Positions 1 through 64,000 of a stretch of 64,000 bases of DNA are shown in pieces; position 1 is the stretch's first letter; each line of letters starts with the position of its first letter. This DNA is from Antedon mediterranea (Eukaryota > Echinodermata > Crinoidea > Comatulida > Antedonidae). The notes below the pieces were generated by a model, which was not told where the DNA came from, searched no databases, and saw nothing but the letters and a program-made list of their open reading frames with translations. Made by a program: the position numbers and the translations under genes. The stretch lies in assembly GCF_964355755.1 (NCBI RefSeq), contig NC_092671.1, positions 22,649,070 through 22,713,069 on the forward strand, given 5' to 3'.

Positions 1-430
1 CTGAGCTAATAAATGTTTGAAAAATAGAGATGATGTTAGGTCCCGGAAAATGCACTTCTTGTACTTCGAAATATGACCAGCTTTATTGTTGGGGCTGAGC
101 TAAGAAAATGTTTAAAACTAAAGCTGCATTTTATACTTTGGAAACATCAGGCCCAGAGGCTTAAAAAACGCAAGCGTAGACCTTTTCAGAGGGGAAATAA
201 GTTTATTCCTCCCAAGTGTATGCCTGCGTACGTACCATCTGGACTTCCGAGTGGTGAGAAATTCATGACATACAGGACATTGAAAATTTAATAACTTAGC
301 TATAATAAGATGTTGGCTAAGCGAAAATGGCATGTTTTTTTGTTTAGTAATGGATGAAATATTTATTTTAGGTGCCCCACGGTACAGAAGGTTACTTGTA
401 AATTAAAAAATTGGTGAACATACGAACAAT
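1..430. other. Unannotated left edge
   Basis: No gene, RNA or repeat boundary could be supported here. The sequence is AT-rich. The short open frames on both strands overlap each other and show no domain, coding bias or splice signals. Confidence 0.4.
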
Positions 431-1394
431 TAACATAATTCGTTTTTGCTGTAGTGTAGCGTACGTCGACACAGTACACGACGTAACCGTCGCCTGGAAA
501 ATAACTACAGTACACATTTTGGTCCCTGGATGGAACATGATATCACGACCCAACGTTGAACGATTCGTACAAAGGGATACCGCCAGACAAGTGCGTACCT
601 ATAGCTATTGTTTAGTAGTAAGTTAGATCGCTGGCGATAATGAATGCATATAAAGTGCATAATATCACTCTGACGTACTCTCACGGTCAATGAAACGTCG
701 AGGTTTTCTAGGCGCTGAAGCTACGAAGTGAACGCGAACGAATTATATTCCCCAACAAAAAGTACCCGAACCGTCGGTAAACTTCGCCTGGAAAATAACT
801 ACATTACACATTTTGGTCCCTGGATGGAACTTGATATCACCCGTCTCGACCCAAAGTTGAACGATTCGTACAAAGGGATACCGCCAGACAAGTGCGTACC
901 TAGCTAATGTTTAGTAGTAAGTTAGATCGCTGGCAATAATGAATGCATATAAATTGCATAATAGCACTCTGACGTACTCTCACGGTCAATGAGACGTCGC
1001 GGTTTTCTAGGCGCTGAAGCTACCAAGTGAACGCGAACGTTTTTACTGTATATTATATTCCCCGACAAAAAGTACCCGTGTTCCCTTCGGTAACCGTCGG
1101 TAAACTTCGCCTGGAAAATAACTACATTACACATTTTGGTCCCTGGATGGAACATGATATCACGCGTCTCGACCCAACGGTGAACGATTCGTACAAAGGG
1201 ATACCGCCAAACAAGTGCGTACTAGCTATTGTTTAGTAGTTAGATCTCTGGCAATAATGAATGCATAAAAGTGCATAATAGCCCTCTGACGTACTCTCAC
1301 GGTCAATGGAACGTCGTGGTTTTCTAGGCGCTGAAGCTATATGAAGTGAACGCGAATGTTTTTTACTGTATATTATATTCCCCGACAAAAAGTA
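431..1394. repeat. Tandem array I, monomer about 295-323 bp
   Basis: The block containing CTGGAAAATAACTAC, then TTTTGGTCCCTGGATGG, recurs at about 490, 785 and 1108, giving periods of 295 and 323 bp. Each monomer also carries GTGCGTACCTAGCTA, a CTCACGGTCAATG segment and TTTTCTAGGCGCTGAAGC in the same order. The third copy runs into a G/C-rich block near 1395. Small open frames in the array recur with the monomer and look non-coding. I recognise no family. Confidence 0.8.
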
Positions 1395-1476
1395 CCCGTG
1401 TTCCCCGACGGGGGGGCTAGGCTCCCCGACGAGGGGGCTAGAGCCCCCGTAGCCCCCCCCCCCCCCCGCTGGCGCC
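1395..1476. repeat. G/C homopolymer-rich block with inverted symmetry
   Basis: Runs of G and C alternate (CCCCGACGGGGGGG, then GAGGGGGCTAGAGCCCCC), ending in a run of about 15 C. The GGGGGCTAGAGCCCCC part is a perfect inverted repeat. It marks the boundary between tandem arrays I and II. Confidence 0.6.
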
Positions 1477-1549
1477 ACCACTGCATCAAATGATTTCTAG
1501 GCGCAATTCAATGCTAGCTGCTTTGATCGTATAATACATTCAAGAAGGC

Positions 1550-2700
1550 TACGATCGTTTTCCTATTTGCTAGTGCGCTAAAGTCTTTATTTCACTTAAC
1601 TTAAGGTACATTTGTACATCGGTGCTAGAATGTTTTAGGCCCTACTTCGTGAGAAAGTCGAGTGACAAGGGATGTCACATGGTATTGTGATATCAGTACT
1701 GCGATACTGTATGTCACATGGTGCTTTCACCGGCCGCCGCCGAGAGATGTAAGCACATGTTTTGTTACTGCCATGTCTCTCTTTCGAATGTTTTCCTATT
1801 TCCTAGTGCGCTATGAAGTCTTATTTCCGGGCAACTAGAGGTGTCTTACTAATGAGTAGGCCTAGTTTTATTTCATCGGGACTTGCCCCCGATGTTTGTA
1901 TTTGAACGCAAAAAATGTTTTTTTATCGCATATGTTTACCCGCCGGCGGAAAAAAAAAGTAGGCTACGATCGTTTTAATGTTTGCTAACGCGCTATGAGG
2001 TGTCGTTTCCGGCTAACTACAGTTGCCTACTGATGAGGCATATTTTTTTCTTCATATATCGCGTACAGTACTATGTTTACCTGCGGAAAAGTAGGCTCAA
2101 TCGGGCTGTTTGCTAGCGCGCTTTGAAGTGTCCTTTCCGGCCAACTTCAGAGTTGTCCTACTGATGAGTAGGCATTTTTTATTTCATCGGGGAATTCCCC
2201 TTGACATTCGTAATGAACGCAAAAAATGTTTCTTATCGCGTATGTTTACCGGCGGAAAAAGCAGGCTACGATCGTGCGGTTTGCTAGCGCGCTATGAAGT
2301 GTCTTTCCGACCAACTACAGAGTTGTTCTACTCATGAGTAGGCCTAGTTTTATTTCATCGGGGAATTCCCCTTGACGTTCGTATTGAACGCAAAAACATT
2401 TTTTTATCGCGTATGTTTACTGGCGGAAAAAGTATGCTACGATGGTTTTACTGTTTGCTAGTGCGCTATAAAGTTTCGTTTCCGGCCAACTAGAGTTGTC
2501 CTACTGATGAGTAGGCTAATAGATTAGGCCTATTTTTTTCATTGGGGCTTCCCCCTGACGTTTGTAATGAACGCAAAAAATGTTTCTTCGCGTATGTTTA
2601 CCGGCGGAAAAAGTTGGCTACGATCGTTTTGTTGTTTGCTAGCGCGCTATAAGTGTTATTTCCGGCCAAACCAGAGGTGTCATTCAACATAAATGTTATG
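1550..2700. repeat. Tandem array II, monomer about 130-180 bp
   Basis: TTTGCTAGCGCGCTATGAAG and close variants recur at about 1799, 1980, 2108, 2280, 2454 and 2635. Each is followed by TTTCCGGCCAACTA, GTCCTACTGATGAGTAGGC, TTTCATCGGG, a run of GAACGCAAAAA and TATGTTTACCGGCGGAAAAA. Six diverged monomers make a satellite-like array. The copy at 1980 is shorter than the others. No coding content is supported. Confidence 0.8.
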
Positions 2701-2806
2701 TGCGAGAGTACCATTTCCGGCCATCTAGGGTGTAAATTACCAAAAATCGCTTCCCCACAGCCCCAACCATGGTGGGGCTGTGACTCAAGTACTTAGTGTC
2801 GGAATG

Positions 2807-2841
2807 CCCCTCCCCCCCCCCCTCGTGGGGGGGGGGGCCAA
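2807..2841. repeat. Poly-C/poly-G hairpin
   Basis: A run of about 16 pyrimidines, mostly C, is followed by TCGTG and then about 12 G, forming a perfect G:C foldback. It lies between array II and array III and is a likely assembly or polymerase trouble spot. Confidence 0.6.
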
Positions 2842-2929
2842 GCGTGACGCTTGATGTGAATCCTGGGGAGAACACTGCTATTTGTATTACTATTACTAGA
2901 TGGTACGCTCGCTTCACTCGCGTGCCCAT

Positions 2930-4577
2930 AGATGGTTCTCGAATACACAGTAATTTCAGCGTAAAAAAAAGTTTTTTTTAAAAGTACGTACTGCAGGACT
3001 ATAATAGTTATTGTGGTTTACAGAAACAAATAAATAGACACGATGATTTATGTATTAAACTAAAATTAGCACACTGGGAATTACTTCTGAAAGAGAAACT
3101 TGTCACAAAATGAGTCCAAATTTGTTATTTGGACTCATTTAAACAAACCCAATCTGTGTTTTGTGTGTAACATTAGGGTTGAGGGATGTGGAAGAGGATA
3201 TGGGTACAAAGAAGAACGATTTTTAAATATATTCTTTATCTACTCAGTAACGAAATATGTTTTTCATGTTTGATAGGCCTATATACCACTTGATACAGTA
3301 ACACATTTGCGATTTAATACTTTGTTAAAACTGTCACTGTCATAGTCGATTGAAATAGCATAGTACATGTAACGATACACGTACCACTACAACGTTTATA
3401 TTCTTTGTAATTATTAATTAATACAAACGTTGAGAAGCAACTGTCAGTAGTACAATTTATTTGTATATTGCTTCGCTCGCGTACCATCTAGGTCGCGCCC
3501 ACAGATGGTTCTCGAATACACAGTAATTTCAGTGTTAAAAAAATGGTTTTTTTTTTAATGTACGTACTGCAGGACTATAATAGTTATTGTCGTTTACAGA
3601 AAAGAATAAATAGACACGATGATTTATGTATTAAACTAAAATTAGTACACTGGGAATTACTTCCGAAAGAGAAACTTGTCACAAAATGAGTCCAAATTTG
3701 TTATTTTGACTCATTTAAACAAACCCAATTTGTGTTTTGTGTGTAACATTAGGGTTGAGGGATGGGGAAGAGGATATAGGTACAAAGAAGAACAATTTGT
3801 TTAAATATATTCTTTATCTACTCAGTAACGAAATATGTTTTTCATGTTTGATAGGCCTATAAATAATATACCACTTGATACAGTAACACATTTGCGATTT
3901 AATATACTTTGTTAAAACTGTCACTGTCATAGTCGATTGAAATAGCATAGTACATGTAACGATATACGTACCACTACAACGTTTATATTCTTTGTAATTA
4001 TTAATTAATACAAACGTTGAGAAGCAACTGTCAGTAGTACAGTTTATTTGTATATTGCTTCGCTCGCGTACCATCTAGGTCGCGCTCACAGATGGTTCTC
4101 GAATACACAGTAATTTCAGCGTAAAAAAATGGTTTTTTTTTTAATGTACGTACTGCAGGACTATAATAGTTATTGTCGTTTACAGAAAAGAATAAATAGA
4201 CACGATGATTTATGTATTAAACTAAAATTAGCACACTGGGAATTACTTCCGAAAGAGAAACTTGTCACAAAATGAGTCTAAATTTGTTATTTAGACTCAT
4301 TTAAACAAACCCAATTTGTGTTTTGTGTATAACATTGGGGTTGAGGGATGGGGAAGAGGATATGGGTACAAAGAAGAACAATTTTTAAATATATTCTTTA
4401 TCTACTCAGTAACAAAATATGTTTTTCATGTTTGATAGGCCTATAAATAATATACCACTTGATACAGTAACACATTTGCAATTTAATACTTTGTTAAAAC
4501 TGTCACTGTCACAGTCGATTGAAATAGCATAGTGCATGTAACGATACACGTACCACTACAACGTTTATATTCTTTGT
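2930..4577. repeat. Tandem array III, monomer 573-587 bp
   Basis: AGATGGTTCTCGAATACACA begins copies at 2930, 3503 and 4090, giving periods of 573 and 587 bp. The copies are nearly identical across ACGTACTGCAGGACTATAAT, a hairpin of AATGAGTCCAAA with TTTGGACTCATT, and a region around AGTCGATTGAAATAGCATAG. The third copy stops at 4577 where a TA-flanked MITE is inserted. The short minus-strand frame at 3814-4074 lies inside the monomer and is unlikely to be a gene. Confidence 0.85.
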
Positions 4578-4578
4578 A

Positions 4579-5534
4579 CCGTATTTTCAGTATAGGTCGA
4601 CTACAAGTATAAGTCGACCCCTAACTTTGCTGTAGAATATCGTTGATTTTGGTATTACCTGAATATAAGTCGACCAGCAAAATCAGCTAATAACACAACT
4701 TACTTTGAAGTTCAAAGAGGGCTAGAAATGTATGAAATGTGGTTGTTTGTTTATATTATTAATATGTAGTCAATAATATTTATAAGACAATCTATTATTA
4801 TTATTATTATTATATTTAAATCACAAAGACTTAGCCACAGTCTTCGCCAGCCTATAATAAATGACAGCGATGTAGCGTTACAGTACTTGCCATCAGCAAT
4901 GTTTTTTTGCGTCACTCGAATATATTAAAACGAGTTTTCCGTTAGGAGGCTTATTAAATTGTACAGGCGAGTAGTTGTAAATCGCGTTATCTGTAAATGT
5001 ACACGCGCCCGACTAAGGAGAATTTATTTTATCAACTTCCTGAACAGTTTTTTCACATCCACGCGGTGGCTGCCGTCAACAAATCAACTTGTGATTGCAT
5101 GTTATGTACAGTACAATGCAAAAAATCTTTTATTTTGTACTTGAAAAATCATAAAACTAGTCATGTAATTATATAATTCATAATTATATGAAGTTTATAT
5201 ATGAATGAAGCAACACTAGCCTAGTATTTACTATTAGTGGATCCTTTATTAGTAGGCATCTAGGCTAGTTCGCCGTGGCGCAGCTATGAAATGATCCATC
5301 GCTGTTGATAAGTATAGAGTCGCCAAACCTCGCTCTGGGCATGCGCAATAGCTTGTCAGATTCCCTAACGCTTGGCAGTTGAGTTCCGGTGCCGGAATCC
5401 TAACCACGGAGTAAATTGAAAACTTCCATGAGTGATTGATGATAGGCTTAGGCCACTGACCTTGCTAGTCGACCCCCCGATTTTGCAATTAAAATTTTCC
5501 CACAAAGTCTCGACCTATACTCCGGAAAATACGG
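4579..5534. mobile_element. TA-flanked MITE with CCGTATTTTC termini
   Basis: The element starts CCGTATTTTCAGTATAGG and ends CCTATACTCCGGAAAATACGG, which is its inverted counterpart. A TA dinucleotide lies immediately outside both ends (4577-4578 and 5535-5536), the target duplication of Tc1/mariner-type elements. TATAAGTCGACC motifs repeat inside both termini. At 956 bp with no transposase frame it is non-autonomous. It interrupts the third monomer of array III. Confidence 0.8.
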
Positions 5535-5536
5535 TA

Positions 5537-6656
5537 TATAATGTTTACCATACTGGTTTGTTCTTACTACTTGTAGAATTGCATTTTAATTCAAAATAAT
5601 TTAAAACGTAATTGTTACACGGACAATTATCTGATTAATTGATTTAATTTATGAAAATATCATATCACTGATGCCAACTTTACTGTTCTTTAAAATCTGA
5701 ACCTGAAAATACATTTGACATAGCAATTTCGCTGTCGTATCATAGGGTACGGGTATGTAGTTGTTGTCTGCTAATGTATGTATATGTTGTGTATTTTCAT
5801 TGGTTAAGGTTAAAATCACTGATGCATCACTGAATTAGCGTTATGAAATCTACCCTCTCCCGCTAGAGTTATTAACGCCACTGGCGCGGAGTAACAGCTT
5901 CCTAACGCTAATCCGCAGCATGGTTCAGACACAAAAATATGTACGCCGCTTACATAACTCCACCGTAACTCTGTGAGTCTGAACACACCCTAAGGGGCTT
6001 GTACATGTAATGAATGTCACATGTTCTGAAATAAAAGTTGTTGTTTGATTATTTGATAAGCTAAATTACCCTCAAATCATTCATGTATTTAATACCCTAT
6101 ACTTTATAAATAAATATAGAGCATTTCAGACTATATTTATGTTAAACTGCAATGTAATGCATTTCAACAAATTAATGTTAGATAATGGGCTATTTACATC
6201 ATTCACACTCTCATTTTCGTCTTCGTATTAACAAAAAAAGTTACATATCTTACCCTGAAGCTAGAAGAAGTCCATTTGCAGAAAATGCAACAGAATTTAC
6301 ATTAGCTGTATGTCCTTTCAGCTTACATCTTAGTTTTGTACAGCATACTAAAAAATTAATAGTAAAGGTAAAAAAGCATTAACAAATCATTTTGTACATA
6401 CATAAATAATTAAAAAGGGTGCTCGAGTATAAAATATATAATACCTATAGGGAATATAGCCATACATTATATCATAAATAACATAACAAGTGTTTTTTTA
6501 AGTTATACAGTTGGCAATCTTAGTTTTCAGAAATGTATCCTTAGTTTTGCAACGATAATTAGGATACCTTATTTATTATTGATGTCATTAAATGGCCAAA
6601 AAGAAAAAAAATATAATTAGGCCTATTTAGTATAATTGTACCAATTAAGAGAGCCA
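5537..6656. other. Unannotated AT-rich interval
   Basis: No gene or element with two ends could be supported. There is a plus-strand open frame of 65 codons at 6185-6382, but it has no recognisable domain and no splice context. Confidence 0.4.
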
Positions 6657-7316
6657 GTCACTAAAAATCAAACATTAGGTGGCAAGGGTCAAAATTTCGA
6701 ATTGGCTCATATTTTGCACATCGTTAGACCTTGATGTAAGTAAACCTAATGTGTAGTTTGTTTGGTAAAATATTGCTTAGTTTTCGAGAAAATCGAAAAA
6801 TAACGATTTTTGTCCAATTTTGTTAATTTTTGGTGTATAATTCACATTAAGTTTAACAGCCTCTGGAAGCTAAACGTAGCAACCTAGCGTTTTAATATTT
6901 TACACTTACATTAACTAGCATCTTGACATTTTAAGATTTTTATTAATTATTAATAATTATTTTATTAATTAATTACTAATTAGCAATTATAAAACTCTAA
7001 AAAAGTAGGGTAGTAGGGTTTTTTTTCATGTGCAACAAATTTTTTTTTAATAAAAAAATCATCAATCTAAAGTATAGATACCGGTACTAATATTTATGAA
7101 TCAAGTAAAAGAAAATTGGGGAAACTATTGTGCGCTCTGCGCCAGAGCCACAAAGTTGTAAGAAATTCAAAGATTTAATCTGTCAGCAAGATCAATTAAA
7201 TGTACCTATTATTATCTATTTAGCAATCTAAGTCACTTTGAGCCAAACTTTTATTACGAGAAACAAACTTGAAAGATAAACTGAAAGTTCCTGGAATAAT
7301 TTTGAATTAAGTTGCA
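6657..7316 (+). repeat. Left terminal inverted repeat of X
   Basis: It matches the reverse complement of 21706-22340 over nearly its whole length, including GGCAAGGGTCAAAATTTCGA, TTAACAGCCTCTGGAAGC, AAAAAATCATCAATCTAAAG and GTAAGAAATTCAAAGATTT. The arms differ by many substitutions and some indels around the AT-rich stretch at 6930-7030, so the element is not recent. Confidence 0.85.
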
Positions 7317-7446
7317 ATTTACATGCAAACTAAAATACGTCTCTGGTAAAATTTAAATTACTAACCAATACAAAATTAAGCAATTAACTAAAAATCACTC
7401 GCTTATGCTTTGTCAAACCATATAGGCTAGTCAATCTAGCTAAAAC

Positions 7447-8108
7447 AGTCGCGTGCTTAGTGTTTACCGACCGACCGACCAACTGACCGAAATTACTGAA
7501 CATGTTTAAAAATGTTGAAATGTTTAAAAACAGTTATATTTTTTTAATTTACACGTGCGTAGCCTGTCACTTTTGACGTGCTCGTATAACGTAATTTCGA
7601 GTTGAAAAGTAAGTCAAGAAAACAGAAATCGGGCAAAAAGAGTGCGCAATAACATTTAACGCGCAGTGCGCGCGCAAAAATCTGCGCACTCATGGCAATT
7701 TTGTAAACGCTTAAAATTGCCTGAAACGTACTCTTATTTCATCGAAAATAAATTTTGAAAATGTTAAGCGCGCGTACGCATGCGTTACATGCGCTACGCA
7801 CGTAATTGTATTGCCATATGATGATTTATGCCCTGAAATTTATGAGTACCAAATTTTATTTAATTGTGATTCATGGTTGTGAAGATATGATTACAAACGT
7901 GATTTCGTTAAATCGTGCGTAGACCGCGTAATTTTTTATTGCGCACCGTGAAAACATAACCACATCGATTCCTGGCCATAAGGAATATACTGTGAAAAAT
8001 TGACTTAGTTAGATTAAACTGATATCAAGATAAGGTCAGAAAGCGATAAAACGCATAGTGAGACCGACAGACCGACATAGTGAACTATAGAGTCGCTTCC
8101 ACGCGACT
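7447..8108. mobile_element. Repeat B, copy 1 (AGTCGCGTG/CACGCGACT ends)
   Basis: A 662-bp insertion with short inverted ends AGTCGCGTG and CACGCGACT, flanked by TAAAAC and AAAAAC, which may be an A-rich target duplication. A CCGACCGACC motif lies near the left end and GACCGACAGACCGACATAG near the right. The body (7485-8078) is repeated almost unchanged at about 25290-26690, where it contains an extra MITE. The insertion splits the outermost part of the left arm of foldback A, as the intact right arm shows. Confidence 0.65.
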
Positions 8109-8336
8109 AAAAACAGCCTAAAGTGAAACAAATTGCAAACAGAGATTTTTCTTTTTTATATGGTCACATATGATGAGGAGATCAAAATTTGAGCATCACA
8201 CCTCTGTCACTCATCCCGATGATATGCAAATTAGCTTAAATATGCAAATTAGGGTGAAATTACAGGGTTATCATATCTCAAAAACTACTAGTCCGAGAGA
8301 GTTGATTTTTTCACTGATTTATTCAAAATGTATATA

Positions 8337-9163
8337 CCGTATATTTCGGTGCATAAGTCGCACTTTTGACACGCAAATTTGACCTCTAAATTAAGGGTGC
8401 GTCTTATACACCGAACATAAATGCCTCACCACACAGAGTGTACATATCGTCACCTCGTTGGCTAGGCTAGGCCTAGCTACAGTGTACTAACGTAATGGCA
8501 ACCTGCTTCTGCCTAGTTTTCAAGGCATTTTAGCGTGATGTTATACTAAATATGATGAAAAGATTTGTTTATTATGGAGCTGTTTTAGGCGCTCCGATAA
8601 AATTTCATTTGTAAACGTTTACAATTGGAATATTTATTTATAGTTATACGCACGATCGCCGACCGCCGTACCCCCAGCGCAAGCCCTTCTTGGCGGCCAC
8701 ATGTTGTACGGTATTCGACTAGTATATTCTCCAAGTGATTATAGCATGGACCTAGCGTACACACTTCTCGGATACATAGATACTAATCGAATACGATTGT
8801 CCGTGAAAACGTGCGCCCTCTCGAAATGATCGAGCGAGGCTAGCCCACACACGTGCGTGTTAAACACACGGTCATGCACTCGATGTTGCGGGTGCGAAAC
8901 TCATGAATAACAAGTTAGAAACAACTTGTTGAGGCTGGGCGCGGCCGAGCCTAGGTAAGAAAAAAACCTAAATAAAGGACGCCGTTGTAGATATAACAAA
9001 ATATATTATTACAATAAGATTGATTACAATTTAAAAAAAACATTGTTTTGATGAAATATAAGGTGCATCTTATACATCGACGATATAAAAAATACCGATA
9101 TTTTACTCTCAGTTAGGGGATGCGTCTTATACACAGGTGCGACTTATACACCGAAATATACGG
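8337..9163. mobile_element. TA-flanked MITE with CCGTATATTTCGG termini
   Basis: It starts CCGTATATTTCGGTGCATAA and ends ACACCGAAATATACGG. TA lies directly outside both ends (8335-8336 and 9164-9165), and removing the element plus one TA restores the 340-bp unit of foldback A. GGTGTATAAGACGCACC-type motifs repeat inside both ends. At 827 bp it has no transposase. A second copy lies at 25542-26353 in inverted relation. Confidence 0.85.
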
Positions 9164-11289
9164 TATTTATATTTTCTCTAATGAAACATTTTACAAAAAA
9201 AAGACCGGAAGTACAACATTTGACCCTCGACCCCATTTTCAATGTTTGCGTACACAATGTGACTGAAATGTCTGTAGAGACTTTATTTTGCCGTCAAATG
9301 ACCCCGATATAGGTTCCTAATAGCTAGCATAGGACCACTTTATAATTCCCAAAATCACACCTTTGTCACACACCTCGAAAGTATGCAAATTAGTAGTACA
9401 AGTTAAATAAAATATGCAAATAAGAGTGAAAATTTACAGTTGTCATATATGTCAAAAACTACTAATGCTAGAGAGTTGATTTTTTCACAGCTGTATTCAG
9501 AATGTACATATTTATATTTGCTCTGATGAAAAATTTTACATAAAAATGACCGGAAGTATGACATTTGACCCTTGACCCCATTTCTCAATATTGCATATTA
9601 TAATAAAACTAAAATGTCTGTAGAGATTTTGTTCTGCCCTCAAATGACTCGGATACAGATTTCTAATAGCCAACATAGGACTGTTTAGTAAATTTCAAAT
9701 CACACCTGTATCACTCACCTCCAAAGTATGCAAATTCTTAGTACAAGTCACATAAAATATGCAAATTAGGTGGTGAAATTACAGTTTCCTATATATCGAA
9801 AACCACTAAGGCTAGAGAGTTGATTTTTTTTTTAATTGTTCAGAATGTACATATTTATATTTGCTCTAATGAAACATTTTACGAAAAAATGACCGGAAAT
9901 ACAAAAATTGACCCTTGACCCCCATTTATCAATGTTTGCATACATAATGCGACTACCATGTCTGTAGAGACTTTATTTTAGACTCAAATGACTCGGATAC
10001 AGTTTTCTTATAGTCTGCATAGGACCGTTTTGTAATTTCCAAAATCACATCTTTGTTACACACCTCGAAAGTATGCAAATTAGTAGTACAAATTACATGA
10101 AATATGCAAATAAGGGGGTCAAATTATAGTCTTCCCATATCTCGAAAACCATTAATGCTAGAGAGTTGATTTTTTCAAGGCCTTATTCGGAATGCACATA
10201 TTTATATTCGCTCTAATGAAACATTTTACCCCAAAAATTTACAAAAGTATGACATTTGACCCTCGACCCTATTTCTCAATATTTGCATATAATGCAACTA
10301 AAATGTCTGTACAGACTTTGTTTTGGCCTCAAATGACTCAGATACAGGTTTTCTATAGCTAGCATAGAACTGTTTAGTAATTCTCAAAATCACACCTTTT
10401 TACTTCCCTTGAAAGTATGCAAATTAGTAGTACAACAGGTGAAAGTTGCCATATCTCTATCGGTCATTAGGGTTTTTTCGAGATATGGCAATTCACTGTA
10501 ATTTGCATATTTCATATAACTTTCTTTTACTACTAATTTGCATACTTTTGAGGTGCTTGACTTTTAGAATTACTAAACGGTCCTATACGGGCTATATAAA
10601 ACCTGTATACAAGTCATTTGAGGCCAAAACAAGGTCTGTACATACATTTTAGTTGCATTATAATTATATGCAAATATTAAGAAATAGGGCCGAGGGTCAA
10701 ATGTCATACTTCTGATAAAGAAATAATAAAATGTTTTATTAGAGCGAATATAAATATGTACATTCTGAATAAGGGCTTGAAAAAATCAACTCGCTAGCAT
10801 TATTGGTTTTCGAGATATGGGAAGACTGTAATTTCACTCCCTTATTTGCATATTTCATGTAATTTGTACTACTAGTTAGCATAATTTTGAGATGCGTGAC
10901 AGAGGCGTGATTTTGGGAATTACAAAGCGGTTCTATGCTGACGATAGAAAACCTGTATCCGAGTCATTTGAGTCCAAAACAAAGTCTCTACAGACATTTT
11001 AGTCGCATTATGTATGCAAACATTGATAAATGGGGTCAAGGGTCAATTTTTGTATTTATTTTTGTATTTATTTATAAAATCAACTCTCTCGGACTAGTAG
11101 TTTTTGAGATATGATAATCCTGTAATTTCACCCTAATTTGCATATTTAAGCTAATTTGCATATCATCGGGATGAGTGACAGAGGTGTGATGCTCAAATTT
11201 TGATCTCCTCATCACATGTGACCATTTAAAAACGAAAAATCTCTGTTTGCAATTTGTTTCACTCAAAATGCTAGATTGACTAGCCTAAT

Positions 11290-11425
11290 ATTATTATAAA
11301 TTATTCAGTTCTATCCTCTCATAGTTTATAGGAAAAAACTGAAAACACATTTGTTTAACTTGTTATCGTTTTCCTGTTTGTCGAACCTGGTTGAACTTAC
11401 TCAATGAGAATGTTTCACAACATTA
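11290..11425 (+). pseudogene. Possible LINE ORF2 C-terminal scrap
   Basis: A plus-strand frame from about 11307 reads YRKKLKTHLFNL and stops soon after. The KKLKTHLF motif is typical of the extreme C-terminus of L2/CR1-like ORF2 proteins. It is short and has no other support, so this is a weak call. It lies between foldback A and the first exon of the X gene. Confidence 0.3.
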
Positions 11426-11564
11426 ACCACATCAAACAAAACACTTTACTGACAACGATATCTTCATTGACGTTGACAACGGAACTGATTTTTTATCCAT
11501 TTTAGTTTATGTCTTACAATGTAAAGACGTGTTGAAAATAATTCTTATATATAATTATTGTCTG

Positions 11565-12006
11565 ATGGCTTTAAGTTCAAACAATATGGAGATTTCATGT
11601 TCTATTAAATCGGTTGTCGGCAGAGCTTGTGGATTCGATAGAAAAGACCGCAAACAGAGCACTGAAGTCCTACCTTTACAAGCATGCCAGAAGGAAATCG
11701 TTGCACACAGATACATGTTTAGGTTTACGGGCTGGGGCATCGATAGTGAGGTAGACCTAATTCTTAGTCGAGCAGCCATGTTTAGCTTGCCCGATGATAT
11801 ACATAGTTGGACTGTTTGTCCCTTGCATCGATCGGAACTGGGCTTAGGTTGGTCTTGAGGAAATAACAACAGATGTAGAGTGCCGCCTGATCTCTCTAAT
11901 CACATCCAAAGCAAGGGAAAGGGACCTAAGTGAGATAGGGGTATTAGCAAAGAAGATTCGCAACTAATATTAAAGAAAACAGGAACTTTCCTGCAAGTTG
12001 GTTCAG
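11565..12006 (+). pseudogene. X gene exon 1, N-terminal Cys/His segment
   Basis: The frame opens with ATG at 11565 and reads through HSWTVCPLHRSELGLGW. It meets a TGA at 11856, continues NNNRCRVPPDLS, meets a second TGA near 11930, and ends LKKTGTFLQVGSG at a GGTTCAG/GTAAAT donor after 12006. The C..H...C spacing resembles the zinc-binding N-terminus of the family. Exon 2 (12093-12194) follows a TTTTTATCAG acceptor and continues GICSTQ before a frame change, ending at an AACT/GTAAGT donor. Confidence 0.65.
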
Positions 12007-12382
12007 GTAAATACAATTTAATTTTTATATTTAATGTAATTTAAAATGTTAAAAAAGAACCTGTAAGTAAATGTTTTTACGCTTTTTATCAGGTATCTGT
12101 TCAACGCAAGATGCTGAAGTTATTGTTACCTGTAACCTCGAACACTGAAACAAATAGCCCTAGTCTCGTCGATCAGATGAGTGCACTAACAACTGTAAGT
12201 TAAAAAATACCGTACAGTATGACATTTATGAATACGCATTTATTGGCGGAAAGATTAAGTAAATAATGTGTTTCATGTTACTTTGTTCATTTTATTTCGT
12301 ATGTTGATGGTAGGAGGAATAATTTCTGCATTCCCTGCCATTGTCATCATCTTTCTATATATATCAATATTATATATTCAAG

Positions 12383-12662
12383 GGACGTCAGTCCAATTAA
12401 ATATCCTTTATCTGCACTGCTGGAGCAAGTTTCAGACCGTACTTAACGTTTCCACATGCGAAAGGCTCGTCAAGTTGTCTCTATGTGCCTGGAAGAAATC
12501 GCACCTAGTCAGTCGACTACTCTACTTGAAGTTACATCAAGTGATAAAACCACAGAAGCTGACGAAAGAACCGATTCTTCTCTATTAGATGCACTTTCAG
12601 AATGCTACCTTCATACTAACCACTGGAGTACAAGACGTCAGATTTTATCGATCATGGTTGAT
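12383..12662 (+). pseudogene. X gene exon 3, left part (split by LINE)
   Basis: After an ATATTCAAG acceptor the frame reads DVSPIKYPLSALLEQVSD, a TAA, then RKARQVVSMCLEEIAPS, and later ALSECYLHTNHWSTRRQILS. It breaks off at the codons for IMVD at 12662 and resumes in the same frame at 18117 with KVTFKELQKW. TTGAT flanks the intervening LINE on both sides. The DVSP, RKARQVV and STRRQILSIM blocks match the remembered family. Confidence 0.7.
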
Positions 12663-14687
12663 GAAGCCGCTCGTATTGTCGGAGATACTGTGAGTAATAT
12701 ATCAGAGGCGTCCCCTGATTCCCCTAAATTCGTACTTGGAGATATAAACCACAGCGGTAAAGAAATAAAGAAAGCGTTGCCTACTTTCAAAAAGTACGTT
12801 GATAAACCTACTCGAGACGGGAATATCCTGGACAAGTGTTTCTGTAATTTAAACAAGGCCTATAGATGTATTATCAACGCTCCTATTGCAAGTTCTGATC
12901 ATAACGTCATTACCCTATTACCAACATATAGACAAAAAATTAGAGCGGAAAAGCCTACCAGGAAAATAATTAAAGTTCGAAATAGTGAGGCAATAGAAAA
13001 GCTACAAGAATGTTTCCAGTCTACTGATTGGTCAGCACTTATTGATACAGCAAATGACCTTAATTCAGCAGTAAAAGTTGTGAATGATTATATCTCATTT
13101 TGCGAGGAATTATGTGTTGAAACTAAACGTGTCACCTTTTATCCAAATCAGAAGCCTTGGTTTACACACCAAGTCAAAGCACTCATTCGCGAACGATCAA
13201 ATGCCTTTAAAAGTGGTGATACAGTTCGCATTAAATCTATAAAAGCAGAAATAAAGAATGAGATAAAAAGAGCAAAATATTTATTTAAAGGAAAGCTTGA
13301 AAATTCCATGGAATCTGGAGATGCCAAGGCGGCCTGGAATTGTATGAATATTATGTCTGGTGTTAAAGCAAAAAAGAAGATGGACCTTTCGCTATACAAT
13401 GACGGTGATAAATTTGTTAATGACCTAAACAAGCACTTTGCGCGATTTGAGAATGCCAGTCCTACCAATTGTACCAATCTGACTTCAAATATTATTACTA
13501 GCGAACATGTTAAGATTCAGCCTTGGAAAATTGAAAAGTTGTTAAAAAAAGTGAAACGAAATAAAGCAAGTGGTCCTGATAACATTAGCGGCTGTATTCT
13601 GAGGACATGTGCCCATGAACTGTCTATTCCCTTTACCAAACTGTTTCAACTGTCGTTAGATAATCATATTGTACCATCGGTCTGGAAAGATGCATCTATT
13701 ATTCCAGTACCCAAAATTCCAAACCCTAAGATTTTGAATGACTACCGCCCAATAGCCTTAACCTCGATAGTGATGAAATGTTTGGAAAATTTATGTGTAA
13801 CTTAATTATTACTCCCTTATCCCATTTAATTGATCCATATCAGTTTGCATACCAATCATGCAGATCTGTCGATGATGCGATACTAACTCTTACCCAACTG
13901 TTAAACCCGCATACAAATAACTTAAGTTGTTATGCGAGAGTTACCTTTGCTGACACAAATATAGGATCACCCCAAGGATGTGTGTTAAGCCCCCTCTTGT
14001 TTATTTTATATACCAATGACTGTAAGTCAACTTCTAGTAGCATACATTATTTAAAATATGCGGATGACACCGCCATTGTTGGCCTATTAAAAAACAGAGC
14101 TAGTGAAACTGAATATCATGATGAAATCGTTGCTTTTTCGAATTGGTGTAAGACAAATTGCCTCTTACTAAACGAAAAGAAAACCAAAGAAGTAATAATT
14201 GATTTTCGAAAAAAATATACTGCTTTGGCTCCCCTAAAAATTAATAATCAGGAAATTGAATCTGTTGAAAGCTACAAATACCTAGGTGTGACTGTTGATA
14301 ACAAATTTAGCTGGGAGAAACACTGTAAAAATACTATAAAAAAAGGAAATACACGACTGTTCTTTCTCAGAAAACTGAGAAATTATGGGGTAGATAGAAC
14401 TGTATTAAATTTATTTTACTCTTCGATTGTTGAGAGTGTGCTCACTTTCTGTTGTGTTGCCTGGTTCTGTGGATGTAGAACAGAAGAAAAAACCAGATTA
14501 CAACAAATATTAAATAAAGTAGGTAGGATCACAGGATCTAGACATAATTTGGATGACCTTTGCAACAAAATCATAAGAAATAAGGCTATGAAAATTTGCG
14601 ACGACTCAAACCACCCTTTAAATAAACATTATGTTAAAATGAGATCGAAAAGACTAAATGTGCTGAGATCGTGCAATAGTAGGGTTA
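12663..14687 (+). pseudogene. LINE ORF2: partial endonuclease and reverse transcriptase
   Basis: The sequence starts in the C-terminal half of an APE-type endonuclease (PKFVLGDINHSG, then ASSDHNVI) and runs into RT (NKASGPDNISG, then NDYRPIALTS). One frame change near 13780 moves the reading to the frame with HLIDPYQFAYQ, GSPQGCVLSP, KYADDTAIVG (the catalytic ADD) and YKYLGVTVDNKFSW. About 60-70 residues that normally follow the first catalytic Asp are missing: the frame goes from VTFAD straight to TNIGSPQGC near 13955. The element is inactive. The reading frame continues at 17814 beyond foldback D. Confidence 0.85.
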
Positions 14688-17600
14688 TAGTCAGGGTCCT
14701 CGTGTATTTCCGTAGGATTTTAATGTCCAAAGTGAGATTTTACTTGATTTCACTTTATTATGGTGCTAGGATACCAAAAATGTTAGGTAACAAATTTTCA
14801 CGATCCCGTAACCATGGTAACAGCCCCAAATTCAAAATGGCGACCAAATGGCCATATCTCCATAACCCTTTGGTCTATTGACAAGATATTGGCATCAAAA
14901 TACTCGGAATATATATATTTATATTCGTTGTAATAGAACATTTTAACTAAATGCAACCGGAAATGCTATTTTCTGTACTATTGACCCTTGACCTTGACTC
15001 GTACTGTATCTTAAAAACGGCTGGTCATAGAAATTTTTAAATGGTCTCAAATTGCTCAGACCTTATATATTTATATTTATTGTAATGCAATATTTTGTTA
15101 GAAAATGACCGGAAGTAAAGTTATTGACCTTTGATATAGAGAATAGCTTACAAGAATTTTTATTCAGTAGTCTATGGTCATATCTCCATAACCCTTTGGT
15201 CTATTGACAAGATATTGGTATCAAAATACTCGGAATAAATATATTTATATTCGTTGTAATAGAACATTTTTACTAAATGTAACCGGAAATGCTATTTTTC
15301 TGCACTATTGACCCTTGACATTGACTCGAACTGTATCTAAAAAACGGCTGATTATAGAAATTTTAAAATGGTCTCAAATTGCTCAGACCATACATATTTA
15401 TATTTATTTTAATGGAACATTTTGTTAGAAAATGACCGGAAGTAAAGTTATTGACCTTTGACCTAATAAACATGAACTTTATGTATATAAGCATTTATCT
15501 ATTTCAGCATGTATGGTCAATTGTTTGTGGTGGGGATTAAAAAAATGAGTTTATACATATTATCATCATTCGAATATTTAATTTATAATCACATATTTAG
15601 TTTTTATATATTTTATAAATAGTATATACTTTATAGTGTAAGCACATTTATCTATGTAAACAACTTTGGACAATAGTAAAAATTACAGCAGAAATTCATT
15701 CATTCATCTACTTCACTAAAATGACGTAGCCAAATTGATTCTTCCTGCACTTTTCCTGAAATGTTAATTGCTATACTTTTTTCATTTTGGAGCTCCAAGA
15801 AACTGGAGCTCCAAAATTGGATTAAAACATTTTTAATTACATCAGTACTATGCATTTATTGTGTCAGCATCCGTGTTGCCATTAAGACAGTCAAGGAGTG
15901 AGAGTGGTTGATTCTTCAACTTTTGTACCTTTAATGCTTGTTCTTGAAACATTTTCATATAATGGAGGTTTCTCATACATTGAACTGCTGCCCCGGCCAT
16001 ACATTATTACGTGGTTAGACGTTCCTTGGTTTTTCTTCTTAGATGTTTCGAGATATGAGAAGCAATCTTTCAATGCTAACATTGACTGCCATTTTGTGAG
16101 TCATATCGCCAAGCCAACGGACCAATTTAAGGAGTGAGATTGTTAGAAGTTTTTGATGTTTACAGCATCTTATGATTTTATCTCCTTCAAGCTACTAAAT
16201 GTTTTTAGTTTAATTTTCATTTCAGGTAGTCCACAACAACCAGACTTTGCTCACAAACTTCAAAAAGCTTCAACTCCTTTTTTTATTATCTCTGTTTAAG
16301 ATATATTTCTTTACTTCTTTTGAAATTATTACTAAGACAAAGTTTTAAAAAGTGTTGATTTTGTTATGAATGTATTTTGATGAAATCTTGAAGTATTTGT
16401 GTGTTTTGTGTTGAAGAGTGAGTTCGATGGGATATCTAGTTCGATTTCCTCCTCCTAAGTAATGCCAACAAGATCACCAATCCATTTTAACTGGTTTTCC
16501 TTCTGTTCTAGAGCCTGATCCGGGAAAAGAGCAAATAGTCTATTTCTTTACATTCAAATTAATTACATTCTTTTATTCACTGTTATTGGGTCATCTACAT
16601 CAAGCCAAGCTGGTCATTTGTGTGTTAGATGGCAATGTATCAGACGAGCATATAAATGAAAACCAGTCATGGGCAAAACAAATCTGCAAGATACCTTTCT
16701 AATATTATAGGTTATAATTACCATCAAATCTCACTCTGACATTTACTACTTTTTAGTTTTAGCTAAATCAGAAATCTTCAATTAATAAGTTTATAGAGAT
16801 TCAAAATGGCAATTGAAAACAATATTTGAAAATGTGAGTTTAGAAAAGAACTGAATGCATAACATAATTATCCTAGTGAACGCCAGGCTAGTGATCTGGA
16901 GGTTGTTGTCCCACATTACTTAAGTATTAATGATGTATTCTTAGTAAAAGTGAAAATTACGTCAGAGTAGGGCCAAAATATCTGACCAATATTTATCCAT
17001 CCTTGTAATGTAAATAGCTAATATTCTCTATGTCAATGGTGAATAACTTTACTTCCGGTCATTTTCTTACAAAATATTGCATTACAATATATGTATTGTC
17101 TGAGCAATTTGATACCATTTTTAAATTTCCATGACCAGCCGTTTTTTAGATTGAGTGCGAGTCAAGGTCAAGGGTCACTAGTAAAAAAAAAGGCATTTCC
17201 GGTTACATTTAGTCAAAAAGGTCTATTACAACGAATATAAATATATTTATTCCGAGTATTTTGATACCAATATCTTGTCAATAGACCAAAGGGTTATGAA
17301 GATATGACCAGAGACTACGGAATAAAAATCCTTGTAAGCTATTCTCTATGTCAAAGGTCAATAACTTTGCTTCCGGACATTTTTTAACAAAATATTGCAT
17401 TACAATAAATATAAATATATAAGGTCTGAGCAATTTGAGACCATTTTTAAATTTCTATGACCAGCCATTTTTAAGATACAGTACGAGTCAAGGTCAAGGG
17501 TAAATAGTACAGAAAAAAAGCATTTCCGGTTGCATTTAGTAAAAATGTTCTATTACAACGAATATAAATATATATATTCCGAGTATTTTGATACCAATAT

Positions 17601-17809
17601 CTTGTCAATAGACCAAAGGGTTATGGAGATATGGTCATTTGGTCGCCATTTTGAATTTGGAGCTGTTACCATGGTTACGGGATCGTGAAAATTTGTTATC
17701 TAGCATTTTTGGTATCCTAGCACCAAAGTAAAGTAAAATCAAGTGAAATCTCACTTTGGGCATTAAAATCCTACGGAACCCCTATTTTCATACATGAGGA
17801 ACCTGACTA
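14688..17809. mobile_element. Foldback element D inside the LINE
   Basis: It starts TAGTCAGG (14688) and ends CCTGACTA (17809). GTTA precedes it (14684-14687) and follows it (17810-17813). Joining the outer sequence across one GTTA restores the LINE frame through SRVMRYFNSFVPYSIRLLN to a TAA, which fixes the ends precisely. The arms are about 785 bp (14688-15475 and 17025-17809). Each holds two tandem units of about 320 bp, with ATATCTCCATAACCCTTTGG, TTTATATTCGTTGTAATAGA, AACCGGAAATGC and TTGACCCTTGACC. The 1.55 kb centre shows no recognised coding sequence. Confidence 0.9.
15480..17020. other. Central spacer of foldback D
   Basis: AT-rich DNA between the two arms. It holds overlapping short frames on both strands at 15891-16137 with no recognisable domain. 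Nothing further can be supported. Confidence 0.4.
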
Positions 17810-17813
17810 GTTA

Positions 17814-18111
17814 TGCGATATTTTAATTCTTTTGTTCCGTATTCCATTAGACTGTTAAATGATATTGCATAATTTTTGAAATTTTTGATGTATTGCTGCT
17901 TTTTTATTATTTATATAGTCAATAGTAGTTTTATGTTCATACTTGTACATTGTTAAATAATATATAGTGTTTTTAAATATTGTAATTAATTATTTTTATA
18001 TGAAACGTTTTATATATTTTTGTACTATATTGTGAAAAGCACTCAAAATATTTTCCTATGTGGAAAAAATAAAGTTATCAATCAATCTATCAATCAATCA
18101 ATTGATAAGGT
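17814..18111 (+). pseudogene. LINE ORF2 C-terminus and 3' UTR
   Basis: Beyond foldback D the frame reads FNSFVPYSIRLLN and stops with TAA at 17870, a standard L2-type C-terminus. An AT-rich 3' UTR of about 200 bp follows, then AATAAAG and an (ATCA)n tail that abuts the X exon. Confidence 0.8.
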
Positions 18112-18116
18112 TACCT

Positions 18117-18670
18117 TCAAGGAACTGCAGAAATGGATAACTAACTTGACAAGATACCGTTTTAACGTGGCCAAACACCATTTATTGTTACATGGTAGAG
18201 GTTCTGTAATTCAACCTCTAAAGAACACTAGAGCATGCATACAGCCAGGGAAAATCGACCACTTTGTATACCTTTATAACAAGTTCTCAAGTTATACAAG
18301 ACTTGCCATTTGGAGAAGAAACTCTAAAACTTTCTACAGACAGAGTTATAAAAATCCCAAATGTTGTGCGTAATCTTATCCCAGAACAATGTATTCTTCA
18401 ATACGAGAGTTACTGTCAAGAGAAGGATTTTCAACCTATGAGCCGCAGTACATTGCGTAGAGTTCTCAGCGTTTGTTCTGCTTCTGTACGCAAATCCTTA
18501 CAGGGCCTTGATTATATCTCTGCCAATGGTGGAAAAGCCTATGATGACCTGGAGAACATCGTTGATAAGTTGGGAGATTGCTATGAAATGGATTTGACTT
18601 GGGCCAAACAAAAAAACCAAAAACCAAGTCAACAGCTGTTAGTCGGCGAAACGTCAAGTTCTCTGGAAAT
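18117..18670 (+). pseudogene. X gene exon 3, right part
   Basis: It continues exon 3 after the LINE: KVTFKELQKWITNLTRYR, HHLLLHGRG, then after a frame change near 18265 TFITSSQVIQDLPFGEE, and VRKSLQGLDYISANGG. A second frame change in an A-rich run near 18615 is needed to read VSRRNVKFSGN up to the donor GGAAAT/GTAAGT after 18670. These blocks are the most conserved part of the family. Confidence 0.7.
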
Positions 18671-18956
18671 GTAAGTACCGATATCATCTTACAAACTTGA
18701 CCTTATATTGGATCATATAGAAGTAACTTTTTATCACATTATATTATCAGATCTAAATGAACTTATTTAACAATCTTTGACTATAAGGTAATAACAATCT
18801 TGTTTAAATATCTTGATAACTGCTACAGTATAAATAGAAAAACAATATAATAAAAAAAACGCAAAGTAGCGCGTTGTATGTTGTTTAGTAAAGCATGTAA
18901 GAAACAATCAAGACTAATTACATTTTTTATACAATTTATTTTATATATTATTGCAG

Positions 18957-20839
18957 ATTCACATTTCTAACCATTCTGAAGTTGCCGATCATTGTAGGGC
19001 GTATGCTCTTAGTTCTTACGAAAACAAAGGTTACCAGACTGTCTGTGATCATGACCACAATGCAAGATGTAACAGGTGTCGTATATTTCCAGAAGCTTTG
19101 TCTGAAATTCATGAAGCTTTAAACGAAGTGCGCTGCTCTTCTAAAGAAAAAGATGACATGAAGTACGTACTTACACGGTCAGTCCAAGACATCGAGACGT
19201 GGAAGGCGCATATCTTAAGATCCATTAACCAAGACGCTGCACGACATGATATTTTAGGAGATTTGAATCCTGGTTGTGCCCTAATTGTTTTAGACTGGGC
19301 GATGAAGTTTGTACCACATAAATACCGCGAAAGCCAAAGAGACTGGTTTGGAAAGCGTGGACTTCCGTGACGAAAAAGAATAAAGATAGAGAGGTACTGA
19401 TGCTAATTACGTTTGTGCATATTTTAAAATCTTGCAGTCAGGATATCGACTATGTGTTGAGGCAGCTGCCATCTATTGCACCCGATATACACTCTGTTTA
19501 TCTGCGTCAAGATAATGCCGGATGCTACCACTCTGCCCTAACATTACTCTCGTTACCAAAGATAGCGAAAGAAACTAAGATAAAAATCCGACGTATTAAT
19601 TTTTCGGACCCACAAGCGGGGAAGGGTGCATGTGACCGCAAGGCAGCCCATATAAAAAATCACATGAATAAATATCTTAATTCAGGAAAAGATATTGAAA
19701 ATCCAGAGCAGATGAAGGCACCAATTGAGTCCTTTGGGGGCATTCCTGGAGTGAAAGTCATAGTTTGTGCTTTACCTACTGGTACTATCTGTGCAACAGC
19801 AAAATGGAAAGGCGTGAGTCACATCAACAACATAGAGTATGGAAGCAGGTCCATGAAGGTATGGTTGGCGTATGGTATTGCTGCAAGACAAAATCTACTT
19901 TTGAGTAAATTCGGTGTGCCCTCGAAACTACCAAATTTAATTCATAATAAGGATACGTCTGATAAAAATCAAGCATCATTTATTACAGTAAAAGCAAGAA
20001 TACAAGTCAAGACATCTTATGAAGAACAAGCTGATATAAATGACGACGACTAAATAGAAAGTGAAGAAAGTTCTGGCACCCCCAGCAAACTGTTCTTTTG
20101 TCGCGAATAAGGTTGCATTAGGTCATATCAGAGGTACTCTTCCCTAGAGAAACACTTAGATTATGAAAATCACAAGAACGCACTAGAACATGAAACACTT
20201 CAAAATCTAGAACCAAAGATTTGCCACGGTTTGACATTGGCCCCGACCTGCAAATGGGCTGGGAGTTAAAGTCCTCTGCAAAAAAAAACCTGATTTTCTG
20301 TTCCACAGACATCCTACCTTACTGATGTTTTTGACGCTGGAGAGCAGACAGGACAGAAAGCTGATCCATGTGATGTCTCACGAGAGATGAGATCGGCCAG
20401 GCACAGCGATGGTTCACATCTATTTTCTCACGCTGGGCTAAAAAAAGGACAGATGCAGCCGTTCATGATGATGATGACGAAGATGATGATTACGATAGTA
20501 ATGAAGATGGTGACGAAATTGAAAAAAATGGAGACGATTAAAAAATGGATACGATTCAAAAATGGAGACGATTCAAAAACGGAAAAAGAAAGAGAAATTC
20601 AAATTTTGTCGCAAACTGTACTGGACACAATAGGCTTGCAGCATCCAATAATGTTTGAAAGGCATAATATTTTTGAACTGAAAGCTAAAGAAAAATTCTC
20701 CAGATTCTTGGTGCCAATGTTGCAAGAAATGTGTACTTCTCTTGAACTTGATACCACAGATATAACCATAAAGCGCAAGAAGCCATACATTGATTTGCTG
20801 GGAAAGCTGGTTTCCATGTGCAGTTGCTCGATTGATTAA
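18957..20839 (+). pseudogene. X gene exon 4: candidate D-D-D core, C2H2 finger, C-terminal domain
   Basis: After a TTATTGCAG acceptor the frame gives IHISNHSEVADHC and CDHDHNARCNRC, then LIVLDWAMKF (Asp at 19292), a frame change near 19366, LRQDNAGCYHS (Asp at 19511) and FSDPQAGKGACDRKAAH (Asp at 19607 and 19634). The spacing of about 73 and 32-41 residues is compatible with an RNase-H-fold transposase core, but this is inference. Two stops (20051 and 20108) precede or interrupt a C2H2 finger, CRE-stop-GC, followed by SYQRYSSLEKH and ENH. The conserved tail FDAGEQTGQKADP, then LQHPIMFERHNIFEL and IKRKKPYIDLL, ends CSCSID at 20839. An Asp-codon-rich stretch at 20460-20520 reads acidic in one frame and Met-rich in the other. 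Confidence 0.7.
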
Positions 20840-21433
20840 GGTAGCAACGAAGGTAAAACTGTGTCTGTGAGAATTCTTTAAAATAACAATTTAATATGTG
20901 AGACGATTCTGTTCTCTAAATTGTTAGTATTTTAATTCGCGTTCTGTAAATTTTTAATAAAGCGGAGGGGTGAAAAAATAGTAAAACAATAGTTTATTGT
21001 TTGGACTACAAATTATTAGGAAATTTCGCACGACCACATAAACGTTAACGGATGTCACCATTATACTCATTTACCTAACAACAGAGTTCAGCGAACATTT
21101 TGCGTTAACGCCCTTGCTCGTTTTGATTTTGCGCTTCGACAGGAAGTGTTGAACGCAACGCATGTGTAGCGCAAGCAACATACGCCACACGTATTAAAAC
21201 AAATCATGGAATACCTTGGGTTTAGAGACTAGGCTTAGCCAAGCGTGTTTAATCATTTTACATTTTTCATTGAAGCTATTTTTCAGAAATAAGGTTCTCG
21301 ACACAAGTAACTAAAGTTTTCGTAATGCTTGCGCATGCAAAGATCAAGTTCTTTTGGAGCTTGAAAAATAGCGTTAAGGTTAACATGCTCGTGCGAGAAG
21401 ATGATATGAGAAGATAAGAACATTATGTTGTAA
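20840..21433. other. 3' flank of the X gene
   Basis: An AATAAAG at 20956 lies about 115 bp downstream of the stop and could be the polyadenylation signal. No other gene or repeat boundary was found in this interval. Confidence 0.4.
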
Positions 21434-21604
21434 AGCCTGTTTTCCACTAGGCGAAATTATTCGAGCAAATTAAACATTTTCGCGTATACGCACGTTCAAT
21501 GGAAAACTTTGTTGATAAAAATAAACTGTGCATGCGCTCGTATAATGCAAAAAATGTTCAATTCGCGCAAATAAATTCACCTAGTGGAAAACATAACAGG
21601 CTTG
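21434..21604. mobile_element. Small palindromic MITE (TTTTCCACTAGGCGAA ends)
   Basis: AAGCCTGTTTTCCACTAGGC on the left is mirrored by CCTAGTGGAAAACATAACAG followed by GCTT on the right. Inner parts also pair loosely (CGAGCAAATTAA against TTCGCGCAAATA). About 170 bp, with no coding capacity. I could not define a target duplication because the inverted symmetry reaches into the flanks. Confidence 0.6.
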
Positions 21605-21705
21605 AGGAAGCTAAGCGAGTTATAATGTTAAGCTCAGATAGAATTGCTTAATTTCATCATGGGTTAGTCGTTAAAATTTGACTAGAAATTTATGTTTAGT
21701 GTTTA

Positions 21706-22340
21706 TATTAAAACGTAATTCCAAATTATTCAGGACCTTTCAGTTTACCTTTAAAGTTTGTTTCTCGAAGTAAAAGTTTACCTTAAATTCGTAAATAGAG
21801 AACAATAGGTACATCTGATTGATCTTGCCGACAGATAAAATCTTTGAATTTCTTACAACTTTGTAGCACTGACGCGGAGCGGAAAATAGTTTTCCCAAAT
21901 TTATTTTACTTGATTCATAAATATTAGTATCTAAACTTTAGATTGATGATTTTTTTATTTCAAAAAAATACTTTTTAAGCATTTTATTTATGCTTATTAG
22001 TAATTGGTTGGTAAAAATCTTATAATTTCATCAAATTTTTTTGAAACTTTACTACATTATTGTCAAGATACTAGTTAATGTAAGTGTAAAATATTAAAAT
22101 GTTAGGTTGCTACGTTTGGCTTCCAGAGGCTGTTAAACTTAATGTAAATTTTACACCAAAAATAACAAAATTGGCCGAAAATCGTTATTTTTGGATTTTC
22201 TCAAAAACTAAGCGATATTTTACCAAACAAACTACACATCACATTTACTTACATCAAGGTCTACCAATGTGCAAAATATGAGCCAATTCGAAATTTTGAC
22301 CCTTGCCACTAAATTATGAATATGTCTGATTTTTGGTGAC
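21706..22340 (-). repeat. Right terminal inverted repeat of X
   Basis: This is the inverted counterpart of 6657-7316. It contains GCTTCCAGAGGCTGTTAA, TCGAAATTTTGACCCTTGCC and CTTTAGATTGATGATTTTTT. It ends near GATTTTTGGTGAC at 22340. The 60-codon frame at 22099-22281 falls inside the repeat and is not a gene. Confidence 0.85.
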
Positions 22341-22379
22341 AATCACTTAAAGAGTAAAGTAAGTAAAACTCGGGCAGCC

Positions 22380-22907
22380 GTCGAGAGCGAACATATTATT
22401 TTCTACTCTCTCCTCATCGGAGTGTATATACACAATACGATCCCTTATAATGCCTGGATATTGAAGTGTTGAAAAGAGGTGAGGTTTAGATACCATATTT
22501 ATGTTTACTGTGGTGTTTAATTATTATTTTAATGCAGATAATCAAGATATATTTGAGAGAAAATGTCTAAACAACACAAGAAATCTACAGAGAGCCATGA
22601 GCCGGTCACTAGTAAAATTTTGCATACAGCGGAAGACAATGGCGAGTCAAGCATACCACCTAGTCTACCGCCTGACTCGCAGGGTAATCAGTCTGAGTAT
22701 TCGGCGTGGCTATCAAATACAATGACGATATTAATGTCTTCAAAGTCTATAGCTGATATGAAGAGCTGCATATGCGATGTGCTCACTAAAATGGCAGTAA
22801 AGGATTCTATAAGGGTGCTTGCTTACTTCAATTTTAATAAAATTTATGTTATAGAACCATTGTGTATTTGTGAAAATAAGATACAAAGGATGTGGGAAAT
22901 TGTTTGA
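22380..22907 (+). CDS. Unrecognised short ORF with possible upstream intron
   Basis: A frame from ATG 22563 encodes 114 residues beginning MSKQHKKSTESHEP and containing WLSNTMTILMSSKSIADM. It follows a plausible acceptor (TTTTAATGCAG, 22536) and a possible donor (AAGAG/GTGAGG) near 22475. A potential donor, GCA/GTAAAG, near 22798 would shorten the coding part to about 80 residues. I recognise no domain. It could be a first coding exon or a LINE ORF1 scrap. Confidence 0.25.
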
Positions 22908-23640
22908 ATGGTAATTTACTTTACTCATGAGCAGGTAGACTGTAATTTTTAAACAATAGGAGATGTAAATAATAGAAGTAAAGATGTATCTGAAATCATT
23001 CCTCATCTGTTAAGAAGAACATAAAGGAATTTTGAATTACTATTAATAGACATCACAAATTCTTACAACTAAAAAACTTAAAACCTATGGTATATAGTAG
23101 ACTTACATGGACTTGTTATTAAATCCCATAATTTCACCAAACTGTCTCCACATGTGGCCATTAAGAAGTGAATCGCTGTGGGATGTGTCGTCAATTCAAA
23201 TGAGTCTGTGAAAAAAATCAAATAGCTAGAGATACTATGTTTAATAGAATATGAACCTGGTCAGATGAATTTTGTGACCTTTGACTCTAGGCTTTCAACA
23301 GTCCCAACAACGTTACTAATTGGCAAGTTTAATTGAAATCAGCACAGGATAAAAATAATTATTTAGCATAGCACCCCCTATTCGTGCCGTTTGGCCCTAA
23401 GCTTTTAACACTCCATGTTGATGAACAAGTTTGAAATATTGAGCCAGAAATGGCCATAGAACATGTTCTATGCTGTTAAGTGTTAGTGACTTAAGTTGTT
23501 CATGACGATGTATACATGTATAAATGTCAGCCAATCACCCAATAGATGTCTTTTTAACCCATTGACCCAAAAGTTCATTTTGCTCCCCTGGAACCTAAAA
23601 AGCATATGTCACATAATTAACAGTAAAAAGAAAAATAATG
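22908..23640. other. Unannotated interval
   Basis: AT-rich sequence with phrases such as TTTTGTGACCTTTGACTC that resemble the foldback units, but without a second end or a repeat partner that I could identify. Confidence 0.35.
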
Positions 23641-25164
23641 CCAAGATGTGATAATGAATTATTGAGATATGATTGATATAAATGTGATTTCACAAAATGG
23701 CGTATAAATGACGTCACAGTGAGTGATCACGCTGAAAAGTTTATTAGGACTAAATTAAAGTATTTGAAAGACATTGCGAAAATTTTGTGATTGTTACTAA
23801 CTCACTCAAAATAACTGTGTACAGAAAGAATAAAAAAAAAAAGACATGAAACTCGTCACTTTGACGAGTTAGTTATCCGCACGTCATACGTTGGAATATT
23901 GCACACACAAAAAGATTAATAAAGTTTACTGTAAAGATTAAATTAATGACCCACGTAATTTAAATTTTTAGGCATGAAGACGTCATAAAAATTAAAATAT
24001 TTTTAACTCATGCGAAAGATAGTTGATTGATCTAGACAATATCAAAATCGGGGTGAAAATGGAAAACGGATAAGTGGAGATGCGCTCTATTAAATGTGAT
24101 GACTTATTACGAAAGACACAAAAATCCTAAATTTTATATTCGCGTGGCCATACGATGACGTCACAATGTCCGGTTAGCCATATTAATACATGATCCGATA
24201 TCTACAACTCATCAACTTCCAGAATATGTCATCCACAAAAAGTTGACCGTGTAGTTTAGAAATTACGACTGTTTAAAAAAAGGCATAATTTTGACAAATT
24301 TTGGAACTTTTTCATCAAAAACACGCGCAAATTGTACAATTCGACATGCTCATATGACGTAACTTTAAGTCGAAATTGTTTAAAAGTTGGTAAAATTACT
24401 AGAAAAGGCTGGAAAAACATAAATCACTCGAAAAAATTATGTTTTTAACTCTACGTGGCCACCGCCCGCGTAAAAATTTGCACGCGCGTGGGAATTTTTG
24501 ACATGCTTAAAATGACATGAAACGCGCAATTTTCGGAAGGAAATTATCTCAGCAACAACATATTAACGTGTAGAAGAAATTTTAATACGTGAAATATTAA
24601 TGCGCGCTCTTTTAAATGTAATGAACTATGACACAAAATATGAAAATACGACTTTTTTTATTTAACTGGCCATATGATGACATCACAACATCCGATTGGC
24701 AACATTTTCACATGATTTTGTATCTACAATCCAATAGCTTCCAGAAAACGTTTTAATCATGATTATCACATTTTATTCTTACGAGCTATAACAGATTAAA
24801 ATTTACTGTAAAGATGAAATTAATGCCACACGTAATTTAAATTTTTAGGCATGATGACGTCAAAAAAATTAAAATATTTTTAACTCATGCGAAAGATAGT
24901 TGATTGACCTAGACAATATCAAAATATCGGGGTGAAAATGGAAAAGGGATAAGTGGAGATGCGCTCTATTAAATGTTATGACCTATTACGAAAGACAAAA
25001 AAATCCTAAATTTTATATTCGCGTGGCCATACGATGACGTCACAATGTCCTGTTAGCCATATTTATACATTATTCGATATCTACAACTCATCAACTTCCA
25101 GAATATGTAATAAAAACAACTTTCACCGTTTAGTTTAGAAACTACGACTGTTTAAAACAAGGCC
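23641..25164 (-). repeat. Helitron-like array segment 1
   Basis: It holds the hairpin AACTCGTCA...TGACGAGTT at 23850-23870, next to GTTATCCGC, followed by the family modules: GGCCATACGATGACGTCACA (24150 and 25030), GATGCGCTCTATTAAATG and TGACATGCTTAAAATGACAT. Two partial copies of the GGCATGA...ATTGA module lie at about 23960-24230 and 24830-25110. Here the CTAG next to the hairpin reads CTTT on the element strand, so this terminus is degenerate. Confidence 0.6.
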
Positions 25165-26687
25165 AACAGCCATTAAGTCGCGTGCTACAATGCATAGTGG
25201 TACCGGACCGACAGACAAACAGACCGACAGACAAACAGACCGACAGACAGACAGACCGACAGACAGACGGACCGACCGACATAGTGAACTATACTGACCG
25301 AAATTACTGAACATGTTTAAAAATGTTGAAATGTTTAAAAACATTTATATTTTTTTAATTTACATGTGCGTAGCCTGTCACTTTTGACGTGCTCGTATAA
25401 CGTAATTTCGAGTTGAAAAGTTAGTCAAGAAAACAGAAATCGGGCAAAAAGAGTGCGCAAAAACATTTAACGCGCAGTGCGCGCGCAAAAATCTGCGCAC
25501 TCATGGCAATTTTGTAAACGCTTAAAATTGCCTGAAACGTACCGTATATTTTGGTGTATAAGTCGCACCTGTGTATAAGACGCACCCCCTAACTGAGAGT
25601 AAAATATCGGTATTTTTTATATCGTCGGTGTATAAGACGCACCTTATATTTCATCAAAACAATGTTTTTTTAAATTGTAATCAATATTATTGTAATAATA
25701 TATTTTGTTATATCTGCAACGGCGTCCTTTATTTAGGTTTTTTCTTACCTAGGCTCGGCCGCGCCCAGCCTCAACAGCCGCAACATCGAGTGCATGACCG
25801 TGTGTGTAACACGTACGTGTGGGCTAGCATCGCTCGATCATTTCGAGAGGGCGCACGTTTTCACGGACAATCGTATTCGATTAGTATCTATGTATCCGAG
25901 AAGTGTGTACGCTAGGTCCATGCTATAATCACCTGAAGAATATACTAGTCGAATACCGGACACCATGTGGCCGCCAAGAAGGGCTTGCGCTGGGAGTACG
26001 GCGATCGTGCGTATAACTACTGTATAAATAAATACTATTCCAATCGTACTTAAACATTTACAAATGAAATTTTATCGCTATAATGAACAAATCTTTTCAT
26101 CATATTTAGTATAGCATCATGCTAAAATGCCTTGAAAACTAGGCAGAAGCAGGTTGCCGTTACGTTAGTTAGTTACTGTAGCTAGGCCTAGCCTACTCAG
26201 GCCTAGCAAACGAGGTGACGATAGCCTAGGCCCACCCTAGGCCTATGTACAATCTGTGTGGTGAGGCATTTATGTTCGGTGTATAAGACGCACCCTTAAT
26301 TTAGAGGTCAAATTTGCGTGTCAAAAGTGCGTCTTATACACCGAAATATACGTTACTCTTATTTCATCGAAAATAAATTTTGAAAATTTTAAGCGCGCGT
26401 ACGCATGCGTTACATGCGCTACGCACGTAATTGTATTGCCATATGATGATTTATGCCCTGAAATTTATGAGTACCAAATTTTATTTAATTGTGATTCATG
26501 GTTGTTAAGATATAATTACAAACGTGATTTCGTTAAATCGTGCGTAGACCGCGTAATTTTTTATTGCGCACCGTGAAAACATAACCACATCGATTCCTGG
26601 CTATAAGAAATATTCTGTGAAAAATTGACTTAGCTAGATTAAACTGATATCAAGATAAGGTCATAAAGCGATAAAACGCATAGTGAT

Positions 26688-26690
<3 letters not shown>
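25165..26690. mobile_element. Repeat B, copy 2, carrying a MITE
   Basis: The body from GACCGAAATTACTGAACATG (25293) to AAACGCATAGTGA (26685) matches 7485-8080 almost base for base, apart from an 812-bp MITE inserted at 25542. A GACAGAC/GACCGAC-rich leader (25205-25285) and the GACA microsatellite after 26688 expand the short CCGACC motifs seen at the ends of copy 1. AGTCGCGTG is present at 25174. Confidence 0.7.
25542..26353. mobile_element. TA-flanked MITE, second copy
   Basis: It starts CCGTATATTTTGGTGTATAA and ends ACACCGAAATATACG plus one changed base. TA flanks it at 25540-25541 and 26354-26355. Its interior is homologous, in inverted orientation, to 8337-9163 (for example the shared segments GGTTTTTTCTTACCTAGGCT and GTGTGGGCTAGC). 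Copy 1 of repeat B has the empty site GAAACGTACTCTTATTTC at 7734-7751, proving insertion. Confidence 0.9.
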
Positions 26691-27053
<363 letters not shown>

Positions 27054-27059
27054 TAGTGA

Positions 27060-29105
27060 CTAAAAAGGCATAATTTTGACGAATTTTTGAACTTTTTCAT
27101 TAAAAACACGCACAAATTGTACAATTCGACGTGCTAGTATGACGTAATTTTAAGTCTAAATTGTTTTAAAATTTGATAAAATTACTATAAAAGGCTGGAA
27201 AACCATAATTCACGCAAAAAAAGATGTTTTTAGTGCTACGTGCGGACCACGCGCGTAAAATTGTTCGCGCGCGTGGGAATTTGTGACATGCTCAAAATGT
27301 CATGGTCAGCGTAGAAAGTTGATTAGAAATTAATTTTGCGCATTTTAAATGCGCGTGCGCGCGTAACTTCGTGTAAAACATGCCATTTTTAGTGCACAAA
27401 AAGTTAGCGCGAGATATAAATTAAACTTTTTCTAAGTTTCAACTTAAATTGTTATATGGTTTCAATCTATGTTAAATACGGGGAATTCATAAAATCACGC
27501 GTAAGTCACGTTACGCATTTCTGACGTCATTCACAATAGTAGGTGCACAACTTCACGTGAATGCCCATATGTTGACAAAGTTATGAAATGTTATGTTTAC
27601 ACATTTTTGATATAAGCAAGACACAAAAATAGAGGCATTTTTAATCCACAAAAAGTTTGCCCTATGATCAATCATAAAAAATCATAAAATCACACGTAAG
27701 TCACGTTGCGCAACTCTGACGTCATTCAAAAATAGGAGGTGCACAACGTCACGTAAATGCCCATATGTTGACAAAGTTATGAAATGTTATGTTTACAAGT
27801 TTTTGAGATACGTGAGACACAAAAATGGAGGAGAAAGAAATAAGAAAAAACTAGAATTTAATTCGTCACTTTATAGGTGATCATTTTTATCATTTTAATA
27901 AAATTAACATTTTTTAAACATGCATGTACGTTAACATACGATCGTTAAAAGTTGATGTACGCCATCCTATGACATGATGCATATACACTTATAGTGCTGA
28001 GTTCTACCTATTATGTGTAATACAATATGTACAGTATTATACTGTATATCTATATACAGTGTAGCATAGGTGAAATTACGGGACTCATATCGTGTTCTAA
28101 TTTTTTGGTATGATGGAATTTTCAAAATAAACTTGAAGATGACAATTTCGAAAGATAATGAATTGAGCTAATAAATATAAGGATTGGAAGAAAATTTGAC
28201 ACGTAGAAGCGCAATGCGCGGTCTTTGAAATTTGTATAACTTTGACTAAAGAAATTTAAAAACTACTTTTTAACTTCAACTGGCCATATGATAACATCAC
28301 AACATCCGATAGGCTTAATTTTAATATGAATTCATATCTACATTTCATCAGCTTTCATAATAAGTTATAATCTTCAAGGTCACCTTTAATTCTGAAGAGC
28401 TATAAGATATTCAAATGTATGGTGTAGCTGAAATTACACGACCTAGGTTATTCAAGTTTTTACGCGTGATGACGTCATCAAAATAAAAATGACAACTCAT
28501 TAGAACTCAATTAATTGAGCAAGCACATACTAAAAGTTGTGCGAAAATCGGGCTCAAATAACGGAGATGCGCTCTGTTGAATGTGATAACCCACACAAAA
28601 AGATAAAAATTCCTAATTTTTAAATTCAAGTGGCCATTTGATGACGTCATACCATTTTGTACGTCTATTGTGTATATACATTTGTATCTACAACTTATTG
28701 GCTTCCATAATAAGTTAAAAAAATTGGGGGTCACCTGCCATTCTGAAGAGTTATATTCATTTTAAAAAGTCCTTATTTTTTAACATTTTTAGCACTATTG
28801 TACAATTAGTGTGCGCATTTTGTCATTTTTAACGTGCTCGTATAGCGTTATTTTAAGTCGGAATAGACTCAAAATTGCTGAATGTACTAAGGATTGTGAG
28901 TAGAATGTGATTTATACATCAAATTTTATTTTTTACGCATTTTAAGAATCGTGCGCACAAAAACGCATTTTTGCGCAGTAATTTTTGAAACGCGCAAATG
29001 ACCTAATTCATGCTCAAAATTGATCAAAACCAAATCAAAAACATTTACAATCCTCAAAATATCTCTCTTTCAAAATAAAAGAAAAATAATATTCATTTCC
29101 ATTTA
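27060..29105. repeat. Helitron-like array segment 2
   Basis: It contains the family modules GGAGGTGCACAACGTCACGT, TGACGTCATTCA, ATTTTTGACATGCTC-like motifs and GCGTAGAAAGTTGATTAG, with two near copies of the GTTATGAAATGTTATGTTTACA block (27570 and 27775). A degenerate terminus AATTCGTCACTTTATAGG with CTAG lies at 27853-27880. The part 27900-29050 is found inverted at 60000-61690. Confidence 0.6.
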
Positions 29106-29340
29106 AAAAAAAATCCACTGGCGCCAAATTGGGTCCACTTGAGCGAAAAGATTGAAACTTGAGTGACTTTATTTCTATTTTATATCACTGCTCCCCTCGT
29201 ACCAAATTGTGTCCACTTGAGCGCAGTGTTTTATACGAAAAGATATTAAAATTTAGTGACTTGTGCTCCACTGGGCCCAAATTGGGTCCACTTGAGCACA
29301 GTGTATTAACATACGAAAAGATATTAAAATTAGTGACATA
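29106..29340. repeat. Short tandem array, unit about 80-100 bp
   Basis: Three units share CCAAATTGGGTCCACTTGAG followed by ACGAAAAGATATTAAAATT and TAGTGAC. A related single unit (CTCCACTGG, then AAATTTGGTCCACTG) occurs at 37555-37590. The array lies where the surrounding family switches orientation. Confidence 0.65.
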
Positions 29341-29342
29341 TT

Positions 29343-31449
29343 TGGTTATCCGCACTTGGCGGATAACCCCTTGTTATTGTCAGGATCTTTTTTTTTTGTT
29401 TTTTTTTTCTTTATTAGTTATCCGCTTAGTAGCGGATAACTCCTTGTAATCGTCCTGTTTCATCATATTTTTTTTTCTTTTCTGTATTATGCTTCTTTCC
29501 TTCTGTCATTTTTGTGCGTCGCGTTTCTCTAAAACGTGTAAACAGAATATATCGTAACTTTGTCAACATATCGACATTTACGTGAACTTGTGCACCTCCT
29601 ATTTTTGAATGACGTCAGAGTTGCGCAACGTGACTTATGCGCGATTTTATGAATTTCAATGATTGATCATAGACTAAAAACCAAACATAATTTTGTTTTG
29701 ACACTGTGTGAAAATTTAAGTCATATCAAGCGCAAACTTTCTATGGATTAAAAATAGCATGTTTCACAAAAAGTTACGCGCGTGCGCGTTTAAAATTTTA
29801 GAGAGCGAAAAATCAACTTCTAATCAACTTTCTATGCGTTTCATGTCATTTTGAGCATCTCAAAAATTCCCACGCGCGCGAAAATGTTTACGCACGCGGT
29901 GCACACATAGATAAAAAACATATTTTTTCCGCGTGATTTATGTTTTTTCAGCCTTTTCTAGTAATTTTACCAAATTTTAAACAATTTCGACTTAAAATTA
30001 CGTCATATGAGCACGTCGAATTAGATAATTTGCACGCGTTTTTGGTGAAAAAGTTCAAAAATTCGTCAAAATTATGCCTATTTTTAAACATTCATAGATT
30101 CTAAACTACATGGAGAACTGTTTTTTAATTACATATTCTGGAAGTTGATGAGTTGTAGATATTTGATCATACATTAATATGGCTAACCGGACATTGTGAC
30201 GTCATCGTATGGCCACGCGAATATAAAATATAGGATTTTTGTCTCTTTCGTCATAGCTCATCACATTTAATAGAGCGCATCTCCACTTATTCGTTGTCCA
30301 TTTTCACCCCGATTTTAATATATTCTAGGTCAATCAACTATCTTTTGCATGAATTAAAAATTTTTTAATTTTTTTAACGTCATCATGCCTAAAAATTTAA
30401 ATTACGTTGGTCATTAATTTCATCTTTACAGTAAATTTTAATCTGTTATACCTCGTAAGAATAAAATGTGATAATCACGATTAAAACGTTTTCAGGAAGC
30501 TATTGTATTGTAGATACAAAATCATGTGAAAATTGTGCCAATTGAATGTTGTGACGTCATCATATGGCCAGTTAAATAAAAAAGTCGTATTTTCATCTTT
30601 TGCGTTATATTTCATTACATTTAAAAGAGCGCGCATCAATATTTCACGTATTCAAATTTCTTCTACACGTTAATATGTTGTTGCTGAGATAATTTCATTC
30701 TGAAATTTCTACTTTTGCATTTCATTTTGAAACCCTCAACATGTTAAAAATTACAATAAATAGCGGGTCCCGTAATTTCACCTATTCTACACTGTATGTG
30801 ATATGTATACAGATTACACTGTGTATACTATGAATCAAAATAATAGAATTCAGCACTAACAACATATCATAGTCTTCAGTTCAGGTCATAATGCCATAAT
30901 CTTTTTCCGTGTGCAATATTCCAACGTATGGCGTGCACAAGGCGTTTGTCGTGCGGAGTTTCATGTCTAGTTCTTCTTTCTTTCCACGAATTTTGTTCGC
31001 AGCGTATCTCTAATTCTGGCCAACATATGATTGTATAACTTTGTCAAAAGATTGCCCTGCAGCTGTAGATGTGCAAGAAACTTTTTTTTATGAATTTTGA
31101 GTCGCGCAGCGTAAGTTACGTGCGATTTTATGAATTTCAATGATTGATCATAGATAAAAAACAAAAAGTCATTTTGTATTGAAACTTGGTGAAATTTTAA
31201 GTCATATGAAGCGCAAACTTTCTATGGATTAAAATGGCAGGTTGCCCAGAAAGTTACGCGCGCACGCGCGTTTAAAATTTCAAAATGCGAAAAATCAACT
31301 TCTAATCAATTTTCTACGCGTTTCATGTCATTTTGAGCATTTCAAAAATTCCCAGCCGTGCGCAATTTTTTTACGCGCGCGTGCGCACGTAGTGCAAAAA
31401 CATCTTTTTTTTGTTTGATTTTTGTTTTTCCAGCCTTTTCTAGTAAATT
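29343..31449 (+). repeat. Helitron-like array segment 3 (element strand +)
   Basis: Two GTTATCCGC hairpins (29343-29371 and 29418-29443) are followed by the family modules in inverted order relative to segment 1: GCGCAACGTGACTTA, TTGTGACGTCATCATATGGC and TGACGTCATCGTATGGCCAC. A terminus GGAGTTTCATGTCTAG followed by TTCTTC lies at 30955-30975 with its hairpin partly lost. The segment is cut at 31449 by the DIRS element and resumes at 36876. Confidence 0.65.
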
Positions 31450-31488
31450 ACACAAACCAGTAGTGGTGTTTAGTAGTCTATGAGTGCT

Positions 31489-31644
31489 AGCTTACCTGTA
31501 TAAACCGACAATAGCCCGTGCTCTCCAGAGGGAGGGCTTAGATACGAAAGTGAAAAGTTCCTGGAACACCCCTGTATTATAATGGACCCGTCCGCAACCA
31601 CGCCCTCATGTGGGAACGTACCAACGTACCACCGTCATCATTTT
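31489..31644. repeat. DIRS inverted terminal repeat, low-coordinate end
   Basis: GCTTACCTGTATAAACCGAC at 31489 begins a stretch that is the reverse complement of 36703-36858, through GGAGGGCTTAGATACGAAAG and CCGTCCGCAACCACGCCC. Outside it, 31450-31488 is unique to this end. Confidence 0.9.
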
Positions 31645-31677
31645 CCGCGTACTTGACTGCGGGGACGGCGGGAGGGA

Positions 31678-31776
31678 GTTTATACAGGTAAGCTAGCACT
31701 CATAGACTACTAACACCACTACTGGTTTGTGTAGTCTATATCGTGCCTAACTTACCTGTATAAACCGACAATAGCC
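31678..31776. repeat. DIRS internal complementary region
   Basis: The part 31678-31732 is the reverse complement of the low-coordinate end (ACTAACACCACTACTGG against CCAGTAGTGGTGTTTAGT). The part 31733-31776 is the reverse complement of the high-coordinate end (GTCTATATCGTGCC against GGCACGATATAGAC). This bridging arrangement is the proposed template for ligating a circular DIRS intermediate. Confidence 0.88.
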
Positions 31777-31851
31777 AGATTAGCACCGGACTAGAACTAG
31801 TCGGCGGTGGGAGTAAGTTAACAAAAAGCAGAGCAAGTGAAGTGTACATAC

Positions 31852-32900
31852 CTATAACCTAGGCTTTAGCACTGCTGCTGCTACTGGCGCCATGGTTGCA
31901 GAAATGTCCCTTAAATAATGCGCAGTAAATGTAGACTGTGTCCGCCACCATGCCGCTGTCATAATGTCTGATACAGCAACGCCAGCATACAACGCCCAGA
32001 ATGTAGCAACACCCCGCACCTCATGCATATGTGCCGGCGGCAAAGTGCTGGATGACTCTTAAGCGGCCCGAATCGCTGCCACGACCCAGTTAGCAATCGT
32101 GGATTTTGCGGCCGGCCGATACGGGGGCACCGATGTGACGAATAAGTGAGATATACCCTCTCGCAACGTCTCTGTACGGTGGATGTAGAATTTGAGTGCT
32201 CTTACCGGGCACCAGAATTTGTCTTCTACTACCCCCGAGAATGCGGACATTGATGGAACGAACACAGCCAGCGGCGAAAAATTTAACGTCTGGGACTTGG
32301 CCAGAAAGTCCTTCCTGAATATTAACCGAACTCCGCCACGCTCGAATCTTATGGCCTGGCTCTAGCATGAGCGCATGTAGCTCGCCTCGGCGTTTACATG
32401 AGGACAACGCCACCAGAAACGCTGTCTTAAGCGAAAGATTGTATAATGAAGCCTTGCTCATTGGCTCAAATGGCGGGCGAGTGAGTGCGGATAGAACGAC
32501 GTTAACGTCCCAACGTGGAACTAAGACCTTAGACGGAGGTCGCTCTCTGAACATACCGCGTAACAACTGCGTGATTACTGCGGAAGTTGAAGCCGTCGAG
32601 CCATCCTTGAATGGCGGCGTAATGGCCGCAATCGCGGACCGGTAGCCTGACACCGTGCGCACTTGCAAGCCTGACTCGTACAGGTAATGCAGAAACGCGC
32701 AGATCTGACCCAAGGATATCGCCTTAGGGTCTATGTTATCTTGTCTGCACCAGCGAAAGAAGTGTCGTAGACGGCTGTTGTAGACAGTGAGAGTCGACTC
32801 TCTTCTAGATTTGGCCGCCAGGGCGGCTGGGCTGTCCGGAATGCCCGAGTCTCTGAGCTGATCCCTGACAATGGCCAAACAGTCAGGTTCAGGGATTGTA
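31852..32900 (-). pseudogene. DIRS tyrosine recombinase, interrupted
   Basis: The N-terminal core-binding part reads SRRESTLTVYNSRLRHFFRW and SGYRSAIAAI. The catalytic part reads LSSCKRRGELHAL (first Arg). After a frame change near 32345 it continues FVPSMSAFSGVVEDKFWCPV and HLFVTSVPPYRP. A TAA at 32059-32061 precedes AHMHEVRGVATFWA (the H-x-x-R box) and FTAHYLRDIS (the nucleophilic Tyr), ending at 31852. The catalytic residues R, H, R and Y are all present, but two lesions split the protein. It would join the DIRS cDNA circle to the genome without a DDE integrase. Confidence 0.85.
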
Positions 32901-35049
32901 GATTGATCGTCGAGAACCTCGCACGATTTTGCGTCTGTAGATCCGCGCAGACCGAAAGACGCAGCGGGTGATCGTAAAGAAGACTGGCAAGAAGCGGATA
33001 CCACGCTTGTCGAGGCATTAACGGTGCGATCAACAGAACTCGGCATCGGAAGCGCTGAATGTGAGTCAGAACTATTGGTATGATCGATATTGGCGGGAAC
33101 GCGTACGCCCATAAACCGTCCCATGACATGGACAGGGCATCCACCGCCCACGCACGTGCATCCCGGAATCAACTGCAGAACGTCGAGAGCTGCGTGTTCT
33201 CTGACGTCGCAAACAGATCTATGTGCGGCTGTCCGAAGTGGTCGAATATTTGGGTGGCTATGCTCGGCAACAGACGGCATTCGGTCGGGCGTAAAGCGAG
33301 TCGGGACAGCGTGTCCGCGACTACGTTGTGGCTGCCCGGAATATGCGATGCAGTCAGCGTTATTCTGTGCGCGATGCACCAGTGTATGAGCGTCCATGTG
33401 TGGTAGCAAAGAGTCGGAGACTTCGTGCCTCCTTGTCGGTTGACGTACGCGACCACGGTTGTGTTGTCCGAGCAGACATGGACGTGTGAATTTTCTATGT
33501 TTGGAAGTAGCGCTTTCAACGTTCGGTCTACTGCCCAAAGTTCTAAGAGATTGATGTGGGCTAACGCCTCCTCGGCACTCCAAACGCCGGAGACGTGACT
33601 TTGGTTGGAGCAACAGCCCCAACCCGCTTCGGACGCGTCCGTTTCTATTCGGGTGTCCGGAATTGATCTCTGAATTGATCTGCCCACTAACAATCGGCCG
33701 TCCGTTAGCCACCATTGGAGGTGCGTTACAATGAACGCCGACATCGGGACCACTTTGTCTAATGAGTCTGAACCTGGCCGGTAGAAGGCTAACAGATGAA
33801 GTTGCAGCGCCCGCATCCGTAGCCGACAAAACGGAACTAGATCTACAAAGCTGGCTAGGAAACCTAGCGTTCTCAGCCAGTCGTATGCTGTCGGAGCGGA
33901 AGCGGTAATCAGGCCTTGTATAGCAGCAAGGGCTTTGGTTACTCGTTTCTGTGAGGGGCACACTCTGCCCGACACGAGATCTATTTGCGCTCCGAGATAA
34001 ATGGGATGCCGAGTCGGCACCAGGCACGACTTCTCCCGGTTCACAATGAACCCTACGCGTTCCGTTACGAGAAGGACGAAATTGAGACTGCTCACCAGCC
34101 GGTCCTTGGACTGAGCCACGATTAACCAGTCGTCTAGATACATGGATATGCGAATGCCGTGCTTGTGAAAGAACGCACCGAGCGCCCGAACTATGCGCAT
34201 GAACACGCGCGGGGCCGTTGATAGACCGAACGGCATCGCGACGAACTGGTAAAGACAATTGTTGATTCGAAACCGCAACCAACGTTGGTCTTCTTTTGCG
34301 ATTGGTACGTGAAAGTACGCATCTTTTAAATCTATCGATGCGGCCCAGTCTCCTCGTCTTAGCCCTAACAGGATCGATGAGACTGTCTCCATCCGAAACA
34401 TGCGGGGCCGAATAAATCGTTTGTTCAGACGTTTTAGATTTAAAAATGGTCGCCAGTCCCCCGAGGACTTCTCGGTTAAGAATACGGTTGATTCGTGGCC
34501 CGAGCCCGCATGATGTTCTTCGACCCTTACTACGGCTCCTTTTTGGAGCAGCGCGGCAATCCCGTCCATAAGCGCTCGTTGCTTTATTGGATCTTTGGGG
34601 ATTGTGGTCGGACGAGGACCTCCACACACTGGCGGGCTCGTGAATTCTATGCGGTAGCCGTAGCTTAGTGTGGAGAGAATCCAGCTGTCTACCATCAGCT
34701 TCTCCCACTCTCGGACGAACCGTAAGAGACGACCTCCCACTGGTCCGGCCCCCGACGGCACGGACCTCGCCTGCACGTCACCGGTACCTGCGGTCACCCC
34801 GTCGCGAACCGCGGTCCCGACGTGCTCCCCTACCCGGCTTACCGCCACGCGCGGGGCGGGAATTACGGGGTCGCGACGGCCCAGGAGTCTGCCCAACCTC
34901 AGACTGATTATGGACCGACGGCGGCGGTTGTGAGACAGTACGCGATGGCACCACCGGCAGTGGGGCTGGAGGCTTTGGACGCGAGTGCGAACGGCTCGCC
35001 TGGCGTTTCGGAAAACGCGATCTTGTCTCGCGACGTGCCTCTCGCTCAC
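32731..35049 (-). pseudogene. DIRS reverse transcriptase/RNase H
   Basis: RT spans roughly residues 110-360 of the upstream part: SSGDWRPFLNLKRLNKRF, ASIDLKDAYFHV (first catalytic Asp), FVAMPFGLSTAPRVF and MYLDDWLIVAQ (YLDD). RNase H follows at about residues 470-580: ETDASEAGWG, NLLELWAVD, VHVCSDNTTVVAYV and NVVADTLSR. A TGA at 33169-33171 sits where TGG is expected (FCS-stop-F), after which the same frame continues through VDALSMSWDGLWAYAFPP to 32731, overlapping the recombinase region. The 5' part overlaps the gag-like region out of frame. RT converts element RNA to DNA and RNase H removes the RNA. Confidence 0.92.
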
Positions 35050-36325
35050 GAGCCCACTTATCTTCCTTCTCGGCGAAATTACCGTAGAAGAGATCCACAG
35101 CAGCGAACGACTCGCTAGTTGTGAAGCGGCGGTAGTGCGCGGGCGCGATGTCCGTGGCCTGGAGGCAATTGACCCTCCGCGCGGCGGCCGAGGTCATTGC
35201 AATAGTCGCTTGTTGGTCCGCGACCAGGCCCGTAATCTGCTGAAGCAAGCAGATCACGTCCGCGTCAAGGTGCTATGGATGGTCCGGATCCGCGAGGAAT
35301 GACAAAAGGTAGCCCGACATCGAGACCGTTCGTAACGTCTCGCGTGCGCCACGGTCGACCGCGATTAGCGCCTCCTCAGTTTTAGCGGCTGAAGGAGACA
35401 GAAATCTGCCATTGGCGTCGAGACCTTGATCCTCGCGCGCACGTTCTTTCGCTGCATCCGGGATCGGTGGTGCCGATATATAGCGTAGAAACTGGTCCTG
35501 TGGAAGCGGGAAGGCTGCTGCTAGATCTTGAGGTGCAGCTCTACGGGTCTTAGGCTCCTTCGCTATAGCCTCAACCCTAGCGACCAGTTCGGGATCCAGC
35601 GGCGCAACTGGACAGGTTGTGACCCGCTTCAATGGAGCACGCACTCCAAAGGTAGAGTACTTCTTCGAAGCCGGCGCGGGCGTCGGCGCGTCAAAAGCGT
35701 ACTCCACTCCAATGTACGAAAGTACAGCAGGAACCACACGATTGACAAGAGCCTGCAAACCGTCTCCACCCTGTGCAACCTCGGAGCGCTCCTCACTAGG
35801 CAGCGAGGTCATGGTCCTGTCACTGTCGTACTTACCGGCATCCGGCGATGGGTGCGTCCCTTGACCTTGAAAGTACTGCAGAGGCAGTACCGGCACAGGG
35901 GGGTAATTAAGCGAGGATGCCGAAGGCACAGCCTCCCTCGGTAGAGCTCGCACCGCTGCTGCGATGGCCTCCAGTACAGCTGGGGACAAACCCTCGTCCT
36001 GCGTACCACTCTGCGGTGGAGGCGCAGCGGCCGTTGCAGGCGCGTCCGGCAAAACTTCCGGCACTTCGATCTCTTCTACTAGCGGGGCCGGGGGCTCCAC
36101 CTGAACCTCCGCGGGTGCGGGGTCTACCACCCGCGCACGCCCCGACGGACGAGGCAACGTCCGGAACCGCGAAGCCGTCCAATGTACACAAATGTCGCAC
36201 GGCGACTCCTGGCTACAGGTGCGGCAGTGAATGCACAGCAAGTGGCGGTCCCACTTGACCGTCGCACGCTGGCCCCTGCATTGCACACATTCAGACTTAG
36301 GCATATCGGCGGACACAGCACGCAA
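34778..36325 (-). pseudogene. DIRS gag-like ORF1
   Basis: It starts at MRAVSADMPKSECVQCRGQ (36325). Six or more Cys in C-x2-C pairs follow within 45 residues (CVQC, CIHC, CSQ, CDIC), suggesting a zinc-binding module. Next come a Pro/Ala-rich low-complexity region, a conserved helical part (GLQALVNRVVPAVLSYIGVE) and an Arg/Ser/Pro-rich basic tail. A single in-frame TAG at 35273-35275 splits the frame between LADPDHP and HLDADVICLLQ. The product is presumably the nucleic-acid-binding structural protein of the element. This follows from position and composition, since DIRS ORF1 is poorly conserved. Confidence 0.75.
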
Positions 36326-36702
36326 CCTAGCAAGATAAGGAACAATACAACCTTTGTTGTTGCCTCACGCAACAGTGCGTCCACGCCTCAGTCCAGGTGA
36401 CAAAGCAAAATTCCTTTCCTTTGTGTTTAGTAGCGTGGCCGTTGAACGGCCTAAAATCCAATGAAAACTGGTATTTTCCTTGTTTTAATCTTTCTTATTT
36501 CTACCCGAAATAAGGAAGACCCCGATTTGAAACGGATCCAAAGCAAAAAACGATATACAGTATCAAACTATCAAAAGCTGTACCGCAACCGGCGTCTTTA
36601 TAAGGTGTTCGTAAGTAGGCTAGTATAGCATGTACAACGTACACAAGGCTAACACTCAGCGTATCTTTTCTCACACGTCGTAACGTTCTCACGTTACGAA
36701 AG

Positions 36703-36858
36703 AAAATGATGATGGTGGTACGTTGGTACGTTCCCCACATGAGGGCGTGGTTGCGGACGGGTCCATTATAATACAGGGGTGTTCCAGGAACTTTTCACTT
36801 TCGTATCTAAGCCCTCCCTCTGGAGAGCACGGGCTATTGTCGGTTTATACAGGTAAGC
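36703..36858. repeat. DIRS inverted terminal repeat, high-coordinate end
   Basis: Inverted counterpart of 31489-31644, starting near ATGATGATGGTGGTACG and ending GGTTTATACAGGTAAGC. The sequence 36859-36875 (ending GGCACGATATAGACT) is specific to this end and is copied in the internal complementary region. Confidence 0.9.
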
Positions 36859-36875
36859 TAGGCACGATATAGACT

Positions 36876-37526
36876 TACCAACTTTCAAACAATTTGGACT
36901 TAAAATCACGTCATACGAGCACGTTGAATTGAAAAATTTGCGCTCGTTTTTTATGAAAAAGTTCAAAAATTCGTGAAAATTATGCCTTTCTTTAAAAAGT
37001 CATAGATTCTAAACTCTGTGGTGAACATTTTTAAAATTTCAGATTCTGGAAGTAGATGAGTTGTAGATATTAAATCATGCATCGATATGGCTAACTGGCC
37101 ATTGTGACGTCATCGTATGACCACTCGAATATAAAATATAGGATTTTTGTCTCTTTCGCATAGCTCATCACATTTAATAGAGCGCATCTCCACTTATCCG
37201 TATTCCATTTCCCCCCCCCCATTTTGTTATATTGTCTAGGCCAATCAATTATCTTTCGAATGATTCACCATTTTAAAAATTGTGATGACGTCATCATGTC
37301 CAAAAGCGTCAATAACTTGGGTCCCTTATTTTCACCTATTCTGCACTGTATGTAGTACGTATACAGAATATAGTGTATACCGTATATACTTTGACGTGAC
37401 GCAAAATAGAGAGCGCACTAACATTTTTTCAATGGCATAATCGTTTTTCTGCGCGCAATATTCTAACGTATGACGTGCAGGTGGCGTTTGCGCTGCGGAT
37501 AACCTAACTCGTCCGTAGTGACGAGT
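36876..37526 (+). repeat. Helitron-like array segment 3, continued, with 3' terminus
   Basis: It resumes the repeat cut by the DIRS element (TACCAACTTTCAAACAATTT) and runs through TTGTGACGTCATCGTATG, GATGACGTCATCAT and GACGTGCAGGTGGCGTTTGC to GCGGATAACC. A hairpin-like ACTCGTCC...GTGACGAGT and then CAAATCTAG/T end it at about 37505-37535. The terminus layout matches a Helitron 3' end. Confidence 0.65.
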
Positions 37527-37695
37527 TCAAATCTAGTTCTATTTTATATCACTGTGCTCCACTGGTGCTAAATTTGGTCCACTGAACCAGTTACCATAGT
37601 ACTATTTCTATTTCGGATGTAAATAAAGGCATAAATGGCGCTCCATAGAATTAGAGAATGCTCAATCGTCGAAATGACGCTCTGAATATACCTCC

Positions 37696-37715
37696 TTATA
37701 CACCGAAATATACGG
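37696..37715. mobile_element. Solo end of a CCGTATATTTCGG MITE
   Basis: TTATACACCGAAATATACGG followed by TA is the exact terminus of the MITE family seen at 8337 and 25542. No opposite end is present nearby, so only the last 20 bp remain. Confidence 0.6.
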
Positions 37716-37879
37716 TATTTGCATTAGCAATATCCTATCATATACTATAAATAATTAAAGACTCTGAAAAAATCAATCAGTCAATATATCTTTTAAAAAT
37801 CAATTATCTTTATTTAAATCAATGCATATACCTATAATTCGTCATAGTGACGAATTAAATTTAGTTCATTTTTCTTTTT

Positions 37880-37990
37880 ATGTACTAATGTAATTTGTAA
37901 CTAGCAATTTGGCCTCTGGCCGGGAGATGTTATATTTAGATATGTGATGTGATGTGATGAGATGTTTTTAATTAAATTGAATTGAATAAA
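37880..37990 (+). repeat. Possible LINE 3' tail
   Basis: TTGGCCTCTGGCCGGGAGATGT followed by (GTGAT)n and a tail AATTGAATTGAATAAAATA resembles the 3' UTR and short-repeat tail of an L2/CR1 LINE. The tail pairs in inverted sense with the LINE end at 41379. No coding sequence is attached. Confidence 0.35.
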
Positions 37991-39361
37991 ATAGATATGT
38001 CTTTATTATTATTATATAACAATGGTGACTTATGACATTATACGCAGCTCGACGTGCAGTGATACCGGTTATTGTATTTGCTATTTACCGGGAGTCGTCA
38101 TCGCAATATAGCTCATCATCGCATGCTTTGTTTACAACCCTTTGGAAAAAACGACGAACACGTTAGTACATGTTTAGAGTACTAACAATCATAAACTATC
38201 GTATTCGAGTCTGTTTTGATCGTTTATCCTGATTAAAAAACGATCACAGACTTTACACCCTCTAACCACCGCGGTAATTGGTTTAACGAACGAACGAGTG
38301 GCATTAATCCAATTAATTTCCACGCGATATACATAAACAATAGAGTATCAGAAAAAAGGAGGAGCTAAACTGAAAGGCGATCTCTGGTGGTGGTGCTTGT
38401 GGTGTGTGTGCGCGTTACGTTTTGTGTGATCGTGTTCGAAATTAAACTGCAGTTTTTTCTTAAAATCGTTGGGGAAAATTTTGGCCTCGCAGGCCGGCTA
38501 TCCCTGCTAAGGAACAGAGGATACAGTGATGCTGTCGGTGAGATGCGAGTGTAGATGTTCTTCTGGAGAAGTGGCTGTGAGGTGTGTGTTCTGTGAAATG
38601 GCTGTGAGGTGTGTTCTTCTGAACCTTGGGGGTATATTGGCTTCGGTTCATTAGCAAATGTCATTACGTTGTCTCAGAGGTTACTGATTGGTCCTAAGTT
38701 GATCCAGGGGTGTTTAAGTGGGAGTGATTGATCTTATCTGGGGAGGTTACAATGATGAATTGGCCCTGTCGAATCTATGCTTAAAACTGTCAATATCTAA
38801 TTGTTTTACGATGGGAACGGTTAGAGAGGTCAAATAGACTGTTTACTTTTATGATTTAATTATGAACTAAATGGTTAATTTCTCCACTGGTCTTTCTGGG
38901 CCAAGTTCGTAAACTTAGTTGAATTCTAATACAAAGGTTGATTTCTTAATTATAAATGTATATCATTACATTACATTTTATAATAATTTATGAATAAAGG
39001 ATGAATAAATGAGGAAATAATTTATGTAGGAAATGTTCTCACTCCTCCAAATCAATCATTATGGTATTAATGTCAAGTTCTCCTTTATGCTCTAATTATT
39101 TCAAAAAGAATATCCATCGGTGCGAGAAATCTGTTTGTGGAAATAATATTCCATTCTTCTATGAATTTTTTAGGCTGTCAATTTACAGTTTTCTTGACAG
39201 AATAACAAAAAGAAAATTGTTACTTTTTACTAGAAATTCTGTAGTTTAAAAAGAAATCTTAAATCTTGAAGAAAAAAATTATCTTTGAAATAATTCTGTC
39301 TACAGAGATTTTTTTTCTTAGAAGAAATTGCTGTTAATACTTATATGATCATATTACTTAC
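37991..39361. other. Non-repetitive interval, likely intronic
   Basis: No repeat partner in the window was noticed and no convincing coding frame was found. Overlapping minus-strand frames at 38365-38664 are rich in Ser/Thr/His but have no domain. Given the exon at 39362-39561 on the minus strand, this interval probably holds downstream intron sequence of that gene. Confidence 0.4.
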
Positions 39362-39561
39362 TTGTTGAAGCAAATGTGGGTGAAATAGCAATACATCCTA
39401 AGGTAAAGTCATGACAATTTGGATCATAGAACAGACATGTTGAATTCTTACTACATGTATTCCAAATACGTAGATCTCCATTAGCTGAGCCTGACACAAC
39501 AAAGTCAGAGTCTGGTGTAAAAGAACAAGCAGTAACAACATTTACATGGCCATCCAATGAT
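39362..39561 (-). CDS. WD40-repeat exon, WDSUB1-like
   Basis: A single 200-bp exon bounded by an acceptor (TTTTAG/ATCATTGG) and a donor (TCAACAA/GTAAGTAA). Its frame gives SLDGHVNVVTACSFTPDS, DFVVSGSANGDLRIWNT and CHDFTLGCIAISPTFAST. This is one WD40 blade with the GH and W-N/D signatures, plus the start of the next. The pattern GxLxIWN, then a HD-LG-C- segment, resembles blade 4-5 of WDSUB1 (WD repeat, SAM and U-box protein, a predicted E3 ubiquitin ligase). I would not exclude another WD40 protein. It is the only likely host coding exon here; neighbouring exons must lie outside the window or in long introns. Confidence 0.75.
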
Positions 39562-39988
39562 CTAAAACATAAATGTAGAAAGACAAATTAATAACATTTG
39601 CCGGTCTCCTCTTCTGACAGCATTATCGTTGATATCGTGAATAATAAAGGAATTAATAAAATAATCAAAAAGATGAACTACAACTCATAAGCCACTACAA
39701 CTCATAAGCCAGTGTTATTTTTTCAATCATGAGGCATCAACACAAAAAGTAGACCCTAGTCGAAATTAGATGATGCGCTCGGACACAAACATTTTAGTTG
39801 TATTTTTTGCTGATATTTAGTGGAAATTTGTGTGTGTGTGTTTTTGTTAATTTACATTTTTTTGTATTTCATGGTTTTTTATATTTTGCAATTGTTTGTG
39901 TGTGAGGTTTCGTATCTTTTTTGATAGTTTTGTAATTACGTTGTGGTCTAGTCTAAAAATATACAATATATTAACAAAAATGGGCGAG
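39562..39988. other. Intron-like interval
   Basis: AT-rich sequence directly upstream of the WD40 exon on the minus strand, including a GT-rich run near 39830 and a TTTTTTGTATTTC polypyrimidine stretch. No coding sequence is supported. Confidence 0.4.
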
Positions 39989-39989
39989 T

Positions 39990-40335
39990 CCCTGAGAGGT
40001 CCGCCCGATCGGCCATCTCACTTCTAACAAATCATTGCATATGTGTGGTAGCCACTTTCCTCCTTGATCTCTGTTCATGTTATTTTCAGTTTTTCTAATT
40101 ATAATTGCTTTTTGCCATCCTCTTTTGTTGATGTTTCCCTCTTTCTTTAACACTTTTGCCTTCTAATTAGGTGTATGGTTTTCCTTTGTAGCATGGTCTT
40201 GCAGATTTATGTGTGATGTTTGATTGTAACATTCTGCTTGACCTTGATTATCCCTTTCATGTGATGTTAACTACCAGTTTCTCCTATGTATATTAGATTA
40301 CAATTCATACAGGGTACACCATATACTAACTCCAC
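39990..40335 (-). pseudogene. Penelope-like element fragment, GIY-YIG endonuclease end
   Basis: On the minus strand one frame reads VYGVPCMNCNLIYIGETGS (the GIY-YIG motif with its Cys pair), then a stop and a degenerate middle. It ends in IRKTENNMNRDQGGKWLPHI followed by CNDLL. The VY-C-C-YIGET start and the N-RD-G-LPHI-D-LL finish are the two hallmarks of the C-terminal endonuclease of GIY-YIG Penelope-like elements. Several frame changes and stops show that it is dead. The RT part is absent. It lies in the intron upstream of the WD40 exon, in the same orientation. Confidence 0.75.
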
Positions 40336-41109
40336 TACAGTACTGGTCAGAGGACTTTCTACATTCCCGCTCGTGTTTTTCTGCTGTTTTTCTAGAGTGT
40401 TTGTGGAGCGTTTCTGGAGTGTTTATCGAGGGATCGAGCGATCGAGCGCTGACCTCGACCAGCGAACCATGAACGTTTTACCACAACAATAGAAATCAAT
40501 CATACGTACATAATATATGAGCCCTTTTTATCTTTAGATTACCGACTTTGTTTATCTTCAACAAATAATACAAAGTATACAGTAAAATATACGTTTAAAA
40601 TTCACATGAACAGCTTTAAAATCATGGTAAAATTCATATCTTCAAATTCCGAGTCAACAACACCGAGATGATAGCTAGACTATCGCTCGCTCACTTCTCT
40701 CGCATAGACGCGCATCTACGATCTTTGTTATGTTGGTGGTCATCAACCCTAGATTTACGAAACTTTGGGCGATGTGACGTCACGCAGCAAGCACATGGTT
40801 TTCTCATCAGCTCTCGCACTGCGAATATGACAAAATTGTTTCTGTTGATACAAAAACGATCGTTTTGATGCAGTTTATTTATTTTGTTTATTTATACTGT
40901 TCATTAGATATACATAATAATTATATCGGTGACGATTACATACAGTACATAGGCTATGCTACGGTAATTAATTGAAAATAAATGTAATTTCTTAACGTAT
41001 GATTTTATTTTTCTTTCTGCACAACGTTGTTGCGGCACCACGGCTGCAGACCATGTGTTTACTGACTGAACTATGAGATCAATCACATGGTTCAATTAAC
41101 AGTGGAAGA
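40336..41109. other. Unannotated interval
   Basis: No domain or repeat partner was found. The sequence ACTATCGCTCGCTCACTTC to CGATGTGACGTCACGC (40670-40785) is locally CpG-richer than its surroundings and contains one TGACGTCA, but I cannot assign a promoter. Confidence 0.35.
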
Positions 41110-41378
41110 GTACAGTGTAGTAAATGGGGTAATGTTTGAATATGCGAAAAATCAATTTCTAATCAACTTTCTACGCGTTTCATGTCATTTTGAGCATATC
41201 AAAAATTCGCACACACGCATATTTTTTTACGCTCACATGCGCACGTAGCGTTAAAAACATACTTTTTCGCATGATTTATGTTTTTCAAGCCTTCTAGTAT
41301 TTAACCAACTTTTAAACAATTTCGACTTAAAATTACGTCATACAAGCACGTGGAATTAGATAATTTGCTCGCATTTTT
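41110..41378 (+). repeat. Helitron-like repeat fragment left of a LINE
   Basis: It contains GCGAAAAATCAATTTCTAAT, TCATGTCATTTTGAGCAT and ACTTAAAATTACGTCATAC, the modules of the family, and ends at TTTGCTCGCATTTTT. The same module continues at 42540 (AAGTTCAAAAATTTTTG), so the LINE between was inserted into it. Confidence 0.65.
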
Positions 41379-42539
41379 CAATTCAATTCAATTTCTTTAT
41401 TGCTGCAAATGCCATCAAGGGCTAATATCCGCTTAAACATACTACATCCTACAAACAAATACATATTTACATTAAAAATTTAAACACAAACAAATTATAG
41501 TCATTACTACTGTAGTAGTTATTATTTTTTTAATTATTGTAATTATTGTTATTATGATTATTGTTATTGTTATTATAATAATTAAAATAAGTGAAATAAA
41601 TTATAGGTTACATCTTAAGGGCAGTTTTAATGTCAAGCACAGAAGAGGAAGACACGTTAAGATGACAAGATTGAGCGAGTGAGAGTGAGTGAGGTAGAGT
41701 AGAGTGAAGAAAATGAGTAGTTTGTCCTTTAAAGGGAGGATGAGAAGAGTGTCGATTATGGCGAAGGACCATAGACATAGTACAAACAGGGGGGAAGTGA
41801 AGATGTAAAGTGGGGGAACAAAGTAGGTATATTCTACGGAAGTCAAAATTTAAAATTTTACATTTATTAGGAGCGAAGGTTAAACCATTGTTGAGGGACC
41901 AGGATTGTAAATAAGATGCTAAAATGGGCAATTGATCAAAAGAAGGGTCTTTAAAAGAACTTAATATAATGAGATCATCAGCATACAGAGAGAAATGACA
42001 AGAAAAGCTGCTAACAATGTCATTAATAAAACATAAAAATAGGGTAGGGCCAAGCTTACTACCTTAAATAACACCACTATTGATCGGCAATTTACTTGTT
42101 TGTTTTATTTGTTTGTTTGTTTTATCTTTATACTGGGGTTAATTCGAAAATAATGACCTAACTTAAATAAAAGCAAATCATGTGGAACAGAGTCAAAGGC
42201 ACAGCGAAGGTCAAGGGAAAAAAAGCGAGAACATAGCTTTTCGTCACTAAATTTAAACAAAAGATGAAGAATGACGTTAAGAGAATCAGATGTAGAGCGT
42301 TTAGAACGAAAACCAAACTGAAAGTTTAAGGTTTAAGTGATCACATAAGATACTTTCAAGGAGCTTACAAAAAAGAAGTAACAGACACAGACCGATAATT
42401 AAAAAAATTTGATTTATCAAGGGATTTGTGAACAGGGTGAACTATAGCCTCTTTCCACTCAGGGAGTAAACAGGAAGATTTAAGAAAATAGTAAAGAATT
42501 TTGCAAGAAAAGTGACTTACTTACTTAAAGAATCTGGGC
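41379..42539 (-). pseudogene. 5'-truncated LINE with RT fragment
   Basis: On the minus strand the frame starts near GPDSL. It shows NYRSVSVTSF, then SLDLRCAFDSVPHDLL (motif A with the first catalytic Asp) in another frame, FINDIVSSF, then YADDLIILSS (catalytic motif), LQSWSLNNGLTFAPNKCKIL, and a degenerate tail. Frame changes and a TAA near GSKLGPTLF make it inactive. The 3' end is AATAAAGAAATTGAATTGAA at 41379, an L2/CR1-type tail. The flanking repeat is continuous across the insertion. Confidence 0.85.
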
Positions 42540-42959
42540 CAAGTTCAAAAATTTTTGAAAATTATGCCTTTTTTGAACATTCATAGATTCTAAACTACAT
42601 GGCGAACTTTTTTTAAATTGCGTATTCTGGAAGTTGATGAGTTGTAGATATCGAATCATGCATCAATATGACTAACCGTACATTGTGACGTCATCGTATG
42701 GCTACTCGAATATAAAATAGAGGATTTTTGTCTCTTTCGTCATAGCTCATCACTTTTAATAGAGCGCATCTCCACTTATCCGTATTCCATTTTCCTACAT
42801 TTTTTTATATTGTCTAGGTCAATCAATTATCTTTCGCATGAATTTCTAAAATTGTGATGATGATGATGTCTTTGGGTATTTATTTTTACCTATTCTGTAT
42901 GTAGTACGTATACAGTATATAGTGTATAACTGTATATACTTAGACGTGACACAAAATAG
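42540..42959 (+). repeat. Helitron-like repeat fragment right of the LINE
   Basis: It continues the module cut by the LINE: AAAATTATGCCTTTTTTGAA, GTTGATGAGTTGTAGATATC, TTGTGACGTCATCGTATGGC, AATAGAGCGCATCTCCAC. It ends at GACACAAAATAGAGAGCAC, where a LINE endonuclease fragment begins. Confidence 0.65.
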
Positions 42960-43890
42960 AGAGCACAATAAAATGGATACACCATACAGCGAAAGGACAG
43001 AAATAGACATGGTGGAGGAGTATGCTTACCGTATTGCTCCTAATAAACGCCCCCGGGGCGTTGCATTTTTTAAAAAGGGGGGCGTTTGTTATGGGTGAAA
43101 TGTAAAAATCATAATAGGCCTAGAAGGGCCTAGGCCTAGAGCCTATATAAGTGGCCTAGGCCTACACTTTTGTTTTCCTTTAGGTACCCTTTCGAGTTTT
43201 TCTTTATTTTGAGTCCACTCTCTAACCCATTTTCGATCAACATTGGCCGCATGTTTTCCTCTCTTCCGCTAACTTCACTACCTTCAGTTTAAACCGACTG
43301 AATAAGATTGTCTTCGTTTAGCTTGTTGTAGCTCCATTTTAAATGTAATTCATTGACATCCGCCCTCAACTTGATGAAAAGTTGAAAACAACTTGAGAGG
43401 TCTTCATGAACCAGACGCCTTGTATCAATTTTGTGTTGTGTGAATAAAAATGCGATTGTCTGATCCCCGTTGTTTTCCTGGGTTTTAAAGAATAGCAATG
43501 TATGTTGTCACGAATTTAAAAAAACAGTGTCCTACACGCGTGAATTAGGTGTAGGCCTACATGTTTGTAGCGTACATCGTTATAACAGTCGCTGAAAAAT
43601 GTGGGCTGAAAACCAATTCTAAATGTGAGAATCCTCTGTTTATATAGATTGGGCACTAAGGTGTGTTAATTAGAAAATGAACAAAAAATGAAGGGGGGGG
43701 GGGCGTTTATTATTAGGAACAATAAGGTATAATGTGAAAGAGGACTTTGCATTTAATTGTAGAAACGATGTATCTGATGATACCGAAGCTGTGCTGGTTG
43801 ATATTCTCCTTCCAAAAACTAAACCTATCACTATCGGAAGTATTTACAGACCTCCTAAGGATGGTAAATTCTTGGAAAAATTTAATTAAT
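42960..43890 (+). pseudogene. LINE endonuclease fragment split by a MITE
   Basis: Before the MITE the frame reads GYTIQRKDRNRHGGGVCL. After it, VKEDFAFNCRNDVSDDTEAV is followed by LPKTKPITIGSIYRPPKDG. This is the central part of an APE-type endonuclease of a non-LTR element (the RxDR-GGGV and YRPP signatures). The junction has one extra base relative to a continuous frame. No RT follows: the fragment stops at AAATTTAATTAATTAATT and the Helitron-like repeat resumes. Confidence 0.8.
43029..43727. mobile_element. TA-flanked MITE with CCGTATTGCTCC termini
   Basis: It starts CCGTATTGCTCCTAATAAAC and ends as the inverted GTTTATTATTAGGAACAATAAGG. TA flanks it at 43027-43028 and 43728-43729. G/C runs (CCCCCGGGG and a run of about 11 G) lie just inside the ends. 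At 699 bp it has no transposase. It splits a LINE endonuclease frame, which fixes the insertion site. Confidence 0.88.
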
Positions 43891-44357
43891 TAATTTTTTG
43901 AAACACGCAAATGGCCTAATTCATGCTCTAAATTGATCAAAACTTAATTTTGAGCTTTTTAAATTTTTAACGCGCGATTTCACGCGCATGACCCTACGTG
44001 TGCGCGCGTTTTTATTTGTTAATATTTTTACCCTTGACCTAAAGTTTACGTGTAGTGAATTTCATTAATATGTGATAATGAATTATGGAGATATGATTGA
44101 TAATGTGATTTTACAAAATGGCATATAAATGACGTCACGGATGAGTGATCACGCTGAAAAGCTTATTAGGATTAAGTTATATTATTTGAAAGATATTATG
44201 AAATTTTGGTAATCATTGACATTAAACTTTTTGAGATAATTGTTACACAAAATAGTGTACAGAAACAATAACATTAAAGATTTGATACAATAACAATAGG
44301 TGATCATTTAAATTTTTATTGCAATTTTTAACATGTCGACGATTTTAAAATGAAACG
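43891..44357. repeat. Helitron-like repeat segment, edge module
   Basis: TTTTGAAACACGCAAATGGC, then CGCGATTTCACGCGCATGAC, then GTGATCACGCTGAAAAGCTT and AACAATAGGTGATCATTTA. The whole segment recurs inverted at about 59725-60160 and in part at 23640-23840. It ends at the TIR element starting at 44363. Confidence 0.65.
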
Positions 44358-44362
44358 TGAAG

Positions 44363-46103
44363 CTACGCTCGCGCTAACCGCTCGCCAATTCGCCAATGGC
44401 GACTGGAGTCTCCATTTGGCGAAAATAATTATTGCCTCGTTCGCCAAATTGGCGAAAATACATTTCCAAGCCTAGGCCTAGCCTGGTCGGCGTGACTTCT
44501 TATGGGAGCGAGAATTCGCCACACTTCGGTACTTTCTGACTCGGGTAAACTTTTTACCACAACAGCATTTTATGTGACGACGTCACGATCGCCGTGTTAA
44601 TTGTTTTAGTTCTGTTTAAACATGCGCAGAGCGTGCCTCGATGACGTTTTAATGACACACAGTTAATGTGATTGGTTCGTGGCCGGCCGTCGTCGACGTG
44701 ATGATGAGCGAATAAAAGGGGAAGTCCCTATTCTTCGACGTAGAAAATGAACTTCGAGAAGAAAATGTAAACAGAAACATGTGGACGAATACTTCCGTAA
44801 ACGAGGCTGTTCTGTTATTTAAAAAGGGGAATTTTAAATTTAACAAAGTAATTACCTCAATAGTATAATGTTAACATGTTTAATTTTATTTCCCTTTCGA
44901 TTATTCTAACCGAAAGTTGCGCTTTAAATTGAATAGCTAAGAAACAGCGTATACTGCAACGGCAACCATGGCCAAAGCGCGTTTCGGCCGCCTACATAGA
45001 ATGGGTTACGGCCGCTGCATAGCAAATTCAAAGCTTCTTAAATTTCTGCGGTACATTTCTTGTTTTATATAATAGATTGATAAATATTCCAATTATTAAA
45101 TAATTTAATAAATCGGTAAAATTGACGTTTCGAAATATTCCATGATGAGAGGTGACATTTTTCGACATGCCTCGTGTGCGGCGAAGACTAGTTCAGAAAA
45201 TGGAACAGTCCACTGCGGGGGTTATCCAATCATTAATTAACGCGCTAATACATGCATACCATGCACATTGCCTGGGCGACGGTAATTTAGTAATAAGCGA
45301 AGAACTGAATGGAAAATGGTAAACACTGATATTTATGGTAGGGATTATTTTTTTCAGGGGTTGGTCTTGTTGGCCTCTTCGCACGAGGTCCACGCAAAGT
45401 CAAATAAAACGATGTGTTTTATCAAACAGAAATATAAATTAGCTTCAATTAGCCAGATTTTGATAATTAGAAAGACTCAAAAATTCAATTTTTATCGTTA
45501 AAATTGACATTTGAGGCGGATGTATATAATAATAATAACCGATTTACATATCAAAATAAAGAGTATTTAAAGCCTGATAACATGCAACAAAAATTACTCC
45601 ACCACCTATTATGAACCTCGTGCGATCGGGTGCGAAAATGGGTAGGTGTTTTCCAAAGTTATTTTTAGCGCGCGGATTTCGGCTCGCCGGCTTTTGTACC
45701 TCATTTTTAACTCGCGTTTTCTATTAAAATATTTAATAAACATAGATTATAAATATATAAAAATAATCCATTAAACAAGATCTTTCCAGGCATATAATTT
45801 TTATTCGCATGGGTACATAAGAAATAGTATATTTTTAACTTCAAAGACACGTCACTTTTTGAAATTTCACGAACGTGTTAAAATCCCGGTAACAAAAATC
45901 AGGTTCATTGGGTAACCTAATAATAATATAAATGTAAAAGAAATAAAATATAAAAAAAATACATGCATTATTTATTTAATAAACATTTTTTTCAAATTTT
46001 TATGGTTTTTTAAATTTGGCTAAAGGATTTTCAATTTGGCTAATGTATTTCAAAACCTTTCGCCATTTTGGCGAACGAAAATTTGACCTTAGCGCGAGCG
46101 TAG
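44363..46103. mobile_element. TIR element with CTACGCTCGCGCTAA ends
   Basis: CTACGCTCGCGCTAAC at 44363 is matched by TTAGCGCGAGCGTAG ending at 46103. TGAAG flanks both ends (44358-44362 and 46104-46108), a 5-bp target duplication. The flanks rejoin to a normal copy of the surrounding repeat (AAAATGAAAC, then AGCAATTTCGGAAGG). Inside each end lie several TTGGCGAA/TTCGCCAA motifs. A CpG-richer stretch at 44480-44720 holds GTGACGACGTCACG and GATTGGTTCG and could contain a promoter. No transposase was recognised. Small frames such as 45193-45501 have no domain. Confidence 0.78.
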
Positions 46104-49100
46104 TGAAGGTAGCAATTTCGGAAGGAAATTATTTCAGCAACAACATATTAACGTGTAGAAGAAATTTGAATACGTGAAATATTGATGCGCGCTCTTTTAA
46201 ATGTAATGGATTATGACGCAAACGATGAAAATACGACTTTTTTTATTTAACTGGCCATATGATGACGTCAAAACATCCGATTGGCAAAATGTTCACATGA
46301 TTTCCTATCTACAATCCATTAGCTTCCAGAAAACGTTTTAATCGTGATTATCACATTTCATTCTTACGAGCTATATCAGATTAAAATTTACTGTAAAGAT
46401 GAAATTAAAGACCCACGTAATTTAAATTTTTAGGCATGATAATGACATAACAATTAAAATACAGTAGTTTTAACTCGTGTAAAAGATAGTTGATTAACCT
46501 AGAAAATATCAAAATCGGGGTGAAAATGGAAAACGAATAAGTCGAGATGCGCTCTATTAAATGTGATGAGCTATGACGAAAGATACAAAAATCCTAAATT
46601 TTATATTCGCGTGGCCATACGATGATTTCACAATATACGGTTAGCCAAATGTATACATGATTCGATATCTACAACTTATCAACTTCCAGAATATGTCATT
46701 CACAAAAAGTTGATCGTGTAGTTTAGAAATTACAACTGTTTAAAAAAAGGCATAATTTTGACGAATTTGTGAACTTTTTCATCAAAAACGCGCACAAATT
46801 GTCCAATTCGACGTGCTCGTATGATGTAACTTTAAGTCGAAATTGTTTTAAAAGTTTGTAAAATTACTAGAAAAGGCTGGAAAAACATAAATCACGCGAC
46901 AAAAATATGTTTTTAATGCTACGTGCGCACCGCACACGTAAAAAGTTGCGCGCACGTGGGAATTTTTGACATGCTTAAAATGACATGAAACGCGTAGAAA
47001 GTTGATTAGAAATTGATTTTTCGCATCCTTAAATTTTAAACGCGCATGCGCGCGTAACTTCGTGTAAAGCATGCAATTTTTTTTGCACAAAAACATAGCG
47101 CATTAAGATATAAATTAAACTTTTGATAAGTTTCAAATTAAAATGTTATATGGTTTTCGATCTATATCAAATACGCGAAATTCATAAAATCGCGCGTAAG
47201 TCACGTTGCGTAATTCTGACTTCATTCAAAAATAGGAGGTGCACAAGTTCACGTAAATGCCCACATGTTGACAAAGTTATAAAATGTTATGTTTACACGT
47301 TTTTGAGATACGCGACCCACAAAAATGACAGAAAGAAAGAAGAACTAGACATGAAACTCGTCACTTTGACGAGTTAGCTATCCGCTCGACAAACGCCACA
47401 TGCACGTCATACGTTGGTGGAATGTTGCACACAGAAAAAGATTATGGCATTATGACCTGAACTGAAGAATATGATATGTTGTTAGTGCTAAATTCTGTCT
47501 ATTTTGTGTCATGTAGTATATACATTTTAAAGTACACAGTATAATCTGTATACACGTAATTTAAATGTTTAGGCATGATGATGTCATAAAAAATAAATAT
47601 TTTTAACTCATGCATAAGATAGTTGATTGACCTAGACAATATTAAAATCTCGGAGAAAAAGGAATACAGATAACCGTGATGCGCTCCATTTAATGTGATG
47701 AGCAATAACGAAAGAGACAAAAATCCTATATTTTACATTCGTGTGGCCATACGATGACGTCGCAATGTCCGGTTAACCATATTGATTAATGATCCGATAT
47801 CTACAACTCATCACCTTCCAGAATATGTAAGTAAAAAAAAAGTTTACCTCGTAGTTTAGAATCTATGATTGTTTAAAAAAAGGCATAATTTTGACAAATT
47901 TTTGAATTGTTTCATTAAAAACACGAACAAATTGTACAATTCGACGTGCTCGTATGACGTAATTTTAAGTCTAAATTGTTTTAAAATTTGATAAAATTAC
48001 TATAAAAGGCTGAAAAAACATAATTCACGCAAAAAATATGTTTTTAGCGCTACGTGCGGACCACGTCAATGTCATGATCAGCGTAGAAAGTTGATTAGAA
48101 ATTAATTTTACGCATTTTAAATTTTAAATGCGCGTGCACGCGTAACTTCGTGTAAAACATGCCATTTTTAGTGCACAAAAAGTTAGCGCAAGATATAAAT
48201 TAAACTTTTGCTAAGTTTCAATTTAAATTGTTATATGGTTTTCAATCTATGTTAAATACGCGAAATTCATAAAATTGCGCGTAAGTCACGTTGCGCATTT
48301 CTGAGGTCATTCACAATAGGAGGTGCACAACTTCACGTGAATGCCCATATGTTGACAAAGTTATGAAATGTTATGTTTACACGTTTTTGAGATACGCGAG
48401 ACACAAAAATAGAAAAATGCGCGTGCAACGTCTTGTAAAACATGCCATTTTTAATCCACAAAAAGTTTGCCCTAGATATGACTTAAATTTTTACAAAGTG
48501 TCAAAAAACAATTATGCTTGGTTTTTAATCTATGATCAATCATTAAAAATCATAAAATTGCGCGTAAGTCACGTTGCGCAACTCTGACGTCATTCAAAAA
48601 TAGGAGGTGCACAACTTCACGTAAATGTCCATATGATGACAAAGTTATGAAATGTTATGTGTACAAGTTTTTGAGATACGCGAGACACAAAAATGGAGGA
48701 GAAAGAAAGAAGAATAATACTAGACATGAAACTCGTCACTTTGACGAGTTAGTTATCCGCTCGACAAACGCCACGTGCACGTCATACGTTGGAATGTTGC
48801 ACACGGAAAAAGATTATGGCATTATGACCTGAACTGAAGAATATCATATGCTGTTAGTGCTGAATTCTGTCAATTTTGTGTCATATAGTATATACAGTGC
48901 AAACGGTATAATCTGTATACATGTTACATACAGTGTAGAATAGGTGACATTAGGCGACGGTATCAAAATGAAACACTAAGATAGCAATTTCGGAAGGACA
49001 TTATCTCAGCAACCATATATTAACGTGTAGAAGAAATTTGAATACGTAAAATATAGATGCGCGCCCTTTTAAATGTGATGAACTATTACGCAAAATATGA

Positions 49101-49716
49101 AAATACGCCTTTTTTTTATTCAACTGGCCATATGATGACGTCACAACATCCGATTGGCAAAATGTTTACATGAATTCGTATCTACAATCCCATAGCTTCC
49201 AGAAAACGTTTTAATCATGATTATCACTTTTTATTCTGATGAGCTATAACAGATTGAAATTTAAATTGAAAATTGTTTTCAACGCTACGTTCGCACCATG
49301 CGCGTAAAAAAATGCGCGCGCGTGGGAATTTTTTACATGCTTAAAATTACATGAAACGCGTAGAAAGTTGATTAGAAATTGATTTTTCGCATTTTGAAAT
49401 TTTAAACGCGCGTGCGCGCGTAACTTCGTGTAAAACATGCCATTTTTTCCCTATAGTCAGTTAGCGCAAGATATAACTTAAACTTTTTGTCAAGTTTCAT
49501 ATTAAATTGTTATATGGTTTTCGATCTATGTTAAATACGCGAAATTCGTAAAAACGCGCGTAAGTCATGTTGCGCAACTCTGACGTCATTCAAAATAGGA
49601 GGTGCACAATTTCACATAAATGCCCACATGTTGACAAAGTTATGAAATGTTATGTTTACACGTTTTTGAGTTACGCGTGACACAAAAATGACAGAAAGAA
49701 AGAAGAATACAGAAAA
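46104..49716 (-). repeat. Helitron-like array segment 4a (units ending at 47355 and 48730)
   Basis: Read on the minus strand, units end in the hairpin AACTCGTCA...TGACGAGTT and then TCATGTCTAG/T, with the hairpins at 47355-47375 and 48730-48750 (spacing 1375 bp). Next to each hairpin lies GTTATCCGC (GCTATCCGC at 47355) and the CGACAAACGCCACRTGCACG segment. Between them are the modules CTGGCCATATGATGACGTCA, GTGGCCATACGATGACGTC and GCGTAAGTCACGTTGCGCAA. Small frames recurring in each unit are shadows of the repeat. Confidence 0.68.
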
Positions 49717-52700
49717 ACTAGATTTGAACTCGTCACTTTGACGAGTTCGGGTTATCCGCGCAAAGGCAACATGCACATACTTTAAACTATATGAACTTCG
49801 ACAAATATTATGCCATCCTATGACATGAATTAAACATGTTTACAGTGCTGAATTGTACCTATTATGTAGCATACAGCATGTTATAGAATACACTGTTATA
49901 TGTTATATACAGTGTAGTATAGACGAAATTACGAGACCATCTTTTCAATCCAATTAATAACACGATGATGTCATCAAATTGACATATAAAGAAAACTATT
50001 TTAGAAGATAATTATCCAAATAATTACATTAATACAAATTTGAAGAATTTTGGGCACGTAAAAGTGACATGCGCTCTCGTTTAAACGCAATGAACTTTTA
50101 CGCAAAGGATGAAAATACGACTTTTTTTATTCAACTGGCCATATGATGACGTCACAACATCTGGTTGGCAAAATATTTACATGAATTCGTATCTACAATT
50201 CAATGACTTCCAGAAAACGTTTAAATCATGATTATCACTTTTTATTCTGACGAGATATAACAGATTAAAATTTACTGTAAAGATGAAAATAAGTGACCCA
50301 CGTTGTTTACATTTTTAGACATGATGACGTCATAAAAATTAAAATATTTTAACTCCTGCGAAAGATAGTTGATTGACGTAGACAATATTGAAATCTCGGA
50401 GGAAATGGAATACGTATAAGCGAGATGCGCTCTGTTGAATGTGATGAGCAATAACGAAAGAGACAAAAATCTTATATTTTATATTCGAGTGGCCATCCGA
50501 TGACGTCACAATGTCCGGTTAGCCATATCGATGCATGATTTGATATCTACAACTCATCTACTTCCAGAATCTGAAATTTTCAAAATTTTTACCACGGAGT
50601 TTAGAATCTATGACTTTTTAAAAAAAGGCATAATTTTCACGAATTTTTGAACTTTTTCATCAAAAACGCGCGCAAATTGTTCAATTCTACGTGCTCGTAT
50701 GACGTGATTTTAAGTCGAAATTGATTGAAAATTGGTAAATTTACTATAAAAGGCTGAAAAAACAAAAATCAAGCAAAAATAGATGTTTTTTGCGCTACGT
50801 GCGCACGCACGCGTAAAAAAAAAGCGCACCCGTGGGAATTTTTGAAATGCTCAAAATGACATGAAACGCGTAGAAAGTTGATTAGAAGTTGATTTTTCGG
50901 TTATTGAAATTTTAAACGCGCGTGCGCGCGTAACTTTCTGTGAAACATGCCATTTTTAATCCATAGAAAGTTTGCCCTTGATCTAACTTAAATTTTCACC
51001 AAGTGTTATTACAAAGTGACTTTTATTTTTTATCCTATGATCAAACATTGAAATTCATAAAATCGCGCGTAAGTCACGTTGCGCAACTCTGACGTCATTC
51101 AAAATATGGAGGTGCACAACTTCAGGTAAATGTCTATATGATGACCAAGTTATACAATCTTATGTTGACAAGGATGAGAGATATGCATGCAACAAAATTC
51201 CGGGAAAGAAAGAAGAATAAAGAAGATGAAAAAAAAAAAAAGATATTTACAATAACAAGGGTTATCCGCAACTTCAAAAGTTGCGGATAACCAAAAAGAT
51301 GATGAAACAGGACAGTTACAAGGAGTTATCCGCTGAATGCGGATAACTAAAAAACTAGATTTGAACTCGTCACTTTGACGAGTTCGGGTTATCCGCGCAA
51401 ACGCAACATGCACATACTTTAAACTATATGAACCTCGACAATTATTATGCCATCCTATGACATGAAATAAATGTGTCTACATTGCTGAATTGTACCTATT
51501 TTGTAGCATACATCATATTACAGTATTTACAGAATACACTGTATAATTATGTTATATACAGTGTAGCATAGATGAAATTACGAGACCCATCTTTTAAATC
51601 GAATTATTAACACGATGACGTTATCAAATTGACATATAAAAATAACAATTTTAGAAGATAATTATCTAATTAATTACATTAATACAAATTTGAAAAATTT
51701 TGGGCACGTAAAAGTGAGATGCGCTCTCGTTTAAACGCAATGAACTTTTACGCAAGAGATGAAAATACGACTTTTTTTATTCAACTGGCTATATGATGAC
51801 GTCACAACATCTGATTTGAAAAATGTTCAAATGAATTCGTATCTACAATCCAATAGCTTCCAGAAAACGTTTTAATTATGATTATCACTTTTTATTCTGA
51901 CAAGCTATAACAGATTGAAATTTACTGTAAAGATGAAAATAGGTGACCCACGCTATTTACATTTTTTGACACGATGACGTCATAAAAATTAAAATATTTT
52001 TAACTCATGCGAAAGATAGTTGATTGACCTAGACAGTATTAAAATATCGGAGGAAATGGAATACGTATAAGCGAGATGCGCTCTATTTAATGTGATGAGC
52101 AATTACGAAAGAGTAAAAAATCCTATATTTTACATTCGTGTGGCCATACGATGACGTCATAACATCTGAGAAGTAAAAATTCTGCATAAGTTCATATCTA
52201 CAATTTATCTTCTTGCATAATAAGTTAAAAAAATTGGGGGTCACCTTCGATCATGAAGAGCTATAATAGATTCAAAATAGGCATTATTTTGACAAATTTT
52301 CTAAATTTTTCAACAGAAACGCGCGCAAATGGTCTAAATCAACGTGCTCGTATGACGTAATTTTAAGTCGAAATTGTTTAAAAGTTGGTAAAATTACTAG
52401 AAAAAGGCTGAAAAAACATAAACCACGCCAAAAAATCTGTTTTTTAACGCTACGTGCGCACCGCGCGCGTAAAATATTTTGCGCGAGCGGTAATTTTTGA
52501 CATGCTCGAAATGTCATGATCACCGTAGAAAGTTGATTAGAAATTATTTTTGCGCATTTTGAAATTTTAAATGCGCGTACGCGCGTAACTTCTTGTAAAA
52601 CATGCCATTTTTAATCCATAGAAAGTTTGCCTTTGATATGACTTAAATATTCACCAAATGTCAATACAAAATGACTTTTGGTTTATAATCTATGATCAAT

Positions 52701-52870
52701 CATTGAAATTCATAAAATCGCGCGTCACTTACGCTGCGCGACTCTAACGTCATTAAAAATATGGAGGTGCACAACTTCACGTAAATGTCCATATGTTGAC
52801 TAAGTTATGAAATGTTATGTTTACAAGAATGACAGATATGCGTGACACAAAATTCTGGGAAAGAAAGAAG
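49717..52870 (-). repeat. Helitron-like array segment 4b (variant termini at 49727 and 51364)
   Basis: Two units with the variant terminus: hairpin AACTCGTCA...TGACGAGTT at 49727-49747 and 51364-51384 (spacing 1637 bp), followed on the element strand by CAAATCTAG/T instead of TCATGTCTAG/T. Internally next to the hairpin lie CGGGTTATCCGCGCAAA and GCAACATGCACATACTTTAA. The body is shared with the other type, so the two differ mainly at the 3' end. Confidence 0.68.
51259..51348. repeat. Pair of GTTATCCGC hairpins
   Basis: GGTTATCCGCAACTT with AAGTTGCGGATAACC at 51259-51292, and AGTTATCCGC-TGAAT-GCGGATAACT at 51324-51348. The stems have 9-15 bp. They lie just upstream (plus-strand sense) of a unit terminus at 51364. 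Confidence 0.8.
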
Positions 52871-55800
52871 AACTAGACATGTAACTCGTCACTTTGACGA
52901 GTTAGTTATCCGCTCGACAAACGCCACGTGCACGTCATACGTTAGAATATTGCACACAGAGAAATATTAAGGCATTATGACCTGAACTGAAGAATATGAT
53001 ATGTTGTTATTTCTGAATTCTGTTATTTTGTGTCATATAGTATACACAGTACAATCTGTATACATATCACAAACAGTGTAAAATAGGTGAAATTACGGGA
53101 CCCGTATTTTATTGTAATTTTTACTATCTTGACGGTTTCAAAATGAAATGCAAAAGTAGAAATTTCAGAATGAAATTATCTCAGCAACAACATATTAACG
53201 TGTAGAAGAAATTTGAATACGTGAAATATTGATGCGCGCTCTTTTAAATGTAATGAAATATAACGCAAAAGATGAAAATACGACTTTTTGTATTTAACTG
53301 GCCATATGATGACGTCACAACATTCGATTGGCACAATTTTCACATGATTTTGTATCTACAATACAATAGCTTCCTGAAAACGTTTTAATCCTGATTATCA
53401 CATTTTATTCTTACGAGCTATAACAGATTAAAATTTACTGTAAAGATGAAATTAATGACCAACGTAATTTAAATTTTTAGGCATGATGACGATAAAAAAA
53501 TTAAAAAATGTTTAATTCATGCAAAAGATAGTTGATTGACCTAGAATATATTAAAATCGGGGTGAAAATCGACTACGAATAAGTGGAGATGCGCTCTATT
53601 AAATGTGATGAGCTATGACGAAAGAGACAAAAATCCTATATTTTATATTCGCGTGGCCATACGATGACGTCACAATGTCCGGTTAGCCATATTAATGCAT
53701 GATTCGATATCTACATCTCATCAACTTCCAGAATATGTAATTAAAAAAAAGTTCTCCATGTAGTTTAGAATCTATGACTGTTTAAAAATAGGCATAATTT
53801 TGACGAATTTTTGAACTTTTTCACCAGAAACGCGTGCAAATTATTTAATTCGACGTGCTCGTATGACGTAATTTTAAGTCGAAATTGTTTAAAGGTTGGT
53901 AACATTACTATAAAAGGCTGAAAAAACATGAATCACGCGAAAAAAATATGTTTTTAACTCTAAGTGTGCACCGCGTGCGTAAAAAGTTTCGCGCGCGTGG
54001 GAATTTTTGACATGCTCAAAATGACATGAAACGCACAGAAAGTTGATTAGAAGTTGATTTTTCGCACTCTAAAATTTTAAACGCGCGTGCGTGCGTAACT
54101 TTTTGTGAAACATGCTATTTTTAATCCATAGGAAGTTTGCGCTTGATGTGACTTAAATTTTCACAAAGTGTCAAAACAAAATTATGTTTCGTTTTTAGTC
54201 TATGATCAATCATTGAAATTCATAAAATCGCGCGTAAGTCACGTTGCGCAAGTCTGACGTCATTCAAAAATAGGAGGTGCACAAGTTCAAATAAATGTCG
54301 ATATGTTGACAAAGTTACGATATGTTCTGTTTACACGTTTTAGAGAAACGCGACGCACAAAAATGACAGAAGGAAAGAAGTACTAGACATGAAACTCGTC
54401 ACTTTGACGAGTTAGTTATCCGCTCGACAAACGCCACATGCACGTCATACGTTACAATATTGCGCACAGAAAAATATTAAGGCATTATGACCTGAACTGA
54501 AGAATATGATATGTTGTTATTTCTGAATTCTGTTATTTTGTGTCATATAGTATACACAGTACAATCTGTATACATATCACAAACAGTGTAAAATAGGTGA
54601 AATTACGGGACCCGTATTTTATTGTAATTTTTAACATCTTGACGGTTTCAAAATGAAATGCAAAAGTAGAAATTTCAGAATGAAATTATCTCAGCAACAA
54701 CATATTAACGTGTAGAAGAAATTTGAATACGTGAAATATTGATGCGCGCTCTTTTAAATGTAATGAAATATAATGCAAAAGATGAAAATACGACTTTTTT
54801 TATTTAACTGGCCATATGATGACGTCACAACATTCAATTGGCACAATTTACACATAATTTTGTATCTACAATACAATAGCTTCCTGAAAACGTTTTAATC
54901 GTGATTATCACATTTTATTCTTACGAGGTATAACAGATTAAAATTTACTGTAAAGATGAAATTAATGACCAACGTAATTTAAATTTTTAGGCATGATGAC
55001 GTTAAAAAAATTAAAAAAATTTTAATTCATGCAAAAGATAGTTGATTGACCTAGAATATATGAAAATCGGGGTGAAAATAGACAACGAATAAGTGGAGAT
55101 GCGCTCTATTAAATGTGATGAGCTATGACGAAAGAGACAAAAATCCTATATTTTATATTCGCGTGGCCATACGATGACGTCACAATGTCCGGTTACCCAT
55201 ATTAATGCATGATCCGATATCTAAAACTCATCAACTTCCAGAATATGTAATTAAAAAAAAGTTCTCCATGTAGTTTAGAATCTATGACTGTTTAAAAATA
55301 GGCATAATTTTGACAAATTTTTGAACTTTTTCACCAAAAACGCGTGCAAATTATGTAATTCGACGTGCTCGTATGACGTAATTTTAAGTCGAAATTGTTT
55401 AAAAGTTGGTAACATTACTAGAAAAGGCTGAAAAAACATAAATCACACGAAAAAAATATGTTTTTAACGCTACGTGGGAATTTTTGACATGCTCAAAATG
55501 ACATGAAACGCATAGAAAGTTGATTAGAAGTTGATTTTTCGCATCCTAAAATTTTAAACGCACGTACGCGCGTAACTTTTTGTGAAACATGCTATTTTTA
55601 ATCCATAGAAAGTTTGCGCTTGATATGACTTAAATTTTCACAAAGTGTCAAAACAAAATTATGTTTGGTTTTTAGTCTATGATCAATCATTGAAATTCAT
55701 AAAATCGCGCGTACGTCACGTTGCGCAACTCTGACGTCATTCAAAAATAGGAGGTGCACAAGTTCACGTAAATGTCGATGTGTTGACAAAGTTACGATAT

Positions 55801-55890
55801 GTTCTGTTTACACGTTTTAGAGAAACGCGACGCACAAAAATGACAGAAAGAAAGAAGTATAATACAGAAAAAAAAAAAAAATTTGATGAA
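52871..55890 (-). repeat. Two near-identical 1.5 kb Helitron-like units in tandem
   Basis: The hairpin termini at 52883-52903 and 54393-54413 are 1510 bp apart, and the two following units match almost base for base (for example GCACACAGAGAAATATTAAG against GCGCACAGAAAAATATTAAG, with identical stretches of tens of bases around ATTTCTGAATTCTGTTATTT). This is the most recent duplication in the array. The second unit has lost a short segment at about 55475, where TACGTGGGAATTTTTGAC joins directly. Confidence 0.75.
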
Positions 55891-55906
55891 ACAGGACGAT
55901 TACAAG

Positions 55907-56129
55907 GAGTTATCCGCTACTAAGCGGATAACTAATAACAAAGAAGATAAAAAAAGAAACGTGACAATAACAAAGGTTATCCGCAACTTAAAAAGTTGCG
56001 GATAACCAAAAAAAAAAAAGATGATTTCATACAGTTACAAGGAGTTATCCGCTACTAAGCGGATAACTAATAACATAGAAAAAGAATCTGGACAATAACA
56101 AGGAGTTATCCGCTCAATGCGGATAACTA
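55907..56129. repeat. Cluster of four GTTATCCGC hairpins
   Basis: Four hairpins at about 55907-55933, 55974-56008, 56041-56068 and 56103-56129, spaced about 62-68 bp. Stems are AGTTATCCGC/GCGGATAACT or GGTTATCCGCAAC/GTTGCGGATAACC. Each is preceded by ACAATAACAA or GTTACAAGG and followed by an A-rich spacer. Confidence 0.8.
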
Positions 56130-59100
56130 TAAAGAAAAACTAGATTTGAACTCGTCACTTTGACGAGTTCGGGTTATCCGCGCAAACGCAACATGCACAT
56201 ACTTTAAACTATATGAACTTCGACAATTGTTATGCCATCCTATGACATGAATTAAGTATGTGTACAGTGTTAAATTGTACCTATTTTGTAGCATACAGCA
56301 TATTACAGTATTTACAGAATACATTGTATGTTATATACAGTGTAGCATAGACGAAATTACGAGACCCATCTTTTAAATCCAATTATTAACACGATGACGT
56401 CATCAAATTGACATATAAAGATATTTTATATTAAGATAATTATCTAAATAATTACATTAATACAAATTTGAGGAATTTTGGGCACGTAAAAGAGAGATGC
56501 GCTCTCGTTTAAACGCAAGGAACTTTTACGCAAGAGATGAAAATATGACCTTTTGAATTCAACTGCCCATATAATGACGTCACAACATATGATTGGCAAA
56601 ATATTCACATGAATTTGTATCTACAATCCAATAGCTTTCAGAAAACGTTTTAATCATGATTATCACTTTTTATTCTGACGAGCTATAACAGATTGAAACT
56701 TACTGTAAAGATGAAAAAAGGTGAACCGCGTTATTTACATTTTTAGACATGATGACGTCATAAAAATTAAGATATTTTTAACTCATGCGAAAGATAGTTG
56801 ATTGACCTAGACAGTATTAAAATATAATATGAGGAAATGGAATACGTATAAGCGATATGCACTCTATTTAATGTAATGAGCAATAGCGAAACAGTCAAAA
56901 ATCCAATATTTTACATTCGTGTGGCCATACGATGACGTCATAACATCCGAGGGGTAAAGATTCTGCATGAATTCATATCTACAACATATCTGCTTACATA
57001 TTAAATTAAAAAAATTGAGGGTAACGGTTGATCCTGAGGAGCTATAATAGATTCAAAGTAGGCATAATTTTGACAACTTTTTTGGCACTTTTGCAACTAA
57101 AACGCACGCAAATTGTCTAAATCAACGTGTTCGTATGACGTCATTTTATTTTGAAATGATGTCAATCTTTTTTAAAATGACTAGGAAAGGCTGGAAAATT
57201 ACAATTCAAGAGAAAAAAACATGATTTTCGTACTCCGTGCGCACCATACGCGTAATTTTTTTTGCGCGCGCGAGAATTTTTGACATGCTCAAAATGTCAT
57301 GATCAGCGTAGAAAGTTGATTAGAAATTAATTTTGCGCATTTTGAAACTTTAAATGCGCTTGCGCGCGTAATTTCTTGTAAAACATGCCATTTTTAATCC
57401 ATAGAAAATTGACCCATGATATGAATTATAATTTTATTAAGTTTCATGAAACAATATTTGTTGGTTCTAAAGTTATGATCAGTTATATAGAAATTCATAA
57501 AATCGCGCGTACAGTATCTTACGCAACGCGACTTTGACATCGTCAAAAAGCTTGGCTGCACATCTACACTTCAATTTCAATCTTTTTACCAAGTTATACA
57601 AAGTTATGTTGACAAGAAATAGGGGATATGCTGTGGACAAAAATCTGGGAAAGAAAGAAGAATAACAAAGAAGAAGAAAAAAAAAGATATTTACAATCAC
57701 ATAGGTTATCCGCAACTAAAAAAAGATGATTTCATACAATTACAAGGAGTTATCCGCCTAGTGCGGATAACTAATAATACAGAAACTAGACATGTAACTC
57801 GTCACTTTGACGAGTTAGTTATCCGCACGACAAAGGCCACGTGCACGTCATACGTTAGAATATTGCACACAGAAAAAGATTATGGCAATATGACCTGAAT
57901 TGCACACAGAAAAAGATTATGACCTGAACTGAAGAATATGGTATGTTGTTAGTGCTGAATTCTGTCAATTTTGTGTCATATAGTATATACAGTATAAACA
58001 GTATAATCTGTATACATATTACATACAGTGTAGAATAGGTGAAATTACGGGACCCGCCCTTTATTCAAATTTTTAAAAAGCCGACTGTATCAAAATGAAA
58101 CACTAAGATAACAATTTCGGAAGGAAATTATCTCAGCAACAACATATTAACGTGTTGAAAAAATTTGAATACGTGAAATATTGATGCGCGCTCTTTTAAA
58201 TGTGTTGAACTATGACGCGAAAGATGAAAATACGTCTTTTTTTATTCAACTGGCCATATGATGACATCACAGCATCTGATTGGAAAAATGTTTACATGAA
58301 CTCGTATCTACAATCCAATAGCTTCCAGAAACCGTTTTAATCGTGATTATCACATTTTATTTTTACGAGCTATAAGAGATTGAAATTTACTGTAAAGATG
58401 AAATTATTCACCCACGTAATTTAAATTTTTTAGCATGATGACGTCAGAAAAATTAAAATATTTTTAACTCATGCGAAAGATAGTTGATTGACCTAGACAA
58501 TATCAAAATCGGGGTGAAAATGGAAAACATATAAGTGGAGATGTGCTCTATTAAATGTGATGTGCTATGACGAAAGATACAGAAATCCTAAATTTTATAT
58601 TCGAGGGGCCATACGATGACGTCACAATGTCCGGTTAACCACATTAATGTTTGATCCGATATCTACAACTCATCAACTTCCACAATATGTCATCCACAAA
58701 AAGTTGACCGTGTAGTTTAGAAATTACGACTGTTTAAAAAAAGGCATAATTTTGACGAATTTTTTAACTTTTTCATCAAAAACGCGCGCAAATTGTCCAA
58801 TTCGACGTGCTCGTATGACATAACTTTAAGTCGAAATTGTTTAAAAGTTGGTAAAATTACTAGAAAAAGGCTGGAAAAACACAAATCACGGGAAAAAAAT
58901 ATGTTTTTAATGCTACGTGCGCACCGCACACGTAAAAATTTGCGCACGCGTGGGAATTTTTGACATGCTTAAAATGTCATGAAACGCGTAAAAATATGAT
59001 TAGAAATTAATTTTGCGCATTTTCAAATTTTAAATGTGCGTGCGCGCGTAACTTTGTGTAAAACACGCAATTTTTTTTCAACAGAAAGTTAGTGTATGAT

Positions 59101-59336
59101 ATAAATTAAACTTTTGCAAAGTTTCACTTTAAAACGTTATTCGGTTTTTTACCTATGTTTAAAACGCTAAATTCATAAAATCGCGCGTAAGTCACGTTAC
59201 GCAATTGTAAAAATGCTGAAAAGCTTCGCTGCACAACTTCATATGAGTGACGATATGTTGAGAAAGTTACGAAATGTTATGTTTGGAAGTTTTACAGATA
59301 CGCGTGACACAAAAAATTACAGAAAGAAAGGAGGAA
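56130..59336 (-). repeat. Helitron-like array segment 4c (termini at 56149 and 57796)
   Basis: A variant-type terminus (CAAATCTAG) with its hairpin at 56149-56169 and a first-type terminus at 57796-57816 (TACATGTCTAG), spaced 1647 bp. The bodies carry CCATAATGACGTCACAAC-like, GGCCATACGATGACGTCATA and CGCGTAGAAAAATTGATTAG-like modules. A partial local duplication of TTGCACACAGAAAAAGATTA occurs at 57860-57920. Confidence 0.65.
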
Positions 59337-59690
59337 AGGAAAGTGATTTCGTACAATCACTAGGAGTTATCCTGCAACTTCGTTGCGGATAACTAAAAAA
59401 AAAAGATGATGAAACAGGATAGTTACAAGGAGTTATCCGCCATGAGCGGATAACTAATAAAAAGTTGATGTTGATGATTTCGTACAATCACAAGAGGTTA
59501 TCCTGCAACTTCGTTGCGGATAACCAAAAATAAAAAGTTGATGTTGATGATTTCGTACAATCACAAGAAATTATCAGCAACTTCGTTGCGGATAACCAAA
59601 AATAAAAAGTTGATGTTGATGATGATTTCGTACAATCACAAGAGGTTATCAGCAACTTTGTTGCGGATAACCAATAAAGATTTCATTAGT
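59337..59690. repeat. Tandem array of about 72-76 bp hairpin units
   Basis: GATTTCGTACAATCAC recurs at about 59348, 59476, 59548 and 59624. Each is followed by a hairpin whose stem is TTATCxGCAACTTCGTTGCGGATAAC, with the loop inside AACTTCGTT. One GTTATCCGCCATGAGCGGATAAC hairpin is interspersed near 59430. This is the densest run of such hairpins in the window. Confidence 0.8.
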
Positions 59691-59765
59691 TGATCATCAT
59701 TAGGTGATCATTTAGAATAAAATGATCACCTATTGTTATTGTATGAAATCTTTATTCTTCTTCTT
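59691..59765. repeat. Inversion axis with imperfect palindrome
   Basis: AAAGATTTCAT...AGGTGATCATTT, a 5-bp centre, then AAATGATCACCT...ATGAAATCTTT. It marks where the surrounding repeats switch from one orientation to the other. A (TTC)n run of about 20 bp follows at 59756-59775. Confidence 0.75.
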
Positions 59766-60534
59766 CTTCTTCTTCTTTCTGTAAACTATTTTGTGTAACA
59801 AATATCTCAAAAAGTTAAATGTCAATGATCACAAAAATTTCACAATATCTTTCAAATACCGTAACTTAATCCTAATAAGCTTTTCAGCGTGATCACTCAA
59901 CCGTGATGTCATTAATACGCGATTTTGTGAAATCACACTATCAATCATATCTCCTCTTTATCACATATCAATGAAATTAACTACACATAAACTTCAGGTC
60001 AAGAGTAAAAATATTAGCAAATAAAAACTTACACGTTTCAAGGTCATGCACGTGAAATCGGGCGCTAAAAATTTAATAAGCTCAAAATTAATTTTTGATC
60101 AATTTAGAGCATGAATTAGGCCATTTGCATGTTTAAAAAATTACTGCGCAAAAACACGTTTTTGCGCACGCGATTCTTAGAAAGCGTAAAAAATAAAATG
60201 TGATGTATAAATCACAATCCTTAGTACTTTCACCGATTTTGAGTCCGTTCCAACTTAAAATAACGCTATACGAGCACGTTAAAAACGACAAAATGTGCAA
60301 ATTAATTGCATCAAAGTGCTGAAAATGGTGAAAAATAAGGCATTTTTAAAATGAAAATAATTCTTCAGAATGCACGATGACCCCCATTTTTTTTAACTTA
60401 TTCTGGAAGCCAATAAGTTGTAGATACAAATGTATATACACATTAGACGTACAAAATGGTATGATGTCATCAAATGGCCATTTGAATTTAAAAATTAGTA
60501 ATTTTTTTCTTTTTGTGTGGGTTATCACATTCAA
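59766..60534 (+). repeat. Helitron-like repeat segment, inverted edge module
   Basis: Inverted copy of 43891-44325 (TGTGTAACAAATATCTCAAA, TAATCCTAATAAGCTTTTCA, GCATGAATTAGGCCATTTGC), followed by an inverted copy of 28440-28990 (GCGCAAAAACACGTTTTTGC, CCAATAAGTTGTAGATACAA). It is interrupted at 60535 by a LINE tail and resumes near 60996. Confidence 0.65.
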
Positions 60535-60995
60535 TAATAATAATAAATAATAAATAACATTTATAAAGCGCAAGAGACAAAGGTTTCAAAGCGCTGTGTT
60601 TTCCAAGATCTGTGCAAGTAGTAGCGTGTGATTATGCTTCTCTGAAGAGATGAGTTTTGAGTTTAGTTTTAAATGTGATTACAGATTTTTATGAGCGTAT
60701 TTCGAGGGGTAGAGTGTTCCAGAGTTTTGGGGCTGCGACAGCGAAAGCATGATCATCGTAAAACGAGTTCTGGAAAGGGGTCCAGGTTTAAGAAGAAGTC
60801 TGCTGGTTGAACGAAGCGTAGAGTTTGTTGACGGAGTAATGATGTCACATATGTAGGCTGGAGCACATCCGTTGATGGCCTTATATGTCAGCAACAGGAT
60901 TTTAAAACGAATGCGCTGATCTACAGGCAACCAGTGTAAGTCACGTAAAACGGGAGAAATATGTTCATGTCGTTTAGTGCCAGTGATAATAGAAC
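60535..60995 (-). pseudogene. 5'-truncated LINE, ORF2 C-terminus and tail
   Basis: The minus-strand frame reads HEHISPVLRDLHWLPVDQRI, RFKILLLTYKAINGCAPAYI, TPSTNSTLRSTSRLLL and QPQNSGTLYP. This is the standard C-terminal region of L2/CR1-like RT proteins, slightly shifted at its end. The 3' end is GCGCTTTATAAATG and a (TTA)n tail at 60535-60570. The flanking repeat rejoins at CACATTCAA and GCATCTC. Extreme 5' truncation, no RT motifs left. Confidence 0.85.
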
Positions 60996-63300
60996 GCATC
61001 TCTTTTATTTTGTGCCCGATTTTCGCTCAATTTTCAGTATGTGATTGCTCAATTAATTGACTTTCTCGTGACTTGCCACTACTTTTATTTTTATGACGTC
61101 ATCACACGTAAAAACTTGAATAACATAGGTCGTGTAATTTCACCTTCGCTGTAAATTTGAATATCTTACAGCTCTTCAGAATTGAAGGTTACCTTGATGA
61201 TTATAATTTATTATGAAAGCTGATAAAATGTAGATATGAATTCATATAAAAATCAAGCCTATTGGATGTTGTGACGTTAACCTATGGCCAGTTGAAGTTA
61301 AAAAGTAGTTTTTTCATCTTTTTTGTCAAAGTTGTACAAATTTCAAAGAGCGCGTACAGTGCTTCTACGTGCCAAATTTTCTTCCAATTGTTATATTTTA
61401 TTGCTCAATTCATTATCTTTCGATATTGTTATCCAAAAGGTTTTTTTGATAATGTCATCAGTGCCAAAAACTTAGAACATGATGTGTGTCCGTAATTTCA
61501 CCAATGCAACACTGTATAAGATATACAGTATACTGTACATAATGTATATGGCATATAATAGGCACAACTCAGCACTATAGGCGTATAATAGGATGGCATA
61601 CATCAACATTTTCCGATTGTATGTTAACGTACGTGCATGTTTAAAAAATATTAATGTCAATAAAATGATAAAATTAAAATTAAATTCTAGTTATTTTTAT
61701 TACGTATTCTGGAATTTGATGAGTTGTTGATATCGGATTATACATTACCGGTAATATGGCTAACCGGACATTGTGACGTCATCGTATGGGCATGCGAATA
61801 TAAAATAAGAGATTTTTGTCTGTTTCGTTATTGCTCATCTCGCTTATTCGTATTCCATTTTCTCCGAGATTTTAATATTGTCTAAGTCAATCAACTATCT
61901 TTCGCATGAGTTAAAAATATTTTAATTTTTCTGACTTCATCATGCCTAAAAATTTAATTTACGTGGGTCAATAATTTCATCTTTACAGTAAATTTCAATC
62001 TGTTTAATAGCTCGTAAGTAATAAAATGTGATAATCACGATTAAAACGGTTTCTGGAAGCTATTGGATTGTAGATACGAAATCATTTGAAAATTTTGCCA
62101 ATCGGATATTGTGACATCATCATATGCCCAGTTAAATAAAAATAGTCGTATTTTCATCTTTTGCGTCATAGTTCATTACTTTTAAAAGAGCGCGAATCAA
62201 TAGTTCACGTATTCAAATTTCTTCTACTCGTTAATATGTTGTTGCTGAGATATTTTCCTTCCGATATTGCTACCTTCGGGTTTCATTTTTAAACCGTCAA
62301 CATGTTAAAAATTGGGGGTCCGGTAATTTCACCTATTTTACACTGTATGTGATACAGATACTGTGTATACTATATGACACAAAATAACAGAATTCAGCAA
62401 TAACAACTATCATATTCTTTGATTCAGGTCATAATGCCATAATCTTTTTCTGTGTGCAATATTCCAACGTATGACGTGCACGTGGCGTTTGTCGAGCGGA
62501 TAACTAAATTGTCAAAGTGACGAGTTTCATGTCTAGTTCTTCTTTCTTTCCCAAAATTTTGTTGCACGCATATCTCTCATCCTTGTCAACATAAGATTGT
62601 ATAACTTGGTCATCATGTAGACATTTACCTGAAGTTGTGCACCTCCATATTTTGAATGACGTCAGAGTTGCGCAACGTGACTTACGCGCGATTTTATGAA
62701 TTTCAATGATTGATCATAGGATAAAAAATAAGTCATTTTGAATTGACACTTAGTGAAAATTTAAGTTATTTCAAGGGCAAACTTTCTATGGATTAAAAAT
62801 TGCATGTTTTACAAGAAGTTACGTGCACACGCGCATTTAAAGTTTCAAAATGCGCAAAATTAATTTCTAATCAACTTTCTACGCTGATCATGACATTTTG
62901 AGCATGTCAAAAATTCCTGCGTGAGCGAAAAAATTTACGCGCTTGGTGCGCAACGGAGTACGTAAAGCATTATTTTTTCTCTTGAATTGTAATTTTCCAG
63001 CCTTTCCTAGTCATTTTAAAAAAGATTGACATCATTTCAAATTAAAATGACGTCATACAAACACGTTGATTTATACAATTTGCATGCGTTTTAGTTGAAA
63101 AAGTTACACAATATTGTCAAAATTATGGCTATTTTGAATCTATTATAGCTCCTCAGGATCATCCATGACCCCCAATTTTTTTAATTTAATATGTAAGCAG
63201 ATATGTTCTAGATATGAATTCATGCAGAATCTTTACCCCTCGGATGTTATGATGTCATCATATGGCCACACAAATGTAAAATATAGGATTTTTTTATTTT
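60996..63300 (+). repeat. Helitron-like array segment 5 with terminus at 62524
   Basis: It continues the inverted copy of 27900-28500, then carries family modules in plus-as-element orientation: TTGTGACGTCATCGTATGGG, AATGACGTCAGAGTTGCGCA and GATCATGACATTTTGAGC. At 62495-62530 GAGCGGATAACTAA, a hairpin weakened by base changes, and TTTCATGTCTAG/T form a unit end, followed by TCTTCTTTCTTTCCC. A CTAG without hairpin lies at 61687. Confidence 0.63.
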
Positions 63301-64000
63301 TTTAGTAGCACCTTTTCATCGACAACAACCCGCCTTCCCTCAAACCCCAAACCCCATCCGCGCAGATCCGTTTTTAGTTTAGTTGGGGCGGGGGGGGGGG
63401 TGTATAAAAATAAAAGCCTTAAGACTTAAAAATCCCACCCCCCCCCCCCCCAAGCGCGGGGGGATTTTTAAGTAATTATAGGTTGTTTCAATCGATTTCT
63501 GAGCACATAAATTGGGTTATGCACATTTTAGGCACTGGTCCTGATGCGGCACTTATATTCACGCAAGATTTATTCTTTTTACGGTACAGAAAGAAATTAC
63601 TACTCACGCAGAGAAAGTTTCGGCGGCCTACATGATTCAATCCGGCCATTCAATCCTACCTTGGTTTAGCCATGGTTTAGCGAATTATAAAAACAACACC
63701 TTGGTTAGGACGCAAACAAAATATATGCAAAATAAATATATATTCCATGTTAAGATTTAACATGATAGGCCTTTGTAAATTATTATTACGATAAAAGGCC
63801 CGACCAGAATTTGGAGGGGAAAAACGTGCGAATCGTGTGAACAGTTTAGAGCTGTATTACGTTTCATGTGACGCAAAATTCAGGTACAAGTACTCTGTTT
63901 TGTAGCCACGTGGAAAAACAGAGTATCGCGTTTCATGACATGTGACCAAAAAACTAGGTCTGTATTAATTACGGTCTTCTGTCGGCAGTCTTTTTGAGCG
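63301..64000. other. Right edge: G/C-tract inverted repeat and unassigned DNA
   Basis: The family repeat ends near 63300. A G-run (GGGGCGGGGGGGGGG at about 63388) precedes an inverted repeat, ACTTAAAAATCCCACCCC against GGGGGGATTTTTAAGT, at about 63425-63472. A second imperfect hairpin (GTACTCTGTTTT against AAAACAGAGTA) lies at 63890-63924. No gene was recognised. Confidence 0.45.

Follow-up and report, generated by a model that had tools for sequence, protein, structure and literature searches.

Sola3 elements integrate at TTAA and carry a GAG terminus, and piggyBac transposases use DDD catalysis. The Sola superfamily comprises Sola1, Sola2 and Sola3 (Bao et al. 2009, as cited elsewhere). Sola elements are described as 2-9 kb long with terminal inverted repeats (TIRs) of 11-1124 bp (PMC10741241), Sola-3 has already been annotated in Acropora (PMC12314368), and a mollusc survey assigned only 64 of its 14,275 DDE open reading frames to Sola3 (PMC10294476). 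In Kolobok, a THAP DNA-binding domain is the usual feature (PMC6004289).

We analysed a 64,000-nucleotide stretch of the Antedon mediterranea genome, called the window below. One region of it is, with near certainty, a decayed autonomous cut-and-paste DNA transposon, whose single multi-exon gene encodes a predicted DDD/E transposase. TIRs shared between copies, target duplications at 24 of 27 copies and a modelled RNase-H/integrase-like domain support the cut-and-paste nature suggested in the initial annotation. That annotation also expected a mobile identity for an orphan gene family; the transposase part of this expectation held, and the orphan part probably did not, the family being most likely of the known class Sola.

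Results

Boundaries and content of the element

The inverted repeats of about 650 bp reported previously are present: BLAST within the window aligned positions 6657-7313 with 21712-22340 at 78.5% identity over 679 columns (E 1e-172). The significance of the pair rests on this E-value, because the null set of 189 random inverted pairs inside the window, whose highest value is 623 while the observed pair reaches 688, is contaminated by the other repeats of the window. Comparison with other genomic copies placed the true left end 8 bp beyond the aligned repeat (GAGAGCCA, 6649-6656) and the true right end 6 bp farther out (22341-22346), with TTAA adjoining both ends (Table 1). The right tip is damaged and about 2 bp short; the right-hand end therefore could not be resolved from the window alone, and was fixed by the other copies.

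Table 1. Features of the Antedon mediterranea element, in window coordinates
Feature	Position	Strand	Evidence or remark
Left target-site duplication TTAA	6645..6648	.	same tip-relative position in other copies
Left terminal inverted repeat, tip GAGAGCCAGTCAC	6649..7380	+	inner border approximate
Later insertion 1: nested TIR elements, GGCTAGTCAATCTAGC inverted at both ends	7424..11287	.	
Gene, first coding part, Cys-rich N-terminal, decayed	11586..12005	+	tblastn to P0055, P0009
Gene, second coding part before LINE (STRRQILSIM)	12369..12662	+	tblastn P0087 77%
Later insertion 2: LINE (RVT_1)	12663..18101	+	5-bp duplication TTGAT
Gene, second coding part downstream of LINE, with a single frame break near 18265	18102..18624	+	
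Patch not aligning with L022 (18625-18777) and intron end	18625..18956	+	acceptor AG 18956
Gene, third coding part: catalytic domain, C2H2 finger, KRKKPYI tail	18957..20836	+	
3' noncoding part, internal palindrome 21438-21593	20840..21659	+	
Right terminal inverted repeat, damaged tip	21660..22346	-	inner border approximate
Right target-site duplication TTAA	22347..22350	.	

Two later insertions interrupt the window copy, and the previous estimate of about 6.4 kb for the element without them proved correct when compared with the full-size copy L022. This copy lacks insertion 1 and stays collinear on either side of it. An inner palindrome of insertion 1 spans 8122-11263 (188 nt, 98%), and the LINE contains a nested palindromic element of its own at about 14708-17778. 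The statement that exactly one gene lies between the repeats overlooked the reverse transcriptase of the LINE (Pfam RVT_1, E 1.3e-12). An Rfam scan of the window at the gathering threshold gave no match.

All blocks of the gene that had been named before were located: STRRQILSIM at 12627-12656, SVRKSLQGLDY within 18222-18671, LDWAMKF within 18957-19367, RQDNAGCYH and DPQAGKGACDR within 19367-20050, and KRKKPYI at 20771-20791. The gene starts upstream of them, with a Cys-rich part from about 11586, the matching frame of which is open in copy L020. About 250 bp preceding the part that begins at 12369 are absent relative to L022, and the intron acceptor at 18956 is common to L020, the donor side being uncertain in the window copy. 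The gene is disrupted by stop codons, by breaks in the frame and by a short deletion at 19367; the third coding part is broken at 19367, 20051 and beyond, and in L020 it forms an open frame of 675 codons. The window copy is dead and decayed. Because of the deletion at 19367, the spacing of about 73 residues between Asp residues, noted before, is indeed seen in this copy, but it does not extend to the relatives, where the spacing is mostly 82-84 and then 28-31.

Association of the gene with the inverted repeats

A DNA search starting from the gene gave 35 loci in the Antedon mediterranea genome, and an arm was found at all 31 of those inspected. Four short loci of that search and five found only by protein search fall outside this set; one of the short ones, the 32nd gene locus, has by its coordinates the exact left tip and TTAA 1.2 kb upstream. 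A divergent copy is located at C7:28335795-28338528. In the reverse approach, 29 of 30 elements found through their TIRs, the window copy included, carry gene-derived sequence, which excludes the TIRs being a separate repeat; the remaining one, L037, has only 3' noncoding sequence beside its arm in the fetched stretch. Copies without the middle of the gene are internal deletions rather than empty TIR elements, and internally deleted derivatives in which both ends are retained have amplified. Sequences flanking the copies are unrelated. (L001-L008 duplicate the window copy and L019-L025, while L038 and L039 continue L025 and L024.) The association is established in this one genome.

Element lengths are 6,310, 6,685 and 6,859 bp. 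The arms are 732-754 bp long at 88-89% identity in L022, L021, L009 and L016. Those of L020 measure 638 bp (92%), and L040 gives a 657-bp match at 83%.

Target duplications, which had been proposed as a check, are 4 bp long in 24 of the 27 copies scored. The insertion target is TTAA, rarely TTAC, and exactly these 4 bp are duplicated; inside the duplication the element begins with GAG and ends with CTC. An exact duplication is absent in L023, L036 and L041, of which L036 was retained and scored as a miss despite its lost left end. The window copy was left out of the count, as were L024, L025, L032, L037 and L042, which lack an end or have lost it in the sequence retrieved. An empty site was found for L012.

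Protein family and predicted fold

Database homologues of the family number 1,239 at E <= 0.001. Among the 120 listed, most of those with a name are labelled 'uncharacterised', 'hypothetical', 'unnamed' or 'C2H2-type', and come from corals, anemones, lancelets and bivalves, bivalve proteins being frequent. A model of one homologue has a predicted RNase-H/integrase-like domain that holds the acids, in agreement with the fold anticipated previously, and the structural matches listed for it are retroviral integrase cores at 8-15% identity. Foldseek with the whole model gave no match at E <= 0.001; its best rows were Argonaute (5.6e-3) and HIV-1 intasomes and Mos1 (1.4e-2), followed by terminase nuclease, RNase HI, and also Cap4 and TFIIA. 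The structure alignment took in all listed homologues except P0095, 119 in total. The third acid is D in 99 of 115 rows and E in 16. Two candidates exist for this position, [DE]451 ahead of a helix and the nearly invariant D460 inside it.

Sequence libraries gave the family no name. No Pfam family reached the cut-off in the gene pieces or in 8 homologues; among 29 members there were weak matches only, to zf-C2H2 in two and to BORCS6, SAP, Rep_fac_C and ACBP4_C in one each. NCBIfam gave no match above chance, and matches below E 0.01 in the PDB sequence search were all zinc-finger proteins, the others being weaker. Scans with a few peptide patterns of viral contigs (two scans) and of prokaryote genome contigs yielded no relative passing tblastn, and five motif strings of the family did not occur in the literature searched.

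Discussion

The superfamily is most likely Sola, probably the Sola3 group, an assignment that we base on published features together with the TTAA target ascribed to Sola3. The element itself has a TTAA target and a GAG terminus. Like Sola elements it is metazoan, encodes a DDD-type transposase, makes a 4-bp duplication, and with its 6.3-6.9 kb and arms of at most about 750 bp lies within the published ranges; every checkable feature of the published description fits, the comparison being one of descriptions (PMC10741241). Two points differ: the third acid is E in the minority of rows given above, unlike the DDD of Sola, and Sola3 is rare in the mollusc survey (PMC10294476), yet bivalves are frequent among the named matches of this family. 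The family is probably not a novel type of element but a known class left unnamed in protein databases.

It may be asked whether the TIRs come from an abundant repeat unrelated to the gene, which would then be a host gene or part of another element that came to be enclosed. Taken alone, the window, with several nested insertions between the arms, is compatible with this, and L037 offers a TIR-bearing copy lacking gene sequence in the fetched stretch. However, at every inspected gene locus the gene is accompanied by these arms, which refutes the idea in this genome; copies lacking the middle of the gene are internal deletions, and the flanks of the copies are unrelated. We regard such a chance enclosure as extremely improbable. 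The element very probably does not belong to Kolobok or piggyBac, the better documented TTAA-targeting superfamilies. Its 4-bp TTAA duplications suit both, and its GA..TC termini match the RR..YY rule of Kolobok (PMC9587614), but the C/DxxH signature between the second and third acids is seen in only 1 of 113 rows, neither THAP nor a piggyBac family appeared among Pfam matches of 29 members at E <= 0.01, and the termini are GAG..CTC instead of the CC..GG described for piggyBac (PMC10045372). Academ was rejected on its 3-bp target duplication (PMC5199201), against 4 bp here.

A DDE superfamily absent from curated libraries, that is, an independent TTAA-targeting cut-and-paste lineage, appears unlikely, though it would accord with the lack of a name in Pfam and NCBIfam, with PDB sequence matches limited to zinc fingers below E 0.01, and with the motif strings missing from the literature searched. 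Such a lineage would, on the same low probability, be marked by long arms, a Cys-rich N-terminus, a C-terminal C2H2/homeodomain-like/SAP-like tail and recent activity in this genome, and, no more probably, by a spread over cnidarians, lancelets and bivalves. Against it stand the fit to the Sola description and the existing Acropora annotation, and the family is so common in Nematostella, Branchiostoma and oysters that Repbase curators would hardly have missed it. The modelled integrase-like fold and its retroviral matches might also recall a virus-like, self-synthesising element of the Polinton type, for which we see practically no chance: the duplication is 4 bp here versus 6 bp in Polinton (PMC10045372), the size is small, the viral-contig scans gave no relative, and gene-strand frames of at least 90 codons in two full-size copies are those of this gene and one 91-codon frame in L022. 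Apart from their low identity, the retroviral cores differ in the domains that surround them, and no retroviral gene was recognised in the element.

With the assignment to Sola as the most likely one, a common uncharacterised animal gene family gains a name, and the 'uncharacterised' or similarly labelled proteins from corals, anemones, lancelets and bivalves can be interpreted as products of transposase genes rather than as host gene-family expansions. With the ends, target and arms of the element now defined, pattern-based annotation of other genomes is possible. Elements specific for TTAA may also be of practical interest for gene delivery.

As to the mechanism, the zinc-binding regions of the transposase would recognise the arms and the three acids would cut and join DNA, a 4-base stagger at TTAA giving rise to the 4-bp duplication. 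Deleted copies may have been mobilised in trans by full-size elements. Copies in the genome differ by down to 0.7%, which suggests recent movement.

Association of the gene with inverted repeats and TTAA

When the genome (354 Mb, 18 contigs; the window lies at C2:22649070-22713069) was searched with the left arm, 40 scored matches of 89 candidates gave 30 elements, that is, the window copy and 29 others that we fetched (L009-L037). Ten of the 30 were matched on both arms, 3.9-5.2 kb apart, and transposase-gene sequence lies inside 29, the window counted; in L037, the 3' noncoding part alone adjoins the arm. The DNA search with the gene gave 36 matches, counted as 35 loci, 28 of them already among these elements, and each of three additional loci that were fetched (L040-L042) bears one or both arms. 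The expectation that other gene copies would be accompanied by terminal inverted repeats was thus borne out, with at least one arm at 31 of 31 inspected loci, a count that leaves out three short fragments and the gene locus C3:27493645, which was assessed by coordinates and has an exact left tip with TTAA 1.2 kb upstream. A protein search of the genome (66 matches) added five loci outside the 31 inspected (C7:28335795, C1:18457887, C4:14278821, C4:14290379 and C1:5548673); upstream of C1:18457887, a left tip with TTAA is found at C1:18461485.

Alignment of the copies sets the element's start at GAGAGCCAGTCAC and its end, read on the other strand, at GAGTGCTTGTCACC, with TTAA bordering it outside both tips. 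A genome-wide count of the 25-bp string of TTAA and left tip gave 26 sites, against none for its reversed control. Target duplications were sought around the 27 copies with arm sequence at both sides, and 24 have identical 4-bp neighbours (22 TTAA and, in L020 and L027, 2 TTAC), a match expected by chance, from simple arithmetic on base composition, in about 0.6% of cases. The three exceptions are L023, which has lost its right tip, L036, which has lost its left end, and L041, whose neighbours are TTAA/CTAA. Segmental duplication as the source of the copies is ruled out, since comparison of 54 flanks between different copies gave no similarity at E <= 1e-3. Copy L012 is inserted in a 20-bp tandem satellite, most units of which contain TTAA; intact units beside it read GGTTTAATTAG, and the interrupted unit reads GGTTTAA[element]TTAATTAG. 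The satellite thereby preserves the empty site at the same locus, from which it can be seen that the duplication comprised TTAA and nothing more.

The window copy and its relatives

The inverted repeats of about 650 bp described in the initial annotation (6657-7316 and 21706-22340) are real (78.5% identity over 679 aligned columns, E 1e-172), and every peptide block quoted there was found in the window. Its statement that exactly one gene lies between the arms holds for the element proper, but not for the region, because the LINE within it encodes a reverse transcriptase (RVT_1, E 1.3e-12). The right tip is about 2 bp short. The gene is broken: there is a stop in the coding part starting at 11586, an insertion divides the second part, whose reading frame is also disrupted near 18265, and in the third a short stretch is deleted at 19367 and a stop follows at 20051. 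The acceptor site of an intron, at 18956, also occurs in copy L020, the donor side being uncertain in the window. The window copy is collinear with the full-size copy L022 except for two insertions, one missing stretch and one unaligned patch.

Features of the window copy and of other elements in the window
Feature	Position	Remarks
Target duplication TTAA, left	6645-6648	end of window copy
Insertion 1	7424-11287	absent from collinear L022
Missing stretch, ~250 bp	near 12370	relative to L022
LINE insertion	12663-18101	5-bp duplication; comparison with L022
Unaligned patch	18625-18777	no alignment to L022
Palindrome	21438-21593	3' noncoding part of element
Target duplication TTAA, right	22347-22350	end of window copy
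Short repeat	7482-8083	inside insertion 1
Recurrence of short repeat	25293-26709	96-98% identity; interrupted by 84%-similar copy of 8335-9165
345-bp-repeat element	8122-11263	
Palindromic element	14708-17778	nested in LINE; arms 265-331 nt, 95%; inner repeats ~327 bp
DIRS-like retroelement	32090-36364 (-)	RVT_1 E 3.8e-22; RVT_3 (RNase-H-like domain) 7.1e-5

Full-size copies measure 6,310 bp (L020), 6,685 bp (L022, with a stop in the first coding part) and 6,859 bp (L040); L020 has three long open frames, one of 675 codons, matching the three coding parts. The arms are 732-754 bp long and 88-89% identical in four copies, and 638 bp and 92% in L020. One internal deletion junction is common to twenty-one copies (13 of 20 and 8 of 11 stretches in two fetched sets), a second to L019, L023 and L025, and seventeen aligned copies diverge by 0.7-5.9%. 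Non-autonomous DNA transposon derivatives mobilised in trans are typically one deletion form spread to many sites, and the shared-deletion copies look like such derivatives. The palindrome in the 3' noncoding part is whole in L021, L022 and L023, with a 43-nt core in many other copies; it may be a miniature element inserted long ago, or else a structure with a function.

The protein family

The joined pieces of the broken gene matched 1,239 of 6,269 candidate proteins at E <= 0.001, and a profile built from seven divergent members matched 581 of 8,000 candidates scored. Named homologues among the matches listed come from sea anemones, stony and soft corals, lancelets and bivalves. Of the best 120, one (P0049) is called 'Transposase' in its source, P0011 and P0095 bear names of other proteins, and the remaining names are mostly 'uncharacterised', 'hypothetical', 'unnamed' or 'C2H2-type'. 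Some 90%-identity clusters contain hundreds of sequences (383, 368, 319), as would be expected of a proliferating element. In Pfam, neither the gene pieces nor 8 homologues reached the cut-off of any family, and for 29 members the matches were all weak, among them SAP in one (E 0.0023); no relative was confirmed in the viral and prokaryotic contigs scanned. Downstream of the C2H2 finger, the family has what we read, with no database match, as a homeodomain-like stretch, followed by a C-terminal tail (in homologue P0001, about 680-760 and 820-870). The genome's best match to P0001 (44%) is a divergent relative at C7:28335795-28338528 (-), with one open frame of 644 codons and an adjacent piece with a stop; as the DNA search missed it, it probably represents a second transposon lineage.

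Identity and classification of the element

Gene, arms and 4-bp TTAA duplication are associated, copies are dispersed to unrelated sites and deletion forms have been amplified. This association supports the initial reading of the unnamed gene family as the transposase of a TIR transposon. In the mechanism we envisage, zinc-binding regions of the transposase would bind the arms, its acidic triad would cut and join DNA, and insertion at TTAA would proceed via a 4-base stagger.

Sola3 elements have a TTAA target and start with GAG. Compared by published features only, our element agrees with the Sola description in PMC10741241 in every feature compared, namely a DDD transposase, a 4-bp duplication, a length of mostly 2-9 kb and TIRs of 11-1124 bp. 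Sola-3 is annotated in Acropora, where it is enriched in some genome regions (PMC12314368), but its scarcity in a mollusc survey, as reported in PMC10294476 (only 64 of 14,275 DDE ORFs), speaks against the label. Kolobok, as described in PMC9587614, shares TTAA and RR..YY ends with the element, whereas its C/DxxH signature is present in only 1 of 113 family rows; no THAP domain was found by Pfam in 29 members. The ends given for piggyBac are CC..GG (PMC10045372), unlike those of the element, and the duplications given for Academ are of 3 bp (PMC5199201) versus 4 bp here. It is nearly certain that the window element is a transposon, and on the agreement with Sola and these mismatches, membership of the Sola group is favoured as the likely assignment; a truly unlisted superfamily seems improbable. 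The result, though solid, is probably ordinary, a well-defined new addition to an already known transposon type, and the defined element is of use for annotation.

Other elements in the window

The same element pair is nested at both places where the short repeat occurs, in insertion 1 and at its recurrence. The palindromic element inside the LINE and the 345-bp-repeat element have short repeats in common. The DIRS-like retroelement is GC-rich (GC 0.56 in the 32-36 kb block), and its RT/RNase-H-like domains overlap a frame whose matches to phage-integrase SAM-like domains are weak (8.8e-5).
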